This document shows, piece after piece, positions 1 through 64,000 of a stretch of 64,000 bases of DNA (position 1 is the stretch's first letter; every line of letters starts with the position of its first letter). A program made the position numbers and the translations under genes. Under the pieces are notes generated by a model, which was not told the DNA's origin, ran no database searches, and saw nothing but the letters and a program-made list of their open reading frames with translations. The stretch covers positions 65,933,558 through 65,997,557 of the forward strand of contig NC_092635.1 in assembly GCF_039555335.1 (NCBI RefSeq), read 5' to 3'. This DNA comes from Amphiura filiformis. Lineage: Eukaryota; Echinodermata; Ophiuroidea; Amphilepidida; Amphiuridae.

Positions 1-1010
1 GCCAAATTTTTTGAAGGTCATTTGGGGTCACCAGAGGTCATCTGAGGTCAAATTAGTTAAAACTGTCATATGGGCATGAAACTTGGTTAATACAGTCAAC
101 ATTTAGAGCCAAATTTTTTGAAGGTCATTTCGGGGTCAACAGAGGTCATCTGAGGTCAAATTAGGTTAAACTGTCATATGGGCATGAAACTTGGTTAATA
201 CAGTCAACATTTAGAGCCACATTTTTTGAAGGTCATTTCGGGGTCAACAGAGGTCATCTGAGGTCAATTAGGTTAAACTGTCATATGGGCATGAAACTTG
301 GTTAATACAGTCAACATTTAGAGCCAAATTTGTTGAAGGTAATTTTGAGGTCACCAGAGGTCATCTGAGGTCAAATTAGTTAAAACTGTCATATGGACAT
401 GAAACTTGGTTAGTACAGTCAACATTTAGAGCCAATTCTTTTAAGGTCATTTCGGTCACCAGAGGTCATTTGAGGTCAAATTAGTTAAAACTGTTATATG
501 GGCATGAAACTTGGTTAATACAGTGAACATTTAGAGCCAAATTTTTAAGGTCATTTCTGGGGTCACCATATGTCATCCGAGGTCAAATTAGTTAAAACTG
601 TCATATGGACATGAAACTTGGTAAGTACAGTTTACATTTGAGCCAAATTTTTGAAGATCATTTGAGTCACCAGAGGTCATCTGAGGTCAAATTCGTTAAA
701 ACTGTCATATGGGCATGAAACTTGGTTAATACAGTCTACATTTAGAGCCAAATTTTTTGAAGGTCATTTGGGGTCACCAGAGATCATCTGAGGTCAAATT
801 AGTTAAAACTGTCATATGGGCATGAAACATGGTTAGTACAGTCAACATTTAGAGCCACATTTTTTGAAGGTCATTTTGGGGTCACCAGAGGTCATATTAG
901 TAAAACTGTCATATGGGCATGAAACTTGGTGGATACAGTCACCATTTAGAGCCATATTTTGGTAAGGTCATTTGGGGGTCACCAGGGGTCATCTGAGGTC
1001 AAATTAGTAA
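1..1010. repeat. Satellite, about ten tandem units of about 107 bp, rich in AGGTCA half-sites
   Basis: Units begin GCCAAATTTTTTGAAGGTCA and recur near 1, 109, 216, 324, 432, 536, 636, 747, 853 and 951; the array is cut by the window edge. Each unit has up to four (A/G)GGTCA hexamers spaced by exactly 4 bases (for example 15-20, 25-30, 35-40, 45-50), then ATGGGCATGAAACTTGG. The same unit occurs in reverse orientation at 42665-43285. Confidence 0.95.
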
Positions 1011-1920
1011 AATGTTGTATTGGCAAGAAACCTCTGTCGAGATTTGATCCCCAAGTCAGGTAAACTTAAAAAATTGGTTTGATTTACACTTATTGATTTC
1101 ACGCTCAAGTCATTAACTGTTTACAAGTTAATATTATATTTGACTATTTTTGGATCCCAAAAGTTTGGTTATGGACCCTATTTTTGGATTTAAGATAAGA
1201 GGGTCCATTTGGACTCCTTACTTTTTTCTACCCCTAATTATGGTCATTTCAAAATATTATTTTATCTGTTTAGTGTTTTGTATTGCATAAATTTCCAAAT
1301 TGTATGTAGCAGTTTTCTATAATTGCACAAACAGAAAAAGCTTTTATATATAGACAAGAACAGTGAATGACAGAGAGTAGGTAAATGATATTGGACAGTA
1401 CGACACACTTGTGTAGTATGAGAAGAGCTTTTTGCGATTGAGACCTTAGTCATACTGTTTTTCTATTGGCTAGCCTTCAAGTGTTAAATTGGGTGAAATT
1501 TCAGTATGTGTAAATAATTTTTTTTCCTTCCTTCCGTCCCAATTTTTTCAGAGCATGTTACCGGAAACATCATTTTATTTTTATTTAGCCTTATTTATAT
1601 TATGGCGTAGTACGTTTTGTGCATTCCCGTCCACGGGATATTATAAAAGAAAAATCGATTTTGCCCAAACCTGTATAATAAACACATCAAGGAAATTGGT
1701 ACTTGACTTGATGAATGACTCATCGTGTTGAGCGAATTGATGATGATGATAGCGATTACGTAACGCTATGACACAAGTTTTTGTACATTGAAACGCCTAC
1801 AATGTTGTATCGGTAAATAATAATAAATTTAAATGATGTTGCGCACGCCTATGCTATATTCCATGTTTTTGTTTACACCACGCCAAAGAAAGCGTCACAT
1901 GCGCTACCGTCAGTGAGTGA

Positions 1921-2168
1921 GGATTGCCAAACCCAGCGATTTGGTAGCCCAATTGGGCGACTTTTGAAGATTTTCCCCGCGACTTTTGACAATTTCCTGT
2001 CCCATAGAAACCAATGGTTAAGAAAAAAATTGGGCGACTTTTCAACATTGGCTCCCGCGACTTCCGATCATTTCATGTCCCATAGAAACCAATGGTAAAG
2101 AGAAAAATTGGGCGACTTTTTCGCTTATTTGACCCATAATTCAGGCTGAAATCTTTTGGCAACCCGGG
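1921..2168. repeat. GATTGCCAAACCC repeat with GGGCGACTTTT sub-repeats
   Basis: Starts TTGCCAAACCCAGCGATTTGG and ends TTTTGGCAACCC, so the ends are inverted. The inside holds two tandem copies of a block containing TGTCCCATAGAAACCAATGG followed by TTGGGCGACTTTT (near 2010 and 2083). Related to 2256-4113. Confidence 0.6.
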
Positions 2169-2255
2169 CCGTCACTTCCCTTCAAAGTATCCACTGCAGA
2201 CAGACGTGTAATTAATTCGGTCAAATCGGTCTCATTCATCAACAAACATTATACA

Positions 2256-4113
2256 CAGGGTTGCCAAACCCGCGATTTGGGCGCCCAATTGGGCGATTTC
2301 CGACTTCCGTCCCGCGACAAAGAAAGTGCTCCCGCGATTTCGCGACATTTGAGCTACTTTGAAAATGTCACCCATGAAATATATTAAATGTTGGGCGATT
2401 TGTGACAATGCCGACTTCAAAACTTATTTTTGACCATGATTGCCAATTCTTTCAATGGTCATTCAACAAAAGCACCAAACAACTAGTTCAATAAACAAAA
2501 GTTACAAAATATTTTGTGGTAAGTGTGCTTCCCATGACAATGGCACGCACAGGGAGGGGGGCTGGTTAATCGCATCACATGTTGTTGCTCAAGGCCACTT
2601 GAGCTGGAGGATTATCCTTAAAATATTCCCCATCTAAATACTCACAAGTGGTTTAAGACGACTTAAGTAGCTTCTTAGATCTTAGTGTCAGCGGGGTGCC
2701 AAGTTTCTACCAGGAATAATAGACAAAGGGATAGGCATCCTAGTTTGCTGCCCTCTTTCGAAATATGTATCCTAGGTCTCACAATAGGCGGATTAGCGGC
2801 CATTTTGTCTTCGACATCACGTGTCCTTATATTTTAGTACACAAATATAAAAGTTAACAGGTTTACTATTTTAAAATTATATTTTGAGTATACAATATAT
2901 TCTGTGAGTAAATAGATCATATGACGATGATTGTTTAGGTATTATATGCTTGATAGAATTAAACTGTTTGACCAGCTAGTATTCTCCTCCGCCCGTCAGT
3001 GTGATTCCAGTCACTCCACGCACTGCCGTGTTGCGAAGGTGGAGGAGTCTAAAGCTGTATTGACGAACACGCATGCGTTAAAAATATGTAGCCTAGGTCG
3101 AACAATAGCGTGGCGTAGTTTCCGGCATTGTTCCTATGCACTTTCACCCTCCTGTTTCTACTTCAACATAAGTTTTTTTTTTCCGTTGGCGGTTCTTTTG
3201 AAATAAAATGTGCAAACACCTACCGCATATTATCATTTGAAATAGCATGATGATCAAAAGTACCACTGAGTCATTATCCACGGACCTGGCCATTTTAGGG
3301 TTGATTATAAATATACATGCACATGTTGTTATCACTCGGCTGAAGGCAAATTTGTGTAGGCCTATATTGTAAATGAATGGCATGTCTATAATAAATGTGT
3401 TTGTTTTCTTGGCATTTTTTTAAAATAATTTTTGTTCGTTTGTTTATAATTGTTTCAGCATTTCCCCAAAATTAAAAAGGTTGTGCAGAACCCCGTCAAA
3501 AGTCAACATTTTATTTTCCTTGCAGTTTATTTTTTCTTAAATTTTTGAAAATGTTTGTTAGTTTTTCATTATTTCAGCATTTCCCCAAAATGTCACGTGT
3601 GTTTTCTTGCAGTTTAAACATTTTTTTTTTTCAGTTTTATTAGTTTATAATTTATTTCAATATTTCCACAAAATTCACAAATAAATTTTTCTTACAGTAA
3701 GCCTATAACAAAAAAATCAGTTTTTGTTAGTTTATAATTTATTTCAGCATTAAAAAAAATAGAAAGAAAGGGGTGTAAAACCTCCTGAGCCGTCTTTTAA
3801 TTTTTCTTTTTTTTAAACTTTTTTTCATTTTTTGTTAGTTTTTATAAAATTTCAGCTTTACCAAAAATTCCAAAATAAAGTGGGATGTAACCCCCCCTTC
3901 AAATCGACTTTTTTATTTTTTATTTATTTTTTCATTTTTTTGAGTTTTTGTTGTTTTTTAGAATTTATTTCAGCATTTTCCAAAAATTTCAAAATAAAAG
4001 GGGGGTGTAGAACCCCTAAATCGACTTTAAAATTTTGGGCGATTTTTTGGCTATTTGGGCGACATTTCAAGGCTAATACCCGCGACTTGGGCTAAAAAGT
4101 TTTGGCAACCCTG
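2256..4113. mobile_element. Putative element with inverted CAGGGTTGCCAAA ends
   Basis: The left end CAGGGTTGCCAAACCCGCGA is mirrored by TTTGGCAACCCTG at 4101-4113, and GGGCGA/CCCGCGACTT motifs recur near both ends. The interior has no recognised coding sequence. A target duplication is not evident, so the outer limits are tentative. Confidence 0.5.
3430..4030. repeat. Degenerate tandem repeats of about 110-130 bp
   Basis: Recurrent TTTATTTCAGCATTTCC, AAAATTTCAAAATAAA and GGGGGTGTAGAACCCC blocks, separated by T-rich stretches with TCGACTTT. At least five decayed copies, inside the element at 2256-4113. Confidence 0.6.
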
Positions 4114-4437
4114 ATTATACATTCAACTTCTATTCAACAACTATTTCACCAGGTCAAGTGTCCATGCTCCTATGTTTTCCCTTCAACCTTTACAAACCTC
4201 TACCGTCTACCTCATTTTAACTCTCTAACCTCTCACTTTCCCTTCTTACAAACATTTAACTAATTACCCCCACCCATCGACTCGCCTAAATCCCCACAAG
4301 GTTCTGAACAGAAACAAAACATACATCACCCAACCTAAACCAATCAATCACAAACACCATCAATGATCACCCAAACACATGTACCATTCAGTACCAAAAC
4401 AAACCACCAAAGCAGAGAACCGCGAAGCCCGAGAACC

Positions 4438-4526
4438 GCTCTAGTTTATTGTTAAGTTCGATGGAGCATATCTCAATAATGGCACTGGCGACATCCGGGC
4501 TCAGTTGTGGAGGATGGTCACATATT
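4438..4526. repeat. MITE fragment (right end of the 46905-47156 family)
   Basis: TTATTGTTAAGTTCGATGGAGC through CACTGGCGACATCCGGGCTC to GGATGGTCACATAT is nearly identical to 47082-47159. Only the right half is present. Confidence 0.75.
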
Positions 4527-5254
4527 GCACTTGATAGAAAAATCAACTTCAACTCATGCAATGTTTTTCTATCTCATTCAATATTTTTCTAAATATTGCA
4601 CTCGTCTTCGACTCATGCAATATTTTCTATCTATTGGACTTTTAACTCAGTGCGAGTGTAAAGCCCATCAGCGAGCTGTGTGCGCATATCTTGGCATACA
4701 ATATTTTGTATACTCTTAAGAAACTATGCGAAATGCTGATATTGAGTAAAATTTGATTGTATAGTATTATGTCTCGTGGAATTTATCATATCACATTCAA
4801 GACATTTCAGAGTAATTTTCTCATTTTTTGATTCATGAAATCCAATCATGAAATATTTATTACACAAGTTTACACATAACAAAGACATATATAATATAAA
4901 CTATATAATGAGCATTTATAGAAAGATTGATCGCGATACTAAAATATGTACCTCCGTATTTACGTAAGGTCTATGACCCGATCATTATGTCACACTTCAA
5001 AAAACCTAGATCGGGTCATTCTGCTAACAACCACTGGAAATTACGGCTGTAAATATTTTTGTATTGAGATCATACAGATTCTGCTCATTCTCAAACATAA
5101 CAATTTTAAAGCTATGCAAACCTTGTCAATGTGCTATTTTACAATATTAATTTTAATGACATTGTTACCCAACCCAAATGAAGAGATGCATGTACTTACT
5201 ATTAATGAATAAAATGATAGTTCTGAAGCTTTATATTTGGTGGCAGTGTTTTTC
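4527..5254. other. No recognised feature
   Basis: AT-rich intergenic sequence with several CTCATGCAATATTTTTCTAT-like repeats at 4550-4640. No coding or RNA signature seen. Confidence 0.5.
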
Positions 5255-5474
5255 CTGAGGTCCATTTCACTAAACTTTTAACCCTTTGTAACTCAAGTAA
5301 CCATTTGTAAAGTTACAAATACCCAATACTAGACGTAACTTTACGAAAGGTCCCTATTACTTACGAAGGGTACTGTTCGTAAGTTTACTGAAATGGGACT
5401 TATGATTCATCGTAAGTTACAAACAATTTCGAGACTTACGAAGCTTCATAAAATTGAGTGAAATGGACTCCTGG
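5255..5474. mobile_element. TIR MITE, ends AGGWGTCCATTTCACT
   Basis: Left GAGGTCCATTTCACTAAACT and right GAGTGAAATGGACTCC are inverted; inside, CGTAAGTTAC and TTACGAA motifs recur in both directions. 220 bp, no coding capacity. Confidence 0.7.
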
Positions 5475-6509
5475 TATAGAATCAACCCTTGTGTTTATTT
5501 ATTTATTATTATATAAATATTGCAAGATGATTTTTATATGATATTGTAATCATGCTCACCGATGTGAAATAAAATTTATTTTTTTTGTCGTAAGTTTGTG
5601 TTTATTGCCTTTTATTTATTACAAGTTGTATCATGGATACATGTAGCAATGTAGCATCACATTTACTGGGATAGTTTTTGACTTCATATTCACCATATCC
5701 TTTAATTAATGTAACAAAAACAGGCATATGAAAGTATATATTAGAAAAGAAATGTCATATGAACTGGGAGGTGGGGGACTGAAGTTTGGTTTGGGTCTAG
5801 AGAGGTGCTGCTGAGAATCTCATGAAATAGTGAGTCTCAGATTTCTCAACCAAATTTAACACAAATTGGCAACATTTTTGTATTCTCCTGTTTCGTTTCA
5901 ATCGAAATCAATGTGGATATAAACACCTATATACAGATATAAGGCAACTGAAATTGTCCAGATATCAGTGCCTGTTGTGCATTGTGGACATATTTTGACA
6001 CATACATATGAAGAGTCGGATAAACAGATAATACCATTTTTGAACTTTTTAAATTCGGGCCACCAACATCTGCCAATGCTGGCTTTAAACTAACACCCAA
6101 CTTTAAAAATTCCAAAAGTAAATATTTCAAAATATGATCCAAGGTAGCACATATTTTGTTATTATTTACTGTATATGTGACTACTTGTGAAAAATAGATA
6201 GGTTTTTACATCTTAACCTATATATCTCAAGAGCTCCAGACCTTTAAAGCAAGATAAAAATGTTTCTATGATTTTGTTCCATCATGGCACAAGAAGTCAC
6301 TCCCATATATTAAATGTCAAACAATTTTTGATCTTAAGATGCAGGGTTCTTTGATCATTTGTAGACGGGGAGCTGGTTATATCGTTGTTGGCATAGCTGT
6401 GGTCGGTATTGGAGACTCTCCACGTTTGTAGTTTTTGCGAATTACCTGAAAGAGAAACAAGAGAGATGAAATGCAATTTAGGCAGGTTTTTATATTGTTT
6501 TGTGTATGT
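5475..6509. other. No recognised feature
   Basis: AT-rich sequence without a conserved ORF, tRNA-like box or clear inverted repeat that I could recognise. Confidence 0.5.
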
Positions 6510-6965
6510 TAAAGCCATATTATAACATTTCCAAACAAAATAGATTAGCATTTCTTTGCCATAAAATGTTAGCTTTTACTGTCAGATATATCCCATTTTA
6601 TTTTTGAGCGAACAACTAAGCCAAAGCAAAGAAAATTGGAATTTACTACCAGCGCACATGTCGCCAATACGTACCACTCCTTCGGTCATGTTATGGTACG
6701 ACCCTTTGTTGTGTATATCACCTCCCGCCCGCCGTGTGTTATGAACATCGTGTATGCGTTCGACTAATAATTCCATCGTAATAATAAAGCGCTGGTTCCG
6801 GCGTTTTATTCAAAATCTCAGATTTTGACAAAACTACAGCACCTAGAGCCTTGATTTTTGCAGGGTATATTGCTTTAATAAAGTACAATTTAATCTTGTA
6901 AAAAAAAGAATTTGAAAAATTCAGTTGAGGGCGTCCTTCTCAGCAAATGTTATAATATGGCTTTA
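6510..6965. mobile_element. TIR element, ends TTAAAGCCATATTATAACATTT
   Basis: The left end at 6510 is mirrored by AAATGTTATAATATGGCTTTAA ending at about 6966, a 20-base near-perfect inverted pair. 456 bp, non-coding. Confidence 0.75.
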
Positions 6966-7377
6966 AGATGCGTTAGCATTAATTGGTAACAAGGTCAGCC
7001 AACAAAGGAGAAAACGGTTTGAACTGTGATGTCCTCCTTGCCTAATAGTAATACACAACTGGGCGTTTTTGAGAAAACGAGACAACAGTAGCAAAATGAG
7101 TTTCTGCTCAATCAAAATTAATGGTTTCCAAAATGAAAATAATGCGCACACTGAAAACAATCAGCTAAAGTCATAGGCAGAGCTAAACTTGGACGTTACA
7201 TCTGACGTCATCTTTGAGGGCCGTCGCAAGTTTCCGCACTCAAAGGATGTGGCACATACGATCCATATCCATGTATAAGGTCAATTGGACAACCAATCAT
7301 AGCACTTCTTTTCTACTTTGAGTGTCAGGTGATGTCAGACCCAACATTCCAAGTTGATCTGTGCCGGTGACTATATT

Positions 7378-7609
7378 AGGCAAAAAAAAAAAAAAAGTTC
7401 GTCTCAAAGCTATGCGCTTGTAAAATCCCACGATTTGACAAAAAACAAATGCGAATTTTTTTAGTTTTTTCCAGAAAAAATTGGCGAAAATCTTTTTTCT
7501 CAAAATACCATGAAAAAAAGTCTGGAAAAAAAAAATTTTAAAAATCGCATTTCGCATTTGTTTTTAAATTTCTCGTGAGCTTTGAGACAAACCTTTTTAT
7601 TTTTGGCCT
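7378..7609. mobile_element. TIR MITE of the AGGCCAAA group
   Basis: Starts AGGCAAAAAAAAAA then TTCGTCTCAAAGCT; ends AGCTTTGAGACAAACC followed by TTTTTGGCCT. Shares its outer and subterminal TIR with 30754-30985. Confidence 0.75.
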
Positions 7610-7680
7610 AAGAAGAGAATAACTTTTTTACTTCTCTTCACTATTCCAGGCAAAAGTTAGGTCCAATTAATGCCTTCCAA

Positions 7681-7928
7681 CAGGCCCGTAGCCAGGGGGT
7701 GCGACGCATCCCCCTAAATTGGCAAAAGTATACAAAAAGTCTAAAAAGTTAAGAATTTGTGAGCGTAGCAAGCCAAAAATTTGATTTTTTTTGAAAGCTT
7801 TTTTGGTTAAAAAAGGTCTAAATTTGGGGAAGAAAGTCCATTTTTCACAGAATTGCCACCCCCCTTGGAAAAAAGTCCACTTTTTCAAAATCAGCACCCC
7901 CCCACAAAAAATCCTGGCTACGGGCCTG
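7681..7928. mobile_element. Repeat with inverted CAGGCCCGTAGCCAGG ends
   Basis: CAGGCCCGTAGCCAGG at 7681 and CCTGGCTACGGGCCTG at 7913-7928 are perfect inverse 16-mers. The interior has the purine-rich AAAAAGTCCACTTTTTC blocks typical of this widespread marine-invertebrate repeat. Confidence 0.8.
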
Positions 7929-8219
7929 CCTTCAAACCCTTTTTCCAAAACTGTAAAAATCAATTGGAATCTATCATAACCCATGACAATCCCAATGGAT
8001 TTCTGGATTTGCATCAAGCTGTGTTTCTGCATCCTGAATACTTTAAAGAACACTTGGGACGCATTCATTTTGCTGGACAATTTATTGCATCCATGTTGAC
8101 GCAAGAAAATTCACCAATGAATAGGTTGATTAATACGAAAGGGTATGTCTTTGTGCTCTTGTGCATGCGGTCTTGAATATTAAAATCTAAGCACTGTAAG
8201 TCCGTTTCAATGTCATATT

Positions 8220-8415
8220 GTGATGGACAGCGTTCAAATTTTGTTGTCCGGTTGCCGGGACAACTAAAAAGTCGCCGGACAACCAAAATATTGATTCGGT
8301 TGTCCGCCGGACAACCATAAATCTAGCCAAAAGTCACATTTGTAGGCCTACAGACAACCAAAAACTTAGACGGACAACCAGAAATTGTAATCTTGTTGTC
8401 CGTGGGACAACCATT
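8220..8415. repeat. Cluster of CGGACAACCA motifs and their inverses
   Basis: GGTTGTCCGCCGGACAACC and close variants (TTGTCCGGTTGCCGGGACAA, GACGGACAACC, TTGTCCGTGGGACAACC) occur at least seven times in 200 bases, alternating in orientation. No ORF. Function unknown. Confidence 0.7.
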
Positions 8416-8644
8416 TATTTTTCCTAAATTCGATCACTGGTGATGGATAATAGATATATCAAAAATGTTACTCCAGAGGAATCTATAGGCAAAATCCCAT
8501 TGTTGGATATTCACAAGTACCGATATAACCTGCATCAATGTTGCACTCAAAGAGGAAGTGAACTTATTCTGATAGTCAATATAGAAGCATCACATGCGAT
8601 GCCCCATACATACATAGGGGAAGGTGCTACACATATTTGAGATT

Positions 8645-8926
8645 CACTACCAGATCCCAATTGCTGCTACTGCCCCCAGAGGTACACTGCTGCCCAGCTA
8701 CTTCATTGGTACTCTGGAGTACCTGTGTGGGTACTCTAGAGTACACACATCAGAATCACATGTACAGTACAGACACTGGTGCTGGATTGGTACTGCACTG
8801 TTACTCTTTGAGTAGCCACAAAGTAGCCTGGATGGTGTACAGGCCAAAATGGGAGTGACCCCCCTGGGCAAAGTAGCTGGGCAGCTGTGTACCTCTGGGG
8901 TCTGTAGCAATATGAATCTGGTAGTG
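8645..8926. mobile_element. Palindromic MITE, ends CACTACCAGATT
   Basis: Arms of about 60 bases (CACTACCAGAT ... GCTGCCCAGCTACTT) are mirrored by AAGTAGCTGGGCAGC ... ATCTGGTAGTG. The centre has two short palindromes, GGTACTCTGGAGTACC and GTACTCTAGAGTAC. 282 bp. Confidence 0.85.
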
Positions 8927-8940
8927 CAGACATGATAGAC

Positions 8941-9258
8941 AATTCAACAACTCGTCCTATACCTTTGTGCCAACCATTGTTAATCTGTGATGAATCCACA
9001 CTTTTACTGTAGCGTATACACGAAAGCAAGCGAGACTACGCATTACGCGAGAGCGCATATGAATTCGTCATGCCTGGAACAATCTGTAAGTTGAATTCAG
9101 TATTTTGCAGGTAGCGGCTAAACATTGCCGTTTTATTCTGTAGTTTTACTCGCGTCCGGCATGTCTGCATGGTTTAAGCAAAGTAAACCATGCAGACGAC
9201 GCAGCCACATCATTGTTAAATGGTGATGAACAACGGTGAAACATGATTGAATCCCTAA
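8941..9258 (-). mobile_element. Transposable-element copy fused to ASAH2 exon 18
   Basis: Matches 15130-15536 in inverse orientation over its full length, sharing TTAGGGATTCAATCATG at one end, AACGGCAATGTTTAGCCGCTA in the middle and GAGTTGTTGAAT at the other end. This copy lacks about 90 bases found in the other. Non-autonomous; superfamily not determined. Confidence 0.85.
9132..9137 (-). promoter_or_regulatory. Candidate ASAH2 polyadenylation signal AATAAA
   Basis: On the minus strand AATAAA begins 9 bases after the stop codon and lies inside the repeat that supplied the protein tail. If used it gives a very short 3' UTR. The same hexamer is present in the other copy of the repeat (near 15321). 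Use is inferred. Confidence 0.45.
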
Positions 9259-9440
9259 TTAATACCTCAAATGATGAAGAAAAGCCTTCATAATGTTGTA
9301 AATTTCCATCCTTTGTCTTATAGAATCCTTGATGCCTGATGCGATAGGTCCCAAGAGGCATGTCTGATGGAATTTCAAATCGTATTGTTGCTAGACTCTG
9401 AGTAGAATCCTCTGTAACCACTTTCTTTTCCCAATAAAAT
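9146..9440 (-). CDS. ASAH2: ASAH2 exon 18: end of C-terminal domain plus transposon-derived tail
   Basis: Residues 641-738. FYWEKKVV..., IRFEIPSDMPLGTYRIRHQG and SSSFEVLI complete the immunoglobulin-like domain; vertebrate homologues end within a few residues of FEV. Here the frame continues 36 residues (RDSIMFHRC...HAGRE) to TAA at 9146-9148. Bases 9258 downwards match a repeat whose inverted copy is at 15130-15536, so the tail is captured transposon sequence. Confidence 0.93.
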
Positions 9441-12400
9441 CTATGAAGTAAACAGAGGTTAAGTCAAAGTAAAACATGGAAATTAGCATGAGAAATCCGC
9501 TCTCAACTAAATTGATATTAAGGGCATTGGCTCTAAAAATGTTAGGCCTTATTATGTAAATAAGACAATTTCATGCTCCATGACTTTCACGCTGGATCTC
9601 GGAGCTTGTTCCTTTGTTATGCTAATCCCTTTCCCTATTTTCTGTGCCCATGGTCCTTCCTATACAGGTGAATGCACATGAAAAGAGTGTATCGCACAAG
9701 TATAAAGTGCGATGTAAATATCACAATAGTAGTGTCAAGAAATGTAATGTGCATGGAATGAGAATTTACAACGACGATTTCTGAAAATATGACACAATTT
9801 GGTAAGTAGGACTTGTAAAGGATCTGTTCCTTAAATATAGTAATTTCTATTTGTATGTTGGTCCTCAGAACACAAGTGAGTGTTATAGACGAATCCGACG
9901 AGCCAAGTGATGGTCAGGATTAAGTCGGCCATAGCTGGGGGCTATCCACACCAAACTAGCTTAATTCGTTTGGATTGCGATCCAAGACATCTACTATCGC
10001 AAGCGCATCGGAGTGCATAGCAATTGTGCCGTGTTACTGGAGCGGTAAACGCTGCACGCCTATGATGCTGCCGTCACATAAAATAGATGGATGGCCCCAG
10101 CTATGGCCGCCAGTGAGGTGTAGGAATACCGTCTATACCAGGAATAGCAAATTTATACCACAAAATGAAGTAAAGTATTGTGTCACGCAAAGTGGACCAA
10201 TTTGACGAGGAGAGCGTGGATCGGGTCCTCACTTCCGTTTAATGAGGTCTCAGGTTCAATTCCTGGTGGTGGAAAACTTGCTGGGATATTGACTTGGAAA
10301 AGAAAAGTATGAATTTAATTGGCAGCATCAATAGATTATTTAGAGTGGAATAAAATGAACCATGAGAGAATACTGTCCTTCAGAGGGGCTGTTAAGCCGT
10401 CCCATGTACAGATGAGCCATACCTGCACATGTAGCTTGCAGTCAGTTTTGAGAAGAGTAGGGTGTTAACCCCTGACTGTCCTAAACCATTCCGTGTTCAA
10501 ATGGACCCCAATGGAAATAAGCTTCACAAGAGGCTTTCCTGAGTTATCCTGGGTCTGGTTGTTGAACCCGAACATGTCAATAAAAAAAAGACAAACATTA
10601 CGATGTTTCGGATTCAAATGTGAGCTTACCTTGTACTCCAATCTGCATCATTGAACACTTCTATCCACAAGTGTGTATCACCTGTATGATGTAATTCCTC
10701 CACTGATACAAATGTGCTGTCAATCTAAATATTAAACAAGAAAAGAAAGACCATTTAAATAAAAAAAATTTAATTACTCTGCAACTAATCAGTTCTTCAT
10801 CAGACTGATCAGGGATTTGATTGGCATTTAGACCATGTGATAGTAATGGGCTAAAAAGTATTCCAACATTGATTTTCACATGTGCCACAACAAGAAAACA
10901 TCCTCCTTTCTTTTTGAGCTCTACTCTTTCCTAAATGGCTTCTTTCATCCCCCATTTTGGTATCATCTCCTGCTCAACAAGGATTTAAAAATAGGATACT
11001 CAAGTTGCCACACTTTTGAAAACTCTTTTCTCAGCTTATTTAGAAATGTTTTCATCTTTTATTTATGTGACAATTTCTTACCATAGCTTTTGCATCATGT
11101 CGTGGACTACCTGCCCAGAAGGTAGCAGAAGCAACACCTCCCTGAAGAAGAAAGAGATAAAAATATGTTGAAACCAGGCAAATGTGGTCCCTAGTTTTAT
11201 CCAAAGAGGAGCTATTTGACAGGCACTGACTAAAAAATTGTGGTTTTTTTTAATGTTAACACATTCTGAATTCAATAATTTGTATCATCTATATTTTGAA
11301 ATCACAATTCTGCTGTCCCCCTGATGTTCAGCAACTGAACCACAGGTGTTTTTTCTTTCTTTCATAGGGTGGTTTTAAGCTGTGTGTGATCACAAGACCA
11401 AAAAGAGACACACATGTAGCTAGCAATGTGTTTTTGTAAGAGTGGTGCTTTCTGACATTCACTTCTGACATGATGGCTGAAGTTCTACAAGAATTAACAT
11501 ATCCAATCAAAAGCAGCAGTACACTTCTGCCAAAAAGTGTCTATTGGGAACAGTAATACTGGCCCTCATGGAAGAACAGAGGATTACTATAAGCATTATC
11601 CACTGAATAAGTAACCCAAGTTAAAGAAGAAATAAAGCAAACAAACAGTTTAACCCAAGAACTGTGAAAAAGACTAACCTGCCTATACCTACGATCCGTA
11701 TCGATATACACATCACCAATGGACACACCTTTTGGTACAGCATCTACAGATGGTGGCTCTAAGAAAGACTGCTGCTCATCCAAGTAGTTCTCTGATGGTG
11801 GCCCTGGGTCAGGGGAAGTATTGTCCACCAGGAATTCAGCTAGCATTGCGTACTGTTGTTGATAGGCTTGAAGCGTGTACTGACCAAACACGGTGGAGGC
11901 ACCTTCGTATCTTTGAATCTGAAATAAATAATCACAGCCTTTTTTTAATCTTTCTAGCCTGTGAGGGTCTTTATTAAAGTGACACAAAAAACAACATGTA
12001 TAATAACAAAAATCACAAAAAATACTACATCAGCCAGCAATGATTTTTACATAATAAACGACAAAACAATAATCAGCCTTTGCTATATTAGTAGTCAACT
12101 TAACCCTAATACATGTACTCCCAGTATTACAAAATATTACATGATAGGCCTATATGATGTGATGTGATGTGATATATATGCACGCTTTCATTAACCAAGC
12201 CAGCGAAACATCCATGGTTATACCAGTCACCAGCCTTGTGCTTGGCAAGCGAGGTGTCTCGGGTTTGAATCCCGACCAAAAAACAACAACTTCTTTGTTT
12301 TCTCTCTTTATTCCTTCTTTCCTTTCCAGTTGCCAAAAACACTAGCACTGAGCATTAGGGTTAGTATATATTGGATCTCCATATACTCTCTTAACCCTAA

Positions 12401-15400
12401 CACTCCCAGTTACAAAATACTACATGATACATGCACTGTGCATGCATGCATCTCACGTGATGTTATAATGCAATCACCGCAAGTGATATATGCATGCTTT
12501 TGTTGGCCGCACCAGCTACAATCCTCCAACCTAGTGTTTGGCACACAAGGGTCTAGGATTTGAATCCCTACCAAAACAAACAACTTCTTTGTTTGTTTCT
12601 TCTTTATTCCTTCCTTCTTTCCCTTCCAATCGCCAAAAAGCACTTTGGGCGTAAGTGTTAAAATAGCTGAATCACTGATAAGATGTCATGTGCAAAGATG
12701 TCAGTTTTTAGTGTATCAAACAAATCCTGTTGCAAGTTTTCTATAGATTTGTAAAGAATGTATTGGGTAACATAGTCCTTAAAATTGGCATCCTGGCTTT
12801 TTACTTGTTTAAAAATAGCTAACGTCGCCCTCTGCTGATGGAATAAAACAATATAAAGTGTGATCTGTATTCTTGCTTGGCGAATCACATGTCTTGACTT
12901 GACATGTTAGGTACGCAAAGTTTATAGCAAACTATTTCTTGTCTTTCTGCCAAATTCATAATAATATATGTGAAAAAACATAACAGGATTACAGATACTT
13001 GATAAACTCTTCAACAAAATTTTGGAAAGTTTTTTCAAGCATCTGTATCTCAAATTATTTATGACATATTCATATCGTTTTGCATATCAATGGATAGCTA
13101 CAATACTCCCCTTTACAATGACACCCCATTTGACCAGTGGTTTTTCCATTTGCTGTTGAGGTTAGTGGCTAGCGTTGTTTGGGCACAGAATAATGGTCAA
13201 TTTGGCAAATTCTGTTTGAGACCCCACTACATTTACAAGGCGTGTACTCAGCTGTGAAAAATGTTATTGTTTCAAACGGGGTGTCATTGTAAAGGGGAGT
13301 ATTGTAGCTATCCATTGATATGCAACACGATATGAATATGTCACAAATAATTTGAGATACAGATGCTTGAAAAAACTTTCCAAACTTTTGTTGAGGAGTT
13401 TATATGACACAAGGAAAATAAATGAGGCTGATACCTCAGAAATAGGTCTACACACACATGAAGGTGTTACTTTTTCAGATAATATAATCTATAGTGATTT
13501 GAAACTATTTTTCCACCTTGAAAGAAAGGGGGGGTCAGATTTGAATATTTTGAAAGTGGCAAGCATCACAAACTTCACTATAATTTGGTTCACCTCAAGT
13601 TTGGTAGTGACGTATGTGCGTATTTCGTTGGCCTAAGCAGTGAATCGCGCGTGTCAAGTTAATCACGCAAAGTGTACACTCACTCGCACAAGAGCGATTT
13701 GTCGGAACGCTTGCGGCGCAATCGTGAAAAAGCATTGACGTCACTACTGAACTTGAAGTGAACCAAATTATAAAATACACTTTATGGTTAGTTTTATTAC
13801 AACAACAGTCGAGCATAATGAAAGCAATATCAAGGTATGAGTTCTTGAAGTTTCCACTCATCATGCATATGTTGGCTGGAAATTTCTTTTTTCAATACAC
13901 CCCTACTTACTTGATATTCTTCAAATGTTGTGACATAATCAGTATATACATTGGCTAAACCAGTCAGTACTGGAACAACATTCATCACTCCATTTTGTCG
14001 GAATACCTGCCAATACGAATCAATAAAAAAAAAATCTAAAATATAATGATGCAATTATTAAAGAAAATACATAACCTCATGATCATGCGATCCAATCATT
14101 TTTATTTATTTGCCAAAATGCAGACGCTAAACGCAGTTACAGTCAACAGTGGACATCAGCATAAATATTAGTAACCTCTGCACGAAGCATTCGGTTCACT
14201 ACATCATCGATCAGTTAAGACATAACCATCAAAATTGATATAGCATTTATTTATTTTATTTTTTTATGATAAGGATTAGGCATAGTAACCAAAGTCACTC
14301 ACATCTCTAACAGAATCCCTCAACCTTCTTCCAGCCATGGTCCTGTATTATACAAGAATAAACATTTGAAACTCAATGATTTCAGATAAATACAATGTAC
14401 ACCTCATGATTCAAAGTGCCATCCAAAGTTTGAAGAGTCCCTGATGGTATTGAGGAAAAGTGAATTTCAGTGGGGGCTCTGATGGGGAAAAGCCTGAAGT
14501 GTGTGTGTGTGTGGGGGGGTGTCCCTATAGGCCCTACTGGTACCCTCTCCCGTATGTCCCATGGTGCTGCAACTAAATGTTGCTGACACTAAAATAATAA
14601 AATAATCATCAAGTTTATCATACTTTTTTTTAAGTTGAGAGTAATACTATTTGTGTATTTCACAGTGGCAGTTTTGAATTGTTTCGTATTATACACACAA
14701 AAAATCCGCCATTTTAGTCCACGGTTAGGCGATGAAAACATCATACACACGTCCTCGGTTAGATAGCAAAACACAATGTCCACATTTGGAGGCAAACACA
14801 GACAGGGGTGTGTGTGTGTGGGGGGGGTGTCCCTATAGGCCCTACTGGTACCCTCTCCCGTATGTCCCATGGTGCTGCAACTAAATGTTGCTGACACTAA
14901 AATAATAAAATATTCATCAAGTTTATCATACTTTTTTTAAAGTTGAGAGTAATACCATTTGTGTATTTCACAGTGGCAGTTTTGAATTGTTTGCGCTAAC
15001 CTAAGCCCACAGCATATACACACAGAAGGGTGGCTTGTCTGCACGTTGGCAACACACCCCCACTGACGACACTCTCAACTTGAGATGAGACAAGGTATAG
15101 TGCAGGTCGTCAAATGCCTGCAGATTCTTTTAGGGATTCAATCATGTTTCACCGTTGTTCATCAGCGTTTAACAACAATGCGGCCGCGTCGTCTGTGTGG
15201 TTTACTTCGCTCGGGCAGCTTTAGCTGCCCTCGCGAATCAGGGACTTGTTTTCACTCGAACATCATCAACCGGAAGTGACGTGACACGGACCGACAGAAT
15301 ATCAGCAATAAAACTAAGAATAAAACGGCAATGTTTAGCCGCTACCTGAAAAATACTGAATTCAACTTGTAAGCTGGCATACGCACAAAGGTTCCAGGCA

Positions 15401-18400
15401 TGACGAATTTTACGGCGCTCTCGCGAACGCGTAGTCTCGCTCGCGTTCGCGTATAAGCTACCGTAAAAGTGTGGGTTCATCACGGTTTAACAACGGTTGG
15501 CTCCTGTACAAAGGTATATAGGAAGAGTTGTTGAATATAATTTTAATCACAAAATGTTGATGTAAATGACTTACGTGAATTCACCCGGTACTAAGTTAAT
15601 AGCCAGTTGACCGATTCGTAAGATTTGTGTTTGTACTACGGCAGGGGCCCAAGTCCAAGGTGTAAACATCTGAAAAAAATTCACAAAACTAAACTTGTGA
15701 TCAAATATTTTATAATAAGGCCAAAAAAAAAATTGTTCGTTTGTCCACGTCCCACCGACCGTGTACACTGGTCCCGGCCGCTTTTTTTTTTTTTTTTTTT
15801 TTTAAATTTGCGTTGAATGTGCTAGTAAAACAGTGGTTACTATAAATTTAAAGAAAGAACACGTAAAGAAAATGAACAGTATAACATGCAGAACCATCTC
15901 AAGAGTTAAACCAGTACTGTGTGTTTTGACTTTTTCAAATTGTCGGTTTCAAGTGCAATATCTGTAAAAAAAAAAAAATGCGACCTACCGACCCAACTGT
16001 TTCATAAGCCTCTATGGACAAACAAACAATTTTTTTTGGCCTAATAATAGATATGATCATTGTGCACTTGAGACCAAAGAAAGATTGAAGTATTTGAGGG
16101 CCAATTAAAGGTGTGTGATCCTAGCATTCTCTTTTTATGTTATATTTCAGTAGATATCCGCAAAAAAACTTCTTCCAAATATTTCAGTTGATTTTGATTT
16201 TGCGTTTGCGAGTTATGGATGATTATGTGTATTACACTGCTCCATAGATAGGCCACTGTTGTAATTTCATTCTGGTACACCAGAACATAATTTTAAACTA
16301 TTTCAGTGGCTAGCACTGCTTTCCAAGCATGCCCTCATGCATTAAGTAAAATGATATTTACCAGATTCATACAGAATGTTTACAAAATAACATATTTACA
16401 AGAGTATACAAAAACAAAGACAGTTAAAGTTGTTTTTTTAAAACTTCCGTGGTCGGGGTACGCGCTGGTGAATTGCGATCGCGTAAAAGTGACAAGGTCG
16501 CCTACTACGCGCCGAACAGACAACCAATGGGTCAACGGACTTGTTGTCAAGTGCGTTGATCAGCCAATCGGCGTGATTGCTTATTTTTTCTGTGTGTACG
16601 CTCGTAGACGCTTGGCGCACAGCTCGGACCACAGAAGTTTAAAAAAATTAACTTTAATCAAGATCTGCTTTGATACAAGAGCAAACAAGAGTACAGCGAT
16701 TTCACATATTTAACATATAACGTGATATTCTGCTTAAAATTAGCATTGGCATCAAAAATTGCAGTCTCTCAAATAGCAACTTACCTCTCCAGTTGGCAAG
16801 AGTACAGGCTTAGGTGCTTGACATTGAATTAATTCATCACTTGGTTTCTTTATCAAATCTCTAATAGCATCCCATAAGTCATTGCCTGTTGTGTCACCTG
16901 CGATATGAAAAGAAAATATTATTTTGTATTAGTATTATCATACAGTGGGAAGCGGCTGTGAAAAGGAAAGCATCTTGGTCATTTGGAAGGGATAAAGTTT
17001 GGTCATTGAGAACTTAATCCAACTTGAGTATTAGCTGAATGAGAGAAAGGAAAAATATATACACATTATTTTATTTGAATCAATGAAAATTTTAACACTA
17101 AAATCAATAATATATACATTTATATATGTGACCCATCACATCAAAACCAACCACCTCGAGGCAGAAATGAAAATTGAGATTTGTGACGTGTCATGTCAAA
17201 AGGAGACACTTTTGGGCAGGATCGTAAATGGAGAAATAGCCAAAAATCTGCCCGGTGATTTTTTTTTTTTCACAATTTGGGTTTGTTGCGAATTTGTGAT
17301 GCTATTAATATTTAAAATATTGTCTGAGAGTTTCAGACCGGAATATAACTGGCATCTTGTATTTTTTGAGACATTTTTCAAAGCTAATTCCTACTCTCAA
17401 CATTGTCAATAATATTTTTAAAGGCCGATATCTCAATTTCCAATTTTATAATACCATAACTTACGAACTCAATATCTTTGCTTAGGATTGTCCGATTCCA
17501 TTGGGAAAACCGGCGTTGTGGAGCAAAATATCTCTTTATTTAAGATATGTAAAAAGCTCAAAATTGATAACCTGCCCAAAAGTGTCTCCTTTTGACATGA
17601 CACGTCACATTTAAACACCAGGATAAACCGCTGTTTTTTAGCTTTAAAATGACACCTTATGTTGAAATCAGATACAGTGAAAATGTTTTATGCGGCAAAA
17701 CAACCTCAAAATTCTTTTTATTTTCTTCATATTTTCTCATCTTCTTCATTGTTATCTGCCAAAGAAGCCAGCCACGAAGTGGACAGTTTTGATGTGATGG
17801 GTCACATATGTTGTAATGTTACAAGCAAAATTTCTTGCCCCCCTCAATTTACTCTCCCACCAGGACTCATAATTATTGCACAGTCCCTATCAAAATGCAC
17901 TCACTGGTTTAGGATTGCCGAAACTGAATGGAAAACGTGAGTTTTTTCTTGGAATTTGTACTATGAAAACTTTGATATCTGATAACTGTATTCCTGATGA
18001 ATCTCTTCAATAACTCACTGGTTTAATAAAATGAGGAAACAGAGAAAGGGCAGTCCAGGTACTTCACAAAAAGAATAGACTACCCCGTAGTCCACTTGCC
18101 CATTCTGCATATACTCTGGATATTGTATTTAAGCTTAAAACTCTGATTTAATTTATGTGTGCACAATTGATAGATTTTCACATCTGATCTTTTCAGTCAC
18201 CATACACCCTCTGTTTGTTAGCTCCCCAAGTGGACTACTGACATTGGATTGCGGTCAGAGATGCTTAACACGGCTGTCTATGAGCTTCTATGGATGAGAT
18301 TGTCGGAAATCTGGCCTACTAAAATTGGCAATGATGTAATGCATCTTTAAATGGATCTGGGTTGTGATTGGTCGCCCAGATCTCGTTATGGTTTAAATCC

Positions 18401-21400
18401 TCCGGGTACCTATCATTACCATTAATAACTACATGGTACACAAGTATGCCGCCATTGTGATGTGTAATTGCATGAACGCGTCAATATGTGCATGAGCGCG
18501 TATTGTATTTGCTTGCGGTTAAATTTGATTGATAAACAAGTATGATTGACAGTGTGAGTGTTAGGGACTTTGCCGGCTCAAAATCCCGTTTTAAATTGAA
18601 AGTCCATAGTCTATTTTTAACCTGGAATTTCGCGATTAATAAACTGGCAGATTTTAAAATCAGAATTGTTCAGTGAAGTGCCAATACAATCATGACATTA
18701 TGATATGTTGCATTCAATAATATAAGCCTACGTACACTTGACTTTTACTGTCACTAATATAATTATATAAACTTTTTCATAACAATTTTATACTAGTATA
18801 TATTTTGATGTAATAAATATCAGTATAATTTCGAGTTCAACTGAATGCTTTCATCATGATTAACATTAATAACATGCTTTTATTTATCAAAAATAGACTA
18901 TGGCATAATCTACAAAAAGAACGGAAAGTCGCAACAATATTTTTATTATAATGGGAATGTTACAGCACTCTGCATGGTTTGAATAATTGCAACAATGATT
19001 TTAAAAAATTTGTAAGAAATTTTTCCACAATTTTCAAACTAACCTTGGTAAAAATCAAAGAATCCTGCTCCATCAATGCAACCTGCTGCAAATGAATAAC
19101 CCATGGCTGCTGCACAGGTGTACGCCTACATGACAATTACAAAACAAGAACATCAAACATGCACGCCACACAAAAAAACTTACCCTGGAAAAAAGTGAAT
19201 TCACCCGGACCATCAACGGTACCTGCTGCAAAGGAATAGCCCATTGCTGCAGCACAGGTATATGTCTGAATATGAGGGGAAGTGGAATTTGAAAAAACAA
19301 TGATGAATCAATTTGTACCGCATTTAACTTGAGAATCAAACAAACAAATTGACTGCTCAGTGCCAGAAGTGGGTAAGTGCAATAGCTGCCCTGTGAACAT
19401 TTGGCAATTTACACACTTCGCACATACACACAGCCTTATTAGAAATAATAAAAATCAGGAAATAAGATGGTTGCACACTGTCTTTCTTTTGTCAATTTCG
19501 TCATTTTTTGACATACTTTTTAAATTATAATACAACGAAGTTTTTGCTCTCAATGAGAGAAGACACAACTTATTTTGCTCTGAGTTTGCTGTCTTTGTTT
19601 GCTACTTATTTCAATTTGAACTTGCCTTCAATTTTTGACTTGAATTTGTTTTTAAACTACAGCATGTAGTTCTTGTTGTTTGCTTTATATTTTGTTGTCT
19701 GTCCCTGAAGAAGAGCAGTTTATCTGCTTGAAACGTCAGTTGTTTTTTGTCTGTTTAGTGTTTGACTGCTATGTACACAGTGATTTTCATCACTTCCAGT
19801 GTACTGTTTTCCTGACACTTTTGTGGGCTCTGGAATTGGCAGTTTTTGGCCATCGAACTTTGCCTGTTTTGTGCCTACTCTGGATGTTTGGTTTAGCGTG
19901 TCTGTTTATATGCACAGTGATTTTCATCACTTGTTCTAGTGCAGTTTTGTATTACCATTGATCCTTGTTGTTTTTGCAGGTTCAGCACTTACTTCTGTGG
20001 GCCTTGGAAATGGTAATTTTTGGCTATCGAACTTTGCCTACTTCTTCTGCCTAAGTTTGCTGTTTTTGTCCCCCTGCATACTGTCTAGTCTGCATTTTAC
20101 TTGTTTCCCCACATCAAGTTGGTGTACCTTGCTTTTTTTCTTTCCTATAATACAACGAGTATTTAAAAAATACTTACTGTATATGTTTCATTTATTTTTA
20201 CTGGATAATGAGTCATGTTGGCATTTTGGTAAACGGATCCAACAGGCCCAGCAACTTCTGTAGTCGCACTGTTATATAATTCCTGAATGTGGATGATAAA
20301 ACAAATTGAGTGCTTGAATTGTTAATTTAAATAATTTACATAAAAATGATTAAACAATAAGCAGAATTTAAAAATATGTTCACATAATGTACATTGGCAC
20401 TGTTTATGATCCCAATGTTTAAGCTATTCGTATCCTCACCCAATGAATGATCTTTCCAGGGCCGTAGTAAGGTTGAAAAATGTGGGGCGGCCATCACAAA
20501 TATGGGGCGGCCAAATTACAAATATATGACCAAATTGAAATAAAGATATAAAGAAAGACATAACAAATTTCTCAAAAGGTGGGGCGGCCATGGCATCCCC
20601 GGCCACCCCGCTTGCTACTGCCCTGAATCTTTCCATATATTTAGTGTTATATCTCACACCAAAAGATCCCATTTTAAATTGCTAGTTGCACATCACTTCA
20701 AAAGTTGAGTGTACCTGGTCTATTACCATTTGGTCTAATACCATTTGGTCTAATTGCCGTTTAGTCAATTCAATTGTTCTATTACCAGAAAGGCTAATTG
20801 CCTCTTAGTCTATAAATCATTTAGTCTAATGTCCATTTAGTCTAATATTGTTTGGTCTAATAACCAAAATGTCTACTAACCATACAGTCTAATAACCATT
20901 TGGTCTAATATTTTTGAAATAATCATTTGGTCTAATAACCATTTGGTCTAAAAACTGTAAGGTCCAATACCTGTATGGTCTAATAACCAATTTGTCTAAT
21001 ACCATTTTGTATATTTGCCAATTTGTCTAAAAAATTGGCATTTCGTCTACTACTGGTTATGGGCTATAATGTATCAAAAAAATATGAATTTATAGTAGAC
21101 TGAATCGGGTCACATATAGGCCTAATATTTATAAGTTAATGAACGCGTTGAATGTTGATGCGTCTAATGCACGAGCCCTGAAGGGGGGAGTGCATTAGAC
21201 TCATCAACATCAGCGCAAGTGCATTATTTTGTCTAATTTCTCGAGCAATAAGTAATACAAGTTTATTAATCTATTTCATACACGAGAAGAAAAAACATGT
21301 GGTTTTTACTTTTTTTTTATATAACAAATTATCACTAAAATGTTGGAAAACAGAACCAAATATAAATCCATCAACCCGCCCGAAAAATGAATCAATCCTA

Positions 21401-24400
21401 CGCACAATATACACAATCAATGCATGTTTCGTACTTTTCTAACAGCTTTTCTGATTGGCTGCTTTGATATAAGAGTGTATGAAAGGCTCATCATGCATCA
21501 CTGGGGTGTCACGGGTGCAGGACATGCGCTATCTGCCATTCCAACATTAAAACACAATGAGGGTTTCCGGTTTTTGTCAGTCATGTGTAGATAATACATG
21601 TATAGACCTGTTACACTGTTTATGAAACCCCGAGAGCAGAGGCCATGGTGACCCCGGACTATGACCTCATAGTATGTATAGTAGCGTTATTGCCCATATG
21701 CAGCCTCACATGTGCTATTAGACCAATCGGTTTGTAGACCAATTGGTTAGTAGACTAAATGCTTGTTAGACTAATGGGTATTAGACCAAATGGCTATTAG
21801 ACTTATTGGTTATAGATCAAATGGGTATCAGACTAAATGGTTGTTAGACTAAATGGTTTGACTTATTGGTTATTAGACTAAATGGTTATCAGACCAAATG
21901 GTTCTCGGACCAAATGGTTATAGGACTAAATGATTATTGGACATAGTGGATATAGACCTAATATAGACCTTAAAAACACATCTGTTTAATATCGCTTTTG
22001 CTGATGACTTGTAGTGTAGAATGTTTTTTATGGTATGTTGTATATTATCTGTATTTGCTCTGTTCATCATGTTCCCCTTTGTGGTCATATTCCTGTTGTT
22101 GCGCAGTGAGCGGCTCTGACGGATACTTGCGCATTATAAATTTCCATATTATTATTATTATTATTATTAATGGGTTTAGATGAAATGGATGTAGACGAAA
22201 TGGATATTCGACGAAATGTTATTAGACCAAATGACAAATCCCTGTGTGCCCATACCCTCCTTTTTTAGTGTCAAATTGGTCACTGAAAGGCAAATTTGGA
22301 ATTGTTGAGTCTACATCCTGTTATCCCCCTCCCCTGCCCCCTCCATAACATATTTCATTTTCCAACTTCCAACATACCTTAGCTTTGACATACTGGTTTT
22401 CTCCTATGATACGTGTGCTGTCAAACATATCTTCACCTGGCCCAAATGCTATACACAACTGAGCCTGCATAAAAACAAATGCACAATATCAAAAGCTAAA
22501 ATTATAACAAAAACAATCCAGTACACAAACTATAGGATATCTGCACATATCATATCAACACATAAATACCATGAAATTTATGTAAAAACTAAATCATAGG
22601 CAAGAAAGCAGAAAGGAAAGAGAAACAAGTATAGTAAATAATCTTTTAACTGGGCTCTAAAAGCACAACCAGAAATGACAAGCGAACATTTCACACAGGT
22701 ATACTTATGTGTCTGTGAGACTTGTGTGACTTTTCTTGTGTATGTGTCTTTTTGACACAACTGACACGCATGAAGGACATCTTGTGTGTCTTTTTTTTTT
22801 CCATCTTGTGTCTTTTTTTTTGCTTGTGTGCCTTTTTCAATACCTTAAATGGCCTCTTTACCCCCTCTATACCCCCTCCGAAAGACCCTGGTTCTGTGCC
22901 TAGACACACAAGAAAACAATGACACACAAGCATATTTTGTACACAAAAAACAGGCATGAAAATGGCTTTTTTGACAAATGCCTGAAAAAGGGTGTTAATT
23001 CAGCCTTAAAAAGGCCCAAAAACAGGCTAAAAAGAAATAAAAATGCATAAATTTGGACAACAAAACTGTCAGAATTGAGGCAAAAGCCTGAAAATTCACA
23101 TGCCTGAAAAAAAAAAGACACACAAGCATAGCGTCATGAGAACAGACAGACAGAAAAAAAAGAAGACAAACATTCCATAAAGACTTACCCTATCATTACA
23201 AGTGCTAGTTTGATATCTACATGGTCCTCCTGTATCAATACATCTTGGTCCTGCTGTATTGGGGCTGGTATCACCATGATTAGCATTGGCAAATATGGCA
23301 ACAAAATCACCCTGCAAAATCACAGCAGAATAAAAAGTACAAAAATTAACAGACCTACTGGTATCTAGACAGCGCAGTGACATACAGATAATTAAAGGAA
23401 TTCAATAATATACCGAGGGGTCAGTGACACAAAGACTTAACTCCATTTTTTGCGAAAATGAGATTTTGGTATCAAAATTTTCAGAAACATGAGCACTTTC
23501 CAATAAACACATAGAGGTAACTTCATTCAGCACCCATTGAAATCAATGGCCAGTGAAACATAGGACTTAACTACAGTCAATATGGATCATTATGTTTAAA
23601 CTCATTTTTCTCAGAATGGCCAAAATGGAGTTACATCTTTGTGCCACTGACCCTTGATATATCATAATGCATATTGTTCCTCTGTACAAGAAATATTTTT
23701 AGTTCATCATATTTATATTTTCAACTTCCAAAGTTTATAATTTTGACTCTTGCATCACATAAATAACCATCGCCATTTTAAGGAGGAAAACAAAGAGAGT
23801 CACACTGAGTGTGCTTTTTAAAACTTGGTGTATTCAAGACAGAAGATATGCTCTCTACACCCCATTACATGGTAAAAGAAGACCTGCAAGGCACAGAACA
23901 TCCTTCTTGTCTGATGTGCAAAAACTGCCAGGACAACATTTTACTGCCAGATGCCATTACCACCTTGGCTTCAAATCGTAGTACATGAAGAAACTTTGTA
24001 GTCGCCTGGTTCACAGCCTAATGAAATGAATGAATGTATTAAAGGTGATTTGCTCATTGAAAGGATCATAAAAATCACCATAATTAAGGTTTTGGCCTCT
24101 TTGTAACTGTCATAGATGTGCTAACATAGCCTGCTAGTGGTTTAGCTGAAAGCCACGTATTAAAGACAATAGAAGACATTTACATGAATCTGTAATTTAA
24201 GAGTAGAGACATTTAGCTACATGTATATGAATGGGCTTCAACTTTGTCAAGTCAAGACAGAGTAGTTCAATTAAAACTTAGTCATGTTTTTAAAATTTTC
24301 CATAATTGTTGTCCTGAATATATGAAAATGCATTTTACTAAAGTATCATCTCTTCATAATTACAGTACCAGGGGAAGTCCATTCAACTTTAAGGTTCCTC

Positions 24401-27400
24401 ACTCCAAGGGACAAAATAGCTTCACTTTCTTTAATAGTGCAATTCATCATTGGAACTCACTGCCAAATGAAATCAAGAACATCAATGATTTTAAATTGTA
24501 CAAACAATCTGTCAAACAGTTTTTAGCTGATCAAGGGTCCATTTGATTTTTAGAATTTGAGCTGGTCTCACATATCTGCTTTTTGCGTCCTTTGTGCACG
24601 TTGTCTCTGTTTTTGTTTTTGTATGGCAGTTTGTTCCTATATTTTCTCTTGCTTGTAAAGGACCCCAATGGAAATAAGCTTTTCCCAAGGCTTTTTGGGC
24701 TATCCTTGGTACTTGTGTTGATTTGTAATTTCGTTATACAATTTTGATGTGCAATTTATTTTATTTTGTTATAATAATACTGTATATGTAGTGTAATTTG
24801 TATGTTATTCTTATAGTACCAAATAAAATATACTGCTGTTTTCTCCCTTTTTTGCCAAAATATACAATTTGAATGACTTATCCTTCACTTTTACTCAATT
24901 TATATACAATTAATTTTTTTTTTACACATAGCTTCCCACTTGAGCTCACTTGGGTATATCATTGAAAGAAGTGCAACATTCCTTTTCGTATAGCATACCT
25001 ATTGAAGATGCATGAAGTCCTCGGTTTATGAAGCTATCGATATCGATTGTGTTTTCTCCTTGCGATCACTTCATGCATCTTTACTTTGCTGTGTCTCGTC
25101 TCAAGTTGAGAGTAATGCCATGTTGGATTTCGTAATGGCAGATTCAAATTGCTTGCGCTAACCTAATCCCGTGGGGTGTACACACACGGTAGAAGGACAA
25201 TTTGTTGGCAACGCAACCACGTAAACGCACTGATTCAAGACTGCCACTATAAAAACCAAAATGGCATTACTCTAAACTTGAGATGAGACACAGTATAGCA
25301 TACATACCTAATAGTAGAATTTTCTTATAGTCCATAAACCAGTATATCTGTGGACGTTTCGGTGTCTACCAGATGCCTTTTTCTACACTATTGTTTTTGA
25401 GACGATCTTCTGTTTACCATTGATACTGATGGTTGCTTAGTGTTTGACAATCTTCATGGAAATAGAACTGGCAAACACGTTGCTAAGCAACCATCAGCAT
25501 TTAGTGGTAAACAGAAGATCGTCACAACAAAAAGAGTGCAGAAAAAGGTGTCTGGTAGACACCAAAACTTCCACAGTGAATACTGTTTTTTGGACTAGAA
25601 ATAAGAAAATTCTACTATTATGTTTCATAACAGTCCCGATGAACATTTCAGTAAAGCATACATACCTGTCCCATAGGTGCTCCATCATTCATATCTTGCT
25701 CAAATAAATAAGAAGCATAACCTTTATTGTCGCTACTGATGAGGTGATTGGAGTTGTTCATACTAACAGGGTGTACAGCATACCAACTGCATGGATAAAG
25801 AGAGTACAAGTTAGACTGGTTAAACTGAATCTCCAGAATACCTTTCAAACCGGTGGTGTACCCAGGACTTATCCAGAGGAGGGGAAGATTATGACAAACA
25901 CAAGTTAATGCTATCTTTTGAAGATAGCTATAGATTATGTCAAACACAAGTTCATGCTATCTATTGAAGATAGCTATAGATTATGTCAAACACAAGTTAA
26001 TGCTATCTACTGAAGATAGCTATAGATTATTTTAAACACAAGTTCATGCTATCTACTGAAGATAGCTATAGATTATGTCAAACACAAGTTAATGCTATCT
26101 ACTGAAGATAGCTATAGATTATGTCAAACACAAGTTAATGCTATCTACTGAAGATAGCTATAGATTATGTCAAACACAAGTTAATGCTATCTACTGAAGA
26201 TAGCTATAGATCATGTCAAACACAAGTTAATGCTATCTACTGAAGATAGCTATAGATTATGTCAAACACAAGTTCATGCTATATACTGAAGATAGTTATA
26301 GATTATGTCAAACACAAGTTAATGCTATCTACTGAAGATAGCTATAGATTATGTCAAACACAAGTTAATGCTAGCTACTGAAGATAGCTATAGATTATTT
26401 CAAACACAAGTTAATGCTATCTACTGATGATATCTATAGATTATTTCAAACACAAGTTCATGCTATCTACTAAAGATAGCAATAGATTATTTAAAACACA
26501 AGTTAATGCTATCTACTGAAGATAGCTATAGATTATGTCAAACACAAGTTAATGCTATCTACTGAAGATAGCTATAGATTAGGTCAAACACAAGTTAATG
26601 CTATCTACTGAAGATAGCTATAGATTATGTCAAACACAAGTTAATGAACAGGAAACCTGATAAGCAAAAGAATGACAGAAAAGCAGAATGCAAAGTATTG
26701 AACCACGATCGAAACAATCACCACACAAAGTATATGGCACTCGAAGGCATACCAAAATAGCGTGATCCGGTAACCAAGAGAATTACGTAACCACTTCGAT
26801 GGCGAATAGTATCTCACCATCCCAGGGGGCTTTAATGCGATCAGAAAATCTCATTCATCCTTTTAATAAACCAATTTTAAATGCAGTTGTTAAACTTGAC
26901 ATACTTGAACCTACCTTATAAGTGCAATATCTGTACCATCTTCACCGACAAATTTGGCAATGGTCATATCTTTGTCAGTGTCATAGTCATACCTGAAGAA
27001 AAGAATTCATACCACAAAAAATCAAAAATATTCATTACGTTTCACTACCTAGAATGAAAAAATAATTAGCTATTACCTAGAATGAATATTAAAATGTTAT
27101 TTTAATACAATTGAATTGGATTGAATTGAATTGAACTACCTGGAGAGAATTGATCAAAAATTGAATTCCCTCTGAGGTTCGTATCTGTCATTGAGTTGAC
27201 CAGATCACAAGGATGTCATTATAGCTAGAGGCAGTATATAACACAAATGGGTCAATGAGTTACATAGGGATGACCTTGTGTGGTATATGGTTCCCAGGAA
27301 ATAAGTTTTGCCTGAGGCAATTTTGGTTAAATGTTGATCCCTCACTACAAGAGTTATTACCATCGATTTGGTTGAAAAATGAGGTGAGACATGATTCAAT

Positions 27401-30400
27401 CTCTCCAGGTAATGAAACGTAATGTTAGAAATAATTCCCTCCAAGTAAAACCCATTTCTGCTGAGTTATTACTACTTGCATTCACTTGCAAACACGAATT
27501 CAGTTTAAAATCTGAAAAGTGGTATCTCTGCACATATATAAATTTGGTATGAAACAGTTTACAAAGAATAAAATCACTGTTAATAAACTGGCCTCAAAAA
27601 GAAACTTATAATTTTTCACAAGGTCATATCTTACAATCCTCTCCATAAAAATGAACAAAAATTGCACACAGGATTACTTCAATACTCTACTCTAAACACT
27701 GGTCAGTAACCAAACAGTTGTCCAACTGACACAACAGCAAAATGCACTGACACGGAACAGCTTCCTGGACCACATTCACAGTTCAATAATTGGCACCCAG
27801 CAAAAGAAATCTGTGAGAATGAGTACAAGATCCTTGCACATGTGATAATTCCCAAAGAGTAAGTGGAATAGTGTGGAACAAGACCTGTTTCTTTAAGAAA
27901 GTGTGTGAAAAGAAAAAAGCAGCTGTGCCAGGATCTTGTATGCATACTCACAGATTTTTTGTGCTGGGTGCCAAATGTTGGGCTGTAAAAGTGGTCCAGG
28001 AAACTGTTCCATGTCTGTTGTGTCAGTTGGACAACTGCTTGGTTACTGACATGTGTTTTGAGTAGAGTATTGAAGTAATCCTGGGAGTAATTTTGGTTCA
28101 TTTTGATTGACAGGATTTTAAGATATGACCTTGTGATTCACAAGTTGTGAAAGTTTCTTTTTGAGCTCAGTTTATATAAATTTGGTATGAAACCAGTTTA
28201 CAAATTTAAGAATAAAATTACTGTTAATATGTTACATATTTTTGAGACCCCCTGTATTTTGTTGTTTCGCATACTTACCTTCGTCTTTCAGATGAAGGAT
28301 TGTTCATGTAAGCAGGAGGACTGCGGTTGATGCTGGTATCCAGTAGTTCCCCTTCATTTAAGTAAACATAGCCCTCTTTCTTGTTGTTGTGAGCTCTCTC
28401 TATACTCTGCACAAAACAAAACAAAACTGATATTACACACAAAAAAAAAAAAATTGGGCTAAAACTAAAAAAATGTTCTGGGGATTTTCTCTAAAACTAA
28501 ATTTTACCTCACAGGATTCATCAAGTCTTTGCCATTGTAAATATGTATACTTTTATATACCTTAGACCAAAAAGTTTGCATTTATGAGGCCCAAAAGTGT
28601 CCAAACTTCCAGGGTTAAGACCACTGAACAGATTTTCATTCTTTCTACCCTGATGTTACATTTTTTTGCAAGCAGTAGTCTGCCATTTCATATACTGCGC
28701 CAATAAAGTATCCTTACACTTAGAAAAATAATCACAATTTCCAAACTGAACAATATTGGGGTAAATTAGTTTTTTTAATAGATGCACTATTTAATAATGA
28801 ACATTATGACCCCACATTGAATACAAAAAAAAAACAAAAAGCAAAGTTACAAGCATTTGATTAGACGAAGGTCCAGTTTTAAAAGTGACACTGGCCTATT
28901 CAAAACTCCAGACTAGACATCTGGTTTGAGAGCGGTGAATGGCTAATTTATGCGTTTGGCTTTATTTTAAAACAAAAGGAACAAAAGAAAACCTAAACAA
29001 AAGAACTGACAAATAAAATGGAAGTTATGAAAAGTACAGAGAAGCAAAAACTGAAATAAAAACTGCTTTAAATAACGCTTCATTGAAGAAACTGTGTTGT
29101 CTCTTTGTTTCGCTTGTTGGAATCTTTTTGCGCCTTGTATAGACCAGTTTGTCACTTTTAAAACGGGAACTTTGTCTATTCAATTGCTTGTAACTATACT
29201 TCATGAGGTCACATTGGATTCAATGTGGTGTCATAATGTGCAGGATTAGATAGTGCATCTATTAAAAAACAAATTTACCCCAATATTGTTCAGTTTGGAA
29301 ATTGTGATTATTTTTCCAAGTGTAAGGATACTTTATTGGCGCAGTATAGTTATGTTCCTGATTTTAACTTACCCTGACAACCCCTTCTACAAGGATATCA
29401 AAACTATCATCCTGGAATCCACTTGTTGTGAAGCTAAATAAGAAGAACTGATGATAACCACCGGGCCCTGAGTGTGTGTGTGTGGCACTAATTGCTGTGT
29501 TCTTTTCATTGTACAACTCACCTAAGCCTCTGTCTCTTAACATTTCAAACACCTAAAAGAAACAAACAGACAAACAAAGTGAGAAAATATGACATATTAT
29601 ATATTATTTTTCATTAAATGTAGGATCTGCAGATTATCTGAGGAGGCTGTAGGATACCTTGTCCAGTATGCTAACCCTTGGACATTATTCAGAAAAAGTC
29701 AAATTCACTTAGGCCACAAAAAGAAAATTGTTTGATTGGCGTAACATAAAATAAAAATTAAGGTAGGTAGGTCGGGATCTTTTTCTACTTTTAAAGCTGT
29801 AAATTGTGTTTGATAAAGGCCTTGGAACTTTTTTCTTGCTTTTTTTTTAATTTAATAAATAAATTAATAAATTAACAATTTTTTTTTCCAGGGTCAGGCC
29901 TAATTTTAGGGTCGGTCAGTTGGGTTACACCAATCAAACAATTTTCTTTTTGTGGCCTTATTGGCTTGCATGGTCTACTCCTGATTCCAGAAAAATACAG
30001 CAGTTTTTGCCAAATGAAACATAGCTAAATCCTAATCCTTTAGTTTTAACTGGCAATAAAAGTAAAATTTTAATAATTTTTCAATTTGAGGAAAAATGGG
30101 CCAAAATTCTTACAATTGCGGCCACAAAATTCTAGATCTTGAGTATAGGCCAAGAGTTCGCTCATAATTTTCATATTTTACGTTATTTTTGCTAATTGGT
30201 TATGAAAAAGATTAAAAAAATGTGTCTTTGTACAAGTTTATGGCTTGATTGTCATAGCATACAAAATTGTCCTTAATGGCCGGCCCTTATTTCCAAAAAT
30301 TGACCAAAAATTTAAATTTGATTTTCATTGCCAGATGGAACGACCTAAAATATTAGGATTTAGCTATATTCATTAGGCAAAACAGGATAATATTTTTTAA

Positions 30401-33400
30401 TCCTAATTTTTTTTTTTTCTGGTATAGGGAGTAGTTTATGGGTTATTCCATTTAAAATCCACACTACCCCTGTGGAAGATTTAGCTAAAGTCTTGCACAG
30501 ATGGAGTATGAGTTTTGAATACAAATAGACAATTGGGTAACTTTCATTTAAAATACTCACTCCAGTTGTGCAAGATATATATAAAGCCATAATACAGGGG
30601 AATATGGGTTTCAAAATGATTAACTCTGACCAATTACATTTGAAAAACATACTACTTAGATATTTCCAAAAAACTTCCACAGGGGTAGTGTGGATTTCAA
30701 CTGGATATGTGATTCAGTTTAAGTGTGATTCCAAAACTTCAAAGTACTTTAATAGGCCAAAAAAATAAAGGTTTGTCTCAAATCTCACAAGTGGTTTGAA
30801 AACAAATGTGAAACACAATTTTTTTTTTAATTCACGACTTGGTATGTTTATGGTATTTTGAGAAAAAAAATCTGATTTTCACCAAATTTTTCCCCCCAAA
30901 ATGATTTTTTTTTAAATAAAAAAATTTCAACATTTCTTTTTTTCAAATCGCGAGCTTTGAGACAAACCTTTTTTAAATTTGGCCTTACCTTAATATTAAT
31001 AGCAGAAGCACCTGTGGCGATATCCATGTTAACAAACACATTACAATTACTCTCATCTAGTTCACATGTTATGATGGTTCTGCTGTATAAGCGTAGATGA
31101 ATACCACCTGCATATTGGTCTGGTTTTGCATACCCCATCTGGAAAAAAATGGGAATATGGTAAATATTGAGAAAATTGATTTTGTTCAAACTTTACTTAT
31201 GTGACCAAATCTGATCCACTCAGGCTGAAGTAAATAATTTTGAAAATTGAGTTACTATTTATAATAGAGAAGCCACATTGGTTTATCTATTCAATACAAT
31301 ACAATACAATACAATACAATACAACCAAGCATTTATATAGCACCCTCCCAAGGACCACAGCGCTTTCCGAAAAAGAATAGATATAAAAATAATATAAATA
31401 CAAAATACAATGGCATTCAACATATTTTAATATGTTGAATGCCATTGTATTGTTCTGAAAATTGTTTAAAAACAATTTCCAGAACAAATCTGCTCTATTT
31501 AAGATTTTCGTGCAACATTTTAAACAAAGGTGCCAGCCGGGTTTTTGAATAACCTGGCTGGCATTTCTGAAAAGTGATGTTAGCTGAGATATTTGGGTTA
31601 AAAATATGTTTTTCCATTCTTTTACCAAAAATGTCAATTACTAAAACAGGTATAACTGTACATACATGTAAATAAAGTATGAACTTCATATTTGCTGTGG
31701 AGAATATATATCACATGTTTATTCAATATTCATTAACAAAAAAATTTCATCTTTATATCTTGATGCAATATTTTGAATGAAATGTGTTATTTTGATGATT
31801 TTGTTTAATTTAGTTTAATTCAATTTATCTGATATGTGACACAATCTGGTCCATGGGGGCCAAAGGCGTCAAATTTGAAACTGAGATAAAGGTAAAAATA
31901 TGGAGTAAAAAACAATAAAATATATAAGAAAATACACATCAAAAAACTTCATAACTTTAGAACCAAGTATGCTAGGCCTTTGGTGTTTTCAGTAAATGAT
32001 AGCCTATTGCAAGTATAATGTAATAATTATAGTAACTCAATTTTCAAAAATGCCTCCTTTGGCCCCCATGGACCAGATCGTGTCACATATAGGGTAAGGT
32101 AAAGATGAGGCTGCTGTTTTAAATAAAATACATTCTATGAATATTCTATGGCATAATATACGAAAATATCTTCGGTTGAGAGCCCCGAATTAGAATACGA
32201 GGGTCATTCAAAAAGTTCTACCTGTTGGGTCATAACATTTGTTTTGTTAAAGGTAGCTACTTGAAAATTTGCATACATATAGTTCGTAATATCACCTACA
32301 GGTGGTGAAAAAATCATGTCAAGACCATTTTCAGATTTTTGTTGGTGACCTGAAAAACACAGTAAGATATGGTAAACAGGAAACGGTGACGCATCTTTGG
32401 ATATTGCACTTGAAAACATGCGTGCAGCCAATGTATGAACTTCCCTCTTTAAACAAAAAACTCATATTAGTAACAATATAAATTTTGAATGACTATACAC
32501 CTTACAGTCCAAAACATCATCTGTGACTGAAAAAGTAAAATTTTGATGGACAGAAATTACCCAGAATTCCAATTTTTAGAGGGATATCTTGTAACATCTC
32601 TGGTATTGATAATCAGCATAGTGTACATTCCTACAGCGTGACTTTTCTAGCTGCGCTTTTAGATCAAATATAAAAGTTAGAGCTACTATAACACATTTTT
32701 CAGTCAAAAAAGTAAATTTAATTACCTTTGTGATCTATTGTGGTATTTTATTCCAAAGAAAGCAAAATAATGCCACTATTTTACACCATGTTTTATTAAA
32801 GTCAATATCTTCATAAACCGTGTTTGTGGTCATTTATACTAATTTTATTACACTGGCTATTTGTTGTATTAGTTTTGTGCATATTAATGTCCATCATTTT
32901 CAGTTTGTGGCAACCGTTTAACCAGTACATATAAATTTATGATTATTCTTGTTTTATACAGGTTTTACTGTATAACATGACCAAATGGAATAATTATGGG
33001 ATCTTCAACACACTTTACTTGAGACGCCTTTGTAAATATTGTACATATTTTGATCGTTTCCGGTGAACCATATCTTACTGTGGTTTTCAGGTCACCAACA
33101 AAAATCTGAGAATGGTCTTGACATGAATTTTTCACCACCTGTAGGTGACATTACGAACTATATGTATACAAATTTTCAAGTAGCTACCTTTAACAAAACA
33201 AAAGTTATGAACCAACAGGTAGAACTTTTTGAATGACCCTCGTATATTGATGTACAGTGTGGGCCAAAAACAACTTTACCCAATTAAAAAGGTTCATATC
33301 TCAAAATTGAAAAGTCTGCTTCAAATTGTTTTCACATATTCGTAAAGAACATCTTCCCAAGAGTATTTGGTGAAAAACTATCCAAAAATGTATTAAATTA

Positions 33401-36400
33401 AAACCGTGACGCTAGTTTTAAATCAAAGGGTCAAAATTAACTTTGTCCACGTGAAGGCATACTAGCTGTCGCGTCGCATTACTTGCAATACCGAATTCGA
33501 TAGAGAATGAGAACCACTCAGTATGTAACGCACAAATTTGTTCAGCAATTTTATATTTACACAACCAAATAAATCAAACATAAACAATTTAAATAAATTT
33601 ATTTCAAGCTACGATATTTCGTCATGATATGCAGCTTTCATGCTGCAAAGATATAAAAACAATTTTCTTCAAATATGCGCAAAAGCAATTGTAACCTCAG
33701 ACCTAATTTTTTGTCATTTTTTGTCAAATATTATCTATACAAGTAAGTTTGCACTTTTTGCGTTTGTGGTATGTTCAGCCGGCAAATTGTTGCGTCGACA
33801 ACTGACTCTGGGGTTAGTTGCAAGTTCCCTTTGAACCGCTGCAATATTTGCAGCTGAACGGTCAGTTCTTGGACGCCCGCTCCGTGCTTTGCATCTATTC
33901 ATCACATTTCCGAGGTTGTGAAAGTTATTCATGTGTAGAGTTATTGTAGATTTTGGCGGGATTCTTACGTTCGGGAAACGAATCCAAAATTGACGCTGCA
34001 CTTCCAAAAAGCTTTCTGTTCTTAAGTCTGCCATAAAAGTCCTCTCTTGTGTTGTGAATTGCCTTATCTTGACACCTTACAAACCTATTTAGCATTAAGC
34101 CACAGTCTCAAAATGCACGAAGACCTATTTAAAATTCAAAACTTGCCCCAGATGGAACCTTTGTAATTGTGTAATTTTTATGCTAATTGTTGGTCAATGA
34201 CAGGAGTGAAGTTCGAGTACATGACAAGTAAATGGGGATTAAAATCTATTGTATTCCTTTCATGCATATAAAACAATAATCACTTTTCAAAGACAAGCCA
34301 AACGTGTTTACTAATTCATGTATGCCTAACGCATATGTATGCCTTACTCTTAGCAATCGAACAAATCCCATTGAATTATGTGTGGACAAAGTGATTTTTG
34401 ACCCTCGGACGTAAAACTAGCACCATTTTGTTAATTTAGCTTCTTTTGCTTTTATTTCTTCATCACATACTCTTAGAAAGATATACATTTAGAATATGTA
34501 ACATTATCATGAATAGCTCTTCTATAATTTGAGCAACGACACTCTGAAATTGGGTAAAGTTGTTTTTGGCTCACACTGTACTTTGCGTTACATAATAGTA
34601 TGACTATACAGTACAATACTTCACTCTTTAATATATTTCCATCGCATAATATTGTAACTGGAAACACTCTACCTGTAACCCATTTACACTTCCCTAACTG
34701 CATAAAAGTGCTTATATGTGTAGCAATCAATCACTACATTACACTTCCAAATCAATAACGTTATCATATGTTAATATTAACAGCTGTTGATTCTAACACT
34801 GTCATTAATGGCCATGCACTGGCAGGAAGAAAATAACCAAATATGTGTTGCAATCTCATCCAATCAGAAAGTCTGCAATAATAAAAGTGAGATTTAAGGA
34901 GCAAAAAAAAAACAATTTTAACCCTAACACTGAATACTGCTTTTTGCTATACGAAGTTAAAGAAGAAACAAAAAAGGAGAGAATATTTACTTATTCCACT
35001 GCATTTACACCCACAAACCTCCTCTGACAGTGAATGGAATTTGTCCAATGTGACATCACAAGGTGTCACTGAAGCTGGAACTTATAATACACCACCAAAT
35101 TCTATGGCTTTTGTCTCTTTCCTAAAAAAAAATCACTTTAAACATAAGTGCTTGTTGATGAAATGCTATGGTATTTTGTGAGCTGGAGCAATATTTTAAT
35201 GAAGAACACCCTTTGTTCGATTTTGCAAACATGTGGTTTGAAAGAAAAAATTACCCCGCACATAAATATTGAAACATTGATATCTTCAGTCTTATTTTAC
35301 AATACACATTTTTCGGGACATTTGTGACCCATCACATCAACACCAGCCACTTGGCTTCAGAAATGAAAATGGAGATTTAAACACTAAGATAAACTTCTGT
35401 TTTGTAGCTTTAATATGACACCTTACTTGTTGAAATCAGATGCAGTAAAAATGTTTTATGAGGCAAAACAAGCTCAGAATTCTTTTTATTTTCTTTATAT
35501 TTTCTCATCTTCTTTCATTGTTATCTGAAAATGAAGCCAGCCGCAAAGTGGTCGGTTTTGATGTGATGGGTCACATTTTAATATTTTTTTTGTACAATTA
35601 TAATACACATTTTTAATATAAAAATCAAGTCACTATTTGGAATTATCACATGAAAATTATGCACCATCATCACCATTTTTATTGTCATAATAATACTACT
35701 ACTAATAATACTACTATATTTAAAGAAACATGACCAGTTCCATTTTTCGATTTGTAGTAAATAAATAATATTTGTTACTGCATCGCCCTATTAACATCGA
35801 TCAGGTCATTATATTGATACTCCATATAGATAATTTGGAAATCTATTCTTAGACACTAACCAAAGGGCACCTGATCAGGTCAGGGAACTTTATTGCTATG
35901 GAATGGCTGACCAGTTGCCAAAAAATGGCCTAACAGGAATGGGTTACTTTCAAAATGGTTTTCCAAGTCACTTTTATCACCTACTTTGCGTGCCGATAAA
36001 TATTTGTGCCAAGATAAAATAACATAAACAATGACCAACGACACAAATGATTATGGTATAATGAAGTGGTAATACTTACAGGGTGGCCCAGTAAAAGCAG
36101 GCCCAACGAATGTGGTGATATTTCAAAATATGTACTCAACAAACATTCAATGTTTATATACTGTCTTTTAGCTAGATGTAATGCCTACACTAAAAATGCT
36201 AAATTGATCCTGCAACCATTTTAACATTCCAGATCATATCTTTAAAATTATTTTATCAAACGAGCACTGGATTTTGGCTAATGATGGCCAGGGTTCCCGC
36301 TAAACCAAGTTTTGGGGGTATTTTAGCACAGTAAAATCATGAGGGACTCCGTATTTGTCAAATTTTGATAATTATGGGTTGAGACCGAAACATGAATACC

Positions 36401-37125
36401 GTGCCAGAATTTGTGTCTAAGACCCAAAAAAATTGTTTGTGACCCCATACTTTTGAAATTTTGCAGATTATGAACTGGACTCCATAATATTTGGACCTCG
36501 CGGAAACCCTGATGATGGCTAAAAGATGTGACTTCAACGTATAAACACCAATTATTGTTAAAACATTGTTTAAGATTGCATAAATTAGTTTGACTTGCTT
36601 TTTTGGTACATCCGGTGTAAAAAATAAGTGGCAATTTATTTATATAAATTTTCAATTCTGTTGCCATCCAGAGATGTGACAATTGCAAGCCATAGGGAGC
36701 ATAGCAAGAGAGTAGCGCCTCACGGCCAAGGGCCACGGTTCAATTTTTTTTTTTAATCAACCACACTCCAAATCCAAAAAAAAAAAAAAAAAAAAAGAAT
36801 TAGAAAATTCAGGAATTTTTTGGAATTTATAAAAATTCTGGAAACTGGCATCTCTGTGCCATAAATAACAATATAAATTTGTATGCGCAAAGGCATTTCT
36901 GACTCAAAGTTCACAAACCATAAAAAATTCTGTACACAAATAATAGAACCACAGTACCATACAAGATATTCTATTAAGAAAACCAATTCTACTCACCAAT
37001 GGCACATCTGCCGCAGGACCAGTGATATCTGCTATACCAGCTCCAATCAAATATAAATCGCCTTGTCCTAAACCTTCCTTTACACAAAAACACATTAAAA
37101 CTATAATCCATGATCTCCCCGACAT
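9146..37125 (-). CDS. ASAH2: Neutral ceramidase (N-acylsphingosine amidohydrolase 2), complete gene, 18 coding exons plus one alternative exon
   Basis: Hydrolyses ceramide to sphingosine and fatty acid; the family is secreted or at the cell surface. Exons in transcript order: 36997-37125, 30989-31138, 29373-29552, 28279-28406, 26915-26992, 25666-25786, 23189-23311, 22378-22464, 20178-20282, 19184-19265 (10A) or 19044-19125 (10B), 16785-16897, 15575-15669, 14303-14342, 13911-14006, 11679-11918, 11082-11141, 10630-10724, 9146-9440. With one exon 10 this sums to 2,217 bases, 738 residues, close to the vertebrate enzyme (about 780). Residues 1-20 are a signal peptide. Visible zinc and active-site motifs: THTHSGP (His118/His120), WYAVHP (His227), NHGDTSPN (nucleophile Ser278), VPGEFT (Glu462), NVYTDY (Tyr498). 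The Ser/Thr-rich mucin-like box of mammalian enzymes is missing. An in-frame ATG 60 bases upstream (37185) would bury the signal peptide, so 37125 is preferred. The C-terminal 36 residues are transposon-derived. Identity is certain; isoform use is inferred. Confidence 0.96.
9893..10138. mobile_element. MITE with TATAGACG ends
   Basis: Begins TATAGACGAATCCGACGAGC and ends CCGTCTATA; internal GGCCATAGCTGGGG is mirrored by CCCCAGCTATGGCC. The end motif TATAGACGAATCC is shared with the element at 62001-62521. ASAH2 intron 17. Confidence 0.65.
10203..10598 (+). mobile_element. tRNA-derived SINE with a LINE-like 3' tail
   Basis: An RNA polymerase III B-box-like GTCTCAGGTTCAATTCCTGG at 10246-10265 marks a tRNA-like head. 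The 3' part, GACCCCAATGGAAATAAGCTT ... AGTTATCCTGGG, matches the LINE 3' end at 24660-24710, and the copy ends in an A-rich tract (CAATAAAAAAAAGAC). ASAH2 intron 17. Confidence 0.7.
10630..10724 (-). CDS. ASAH2: ASAH2 exon 17
   Basis: Residues 610-641, phase 0 to 2, 95 bases. IDSTFVSVEELHHTGDTHLW and then NDADWSTR match the T.L.VE......W......DA.W.TR block. Acceptor TTTAG, donor GTAAGC. Confidence 0.92.
11082..11141 (-). CDS. ASAH2: ASAH2 exon 16
   Basis: Residues 590-609, phase 0 to 0, 60 bases. GGVASATFWAGSPRHDAKAM matches the family's VA...F.GA.P.N block in the C-terminal domain. Acceptor TTCAG, donor GTAAGA. Confidence 0.91.
11679..11918 (-). CDS. ASAH2: ASAH2 exon 15
   Basis: Residues 510-589, phase 0 to 0, 240 bases, the second longest exon. 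Opens IQRYEGASTVFGQYTLQAYQ (family: QRYE.ASTI.GP.TL.AY), then DPGPP and VPKGVSIGDV at the junction to the C-terminal immunoglobulin-like domain. Acceptor TTTCAG, donor GTTAGT. Confidence 0.95.
12101..12360 (+). mobile_element. tRNA-derived SINE, copy 1
   Basis: Starts TAACCCTAATACATGTACTC, has a B-box-like GTCTCGGGTTTGAATCCCG at 12256-12274, then the family signature CAACTTCTTTGTTTTCTCTC and TTTATTCCTTC. Directly followed by a second copy. ASAH2 intron 14. Confidence 0.8.
12391..12660 (+). mobile_element. tRNA-derived SINE, copy 2
   Basis: Same layout as the preceding copy: TTAACCCTAACACTCCCAG start, B-box-like GGATTTGAATCCC, AACAACTTCTTTGTTTG and TTATTCCTTCCTTCTTTCCC, AATCGCCAAAAAGC near the end. 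The pair forms a tandem. Confidence 0.8.
13002..13405. mobile_element. Foldback element with arms of about 120 bp
   Basis: The arm AAAGTTTTTTCAAGCATCTG ... GATAGCTACAATACTCCCC ... ATGACACCCC is mirrored exactly in order by GGGGTGTCATTGTAAAGGGG ... CAGATGCTTGAAAAAAC. ASAH2 intron 14. Confidence 0.85.
13579..13772. mobile_element. TIR MITE, ends TATAATTTGGTTCACTTC
   Basis: Left TATAATTTGGTTCACCTC and right GAAGTGAACCAAATTATA, then AGTAGTGACGT in both arms. 194 bp with a GC-rich centre. It lies 138 bases from ASAH2 exon 14. Confidence 0.85.
13911..14006 (-). CDS. ASAH2: ASAH2 exon 14: NVYTDY motif
   Basis: Residues 478-509, phase 0 to 0, 96 bases. Contains VLTGLANVYTDYVTTFEEYQ; Tyr498 corresponds to the zinc-ligand tyrosine of the family. 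Acceptor TGGCAG, donor GTAAGT. Confidence 0.95.
14303..14342 (-). CDS. ASAH2: ASAH2 exon 13 (40-base micro-exon)
   Basis: Residues 464-477, phase 2 to 0. Completes PGEFT|T and reads MAGRRLRDSVRD, matching the conserved (S/A)GRRLR..V block. Acceptor TACAG, donor GTGAGT. Too short for ORF finders, but it is required by the frame on both sides. Confidence 0.92.
14508..15091. repeat. Direct duplication of about 185 bp within an AGTTGAGAGTAAT MITE
   Basis: GGTGTCCCTATAGGCCCTAC ... AACTAAATGTTGCTGACACT ... AGTTGAGAGTAATAC occurs at 14508-14690 and again at 14812-14994. The right flank, CTCTCAACTTGAGATGAGAC, is the inverse end shared with the element at 25089-25293. ASAH2 intron 12. Confidence 0.75.
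15130..15536 (+). mobile_element. Second copy of the element that supplies the ASAH2 tail
   Basis: Lies in ASAH2 intron 12, opposite in orientation to 8941-9258 and about 85% alike in the aligned first 77 bases. Contains CG-rich GTAGTCTCGCTCGCGTTCGC and CGCGAGGGCAGCTAAAGC (minus) sub-palindromes. It ends 38 bases from ASAH2 exon 12. Confidence 0.85.
15575..15669 (-). CDS. ASAH2: ASAH2 exon 12: PGEFT motif
   Basis: Residues 433-464, phase 0 to 2, 95 bases. Encodes PWTWAPAVVQTQILRIGQLA and then NLVPGEFT; Glu462 corresponds to the zinc-ligand glutamate. Acceptor TTTCAG, donor GTAAGT. Confidence 0.95.
15718..16042. mobile_element. TIR MITE of the AGGCCAAA group, second type
   Basis: AGGCCAAAAAAAAAATTGTT with CGTTTGTCC is mirrored by GGACAAACAAACAATT and TTTTTTGGCCT. 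The centre has CCCACCGACCGTG and, on the other side, CGACCTACCGACCC. ASAH2 intron 11. Confidence 0.75.
16105..16277 (+). repeat. Dispersed repeat, inverse copy at 61022-61195
   Basis: GATCCTAGCATTCTCTTTTTATG, AGTAGATATCCGCAAAAAA and ACACTGCTCCATAGATAGGCCACTG correspond to the reverse of the segment at 61022-61195. ASAH2 intron 11. Non-coding. Confidence 0.7.
16439..16644. mobile_element. GC-richer TIR MITE, ends TTTTAAACTTCYGTGGTC
   Basis: AAACTTCCGTGGTCGGGGT at the left, GACCACAGAAGTTTAAAA at the right, with inverse CGCGC/GCGCA and GATTGGCTG motifs inside. It stands out from the AT-rich flanks. It ends 141 bases from ASAH2 exon 11. Confidence 0.7.
16785..16897 (-). CDS. ASAH2: ASAH2 exon 11
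   Basis: Residues 395-432, phase 1 to 0, 113 bases. After G|GT it reads GDTTGNDLWDAIRDLI and ends QCQAPKPVLLPTGE, matching W..IRD.I..P..E...C..PKP.LL.TGE. The phase fits both exon 10 copies. Acceptor TCGCAG, donor GTAAGT. Confidence 0.94.
17128..17805. mobile_element. MITE with GTGACCCATCACATC ends, interrupted by a second element
   Basis: Left GTGACCCATCACATCAAAACC and right TTTTGATGTGATGGGTCAC. A short sibling at 35324-35574 lacks the 426-base insertion, showing the original form. ASAH2 intron 10. Confidence 0.9.
17183..17608. mobile_element. Nested TIR element with ATTT target duplication
   Basis: TIR GTGACGTGTCATGTCAAAAG then GAGACACTTTTGGGCAG, exactly mirrored at the right end. Flanked by ATTT at 17179-17182 and 17609-17612, whereas the sibling MITE has a single ATTT at that point. 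426 bp. Confidence 0.9.
18603..18905. repeat. Possible TIR element, ends CCATAGTCTATTTTT
   Basis: TCCATAGTCTATTTTTAA at the left and AAAAATAGACTATGG at the right are inverted. The interior is AT-rich and anonymous; only about 15 bases of TIR support it. Confidence 0.5.
19044..19125 (-). CDS. ASAH2: ASAH2 exon 10B (alternative copy of exon 10)
   Basis: 82 bases, phase 0 to 1, same boundaries as 10A. Encodes AYTCAAAMGYSFAAGCIDGA then GFFDFYQ: 20 of 27 residues match 10A, and the differences sit mostly in the second half. Acceptor TGTAG, donor GTTAGT. Frame is intact with good splice sites, so it looks functional. Because 82 is not a multiple of 3, joining 10A to 10B would shift the frame. Confidence 0.9.
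19184..19265 (-). CDS. ASAH2: ASAH2 exon 10A (first of two alternative copies)
   Basis: 82 bases, phase 0 to 1. Encodes TYTCAAAMGYSFAAGTVDGP then GEFTFFQ, matching GYSFAAGTIDG...F.QG of the family. Acceptor TTCAG, donor GTAAGT. It is the upstream copy in transcript order and lies 58 bases from 10B. It is closer to the family consensus at the AGT(V/I)DG position. Confidence 0.93.
19705..19737 (+). ncRNA. Hammerhead-like motif (tentative)
   Basis: CTGAAGA, then a stem AGCAG/CTGCT with loop TTTAT, then GAAAC and GTC. The order CUGANGA, helix II, GAAA, UH is the catalytic core layout of hammerhead ribozymes found in Penelope-like retroelements. No proper helix III or helix I could be drawn, so activity is doubtful. 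ASAH2 intron 9. Confidence 0.3.
19780..20060 (+). repeat. Two diverged tandem copies of about 150 bp
   Basis: CAGTGATTTTCATCACTT ... TTTTTGGCCATCGAACTTTGCC at about 19778-19865 recurs as CAGTGATTTTCATCACTT ... TTTTTGGCTATCGAACTTTGCC at about 19915-20030. Follows the hammerhead-like motif. Confidence 0.6.
20178..20282 (-). CDS. ASAH2: ASAH2 exon 9
   Basis: Residues 333-367, phase 0 to 0, 105 bases. ELYNSATTEVAGPVGSVYQN matches the family's ELY.SA..EV.GP block. Ends ...KINETYT; the donor GTAAGT leads to either exon 10A or 10B, both starting in phase 0. Confidence 0.93.
20457..20625. mobile_element. TIR MITE, ends CAGGGCCGTAGTAAG
   Basis: CCAGGGCCGTAGTAAGG at the left and CTTGCTACTGCCCTG at the right; internal TGGGGCGGCCA recurs three times. 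169 bp, ASAH2 intron 8. Confidence 0.75.
20715..22235. mobile_element. Foldback element with arms made of TTTGGTCTAATAACCA repeats
   Basis: The left arm (20715-21050) has about 18 degenerate copies of CATTTGGTCTAATAAC; the right arm (21715-22235) has about as many of the inverse GTTATTAGACCAAATGG. The 0.7-kb core holds no recognised gene. The right arm is broken by a (TTA)n tract at 22149-22170 and unrelated sequence. Fills most of ASAH2 intron 8. Confidence 0.85.
22378..22464 (-). CDS. ASAH2: ASAH2 exon 8
   Basis: Residues 304-332, phase 0 to 0, 87 bases. Reads AQLCIAFGPGEDMFDSTRII, matching the conserved C.A.GPG.DMFDST.IIG block. Acceptor ATGCAG, donor GTATGT. Confidence 0.95.
22680..23140. 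repeat. Low-complexity CTTGTGTGTCTTTTT region
   Basis: Repeated TGTGTCTTTTTTTT and GCCTGAAAAA/ACACACAAGCAT words on both strands. A short inverted pairing is seen between TTGTGTGTCTTTTTTTTTTC and GAAAAAAAAAAGACACACAA (near 22782 and 23106). ASAH2 intron 7. Confidence 0.55.
23189..23311 (-). CDS. ASAH2: ASAH2 exon 7: catalytic serine (GDTSPN)
   Basis: Residues 263-303, phase 0 to 0, 123 bases. FANANHGDTSPNTAGPRC holds the active-site serine (Ser278) in the family motif GD(V/T)SPN. The cysteines in PRCIDTGGPC and STCND match conserved disulfide positions. Acceptor TTGCAG, donor GTAAGT. Confidence 0.96.
23417..23654. mobile_element. TIR MITE, ends GGGTCAGTGRCACAAAG
   Basis: GGGTCAGTGACACAAAGACT and AACTCCATTTT at the left are mirrored by AAAATGGAGTTACATC and TTTGTGCCACTGACCC at the right. 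238 bp, ASAH2 intron 6. Confidence 0.85.
24244..24860 (+). pseudogene. 3' end of a non-LTR retrotransposon (LINE)
   Basis: A 100-residue ORF remnant (24244-24546) with HVFKIFHNCCPEYM, FNFKVPHSKGQNSFTFFNSA and WNSLPNEIKNINDFKLYKQS is the conserved segment after the reverse transcriptase domain of CR1/L2-like LINEs. It is followed by a 3' UTR containing GGACCCCAATGGAAATAAGC. The reverse transcriptase itself is lost: a 5'-truncated, dead copy on the strand opposite to ASAH2, in intron 6. Confidence 0.85.
25089..25293. mobile_element. TIR MITE, ends CTGTGTCTCRTCTCAAGTT
   Basis: CTGTGTCTCGTCTCAAGTTG plus GAGAGTAATGCCAT is mirrored by ATGGCATTACTCTAAACTTG and AGATGAGACACAG. Related to 14632-15091. 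ASAH2 intron 6. Confidence 0.85.
25309..25622. mobile_element. Palindromic MITE, ends CTAATAGTAGAATTTTCTTA
   Basis: The arm contains AGTAGAATTTTCTTAT, GTGTCTACCAGA and GACGATCTTCTGTTTACCA; the inverse arm has TGGTAAACAGAAGATCGTC, TCTGGTAGACACC and ATAAGAAAATTCTACTAT. It ends 44 bases from ASAH2 exon 6. Confidence 0.85.
25666..25786 (-). CDS. ASAH2: ASAH2 exon 6: WYAVHPVSMNN zinc-ligand motif
   Basis: Residues 222-262, phase 2 to 0, 121 bases. Contains WYAVHPVSMNNSNHLISSDN, almost invariant in neutral ceramidases; His227 corresponds to the second zinc-ligand histidine. Acceptor ATGCAG, donor GTATGT. Confidence 0.96.
25895..26645. repeat. 46-bp minisatellite, about 16 units, each a hairpin
   Basis: The unit contains GCTATCTACTGAAGATAGC followed by TATAGATTATGTCAAACACA and AGTTAAT. 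GCTATCT and AGATAGC pair across a 5-base loop in nearly every unit. Copies differ by few substitutions, so the array is young or homogenised. ASAH2 intron 5. Confidence 0.95.
26915..26992 (-). CDS. ASAH2: ASAH2 exon 5
   Basis: Residues 196-222, phase 2 to 2, 78 bases. Reads YDYDTDKDMTIAKFVGEDGT, matching the conserved TDK.M.....V block. Acceptor TTCAG, donor GTAGGT. Confidence 0.93.
27033..27426. repeat. Inverted-repeat element, ends CATTACGTTTCACTACCT
   Basis: CATTACGTTTCACTACCT at the left and AGGTAATGAAACGTAATG at the right; the inner arms CTACCTGGAGAGAATTGATC and GATTCAATCTCTCCAGGTAA also pair. ASAH2 intron 4. Confidence 0.75.
27537..28229. mobile_element. Large palindrome of about 570 bp flanked by about 55-bp direct repeats
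   Basis: The arms run from CTCAAAAAGAAACTT (about 27594) to AAGTTTCTTTTTGAG (about 28162), centre near 27870, with long matches such as GTCCAACTGACACAACAG/CTGTTGTGTCAGTTGGAC. Direct repeats TATAAATTTGGTATGAAAC ... AATAAAAT.ACTGTTAAT flank it at 27537-27586 and 28173-28229. The 132-residue minus ORF is a by-product with no recognised family. Confidence 0.85.
28279..28406 (-). CDS. ASAH2: ASAH2 exon 4
   Basis: Residues 154-196, phase 0 to 2, 128 bases. Contains INRSPPAYMNNPSSERRR, matching the INRSP..YL.NP..ER.R block of the family. Acceptor GTGCAG, donor GTAAGT. Confidence 0.94.
28695..29344. mobile_element. 650-bp TIR element with TA target duplication (Tc1/mariner-like MITE)
   Basis: TIR CTGCGCCAATAAAGTATCCT, with long arms of about 240 bp (ACTTGGAAAAATAATCACAA, CAATATTGGGGTAAAT), flanked by TA at 28693-28694 and 29345-29346. 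No transposase found. It ends 29 bases from ASAH2 exon 3, in intron 3. Confidence 0.85.
29373..29552 (-). CDS. ASAH2: ASAH2 exon 3: zinc-binding THTHSGP motif
   Basis: Residues 94-153, phase 0 to 0, 180 bases. Carries ISATHTHSGPGGYHQFF; the histidines of THTH include a zinc ligand and a catalytic residue in this family. Acceptor TTTTAG, donor GTAAGT. Confidence 0.96.
29711..29958. mobile_element. TIR MITE of the AGGCCA group, third type
   Basis: AGGCCACAAAAAGAAAATTG and TTTGATTGGCGTAAC at the left, GTTACACCAATCAAACAATT and TTCTTTTTGTGGCCT at the right; internal GGTCGGGATC/GGGTCGGTCAG. ASAH2 intron 2. Confidence 0.8.
29976..30432. mobile_element. TIR element, ends ACTCC...TTCCAGAAAAATACAGCA; sibling at 53411-54002
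   Basis: The arm TTGCCAAATGAAACATAGCT, AATCCTAATCCTTTAG, AACTGGCAATAAAAGT is mirrored at the right. The same ends and arms appear in the longer copy in METAP1 intron 4. ASAH2 intron 2. Confidence 0.75.
30440..30708. mobile_element. MITE, ends GGGYTATTCCATTTAAAATC (copy 1)
   Basis: TCCACACTACCCCTGTGGAAG at the left, CTTCCACAGGGGTAGTGTGGA at the right. Same family as 40491-40763. ASAH2 intron 2. Confidence 0.85.
30754..30985. mobile_element. AGGCCAAA MITE abutting the ASAH2 exon 2 donor
   Basis: AGGCCAAAAAAATAAAGGTT and TGTCTCAAATCTC at the left, GAGCTTTGAGACAAACC and AAATTTGGCCT at the right; sibling of 7378-7609. Its last bases are intron positions +4 to +6 of intron 2. Confidence 0.85.
30989..31138 (-). 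CDS. ASAH2: ASAH2 exon 2
   Basis: Residues 44-93, phase 0 to 0, 150 bases. Starts MGYAKPDQYAGGIHLRLYSR, the conserved N-terminal block of neutral ceramidases. The donor is GTAAGG; its last three bases coincide with the end of a MITE (30754-30985), see findings. Confidence 0.95.
31291..31400 (+). repeat. (TACAA)n tract followed by a TTTATATAGC SINE tail
   Basis: Seven ACAAT units run into AAGCATTTATATAGCACCCTCCCAAGGACC and CAGCGCTTTCCG, the 3' motif common to deuterostome SINEs. Compare 46408-46500. ASAH2 intron 1. Confidence 0.75.
31406..31563. repeat. Three hairpins in a row
   Basis: 31406-31449: perfect 21-base arms (TACAATGGCATTCAACATATT and its inverse) with a TT loop. 31452-31485: 16-base arms from GTTCTG, one mismatch. 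31531-31563: arms TGCCAGCC(G/A)GGTT. ASAH2 intron 1. Confidence 0.85.
31832..32091. mobile_element. MITE, ends ATATGTGACACAATCTGGTCCA
   Basis: TGTGACACAATCTGGTCCAT and GGGGGCCAAAG at the left, CTTTGGCCCCCATGGACCAG and ATCGTGTCACATAT at the right. Partial relatives at 31200-31255, 40296-40370 and 46831-46905. ASAH2 intron 1. Confidence 0.9.
32198..33242. mobile_element. Mariner-type element with TIRs of about 188 bp, transposase lost
   Basis: TIR CGAGGGTCATTCAAAAAGTT then CTACCTGTTGG(G/T)TCATAAC, flanked by TA at 32196-32197 and 33243-33244. The arms pair out to about 32385/33055. The 0.67-kb interior has no transposase. ASAH2 intron 1. Confidence 0.85.
33255..34578 (-). mobile_element. Tc1/mariner-like transposon with TA duplication
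   Basis: TIR CAGTGTGRGCCAAAAACAAC then TTTACCCAATT at both ends, flanked by TA at 33253-33254 and 34579-34580. 1.3 kb. Contains a transposase remnant at 33735-34034. It begins 12 bases after the preceding element. ASAH2 intron 1. Confidence 0.9.
33735..34034 (-). pseudogene. N-terminal fragment of a transposase (helix-turn-helix, DUF4817-like)
   Basis: 99 residues. EVQRQFWIRFPNVRIPPKST and then SGRPRTDRSAANIAAVQREL, NPRVSCRR resemble the DNA-binding N-terminus of Tc1/mariner-type transposases. The frame stops after NLLV, and the remaining 480 bases to the TIR are too short for the DDE domain, so it is truncated. Confidence 0.75.
34579..36289. other. Remainder of ASAH2 intron 1, mostly anonymous
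   Basis: Apart from the MITE at 35324-35574 and a CAGGGTGGCCCAGTAAAAGC stretch at 36080 that looks like a single mariner TIR end, I see no feature. Confidence 0.4.
35324..35574. mobile_element. MITE with GTGACCCATCACATC ends, uninterrupted copy
   Basis: GTGACCCATCACATCAACAC at the left, GTTTTGATGTGATGGGTCAC at the right. Serves as the empty-site reference for 17128-17805. ASAH2 intron 1. Confidence 0.9.
36290..36512. mobile_element. Repeat with inverted AGGGTTYCCGC ends
   Basis: GGCCAGGGTTCCCGCTAAAC and CGCGGAAACCCTGATGATGG, with tandem AAAATTTTGN...TTTTGAAATTTTGCA inside. The short TIR makes limits approximate. ASAH2 intron 1. Confidence 0.55.
36997..37125 (-). CDS. ASAH2: ASAH2 exon 1: signal peptide and start of catalytic domain
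   Basis: Encodes residues 1-43. A hydrophobic signal peptide (MSGRSWIIVLMCFCV) is followed by the conserved opening motif YLIGAGIADITGPAADV. The donor is GTGAGT after codon TTG (phase 0), which joins to ATGGGGTAT of exon 2 and recreates the family motif ADV..LMGYA. The 5' UTR upstream is not defined. Confidence 0.93.
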
Positions 37126-37558
37126 CTTGATCTCCTTAAGTCTTGTAATATTACGGGTGTCACCTTTAACACACCTCCCGTCCAAAGCTCATATCATATG
37201 ATCTCATACGCTATCAGTGCAGAGTGGGTAACTAGTAGTGGTATTGTTTGTTTACAATATAGTCGGTAAAGTGTATATATTGGTCATAGATGAATGAAAT
37301 GTCAATAGAAGATAATCACGGGTCCAAAAGTCATTTCCAGTGGCATGATGAAGATATAGTACGACACAATCTAATCTTATCCGACCAAAGGAGGCAATTT
37401 TGAAAATTAAATCATTATCAGGATCAACTTCACAGTAACAAACCATACAACATTACAATATTCCTATTGGGGCTGCCTACACCATTGCCAACATTGCCAT
37501 GTACAGTGCAGTGCCATGGGAGTACAAGTGTGCAACAGTCAGCTACCCTGGCAATGGG
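37126..37558 (-). other. ASAH2 upstream region
   Basis: Sequence before the start codon. No TATA box placed convincingly on the minus strand; an in-frame ATG at 37185 has no intervening stop. ATGCCAATGTTGGCAATG-like inverted words at 37480-37560 border a MITE. Promoter not defined. Confidence 0.3.
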
Positions 37559-37710
37559 GTAAAGTCTTATTCAGATTCCCTTTTACAAATTAAGCGTACT
37601 GCTAGCCGTCCAGCGCATATTATTTGCACAAGGTCTAATGCACACGCTTGACGTCGCGCGCATATACGCTATGGTTAAGCTGTCAAAAGAAATCTGAATA
37701 AGACTTTACC
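37559..37710. mobile_element. 152-bp MITE upstream of ASAH2, ends GGTAAAGTCTTATTCAGATT
   Basis: GGTAAAGTCTTATTCAGATT at the left and AATCTGAATAAGACTTTACC at the right, a perfect 20-base TIR; the centre is GC-rich (GACGTCGCGCGCATATACGC). Lies 434 bases upstream of the ASAH2 start. Confidence 0.9.
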
Positions 37711-38078
37711 TGTGCAGACGGCTGCAATGAGAATCTTGCAGTGTACAAATTGCTATAAATAGTATAAAGCATTGGCGTGTCCAGGGGGGTGCTTTGGGGG
37801 TTGAAGCCCCCCTCCCCCGCATAACTCTAAAAGCTAGCATATTTGGTTGCCAATCTATAATGTAAGTTATTATTATTACTATTTTTGGTTTATTATTTTT
37901 ACTATTTTTGGTTTGTTTTACTTTCCCTTTTTCTCTATTTTTTGCTTGTATCTGAATATCACAACTGACATTCCAGTGAATTTGTACCTTGCAGATTTCA
38001 GCATAATATGTTCCTGGAAAATGGGGATTTCAATTGCAGAGTTTGGAACAAATCGTTGACAGAGTTCATTGCTGGACA

Positions 38079-38975
38079 TAAAGGGTTCACAACAAATAAC
38101 TCCCCCCCCCCCCCCTAAAATTACAAAACATTTCTTTGCATAACTAGACATACATTTCGTTGATTTGAAAAATTGAAAAACCTGTGAATAAAGGAATCGT
38201 ATTATTCCAACCCTCCCAACATTCTTTTTTTTTTAATCATTTTGTTTTGGCCAAAAATAATCACTTTTTCCAAAAATTATGCTTTCAGAAAAAGTTGCAT
38301 TTTTCCACATCCAATACATTTAATGTACGAAAACATTCTCAATATCAATGTTTTGTTTGATTTAATGGCGTTTTTTGGTTTCTTTAATTTTGCAGTATAA
38401 TACAATGATTCATTGACATGTACGGGGTTTAAGGTTTTATTGAGCCGGTGTTTCAAAAATGGTAAAATCAATTTAGGAATTGCAAAACGTTTCTTTGCAT
38501 AACTTGACATTCATTTTGTTGACTTAAAAAAGTTATCCCTTCTCAAAATCCTTTTGTGTTGGTCAAAAATAAGTACATTTTTCAAAAATGATGCTTTAAA
38601 ATAATGTTGCACTTTTCAACATCCCATACATGTAATGTAAAAAACTTTCTCGATATCAATGTTATGATTGATTTAATTGTTTTGTTTTCCAACAACCATC
38701 ATGTAGTGCAAAATAATGATTCGTTGAAGCTAATTTTGACATAAATGAGGATGTTGAAAAGTGCTACTTTTTCTGACAGCATCATTTTTTGAAAATGTTA
38801 TTATTTTTGGCCAAAACAAAAATATTTTTAGAGGAAAGAACATTGGGAGAATATAAAAACAATTCCTTTATTCACAGGTTTTTTAATTTTTCAAATCAAT
38901 GAACTGTATGTCAAGTTATGCAAAGTAATGCGTTGTAATTTTAGGGGGGGGGGGGTATTTTTTGTGAACCCTTTA
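38079..38975. mobile_element. Foldback element with C/G-run TIR (copy 1)
   Basis: TAAAGGGTTCACAACAAATA then a run of C and TAAAATTAC; the inverse GTAATTTTA, run of G and TTTGTGAACCCTTTA at the right. Internal AACATCC...GTTGCAC blocks recur in both directions. Same family as 55425-56508. Intergenic. Confidence 0.85.
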
Positions 38976-39710
38976 CTTGCAACATAAGGAGAGTGGAGAC
39001 CAGGGGAGGGACTTACATTTCAAATTACATGTCTTGCTCATGTGTAACAACAAGTAAATAGATTCTAATATCAAAGTGCTTGACAATGACAACATACATG
39101 TATTGGGTTTGAGTGCCCCCCCCCACCCACCCATCATTTCCTACGAACAACTTAAGATACACATTTTATTGACACAAATATGCCCCAGAGAATAGTCAAA
39201 CAACATTCCATACATACAATGTATACCTTTCACATTTATTTTTAAGCTCCCACATGTCCTTCATAATTAATGGCAATTGCGGAGAGTCATTGTACATTGT
39301 ATTCCAACATGTGAACATATTATCATACATTTTAATCCAGTTTTACAACCATAGGTGTTTGATAGTTAGCCATTTCATAGCAATTATTTATTGGTTTGAG
39401 TTTATGACTAAACGTGCAAGGCAATTTTGATGTCTTTTTCTTCATTATAATTTCATTACCTTCATTAAAGTAATTTATGTCTAGAAGGAGCCTCAAACTG
39501 GTAACAAATGAAATATTTAATGAGATATAAATATAAAATGAGATATATAAATATTAATTGCCTCCCTTTCGCTCTTGAAAAAATAATATTAGAGATTAAT
39601 AACTGCGCATAGGCTATTAAAAAAATATTCCAAAGTCCAAACAACATGTTTACATTTTTCACAATTTGCAACATGCAATTGATGCAAAGTTATTAACCCA
39701 ATTCATAAAT
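38976..39710. other. Intergenic, no recognised feature
   Basis: AT-rich sequence between a foldback element and a TIR element; a C-rich tract at 39115-39132. No conserved ORF on either strand. Confidence 0.45.
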
Positions 39711-40292
39711 GTGACTGTTCACGGCGAATGAGCCTTAAATTCCTCCCCCGGTAAATTTTGTTTTATTTCGTGTTTAAAAAATAAACATCATAAACTTAAA
39801 AATGGTATATCATTTGACTTCAAACGATATCCAGAAGCGGGGTTATAGTTTGTTAAACTTTGCTCCTTCAACAAAATTATAGCTTTTTACGTTTTTACAT
39901 GTGTCTCTTTTTCCACATTGCTGGCAATAAATATCCAACAGTCATAATTGGCGGTCATTTCAAATCATCCCCAAGTCAACGAGGTTTAAGAAAAATCTCT
40001 CATTGTTAATTGTTGGTTATGCATACCTGTACAAAATACAATGCCCACCACTTGAACAGGATTTAGCAAAAGCAAACAGAAGACCAGAGCTATTAAAAGT
40101 TCTATAGCCATCTAAGGTAGAAGCTTATTATCCACTTCAACAATAGGATTATTGATTAGTTTTTGACTATCAAAATGAGACAGATGTCGGGCCAGCTTAA
40201 GTTACCGATGAATACGACCGTCGTACACATTTTAGACCGTAACTCAGAATACAATTTAGGGAATTTACGGCTCATTTGTGCTGCCGGGTCAC
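39711..40292. mobile_element. TIR element with GTGAC...CGGCGAATGAGCC ends
   Basis: GTGACTGTTCACGGCGAATG and AGCCTTAAATTCC at the left; GGAATTTACGGCTCATTTGT and GCCGGGTCAC at the right. Its right end runs straight into a fragment of the ATATGTGAC family. Intergenic. Confidence 0.7.
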
Positions 40293-40490
40293 ATATGTGA
40301 CCTGATCTGATCCACTTAGACCAAAGTCAGACATTTTGAAAATTGAGTTACTACAATTACTAACTTGTTCAGTACATACACTTACTGATGTTGAATCCCC
40401 AGCCTGAGGTCTCTTAAATACTTGGTTGCAAAGTTATGATCCTTTTTTATATGTCTACTTTCTTATGTTTTTATTGTTTTTTCTCACTTT

Positions 40491-40763
40491 GGGCTATTCC
40501 ATTTAAAATCCACACTACCCCTGTGGAAGGTTTAGATAAAGTCTGTCACAGAGGGAGTATCAATTATTAACAGAATAGACAATTGGGTAACTTCCATTTG
40601 AAATACTCACTCCAGTTGTGGAAGATATAGGCAAAGCCATAATACAGGGGGGAGTATGGGTTTCAAAATGATTAACGCTGATCAATACATGCGAAAAACA
40701 TACTCCCCTTGTGGAAGATACTTCCACAGGGGTAGTGTACGTGGATTTCAACTGGAATAGCCC
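40491..40763. mobile_element. MITE, ends GGGCTATTCCATTTAAAATC (copy 2, more intact)
   Basis: GGGCTATTCCATTTAAAATC and CACACTACCCCTGTGGAAG are mirrored by CTTCCACAGGGGTAGTGT ... TTTCAACTGGAATAGCCC. 273 bp, intergenic. Confidence 0.9.
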
Positions 40764-41410
40764 TTTTTGCTTTTATATCAGTTCCATTATTGCCAACTTT
40801 AGCCTAATTGGACCAAATCTCTTTTCAAAATACCAAGATATTTTTTACTGAAATTTATAAAAAAAATAATCCTTTTTAATCACAACTTGCATATTGCCTT
40901 TCAAGAAATTGAACAGACTAAAATAGAACGACTAAAAATCAGTTTAACAGCACAAAATAATGCCTAGTGCAAAACTGTAGTTACACGAGTGTGAACTGTT
41001 CCGTCACATAAGATGCAAGTTGCGTAATCCCACATAACATGAATCAACTAAATAACAAGCAATTTGGTGGGACGCACATATGTCATACGAGGAGGTGATG
41101 AATTGAATAAATAATGAATTAAAGCCATGTGAATATCTTACTTTTGAATTTTTGATATTATCCCTCACTGCCTCATTTACAAGTGTTGGGTCACATCAAG
41201 GTTGCTCAGTAACTTGTTTAGCTTTACACACCCACATATCCCACCTTTGTTTCTTATCTGAGGGACATTTGATTTTTTAGGGATCTCCCATCAAAAATAA
41301 TTCTGCAATAAACCATTCGGAACGGTATAACAATTGAAATGACAGTAATGTTATAGAATTCCAAGATGACAGAGATATGCATCTCTAGATTGATTCCACA
41401 ACCAGACATA

Positions 41411-41790
41411 TAATTAAAGACAGAGATAAGAAGAATTTATCGCGTCTGACGTCATCTGTCAATCAAATTCGAGCACGGTTTGTTTACAAGTGTCGTGATG
41501 ATGACTTGCTGAACGCGGCACCTTGTTGTTAATTTTGCACCATTAAACATGCAAACCATCTCTAAAGTTAGGTCTTTATAGTAGGAAACTTTCTTAACCG
41601 AAGGCACCATGTCCAGTATTGTCCACAATGCCTAGAAAAGCTGCTTTTTGCCTTGTAAAAGTACGTAATTTTTTGCCATTTGCTGCTATTCCTTTCTCCG
41701 ATCAGCACCAGATAGATCGGTCTTCCTTTTACGCGCTGATTAACCGCTGATCAAGACGCGATAAATTCTTTTTATCCCTGTCTTTAATTA
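41411..41790. mobile_element. TIR MITE, ends TAATTAAAGACAGRGATAA
   Basis: TAATTAAAGACAGAGATAAG and AAGAATTTATCGCGTCTGAC at the left; GACGCGATAAATTCTTTTTA and TCCCTGTCTTTAATTA at the right. 380 bp, intergenic. Confidence 0.9.
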
Positions 41791-42135
41791 TAGCTACTAC
41801 CTGTTTTATTGAATTATCATATGAAATTTCCTTTGGAGAACAGAATTTTATTTAAATGATGATGACTCTGTCCCTCTACAGCCTCCTCTTAAGAACCAGT
41901 GCATTACATACATGCATATAAGTAAAATTCATGGAGATCACGATTAGAGGGCACTATATAACCTTGTTTTAAAGCATTTAACGGCCTATTTTTTTAATTT
42001 CTATGTAGTGTGCAGATTTCAGGTGTAACTGCTATATTTCTTGAGAGGGGCTATGGTAGCCCAAACATAAAATATCCTACACAGCAGTGTGTTAGCTAGC
42101 CACCCGTCCACCTGTCACTTTGGACAGGCAGTTTG

Positions 42136-42530
42136 CGTCTGAGACCAGAGGATGTTTAAAGACATTCCCACAACCCAATGGGGTTTCTGACCTTGGCATG
42201 TCTGGCTTTTGTACACATGTGGAACATTTGACCATACCTTGCATTGGGATTGTGTGCAACTATCTGGTGATTTCATCCTATTATTTAACATTCAAAACAT
42301 TGAGACTTATGAATAAAATTAATGCAGTGTGACAATATGAATGTTTCCTGTAAGAAAATCAAATTTCAGTCATAAGTCTGAACTATTAGCTTGTTGGCTG
42401 CAGTTGTAAAATTACCATTTTGTGTGTGTGGCAATGGGGACTTTGCCTTTAAAATTAGGTTATATTGATCAAATTTCCCAATCATAGTGCATTGTAGGAA
42501 TGCCTTTAAGCCTCCTCTGGTCTGTGACAT
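42136..42530. repeat. Possible inverted-repeat element, ends TCTGAGACCAGAGGATG
   Basis: CTGAGACCAGAGGATGTTTAAAGACATTCCC and GGAATGCCTTTAAGCCTCCTCTGGTCTGTGA are inverse with mismatches, and an inner CATTGGGATTG/CAATCATAGTGCATTG is weaker. Intergenic. Confidence 0.5.
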
Positions 42531-42567
42531 TATGCTAAATTCTAACAAGGCGGTTCTCGAACCACGA

Positions 42568-43481
42568 GTCTCGCCTGCTTTCGCAACCGCCTGCTTTTGT
42601 GATTACTTTTGGTAGAGGTAAATGAATTTGGCGGTTATCGGCTAGGCACGATTATCTGGCTGATGGTGACTGTGCCCACCAAGTTTCATGCCCATGCAAC
42701 AGTTTTTACTAATTTGACCCCTGGTGACCCTGAAGTGACCTTCCAAAACTTTGGCTCTAAATGTTGACTGTATCCACTAAGTTTCATACCCACACAACAG
42801 TTTTTACTAATTTGACCTCAGATGACCCCTGGTGGCCCTCGAAATGATCTTCCAAAATTTGGCTTTAAATGTTGACTGTACCCACCAAGTTTCATGTCCA
42901 TCGACAGTTTTTACTAATTTGACCTCAGATGACCCCTGGTGACCTCGAAATGACCTTCCAAAAATTTGGCTTTAAATGTTGACTGTACCCACTAAGTTTC
43001 ATGCACATCAATAGTTGTTACTAATTTGACCTCAGATGACCCCTGGTGACCCCGAAATGACCTTCCAAAAATTTGGCTTTAAATGTTGACTGTACCCACC
43101 AAGTTTCATGCCCATCCGACAGTTTTTACTAATTTGACCTCAGATGACCCCTGGTGACCTTGAAATGACCTTCAAAAAATTTGGCTTGAAATGTTGACTG
43201 TACCTACCAAGTTTCATGCCCATACGACAGTTTTTACTAATTTGACCTCAGATGACCTCTAGAGGTCCTCAGTGACCTTGACCCACTAACCAATACAAAC
43301 CGGTTTTGTCTCGGGTCAAGATGCACCCACCCACCAAGTTTGAGAAATGTGCGACTCCTAGTCTCCGAGAAAATAGGCGAAAACCAAAACTTTAATCAAA
43401 TTTGTCACACACGCACACACACACCCCCACCCCTACATACGGAAAAGTGATTATATAGTCTCCTGCCTTATCAGGCGAGAC
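42568..43481. mobile_element. Element with GTCTCGCCTG ends enclosing the 107-bp satellite
   Basis: GTCTCGCCTG at 42568-42577 and CAGGCGAGAC at 43472-43481 bracket a satellite block (42665-43285) of about six units, the reverse complement of the array at 1-1010 (TTTGACCTCAGATGACCCC, AAATGTTGACTGTACCC, AAGTTTCATGCCCAT). Confidence 0.7.
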
Positions 43482-43701
43482 AAAAATAATGCTTGAATAT
43501 GTTCTGTGAACTCAAAACAAATGAATAAAGGCTATAGCAATATAAAGCTATTAGAACTGATTGACCCCCCCCAAAAAAAAAAGAAAAGGTGCAGAGGTCT
43601 GGTTTATATTTTCATGGTCAAATTTTGGACAAGCAGTTTTTGTGTAAATGATGAGTACTTGTCAGATTCTAGTTATGAGACCTTGCTACAGTCATTCTAG
43701 T

Positions 43702-43828
43702 CTGAAGTACAAAGTACATGGACATACACATTGTGACGACTTTGAAGGTACGCATACCTGCAGCAGAGACGCAGCACTGCGCACTGTTTATGCGCTGTAT
43801 ACGAGCACATTTTCACTTTGTACTTCAG
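43702..43828. mobile_element. 127-bp MITE, ends CTGAAGTACAAAGT
   Basis: CTGAAGTACAAAGT at the left and ACTTTGTACTTCAG at the right, a perfect 14-base TIR; centre GCGCACTG/GCAGAGACGCAGC. Intergenic. Confidence 0.8.
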
Positions 43829-44089
43829 AGGGGACAAACTGTATACCATAGTGGTTAGGAAACAGGTGGTCGAGTCAAGACAAAGTACTGAATTTGACCC
43901 TAATTAGCACCCTTGCCGTACTTACAGTTACACCTGTTCAAGTGCCCCTTTTCAGTGTGCTTTTTGATTGGGTCAAAAATCTAAATGAAACCGCAGGAAG
44001 ACTATTTTATTTGGGCATCTGGTAACAATGCCTCCAACATATATATACAGCTTTCTATTCCTATACACTGAACTGCAACATTATATCTA

Positions 44090-44325
44090 GTTTGACTCCC
44101 TCGCCTTGCCCCACTGCGTTCCCGAGTTCAAAGCCCTGGCCGTCAGTGGACAATATTGGCCCAGTGAAAATTATATTTGGCGCACAAAACATTGCAATGC
44201 TGTATTGCAATTAGTCAATTTGAGGTATTCTTCCGTAACGCGGAAGTGAAATTACAGCACTTTGAATCCTCTAGAAAATGCGCTATATAAATTCAAAATT
44301 TATTTATATTTATTTATTTTATAAG
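44090..44325 (+). mobile_element. SINE with TATATAA tail 3' of METAP1
   Basis: GCGTTCCCGAGTTCAAAGCCC resembles a polymerase III B box; the 3' end has AATGCGCTATATAAATTC and an A/T-rich tail. Lies 386 bases beyond the METAP1 stop and could overlap its 3' UTR. Confidence 0.55.
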
Positions 44326-44710
44326 TCAAGCTGGATATTCAGTACTTTGAGTAACATCAACAAAATGCCTCTTAGCCCAGTGTATCAAAAGTCAACAAAA
44401 ATTGCATATTCTTGCACATTATCGTCAACAGAAAATATGCCTATACTATACTAGAAATTTCAATTGAACGAACACAGCTGTCAACAGCATGATAATTCTC
44501 TGCTTAGGCTGTGTGATCAACGCCCTTGTGTGCGTAACACGGAAGTGAATCCAACCATGCCAACTCACTCATGATTGGTTAGTATTTTCATTATTGTATC
44601 CATGGTCGTGCATCCGCGTTGTACTTTGAAAAACGCGACATACGATCACTGTCAGATCGCGTACAGCTTTTGGCAGCTATGTTCATTCAATTGGAATTTT
44701 TACAGTAGTG

Positions 44711-44877
44711 CTACATGTGGTCTAAAAAGTGTGGTTGTCCTTTTTGTTCCCTTCGTATCGTTAGGATGTCACAGCCAGTCTCTGTTACTAGTAGAGTGTG
44801 TTCAAATTGAGCCGATCTCTTGCCATCTTCCGTTACCGCAGTCCAGTTGTCAGGCCATGTCTCGTCCCTCCATGTGC
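44711..44877 (-). CDS. METAP1: METAP1 exon 10: last coding exon
   Basis: 167 bases, phase 1 to stop TAG at 44711-44713. [20 protein letters not shown] and [17 protein letters not shown] (last metal-ligand Glu in FEHT), ending PHFLDHM where vertebrates end PHFMSQF. Acceptor ACTGTAG. A clear poly(A) site was not assigned; TTTATT runs (AATAAA on minus) at 44296-44320 sit inside a SINE tail. Confidence 0.95.
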
Positions 44878-47800
44878 CTACAGTACACACACAAAAGTAG
44901 TAGATTGTAAGTTTTAGTTCTAAATATGTTTAACAACTGTGACTGCTCCAACAAATACATCGCCAGGGTGCATTAGATACTGTCCACTGAACATGATAAT
45001 AGACAACATACAAAATTCTGGAGAAAATATTGATTTTTGAAGACCAAATCAAGAAGCAGCCTTTACATGTTTGGTAGGCTTTTAAAGCTTATGCAATAAG
45101 AAAATCGAATCAGGCATATCTTGTTTTAATCGCTGCCGTAGTGCACTAGTAATCATTGGTTACTGGTTCAAGCCTGGGCTCATCATACACCTGCTCTGAA
45201 TAATGGTATGCCATAGGCTTTGTGTTGTGATCATTTCGATCACTGGTTCGTCCCAAAGACAGAGTGAATTTTGTCAGCTTTATGCCCATTTTATGAGAGC
45301 AGGTCACAATAAATGCCAGACTCATCTCAAGTGAAGACACTTTATATTACCCCCAAGTCAAATGGTATAGGATATAGAGAACATATCTAAACCATGTGAC
45401 TTGGGGATGATTTGAATTGATATCCCACTTGACATAAGTCTGGTATATATTCCTAGCTATAAATTATAAAAAGAGACACATGTAGCACCCGACAAGTTCA
45501 TCCTTTTGATATGGATGTACATACGAGGGGTATCCAAAAGTTTTTGACATCACTAAGAAGTGAAAGAGCTATACCGATGAAATTTTGTCAGTGTAATCAC
45601 TGGTCCTTATGTACATTATGGTCCAAAAATGGGCTCATAAGTATGTTTACTTTTTTACAGGTGGCGCTAGATGGGCAGTAGGTGCATAACCTGCAAGATG
45701 GTGAAAATTGAGGCACGCAGCGTGATTAAGTTCCTGCATTTGAAGGGTTAGGCCTACAATGCTCAGAAAATCTATGATGAAATGAAAGCAATCTGCGGTG
45801 ATGATTGCCCATCATATGGCACTATTGCTTTTTGAAAAAGGAATTTCCAAACTGGCCTCATGTCCCTCACAGATGAGCCAAGAAGTTGACGTCCATCACT
45901 TATGGATGATGCGGCCACAGTGAAAAAAACTCAAGAAAGTGGAGGATCTTATCATGAAAAGGTTATGCGCCTACTTCCGATCTAGCGCCACCTGTGAAGA
46001 AAGTAAACATACTTATGAGACCATTTTTGGACCATAATGTACATAAGGACCAGTGATTACACTGACGAATTTTCATCGGTATAGCTCTTTCACTTCTGGG
46101 TGATGTCAAAAACTGTTGGATACCCCCTTGTATGAACTAGCCACATAGCATTGTGTGATTGGGGTCATGTTACAACAAACAGCTCGACTGGTGCCATTCC
46201 ACTATGGCAGTAACTGTAGAGAGGGTATTACCGTACTGACGCGAGTATAGTCCCACCTTTGAGTAAATTCCCACCCCCAAATTTCAGAAAAATTTCAGGA
46301 ATTGTAACCAAATTTTTTTTGAAATCCGAGTATAATCCCCCCCCCCCAATTTTGATAAACGTTCACCTAAAAACGGGGTGGGACTATACTCAAGTCAGTA
46401 CGGTAATTTAAAATAATAATAATAATAATAATAATAATAATTTATTCTTATATAGCGCATTACATCAAAGACCACAAGGCGCTTTACAATTAAAAACACA
46501 AGTACGTAAAAAAAGAAAATGCCCACTGAATTATAAATATATATACATCATTAAGAAATAATAAAAAATGAAATAGGCACACAATGAACATTGCACAAAT
46601 CCCTGTTCCTACATGTCTTGGTACCATTTCTTGTAAAACATCGCAAATCTTATAAATTCATTGCTTACACCTTGCTTACCTTCAGATATCATTGGTTCAA
46701 TAGTAAAGGCATGCCCTGGCTTCATAATACCTACAGCCTTGTTCTCTGGAAAGGGCACAAAAAGAAAGCAGAGCATTTATATAAGAATATGGAGTAAGTT
46801 AATAAAGTAGAATTCAGTATATGAAAGCCAAGGTAATTATTATAGTAACTCAATTTTCAAAAATACCTTCTTTGGCCCCCATGGAGCAGACGGTGTCACA
46901 TATATGTGACCCTCAGCACAACTGAGCCCTGAAGTCGCCAATCATCATTTTTGAGATATTCAACCAAAATATTCTGCTTGAAATTAGCTTTAAAATGATG
47001 TATATCATGTCTATAGTACTTCACATTTAAGTAGTGAAAAATCAATAAAACAGTCAATAAATCCTTTGTTTCCTATTGTTTATTGTTAAGTTCGATGGAG
47101 CATATCTCAATAGTGGCACTGGCGACATCCGGGCTCAGTTGTGGAGGATGGTCACATATGTGATGCGATCAAGCAAAATGAGTCTGATGTCGATCAAAAT
47201 CAAAATTCAGTTATCAATTTTATTACATGAGCTTTATTTTGCTGTAATTAGACTTACAGTTCCAGAGATATGGCCATTTTAGTGTTGCTCAGAACAATCA
47301 AATACAAAGAAAGTTGAATACTTAATTTATTGGCTACCGTAAAACCCTGTCTACAAGCATATATAGTGTTTTTTATAAAAGCTTAATTAATTCGAAGCAA
47401 GCGTTAATATACCAATACAATAGATCAGTCTTAAAATAACACCTGTTTGTATATATGCTTGGATCCGTAATTTATTTGCTCAAACTCCATAATGGCGACT
47501 GGATTAATGTAGCTTTCATCAGAAGCACACTATATGCTTGTAGACAGGGTTTTACCCGGTATATTATCAAAGACAAACATACACGTTTCTGTGTTATAAC
47601 CCAACATCCGACTCATTTTGCTTGATCGCATCACATATGCGCACTGTCATGTTGTATTTCTACCCAGAACTCACATCTTGCGAGTTCTGGAAGTCATATT
47701 TTGTGAGTTTTTCATAAATGTCCCCCTTTTCGAAAATTTGACAAATTCGGAGCATTAAGTAGACACTTACTTGCATAGTGCGGTACACTTGGAGCAGTAT

Positions 47801-50800
47801 GGAAGAGCTTGTGTATACCATGACCACAATAGGTTCTGACCACTGAATAGCCATGGGCCTGGGCGTGTTTCTGGATTACGTTGCCTATCTCACGGTAACG
47901 CACACCTGGCTTCACTGCAACACAACAACAATAATGCACGGAGATACTGAATTGATTCTTTTTATTTTATAGAAATCAAGAGATAAATCAAATGAAGAGT
48001 TGACAAATTAATTTTTTGATATTCGTTAATACACCTACATTTTTGTATCGTATTTCGTCAAATAGTCGCCCCCCTCAAATAAACGCCTCCCCCAACCACT
48101 TTTTTCAACCAAGATGTTTCAAAAATGCCGATGTTTCCATGCTATCTTGTGTAGTAAGCTTACCAAGTTGCCCACATGGTCGATAATAGGGTCACTTTTT
48201 GGCGAAAATCTGGATTGGAAACTCGGAAGTGAACCAGAAGTCAGTGTTTCTAGTTCATAGTTTGTCATTTTAGCGTGAGTTTTAAGTTTACCTAATGATT
48301 TTACTAAGGGGAATTATTGTTCTAAAATTGACTTGAATAAACGCCCCCCCCCCCCTTGGGAAAATGTAACGCCCGGGGCGTTTATTTGACAAAATACGTT
48401 AGTCAAATAAATGAAAATAAAAATCCCTTTAAAAAGGGATGTGCTGGAACAAGGTCGTTCACAATGAGAAATATTATATTCTTTTTATAAAATGGTGCAA
48501 AAAGAAGTGCAAAGATAAGGGTGCTTCAAAACATTTTGGTGGAAAATATCTTCTATTTATTACCATATTATGGTACTTGAGACTTAATTGTCATATTTTG
48601 CCAGGGGGGATAGTCCATACAATCATCCCCCCAATGTTGACGCCTGTATGTGGGTTTCTGACCAAATTAACCTCATATTTGGCTATTTTAGCCCAAAAAG
48701 TGCAATTTTTTTCCGCGCTTCACACAAATCTATTCCACATTGGCACCATATTTGATCAATTTAGCTCACAGTTCAATATGTCAAAATTTTTCACGCGCAT
48801 TTGTACCATTAACTTTTTCTGTCGCTAAAAGTTGCTCGATTATATACTTCAAGAAATGTATCCAACCCCATCCCCCCAATGTCAAAAAGAAATCTACGCC
48901 ACTGTGAATTGTGCATTGCGCTTTATAAGCATGGTAAAATTATTAATATCATTATGAAGGTCTAATGGCTCCTTACTCAATATCAGTCAATATTATGTAC
49001 GTCAAGAGTCATAACAGTATTAGAAGAAGAAAGTAGACCGTAGGGTAAAAAACCTTTTAATACTCACCCAAATCTATGGCTTGTTGTAGACACTCATGTG
49101 TGACTCTGACAAGATTCTTGTATTGTTCATCTACCTCTCCAACAAAGAATGTTTCATTCAGGTCGCCATGGTAACCCCCGTGATACACGGTAATATCAAC
49201 TGAAAAGATTATCATAATGTGTGCCAATTTATTTTATTCAATGACTTGGAAAAATTCATTTAGACTTGGGAACCAGATAATAAACACATCAAAAGAAATA
49301 AGTTCCCCTCTGAAAATTTCGTCATAACATCGTTAAGTAAAACTTAATACCAATAAAACTTACTTAGAAATAATTATGATTGTTTACTAAGTGTTTTGTG
49401 AAAATGAAAGATGTCCATGAATTCATGGCTGAATGAACCCAAATTGAAGACAAAACTGCCCTTTCCAAAAGTCGCATAAAAGTAGGCCTATGCTTTTAAA
49501 ACTGCAAGGCGATTGGGACAAGGAATGGAACTGGCCATCTTACAACTCACTGTGCTGAACTCTGCACCAAGGGGATTTGCATGGCTGAATGCTCAAGAAT
49601 CGATACACATTACAGTAAATGTTCACTTGGTGAGGATTTTAAACTGCACTAAAACACATGGCAGTCAACCGGCCGGTCACAGATATAGGCCTTGGTTTCT
49701 TTTTTTGAGTGCATCTGACTTGGTCTATCCTCTGTTAAATTGTAGAAATTAAGTGGAGATAACCTTGTATTTATTTAATTTTGCAATGCTATTAATTTTC
49801 GAATGACAAATAATAAAGGTTTTCTGGTTGTAAAGGGTCCAATCTATCATTACCAGATTTCACTTTAGCGAAAATGAGTGAAGAAATGTGATTTTTGGAA
49901 CAAAACAGATTGCTCAATTTTTGGGTACAAAGTCGGGTAGTTTTTTTGTCTTAAAGAATACCCCAGCAGACAGATACTTCTGGTTTTTTCAGTGTACAAA
50001 CTTTACATCATTCCCTTCCAAAAGCCATGAAAATCATATCATATCAACGTTGTAAACGGTCAAATCCACGAAAATAGTCCAAAAACGCATATAAAATATT
50101 TTGTCAAAATTTGTCTGTGTGGAAGCCACGGAATCAATCAATATTGCTTTTGTAGTAGACAAGGACATAGAACCAATCGTGCGTGGAGTTTATACAGGCG
50201 CGTGAATTCAACCGATCGGATTGACTCGTGGTATTCGGAAAACTGTGTAATATCAGACCTGCTACAACAAAACATGCATAAAGTCGCAATGGCTTTATCA
50301 GACAAAAATCCAGTGTGATACTGCCCGACTTTGTCATGTTTATGAGGGTGCAGATTCCATAATATTCTATGGCGTAAAAAGCCGATCTAGTCGTAATTTT
50401 ATATACTTTTACTTCCATTTTTGTCCTAATGAAAACCGTTGAACACTTCTGATTTTGTTATTAACTGACAGATCAATGTTTTATGAGCAATTTATTTACC
50501 TATGGTTATTTTCTAGGGAAGGTTGTAAACGGTCAGGTCCACGGTTTATTTGGGCACAGTTCATGAAACCTTCAAATTTATCATATTATCTTAACGCAAT
50601 TATTTTCCAGAAATATTTTATGAATACCAGTTTTTTGCATGATAAGACAAGGACAAACCTACAAACATAATTTTGAGGCTTTTAAAACAACTGATGACTA
50701 CTCCACAACTATCAGAAAATGGTTTTAAGATGGGCCTTTACTTCGGCAAACTTCGGAAAAATCAGTGCGGTGACTGGGTTGAGAAATTGCGAGCATAGAA

Positions 50801-53800
50801 ACTGTGACCTCGTAATGCATAGATCGTGACCTGCCGTTTGACTGCATGGGGTTTTCCATTAGTAACAAGCCATGAATCAACTTTTGTGACAAGCATAGGC
50901 CTACTTTGTGACTTTTGAAAAGGGCAGTTTTTGCCTTCAATTTAGGCTCATTCAGCCCTGAAGTCATGGAAATCTCTCATTTTCACACAGCACTTAGTAA
51001 ACAGTCATATAATTTTTCAAAGTTAGTTTTATTGGTACAAAACGAAACCTTACAATGTTATGACGACATGTTCAGAGGGGGACTTATTTCTTTTGATGTG
51101 TTTATATACACCAGACTCAATGAAGTAACAATGACTTTCAATGTAAATAAACAGTTAATACATCTTTTATTCTTTTGATAACGTCCATTTGTAAAAGAAT
51201 GCTGTGCAGTAGCATATCAGGTGTGGGAGTAGGGTGACCCCAGGCAACTGCTACCAGACTTGTATTGTGGTAATCCATGCGTTCATCCAAAGTTTATACT
51301 TGCTGCATGTGTATTGTAATTAACTAGATATTTCTGTATTTTTTCACAATTAACTCTAGGTACCGGAATATAATAATAATATGAATATACAAACTTACCA
51401 TTAACAATATCTCCATTTTCTAACGGCCTTTTGTCTGGTATACCGTGGCATATTACTTCATTAACAGATCTGAACATGAGAAAGGAAATAATGATGTCAG
51501 AGTCTCAGCTAACACAAGTTCAGGATTTACAGTACACAGATATTTACAAGTTGATTGCCTTCTTCGTGGTCAAAGCTGAATTACTACACTTTTTACTGCC
51601 AACATTTCCATACAGACAGATGGTTTAAAAATGAAAAGCGCATCCAACCGAACCGCAATATCTCAAAGTGGCATTATTAGATTACACACAAATTGCGCCC
51701 TCAATTTTGATCAAAGTACAGTTTAGTTCTAAAAGGTAAAAAAAAATGTATGCAATCTGAAATAGTTAAGCTTAAGGGGGTACTACACCCTTGGCCACTT
51801 TTGTGCCTATTTTGCATTTTTCTCACAAATTATACGGCGTTAGTGACAAGTAAGATATGTATATTATAGGGGCAAGGACTACAACTATAGTCCACTGAAA
51901 ATTCAGCAACTCAAGGCAAGTAGTTATTGATTTATTGATCAAATATTGGGTTTTCCCTCATTTTTGACTGTAACTCCACAACTGTTATCTGTGTTGAAAT
52001 AAAATTTCCAGTGCAGTAGTTGTAGTCCTTGCCCCTATAATATACATATCTTACTTGTCATCAATGCTCTATAATTTTGAGAAAAATGCAAAAATAGGCA
52101 CAAAATTGGGCAGGTGTAATACTTATAATGTTCATATACTTTTTGTGAGTAATATATTAAACTAAGTCTATCAAAATAAGCCAATCTTGTCTCATTTTTT
52201 TAAAAATCTCTCAGAGCATCTTTAAAAGCAACAGTAATCAGCTTTACAGGAACTCCAAATACTTTCCTGTTAACTTTAACCCATTGTCTACATATAAGTT
52301 ACGACACACTTAATTAATACTACATGTACTTACGTGCAACATGACTTTGGGAATTTGTGATAATTAAGGGGCGACGGATAACAGTTCCTTTCTAAACAAG
52401 CCTTGTGCACAGCCTCATCTATCTCATCGGTGGTCACTCCTGCCTTGATCATGCCCGCCGCTATATCAATTACTTCACGACCATACTGAAAAATTAACCA
52501 AAATTAAAAGGAAATTACATTAATTAAGAGAAAACCACAATGCAGGTGTGCTGAACTCAATCAATTAGGTCCTAATCCTTATGACACTGATAAGACTACA
52601 ACAACAACAATAAGGATTAATCAAAAAAGAATCCTTAAATTAAAATTATGACCAATTCTTTGCTTGGCTCCATCCTGTGCTAGGCAGACCCTTGCATAAG
52701 CGAGTTCCAAACCCTTTCATTCTAATCTTGCCATCATTCCATTTCTTCGAAAAAATGACAACTTAAGTTTGTTTCGAATTACATGTATATGAGGTCGAAA
52801 ATTATTTGGCTTTTGTTACTGCGCACGTCAATAAAGTCCCAAATCACACTCGCGTAAATTCACATAAGCATGCGCCAGTCACGCGTTAGGCAGCACAACT
52901 AGCATAAGCATTGCACCCAACTGCGTGCACGCTATTATGAGTCTTAATTGTTCTGCCTTATATAAGCCGATTAAACTTTACATTTATTAAGCCTTGATCT
53001 TTTTGCGGGGGGATTTGTGAAAAGTATGGCCTGCCGTAATCGCAAGCTACAAATAATCTCTGGGGGAAATGCGATGTGCACCCCTAAAAAGACCAATACT
53101 GTATTTAACCTAATTTCCACCCAAAGTGCTTAATATCACCTCGAAAGAGCGCTTATTATTTAATCTGTTATGAAAATAATACTGGGAATTTTGCATGTAA
53201 ACCAATGCTGCCATTCAATAGAAAGGATTAGGAACTGAGGAATAAATGTTGCCGTCAATCAAATCTGATGCCCAGATTTTTTTATGTGATTTTATGAGTT
53301 TTGACCCAATCTCATGTAAAAAATTTTTTTTTTAACAAATCGAAGTTAGAAAAGTTATAAGGAGGCACTAACTAGGGAAGGGTGGTAATTAGGCTGTATA
53401 TATCGCACACCTATTCCCTATTCCAGAAAAATACAGCACTAATTATTTTGGATTAATAAAATATTATCAAGTTCTGCCAAATGAATCATAGCTCAATCCT
53501 AATCCTTTAGTTAGTCCTAACTGGCAATAAAAGAAAAAAATCACTATTTTACTAATTTCTTGAAAAAAGAGCCAAAAACATGCATTTTCGGCATATTTTC
53601 TGACAATCGAGTCACAAAAATCAAAGACTTGGAACAAGTCTAAGCATTCAAAATCTTGAGTATATGCCAAAATTTTGCTATAATTTTCACTTTTTGTGTT
53701 TCTTTAATTAAATGATTGGTTATCAGAATAAAACAAGACTTTTCCAAAAATTAGACTGCATAAACTGAAATTAGTCTTGGTACAAGTCTTTGGGCTTGAT

Positions 53801-56800
53801 TGTCACAGCATACGAAAAACATCCTAAAAACGCATGTTTTTGGCCCTTATTTCCAAAAATTGACCAAATATTAAAATTTGACTTTTATTGCCAGTTAGGA
53901 CTAACTAAAGGATTAAGATTGAGCTATGTTTCATTTGGCAGAACTTGATAATATTTTTTTTAAAAAAAAAATTAGTGCTGTATTTTTCTGGAAAAGGGAG
54001 TAAGTAATCTGCACAAGGCATGGACATTGGACAGTCAAATAAAGCCACCTTTAATCAAGGTCACACAAGTGTCATTAGCACACTTTCTTCTTTTTAAACA
54101 ATTCTAATGCTGCGAAATGGATTCTTATGCACTTAGAGAAATCCCTGGAGCATTTTGAGATTGTTTAATCCTCTTTCTTGCGAAATGTACAGGATTTGAG
54201 AGTAGATGAGGATCTGTGGACTTCACTGCATAAAATGTAAGATTTTGAAATGAGGGTAAGACAGCTTAGAAGTGGGGGTCATCATAATGCTACTTCCCAT
54301 TAAAAAATCCTATGGAATGCTCTCAAATAAAAATGTCTAAGAAGCAAAATCACTGGTAAACTTTGGGGAAAAAATTCCATCATATGATTAATTCTTGGAG
54401 TTAGTTCTATTATTTGTCTTATAAATGGGGGAGGGGGTTCAATATTGGCCTCGCTTTCATAACATTTTCAACAAACAATACAGTTTTGCTACACCAATTA
54501 AACCACTGACCTACAGCTGGGTTGTGATGTAAAATACTTCTGATTCCTGGTAACATGCATCTAAAAGCCGGCAAACATGAAGTGGACCTTAACCCTGACA
54601 CCCTGGGGAACTACAAAATAGTACTTGATATATGCGCTGTTCGTGCGTGCATCCCACGTGGTGTGATGACGCAATCGTCCTATAGGCATGGTTTCGCTGG
54701 CCAGCGAAGCCCAAGGCCCGTGGAAAAGTGTCGCTGAGCCAGTGGTTGGCATGCGAGGGGTCTCTCGGGTTCGAATCCCACCCGGAGCAAACAACTTCTT
54801 TCTTTGTTTTCTCTCTTTATTCCTTCCTTCTTTCTCTTCCCGTCGCCGAAAAGCGCCTGGCGGGTTAGGGCTAAGGACATATCAAAGTCCTTGACGACTA
54901 TTCTTTAGCATGTGATTGCCTTGGCGCCCTAGCAGACCTTAGCAGAATTGCCTGGCTACCATCGCAAATGCCAAAATGAACTTTTTTCCCAGCTGGTTTT
55001 GGTATGTGGAAAATGTGGTAGGCAAGAGTGAATTTATTTTCTCATGTTTTAGTTAATGAACAAATGGCCATTTTAGTATTACCTGACAAGCTAACCGTAA
55101 GCCATCAATTTCTTCCTTCCTGAGCTGTTTGATCTGTGTCGCGCCCTTGATTTCCATCTCACTAGCTGGATAACCTACAAACATAAAAACAAACACATCC
55201 TTTATGATATGATCTGATCCTGTGTCCAAATTAAAGAAACAAAATTAGGTTGCCCAGAAGATAACCCGAGCGTGGATTCTGTTTGTCCTCAAAATATTTC
55301 ACTTATCCTCAAATTGTGAGATTTTTTTTGGTGCTATTTATTTTTAGATCAAATTTGTTCAAAGATTTTCTAAACCGGAAAATCCATATTTTACTAACAC
55401 AATAAGAATATACCCAATGCACAATAAAGGGTTCACAACAAATAACTCCCCCCTAAAATTACAAAACATTTCTTTTTCATAACTTGACATACATTTTGTT
55501 GATTTGAAAAATTTAAAAAGCTGTGCATAAAAGGAATCATTTTTCAACCCTCCCAAAGTTCTTTCTTTAAAAAATCTTTTTATTTTGGCCAAAAATAATC
55601 ACATGTTCCAAATATATGATGCTTTCATAAAAGGTTGCACTTTTCCACATCCAATACATTTAATGTACAAAAACATTCCCAATATCAATGTTTTGATTGA
55701 CTAAATGGTGTTTTTAGTTTCTTTTATTTTTATACATGTATACGATTACCCAGTCACCCATGCAATCATTTTGCAGTATAAAACAATGATTCATTGACAT
55801 GTACGGGGTATTTCTAGAAGGTTTTATTGAGCCGGTGTTTCAAAAATGGTAAAACCAATTTAGGAATTACAAAACATTTCTTTGCATAACTTGACATTCA
55901 TTTTGTTGATTTGAAAATTTTAAAAACATGTGATTAGAGGGATCTTTTTGCTACCCTACTAGAGTTCTCCCTTCTCAAAATCCTATTATGTTGGTCAAAA
56001 ATAATCACATTTTTCAAAAATGATGCTTTAAAATAATGTTGCACTTTTCAACATCCCATAAATGCAATGTAAAAAAACTTTATCGAAATCAATGTTACGA
56101 TTGATTTAATTGTTTTGTTTTCCTTCACCTTTTTGTCTCTCATTTCTTAGTCACCAATGCGACCATCATATAGTGCAAAATAATGATTCGTTGAAGCTAA
56201 TTTTGACATAAATGAGGATGTTGAAAAGTGCAACTTTTTCTGACAGCATCATTTTTGGAAAATGTTATTATTTTTGCCCAAAACAAAAAGATATTTGAAG
56301 GAAAGAACAATGGGGGGGGGGATAGAAAAAACAATTCCTTTATTCACAGGCTTTTAAATTTTTCAAATCAATGAAAAGATATTTGAAGGAAAGAACAATG
56401 GGGGGTAGAAAAACAATTCCTTTATTCACAGATTTTTAAATGAAACATATGTCAGGTTATGCAAAGAAATATTTTAGGGGGGGGAGTTATTTTTTGTGAA
56501 CCCTTTATCTTCAATATTGAATATTTGATACTGGATTACTGATTCCATTTGATATCTGTTCCCTTATTTCCATTACATTACATCCTCCTCAGTCCTCATC
56601 ATCACCATCTTCCTCCAAAGAAGAGTCCCCATAACCATCCTCCTCCTCCTCCTCCTCCTCATCATCATCATCCTGCAAAGAGTCCTTTTCCTCCTTCACG
56701 ACCACCAACATCTCAATTGACTGAATTCTCCTCAGACTGATGACTTTTGTCAGAGTCCTCTGCCGCCTCAGCTTAAAATTAAACTATTAAAATGTCATGG

Positions 56801-59800
56801 AATAATGGATGAATACGACTCAATTTCGTGGAATTTTAGCAGAATAAAGGTGTCTACAATCATGTTAGTTACAATTACATCATCTTATAACATACAAGTT
56901 TGCTAATTCTATATGTAATTAAATTCAGGTGAGTTGAAACCATCCAAAAGGAAAGTGCTCAATCATGAGGGGTGCAGGCGTGCAGCCTCAATGGATATTC
57001 CGAGGTTCAAGTAATACGTTTAGCATTTCACAATACCCGAAAAATAACTGATTACAAGTTAATGACTGCGCATCACTTGTTTTCAGGGTATTGTGAAATG
57101 TTGTGCTTTGGCACCAAGAATACCCCAAGGGATATTCCGAGGGATGGTCTTCATACTGACACTACATTGTACATGCAAGTTGCTCCATCTGACCTACCTT
57201 CAGGGTGGTCAGCGTAGTCTGGTTTCTCTATACCATCTGTTACTGTGCGAGGTGGTGACTGTAATAGTAATTTAAACATCATATGATTTTAGTTACATAA
57301 CACTCATAATGATAGAAAAATAATACTTAATATCGATATTACATCAAATATTGGGAGCCCTGGGATCAAAAGACAAAGAAAAATGGTCAAATTATGTCTC
57401 AAGGGTCATCACCATGACACTCAAATGACCGTCCACCTATTGATCAAGAGTGAAAATAAGAGAGCTTGAATCAGGGGCCACTTCGGCAAAAAAAGAGGCC
57501 CCTGGTTCACCAAGATTTGAAGAAACCATGGGCCACTTCCATTTACCAAGGGACCAATAAAAATAAAGATATGCTGGATGGGTTAAGGCGATATAATACC
57601 CCGATTTTCATCAGTACCCCTCTTCTTTTTTTTCTTGCAAATTTATTAAGTACATATATATGTTTATCACCTCATGTCCTGAACTTATAAAATATATCTA
57701 CATATAAAGTGAATTTCAACAATTTTAGTAAGTCATTTTAGCCCTATATATTTTTTGTTTACTGTAACCTAGTAACTCAGATCTGTGTTTCATAACAAAC
57801 CATAATTTATTCTTTTGAAAATGTTCAAGTAGGGTACATGAATAGAATACATTAAATCCTTTGTTATACTCTCTATAGAAAATCTATAGTGGTGCATGCA
57901 AAATACCTACCATGATATAACACTGAATAAATTAAATAAACACTTATACAATGGATGCATAGTCATTAGTTGTTAGGAGAAGAAAAGGCTATTAGGTCAC
58001 CGTATGTCAGGTTATAGGTCAAATAGGTCAATTGGTTCAGGTCAAATTTAAGCATCAATTTTGAATACACATGTGAGAGTCTGTGATATCATATCAGGCA
58101 TGATATTCTGTCTTTAACTGGATATATATCGAGAAGTGCATGGTGGATATACTAATATACCTTGGGATGTAAATGGTGAGTACAATTTAGAATGCCTAGT
58201 TGAGACGGATTTCACAAATAAATATAAAATAGTTACCAAAATCACAAAACTTAAGCTTACGGAAAACTACCCAATATGGTTGTATAGGTGACAAGAAATA
58301 CAATTTTTTCATCATTGCTGTAGTATGGTTGTTGTAACCTGTTACCTATGGCTTAATTAAGTTTCAGTGCAATAATGTCGCAAGTTAAAAATGCAAAATA
58401 TAGCTCAACATTGAAAATAGAAGCATTTTATCCAGTTCCTTTTTTGATAGTTGTGGAGCACCAAGTTCATGAAGTCATAAAAGAAATCAGGAACCACTTA
58501 TTCCCATTTTACATATCAACTTTATTTCCCTAATGTGTTAGCAACACATATCCAAAATTTTAACGAAATCCGTTGATAGTAAGCTTTCCAAAATGAAGTG
58601 AATTTAAATCATCAGTGATGTACCTCCTTTTGGCTTCTATCTGTAAAAGCATGTAAGCTACATTGATACCGATACCACCAATAAAACAAGAAGAGTCGCC
58701 CCTTCATTTTGCAATACCACTTAGACCAATTTTTTTTTGTAATTTCTTCACAAAAAAAAAAAAAAAAAAAAAAAAATCAATGGGTGTAGTACCCCCTTAA
58801 ATAAGCACTAGTTGCTTTGAATTTGATACATTGGTTGGGCCAGTTTTGTGAGAAAAGTGTCCCCTGGTCAACTACAAATGAGATGAAACCAGGGGCTATT
58901 GCAGAGTTTCTGGGGGCCAAACGTCTCCAGTTTCCCGCTTAATTTCACCCTTGCTATAAAATTTGTATCTATTTACATGCTAATTGACATGGTCCTCGCA
59001 CCTTCAAGCCTTTAAAATTCAAGGATTTTTCAAGGACTTGCAAGGTCCAAAAGCATGATTTTCAAGGACTTACCACAACACAAAAATCATGATGCGGCTC
59101 TCTCTCCACGCGGCACATATTAATCTCATATCCTCTCCACTCCCCAAATTTTGTCAAAATTATACTTCAGGTAAAATTCCAATTTTCAAGGACTTTCAAG
59201 GACCTTGTGCAAATTTCCAGGACTTTCAAGGCCTTGAAAAGGTGTTTTCAAATTCAAGGACTTTCAAGGACCGCAGGAACCCTGTAATTAGTCAATTCTT
59301 GAGGCAGACAGGCAAACTATTTTGTTCAGAATAGCTTTGCATGTCCCAGTAAAATTCAGGGCCATGCTTTATGAAAATGGATCCTTTGACATCAAAGTCA
59401 GGTGAACTGCGACTCAACATTTATCTATCAATTGGTTTACCCACTGTGGTTTATCACTGGATTGGGCTTGGCCAGCTGGGAGTGAAATTGGCCAAATAAA
59501 AAAAGGAGTAATCGCCAGTAATATATTATATCCTTTTTTGTAATATGTCAGCTTTCTACTGATGAAAACAATAGAATAATATTAAGGGACGACTTCAAAA
59601 CCCAACCCCTGGTTGGCTATACACGCCAGTTTTAACTCACTCTGCCAAAGGAAGTGCATTTTGTCATAAATTGGCCCAAGTTTGGCTCAAGAATTTCACA
59701 AATTGACTTAAATTGTAATACAGATAAATAAATTTCGGCTTTTATAGTGCCTTTTCCCAGATCTGGGAGAGTTCAAACACTGTAATTTTGCTGCCATGGT

Positions 59801-60582
59801 GAATCATCACAATCAGATTGCATCAACTAGGCACTGCACAGCCGGACTGGCGCAAACCTATCTGCACTTAGATTGTAACATCCACCAAATGCACAGCTCC
59901 CCAAATTCCATTGGGTGAAGGAAGTTTTTGATAACCAAACAACTAATCACCAATTTTTGAAAGCAGGAGAAAACCGGAGATCCCAGAGAAAACCTGCGAG
60001 AGCGAGCATGGAATCGGGATAAACCAAGTGCACATGAGTCCTTGGGCCACGCAGGGGCTTGAACCCAGGACGTCAGTGGTGCAAGGTGAGGGTAGAACTA
60101 GTTCTAGTTCTTTTGTAATTTTAGAGAGGGGTTGTCATGGTCCCATATAGGCACTGAGCAAGTGCTAGGTGAGGGAACAACCGCTGCGCCAACTTGTTCT
60201 TTCTCGAGAGAATCTTGTGCTCCAAATCTAATTTTCACTGGGCCAAAATTGGGACATTATATGGTCTCTGTATGTTCTACTGTTCTGAGAAATAGAGACC
60301 TGGTCCCATCAGCTGATCTGTCAGGGCACCAGTGCTCGACTAGCGGTTGAGATTTGAAGTCATCCCTAAAAAGGTAGTTACATGTACCTATTGATAAAAA
60401 CATGGTACCACCGTTATTTTCACCACTGTCTTCACATAATTACTCACCAGAGGGAATGGCCTTAATTTGCCACTGAATCCGTAGCCAGGCCAGGGATTAT
60501 AGCGTGCCGCATTCATCTGTTCTTTCATCCTCTCTTTCTTGTGGACCTTCTTATGTTCTGACCAGTTGCCTTTGAAGCATTC
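44711..60582 (-). CDS. METAP1: Methionine aminopeptidase 1, 5' partial, nine coding exons to the stop
   Basis: Removes the initiator methionine from nascent cytosolic proteins. Exons in order: 60448-60582, 57198-57258, 55083-55174, 52334-52485, 51399-51469, 49068-49199, 47771-47914, 46680-46745, 44711-44877, giving 1,020 bases (339 residues plus stop) in one frame. Vertebrate METAP1 is about 386 residues, so roughly the first 40, with the first half of the zinc finger, are missing. The five metal ligands of type I enzymes are visible: Asp in VDITVYH, Asp in HGDLNETF, His in PSVPHYA, Glu in FTIEPM and Glu in [25 protein letters not shown] (exons 5 and 6) and [14 protein letters not shown] are near-invariant family blocks. 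The first exon was not recognised in 60583-64000 and probably lies beyond the window. Confidence 0.96.
45524..46130 (+). pseudogene. Dead mariner-type element with transposase N-terminus
   Basis: TIR CGAGGGG(T)ATCCAAAAG paired with CTGTTGGATACCCCCTTG, arms of about 155 bp, TA at 45522-45523 and 46131-46132. The interior reads [17 protein letters not shown], stop, [27 protein letters not shown], i.e. the HTH start of a mariner transposase with in-frame stops; the catalytic domain is deleted. METAP1 intron 9. Confidence 0.85.
46227..46407. mobile_element. MITE, ends ATTACCGTACTGAC
   Basis: ATTACCGTACTGACGCGAGT and ATAGTCCCACC at the left, GGTGGGACTATACTCAAGTC and AGTACGGTAAT at the right. 181 bp, METAP1 intron 9. 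Confidence 0.85.
46408..46500 (+). repeat. (AAT)n tract with TTATATAGCGC SINE tail
   Basis: About ten AAT units, then TTATTCTTATATAGCGCATT ... AAGGCGCTTTACAATTAAAA, the same 3' motif as 31291-31400. Confidence 0.7.
46680..46745 (-). CDS. METAP1: METAP1 exon 9
   Basis: 66 bases, phase 1 to 1. [20 protein letters not shown], containing the metal-ligand Glu of TIEP. Acceptor TTCCAG, donor GTAAGC. Confidence 0.95.
46905..47156. mobile_element. MITE, ends TGTGACC...CTCAGCACAACTGAGC
   Basis: TGTGACCCTCAGCACAACTG and AGCCCTGAAGTCGCCA at the left, TGGCGACATCCGGGCTCAGT and TGTGGAGGATGGTCACA at the right. Fragment of the same family at 4438-4526. METAP1 intron 8. Confidence 0.85.
47159..47635. mobile_element. 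MITE, ends TGTGATGCGATCAAGCAAAA, containing a nested element
   Basis: TGTGATGCGATCAAGCAAAA and TGAGTCTGATGTCG at the left; CGACTCATTTTGCTTGATCG and CATCACA at the right. It starts two bases after the preceding MITE. METAP1 intron 8. Confidence 0.9.
47335..47561. mobile_element. Nested MITE, ends TACCG..AAAACCCTGTCTAC
   Basis: TACCGTAAAACCCTGTCTAC and AAGCATATATAGTG at the left, CACTATATGCTTGTAGACAG and GGTTTTACCCGGTA at the right, inside 47159-47635. Confidence 0.85.
47771..47914 (-). CDS. METAP1: METAP1 exon 8: metal-ligand histidine
   Basis: 144 bases, phase 1 to 1. [34 protein letters not shown] and VPHYA (metal-ligand His). Acceptor TTGCAG, donor GTAAGT. Confidence 0.96.
48049..48398. 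mobile_element. MITE, ends CGTATTTYGTCAAATA
   Basis: CGTATTTCGTCAAATAGTCG and AAATAAACGCCTCCCCC at the left, GGGGCGTTTATTTGACAAAA and TACG at the right. METAP1 intron 7. Confidence 0.8.
48430..48900. repeat. Dispersed GGGGGGATAGTCCATACAATC-type repeat
   Basis: GCCAGGGGGGATAGTCC, ATCCCCCCAATGTTGACGCC, TTTTTTCCGCGCTTCACAC and CCCCCCAATGTCAAAAAGAA followed by TCTACGCCACTG. The 129-residue ORF across it (48439-48828) has no recognised family and is judged a by-product. METAP1 intron 7. Confidence 0.55.
49068..49199 (-). CDS. METAP1: METAP1 exon 7: two metal-ligand aspartates
   Basis: 132 bases, phase 1 to 1. [20 protein letters not shown] carries both metal-binding aspartates. Acceptor TTTCAG, donor GTGAGT. 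Confidence 0.96.
49262..51120. mobile_element. 1.86-kb TIR element in METAP1 intron 6
   Basis: Left AAACACATCAAAAGAAATAA and GTTCCCCTCTGAA, then AGTGTTTTGTGAAAATGA and AACTGCCCTTTCCAAAAGTC; the inverses lie at 50900-51120 in mirrored order, giving arms of about 230 bp. The interior holds several shorter inverted segments but no recognised transposase. Confidence 0.8.
51399..51469 (-). CDS. METAP1: METAP1 exon 6
   Basis: 71 bases, phase 2 to 1. [20 protein letters not shown] with ICHGIP, the conserved catalytic-pocket histidine block. Acceptor TTCAG, donor GTAAGT. Confidence 0.95.
51772..52124. mobile_element. Palindromic MITE, end TTAAGGGGGTACTACACCC
   Basis: The arms carry TTTTGTGCCTATTTTGCATT, AAGTAAGATATGTATATTAT and AGGGGCAAGGACTACAACTA, mirrored in full at the right. 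Begins at TTAA; the same end, GGGTGTAGTACCCCCTTAA, occurs at 58782-58800. METAP1 intron 5. Confidence 0.85.
52334..52485 (-). CDS. METAP1: METAP1 exon 5
   Basis: 152 bases, phase 0 to 2. [20 protein letters not shown] then [20 protein letters not shown] and [11 protein letters not shown]: the start of the pita-bread catalytic fold. Acceptor TTCAG, donor GTAAGT. Confidence 0.96.
53411..54002. mobile_element. TIR element, longer sibling of 29976-30432
   Basis: CCAGAAAAATACAGCACTAA, TTATCAAGTTCTGCCAAATG and CCTTTAGTTAGTCCTAACTG at the left; exact inverses at the right, arms of about 130 bp. METAP1 intron 4. Non-coding. Confidence 0.85.
54590..54876 (+). mobile_element. tRNA-derived SINE, copy 3 (best preserved)
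   Basis: TTAACCCTGACACC start; a tRNA-like stretch GCTGAGCCAGTGGTTGGCAT (A-box region) to GGGTTCGAATCCC (B box); then ACAACTTCTTTCTTTG and a CTTTCTCTTCCCGTCGCCG tail ending GCGGGTTAGGG. METAP1 intron 4. It would not fold into a full tRNA. Confidence 0.85.
55083..55174 (-). CDS. METAP1: METAP1 exon 4
   Basis: 92 bases, phase 1 to 0. [20 protein letters not shown] then IDGLRLACQ matches SE...KG..QIK.L...EI.G.R..CR. Acceptor TTGTAG, donor GTAATA. Confidence 0.93.
55425..56508. mobile_element. Foldback element with C/G-run TIR (copy 2)
   Basis: Same ends and interior order as 38079-38975, with extra segments (55730-55765 and a duplication of AAAGATATTTGAAGGAAAGA near 56285 and 56372). METAP1 intron 3. 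Confidence 0.85.
56630..56672. repeat. (TCC)n and (TCA)n microsatellites
   Basis: Perfect CCT repeats followed by CAT repeats between 56637 and 56672. The ORF through it reads only low-complexity proline/histidine and is not a gene. METAP1 intron 3. Confidence 0.85.
57198..57258 (-). CDS. METAP1: METAP1 exon 3
   Basis: 61 bases, phase 0 to 1. [20 protein letters not shown] matches VP..I.RPDYADHP.G. Acceptor ATTACAG, donor GTAGGT. Confidence 0.93.
58600..58800. repeat. Decayed relative of the GGGGGTACTACACCC family
   Basis: Ends GGGTGTAGTACCCCCTTAA, matching the end of 51772-52124; the left part is anonymous with a poly(A) run at 58751-58776. METAP1 intron 2. Confidence 0.5.
59019..59285. 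repeat. TTCAAGGACTTTCAAGGACC repeat
   Basis: TCAAGGACTT or TCAAGGCCTT words recur at least nine times, ending GGACCGCAGGAACCCTG. A dispersed repeat with internal short-period structure. METAP1 intron 2. Confidence 0.65.
59719..60100 (-). mobile_element. tRNA-derived SINE on the minus strand
   Basis: On the minus strand GTCCTGGGTTCAAGCCCCTG (60073-60054) is a B-box-like element, followed by TGCACTTGGTTTATCCCGAT, AGGTTTTCTCTGGGATCTCC and a tail with GCACTATAAAAGCCGAAATT. METAP1 intron 2, same strand as the gene. Confidence 0.7.
60448..60582 (-). CDS. METAP1: METAP1 exon 2 (numbering assumes one missing exon): second half of zinc finger
   Basis: 135 bases, phase 0 to 0. [20 protein letters not shown] is the end of the C6H2-type finger that docks on ribosomes; [17 protein letters not shown] is the linker block. 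Acceptor TTGTAG, donor GTGAGT. It starts exactly at ECFKG, a known exon junction type in this family, so the preceding exon should end in CSQ or similar. Confidence 0.94.
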
Positions 60583-61865
60583 CTACAAAATAAATAAATA
60601 AAATATAAAATAAACATGGGTGATTTAAAGGAGCATATAAAAATAAACGATGTGGAAATAGGAGTATAAACAGTAGACCAGTAGATACCAGTTGTATACT
60701 GTACATGGCATATTGGATGGCCTAGGGGAAAGTTATAAATTAGCCCATTTGCAAGACTATCCTTGGCTTCAAGGTGAACCAAACCTACTCATGTTACCCT
60801 CTGGCCATGGGCTGGCCTGGTGTCATATCTTACCCAGGGAAAGATGACATTCCAATATGGGCCTTTAAAAGGGCATTTCGTAATCCACAGCCCCACCACC
60901 CCCCCCACCCACTTTTTGGAGTTGAGATTTTTTACCACTGGTAACCTCTGGCTACATAATGTTTATTAACCAAAAAATTCTTGCAGATTTATTAATTTAG
61001 CCAAAATATCATCAAATTTGAATTTCGTTCTGGATTACACACAGTGGCCTATGGAGCAGTGTAATATCACATACATATGTATGTCATGCATAACTTGCAA
61101 ACGCAAATTCGGAATCAAATGATATTTTGGGAATAAGCTTTTTTCGTGAATATCTACTAAAAAATGTCATAAAAAGAGGATGTTAGGATCACAAAATCCT
61201 CCTATAATGGGCACTTCACTTTTATTTTGAACTTTTACAGTACACACCTGTGAATACAAAGCCATCTGTGCCAAAATAAACACAAAACTATATGCTTTAA
61301 ATACAAACTGTTCCAGTTGCAATGATGTACTTGCAAGAAGAGATACAATTTGTGAAAATACATGTGTCTGTAACCTTCTTTGAGAAGTCTAGCTCTTTGA
61401 ATGTGCATATGATTGTTAAGCATTTGAAGCTATCGTTTTTCTGTAGATAAGCATTGACATTCTTTGCAACGTATGTTTTAAAATTCTGTTGATGTTTAAA
61501 TTTGGATGAAAGTTATTTTGTTGAGTCTTTTCTTTATCTTTTAGAGCAATTTTTTTTTAATCACTTTAATCTTTTACCAGCGAAAAACCAAAACCAATAG
61601 ATGATAGCAATGGACTCTCTCTAGCCTTGAATGCATACAGGGTCTGCATAAAGCAATTTTATTTGTGTAGCAAAAATGCTCACTAAATTTGGGAACAAAA
61701 TGCTTATGAATGGTACAAAATTGTTACACATTCCAAAATTGTGTAGCATTTTGCTACTGCTTTTTTTAAAGTTTCAATTTTGTTTTAGTGCCAGCTGGCC
61801 GGCCGGCCTGGCCATGCGCCAGTGTAGCTACAATCTTGACTGATAGTGATACCACATTAGGCTAA
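60583..61865. other. Intron or upstream region of METAP1 without a recognised exon
   Basis: Searched by eye on the minus strand for a CPTC...GSYFCSQ type exon ending at a GT donor; none was found. Contains the repeat at 61022-61195. Confidence 0.4.
61022..61195 (-). repeat. Inverse copy of the repeat at 16105-16277
   Basis: CAGTGGCCTATGGAGCAGTG, AACTTGCAAACGCAAATTC and ATATCTACTAAAAAATGTCA match the reverse complement of that segment. Upstream of the first METAP1 exon found. Confidence 0.7.
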
Positions 61866-62890
61866 TGAAAGTCAATTCCCAGTTTCCCGTTACATTATTT
61901 TTCATGACTGTGTAGGTGACCATTTCATTATATTCATTATTCATTATTTTATACCATTTCATTATTGCATCTGTTACAGGTGTAAACCAATAACTACCCA
62001 TGTATAGACGAATCCAAATTCACGCATTCCTACACCTGACTAGCAGCCTTTAGTTGGGTAGCCGTCGGCTACAATGCACTCAAAATGTGAAATGATTCGC
62101 CTTGGCGGAAATTTTAAACTGCATTCCATCACCCGTTTTACACCTTCGCATGAAAACACAGGTAGACAAAAGAATAACACAATATAGTTCCCTTCGACAA
62201 AACACACAGCATGGTCTATTCGCTGTTGAAGTGACATAATAATCGGATTAACTATACGCGGTATCTATGCATTGATGTACTTGCAAACAAAAGGACTATG
62301 TACATGTAGATGCGACGGGATTACCTGCGGAATTATCTCCATTATATACATTATTAGCTATTATTCTATTAACCCTCCTCGTCCTTACATCTTCTCTAGG
62401 TGTTAGGCGGCTTTTATTTGCACAATTGGGACGCTCAAAACACCAGGTTGGTGCTAGCGGCTACCCAAAGATGTCCGACCAAATCCTGACCATGACTTGG
62501 CTACTTGGATTTGTCTATACATGTGATAAATCACAGTTTGTAGTTTACAGATGTAGTTTACAACCACATGAAGGTGATTGTACAAGTATTATCAAAAGTT
62601 TCACAATATTTTTTAAGGGATGAGATCAGAGCAGATGAAAAAGTGTGGGACAGAGAATTGAGTAGGTATTCATTAATAATTCATTATTAACCATATATAC
62701 CATGCTCCTACTGCAAAGAAAATCCCTGAAAATCAACAGAAAGAGATTTATGATATATTTAAAACCACAATTATTTATTTGTATGTTAAAGTTTGTTAGA
62801 AATCAACATTTTATTCAAAATAATGGAATATTTGACCAGCAAATTGTTTTGAGCGGAGTAGGGTAACGGGAAACTGGGAATCAACTTTCA
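61866..62890. mobile_element. TIR element, ends TGAAAGT..ATTCCCAGTTTCCCGTTAC
   Basis: TGAAAGTCAATTCCCAGTTT and CCCGTTAC at the left, GTAACGGGAAACTGGGAATC and AACTTTCA at the right. About 1 kb, holding a nested element at 62001-62521. Confidence 0.8.
62001..62521. mobile_element. Nested element with TGTATAGACRAATCC ends
   Basis: TGTATAGACGAATCCAAATT at the left, GGATTTGTCTATACA at the right, then GTAGCCGTCGGC and GCTAGCGGCTACCC in the arms. CAT precedes and ATG follows, so the perfect pairing is extended or a short duplication is present. Shares its end motif with 9893-10138. Confidence 0.75.
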
Positions 62891-62901
62891 CATACCTGCC
62901 A

Positions 62902-63060
62902 ACTTTTGAAAACCAGAAATAGGGACACTTGCGAAGCGGAGCGAGCGAAGCGAGCGTAGCGCTCGCGACTACAGCCGGGGGTCCAGGGGCCCACTTTAGG
63001 GCCCCTGGTGGGGGTTGAGGGGGCGAAGCCCCCCGAAGCCAGAGGGTTTCTACACATTTT
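62902..63060 (+). repeat. GAAATAGGGACACTTGCGAAGC repeat
   Basis: CCTGCCAACTTTTGAAAACC, AGGGACACTTGCGAAGCGGA, GCGAGCGAAGCGAGCG and GTCCAGGGGCCCACTTTAGG: a GC-rich dispersed repeat. A related GGGACACT and TCGGGA cluster closes the window at 63930-64000. Confidence 0.6.
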
Positions 63061-63118
63061 ACACTACAGGAGACACCATTTCTGAGGGGAAATTACATTT
63101 AAATGGATTAAAAAATAA

Positions 63119-63225
63119 GGTTATTTTGAAAAAACAAGCCTAGATAACAGCCTTGAAGAATATCTATTATATATGCAATCTTCTTCAAGACTGTTATCTT
63201 GACTTGTTTTCTCAAAATTATACCG
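63119..63225. repeat. Inverted repeat GTTATTTTGAAAAAACAAG
   Basis: TTTTGAAAAAACAAGCCTAG, ATAACAGCCTTGAAGAA pair with TTCTTCAAGACTGTTATCTT, GACTTGTTTTCTCAAAAT. About 107 bases, non-coding. Confidence 0.7.
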
Positions 63226-63499
63226 TAAAATATGCAAATTAGGTACCCAAGCCCAGGCAATGTTAGCAGATTTAGCACCCCAAAACACCACTTTTGACAT
63301 AAAAACCTGTTTTAGACTTTTTTGAAAAAATGCTTCCTTCATCCTAAAAACGTGGTTTCAAATGTTCAGTTTCCTATACTTTTGTACATGAGAGACATTC
63401 TTCAAAGAGTTTTTTTTGTCTAATAACATGGCCTACATGGCTGAAATTGATATATATAATGCGCAATATAAAAATGATGATTCATCAAATTTTGACCCC

Positions 63500-63875
63500 C
63501 ACTTTCAAACAATATTTTGAGAAAAAAAAGCAAGTTATAGGCCCTAAATTACTTGCTATTCAAGGTTGGAAACCAGAGAAATATTGCAAAAAAAAAAAAA
63601 AAAAAAAAATTGTTAATTTATTTTTACAACATTGGATAAAGTTATACAAGTTAATTACTTTTGCTTCTATTGAACAGCTAGCAATGTATACTAATTCAAT
63701 GTGTCCCTGACTGCTCAATAGAAGCAAAAGTAATCAAAATGTACAACTTTATCCAACTTTGTAAAAAAAAATTGGCATTTAAATAAAAAAAAGTAGCAGT
63801 ATTTCTATGGTTCCCAACCTTCAATAACAAGTAATTTAGGGCCTATAACTCGATATTTTGGCAAAAATATTTTTG
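63500..63875. mobile_element. Inverted-repeat element with AAGTTATAGGCCCTAAATTA arms
   Basis: GTTATAGGCCCTAAATTACT, TTCAAGGTTGG.AACCA and AGTTAATTACTTTTGCTTCT in the left arm, mirrored around 63690 to AGTAATTTAGGGCCTATAAC. The left arm has a run of about 20 A. Non-coding. Confidence 0.8.
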
Positions 63876-64000
63876 AAAATTAAAATAAAAAAAAATAAAA
63901 AAAAATATTTTTTTATTTTTTTTTAGAAAATCGGGACTTCCCGATTTTATGACGTTTTCGGGGGTCTAAAATCGGGATGTCCCGCCAAAATCGGGACACT

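Follow-up and report, generated by a model that had tools for sequence, protein, structure and literature searches.

A neutral ceramidase gene of the brittle star Amphiura filiformis very probably contains a pair of tandem-duplicated, mutually exclusive alternative exons, here named 10A and 10B. Mutual exclusion is most likely enforced by the reading frame, and the short intron between the two copies probably adds to it. The brittle star and a sea urchin, Lytechinus pictus, both probably make two ceramidase forms.

Neutral ceramidase converts ceramide to sphingosine, and both lipids act in signalling. The gene was modelled on the minus strand of the window, which is the whole stretch of 64,000 nucleotides that was analysed, as follows:

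6377..37125, minus strand, neutral ceramidase coding span with 19 coding exons, 10A and 10B counted as one
36997-37125, minus strand, ceramidase exon 1 of the joined model
11082-11141, minus strand, ceramidase exon 16 of the joined model
10630-10724, 9266-9440 and 6377-6445, minus strand, ceramidase exons after exon 16 of the joined model

The 19 window exons, joined with copy A, encode 721 residues and equal the NCBI protein P0001 ('putative neutral ceramidase C [Amphiura filiformis]') throughout. P0001 matched the Pfam families PF04734 (682.8 bits) and PF17048 (134.3 bits), both above the cut-off. Over its first 609 residues, isoform A matched the structure of human neutral ceramidase 4wgk (E 3.3e-184) as well as the structure 2zws (E 3.1e-103), which we take to be the Pseudomonas neutral ceramidase.

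Several repeats lie in the introns of this gene. Within intron 5, at 25886-26646, a 46-bp unit is repeated 16.5 times in tandem (94% matches), and two arrays of 16-bp units, at 20716-21007 (TGGTCTAATAACCATT) and 21716-21942 (TATTAGACTAAATGGT), are located between exons 8 and 9 and by eye resemble an inverted pair. In intron 1, an open reading frame on the minus strand (33738-34076) scored 22.0 bits for the helix-turn-helix family DUF4817, just below the cut-off of 22.6, and is perhaps a transposon fragment. Elsewhere in the window, two arrays with a period of 107 bp (1-1031 and 42663-43257) have units that by eye are alike and in opposite orientation. Exons of a second gene were found on the minus strand at 47715-60600, where two of four open reading frames tried matched Peptidase_M24; the order of its motifs resembles that of methionine aminopeptidase 1.

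The exon pair and its neighbours, all on the minus strand, are arranged as follows in the order of transcription:

20178..20282, minus strand, exon 9, 105 nt, ending in phase 0 (joined model P0001)
19184..19265, minus strand, exon 10A, 82 nt, phase 0 to 1, TYTCAAAMGYSFAAGTVDGPGEFTFFQ, the copy used in the NCBI model
19126..19183, minus strand, intron between 10A and 10B, 58 nt, GTAAGT...TAG
19044..19125, minus strand, exon 10B, 82 nt, phase 0 to 1, AYTCAAAMGYSFAAGCIDGAGFFDFYQ
16785..16897, minus strand, exon 11, 113 nt, starting in phase 1

An earlier note had described two homologous 82-base exons separated by 58 bases, with GT/AG borders, the phases given above and 20/27 identical residues, and all of this was confirmed on the minus strand. 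The copies share 60/82 bases and 20/27 residues, and their differences fall 6/4/12 on the first, second and third codon positions. The flanking introns have no clear similarity (16/40 bases upstream, 17/40 downstream). As in a tandem-duplicated pair, the two exons are thus adjacent, homologous, equal in length (82/82 nt) and of the same phase. When P0001 was searched against the window with tblastn (E ≤5), only exon 10 found a significant second place; one further extra match had an E value of 1.5. Neither a further copy of exon 10 nor a significant second copy of any other exon was detected in the window at this threshold, in a search that may overlook very short exons.

Joining either copy alone to its neighbours keeps the frame open for 721 residues up to the stop codon, and the full B form equals the A form except for seven residues. 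Joining of 10A to 10B leads to a stop at codon 412, skipping of both leads to a stop at codon 382, and retention of the 58-nt intron likewise introduces a stop. Joint inclusion or joint skipping therefore yields no full-length protein, and the claim of the earlier note that exactly one copy is needed was borne out. A transcript with both copies or neither is useless because the frame alone breaks; such transcripts would be removed by nonsense-mediated decay.

The intron between the copies could provide a second barrier. With 58 nt it is the shortest of the 19 introns measured, the next one (296 nt) being over five times longer, and it may be too short for both of its ends to be bound together, which would block joining of A to B. 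Measured from the 5' splice site, the candidate branch-point adenosines lie at 24, 31, 46 and 47 nt, and A31 is the sole match to yUnAy. Since none of these distances exceeds 47 nt, and a steric limit of about 50 nt between 5' splice site and branch point is described for vertebrate genes in the available text of PMC7969005 and PMC5740500, steric blocking is plausible, as far as predicted branch points and a vertebrate limit can be applied to an echinoderm gene.

The same intron contains a possible regulatory element:

19158..19163, minus strand, UGCAUG, RBFOX-type motif within the 58-nt intron

This hexamer occurs in about 2% of 58-nt stretches of the same strand, and its count in the whole window (49) equals the chance expectation. 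RBFOX proteins steer exon choice through UGCAUG in Caenorhabditis elegans, where one such motif, in the egl-15 intron that precedes exon 5B, represses 5B (PMC3585155, available text). An RBFOX protein bound to the Amphiura motif could favour A over B, which is a guess. A mechanism based on RNA structure was unsupported: no special fold was detected over both exons, the 311-nt segment across 10A and 10B being no stabler than its shuffles (z = +1.03, 85 of 100 shuffles at least as stable).

The arrangement of the exons would also be compatible with B being unused, a relic left by tandem duplication, with only A ever spliced in. NCBI gives one protein for the Amphiura gene (P0001, a cluster of one without isoform label), and it uses A. 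Among the matches listed in the protein searches there was no B transcript from Amphiura or any other brittle star. The state of copy B argues against such a relic. Over the 27 codons of the pair, the NG86 method gave dN 0.197 and dS 1.225, with values of 0.03 and 0.92 for the first 15 codons and 0.45 and 2.4 for the last 12. The duplication is therefore not recent, and the protein sequence has been held, most strongly in the first half of the exon. When 50 out of 120 listed protein matches were aligned, nine exon-10 positions were invariant (T370, C371, G376, S378, G382, D385, G386, F392 and Q394), and 10B retains 9/9. Two hundred thousand random copies of exon A (200,000), each with 22 substitutions, served for comparison: 61% remained open, 0.07% kept all nine residues and 0.016% had ≤7 residue changes, whereas the combination of all three features, which is the state of B, was found in 0/200,000.

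The splice sites of B are intact as well. They were scored with a matrix built from the other exons of the gene, a small set of 15 donors and 14 acceptors. The 10B donor scored 10.3 (other exons 4.3-13.1, n=15) and its acceptor 8.8 (other exons -5.5 to 14.0, n=14); 10A, with 12.2 and 3.0, is also within the range of the other exons. A suspected weakness of the B splice sites was not borne out: only the B donor is weaker than that of A (10.3 vs 12.2), whereas the B acceptor is better (8.8 vs 3.0). Both copies are thus intact and under selection (dN 0.197, dS 1.23; 9/9).

Further evidence came from the sea urchin L. pictus. Its proteins P0003 and P0004 do not differ at all in 131 residues upstream and 174 residues downstream of the exon-10 segment, and differ in 8/27 residues within it, so that over 332 residues the differences are confined to the borders of the Amphiura exon. 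The P0003 version, GCTDGTGFFTF, resembles Amphiura B (GCIDGAGFFDF), and the P0004 version, GTIDGPGFFTF, resembles Amphiura A. P0003, with 694 residues, is full-length; it carries the label 'isoform X1' and belongs to a cluster of four sequences. The gene model behind P0004 is of poor quality near the N-terminus, includes an internal repeat and shows a gap close to the C-terminus. A region search with P0003 yielded three candidates, and the matches were P0003 and P0004 only. The two proteins are most simply read as products of exon choice in a single gene. Since proteins alone were compared and the P0004 model is faulty elsewhere, it is possible that the two are encoded by separate loci.

The occurrence of a B-like exon in an L. 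pictus protein and the purifying selection on B led us to reject the relic as the main explanation, and we consider it improbable. They also run counter to the suggestion, raised in the earlier note as a way in which its proposal could fail, that 10B is species-specific and decaying. A different role for the pair would be that of a poison device, in which inclusion of A+B or double skipping lowers ceramidase output and the B protein is incidental. The early stops of both-in and neither-in transcripts would suit such a device. A pure poison exon does not need a constrained protein sequence such as that of B, however, and the L. pictus B form is full-length; this role is therefore highly improbable. 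Mutually exclusive use of two coding exons remains the preferred reading, with A as the presumably commoner form and B as a form that would be restricted to certain tissues or stages.

The residues exchanged by the switch were compared across the family. A and B have YTCAAAMGYSFAAG in common; the exchanged residues of the exon are 1, 16, 17, 20, 22, 24 and 26, that is, the first residue and six of the last twelve. The exon-10 segment aligns with the human and Pseudomonas enzymes and is therefore part of the core, not a lineage-specific insert; its human counterpart, numbered by alignment, comprises residues 445-471, with the threonine at 460. The corresponding position in Amphiura, T383, was surveyed in 240 proteins listed, of which 207 had a readable motif and 33 without a match were dropped. 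Among these 207, 203 had Thr, two had Ala (P0007 from a sea cucumber, and P0010) and two had Cys (P0003 and the metagenome ceramidase fragment P0179). Amphiura B also has Cys, which is therefore present in the B-like form of both Amphiura and L. pictus. A search for fragments, which started from three aligned pieces of 160 residues, gave 476 candidates and 184 proteins, and among the best 120 of the 184, P0179 was the only match listed with a readable motif that had Cys at the T383 site. Against the Amphiura piece, none of the matches listed (best 120 of 184) exceeded 62%. The absence of a brittle star B transcript from the protein searches weighs little, because Amphiura fragments were seemingly not among the searched sequences. 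The nearest relative among the matches listed was P0002 (71% identity), which is of A type and, going by its similarity, is taken to come from an ophiuroid.

Seven changes in a deeply aligned segment, including the replacement of a near-invariant Thr by Cys, suggest that the swap would probably adjust activity or substrate and leave the enzyme functional. If a single gene exchanges one core segment in this way, it would amount to a natural mutagenesis experiment on the amidase domain and would show splicing setting sphingolipid metabolism in echinoderms. The exchange of Thr for Cys falls on a near-invariant site and is simple to assay directly in the enzyme.

The pairs of the brittle star and the sea urchin, whose common ancestor lived several hundred million years ago, may go back to one duplication or to two. 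In BLAST comparisons each L. pictus form scored best with the Amphiura exon of its own type: the B form gave 40.4 bits against Amphiura B and 34.7 against A, and the A form 42.7 bits against Amphiura A and 40.8 against B. This result and the Cys common to both species at a near-invariant Thr speak against two independent duplications of the same exon that converged on Cys. The identities between A and B within a species (20/27 in Amphiura, 19/27 in L. pictus) are, on the other hand, as high as those between same-type exons of the two species (19/27 for A, 17/27 for B), and both Amphiura copies read AA at 372-373, a place at which KP is found in most of the aligned relatives; both observations favour independent duplications. 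Four specified trees over 11 exon peptides of 27 residues each were then compared. A tree with separate duplications was the best of the four (p-AU 0.84) and a second variant of separate duplications was rejected (0.03), whereas neither the tree with a shared duplication (p-AU 0.30) nor the tree with L. pictus B outside (p-AU 0.33) was rejected. Trees over 27 residues have little resolution, and separate duplications are favoured without significance. We regard independent duplications as having slightly less than an even chance. A single exon duplication in the ancestor of brittle star and sea urchin, kept since then as a mutually exclusive switch between a Thr-form and a Cys-form ceramidase and hence as two enzymes, is put forward tentatively. 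If it is true, the Thr and Cys enzymes of one gene would differ in activity, in metal or redox sensitivity or in ceramide preference.

The pair would be a new case in neutral ceramidase; mutually exclusive exon pairs are well known as a class. The earlier note knew of no description of such exons for this family, and in agreement with this, no report of them was found in open-access full text, PMC5773612 included. The brittle star genome paper (PMC11310086) does not use the word 'ceramidase' in its main text, and neither 'ASAH' nor 'ceramidase' occurs in that of the study of human mutually exclusive exon clusters (PMC5740500). Exons 4a and 4b of OGDH (PMC7969005, available text) resemble the Amphiura pair in being mutually exclusive and in belonging to a metabolic enzyme, but they are from another gene and another phylum. 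The human clusters (PMC5740500, available text) resemble it in the similar sequence and length and the same frame of their exons. The OGDH study mapped branch points and demonstrated both isoforms, and the human clusters were validated by splice-junction reads, whereas the Amphiura pair is known from sequence. In C. elegans, exons 7a and 7b of unc-32 are mutually exclusive and UGCAUG and RBFOX proteins steer the choice; there the motif is in intron 7b, which its name places downstream of both exons, whereas the putative site of Amphiura lies between the copies (PMC3585155, available text). The closest case within the gene family is isoform 2 of human ASAH2, which according to the available text of PMC6952831 is without residues 410-444 (35 residues). 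These residues align with Amphiura exon 9, likewise 35 residues long and just upstream of exon 10. Alternative splicing would thus affect adjoining parts of the same enzyme in the two species, but the human isoform arises by the loss of 35 residues (PMC6952831), whereas the Amphiura gene would offer a choice between two copies.
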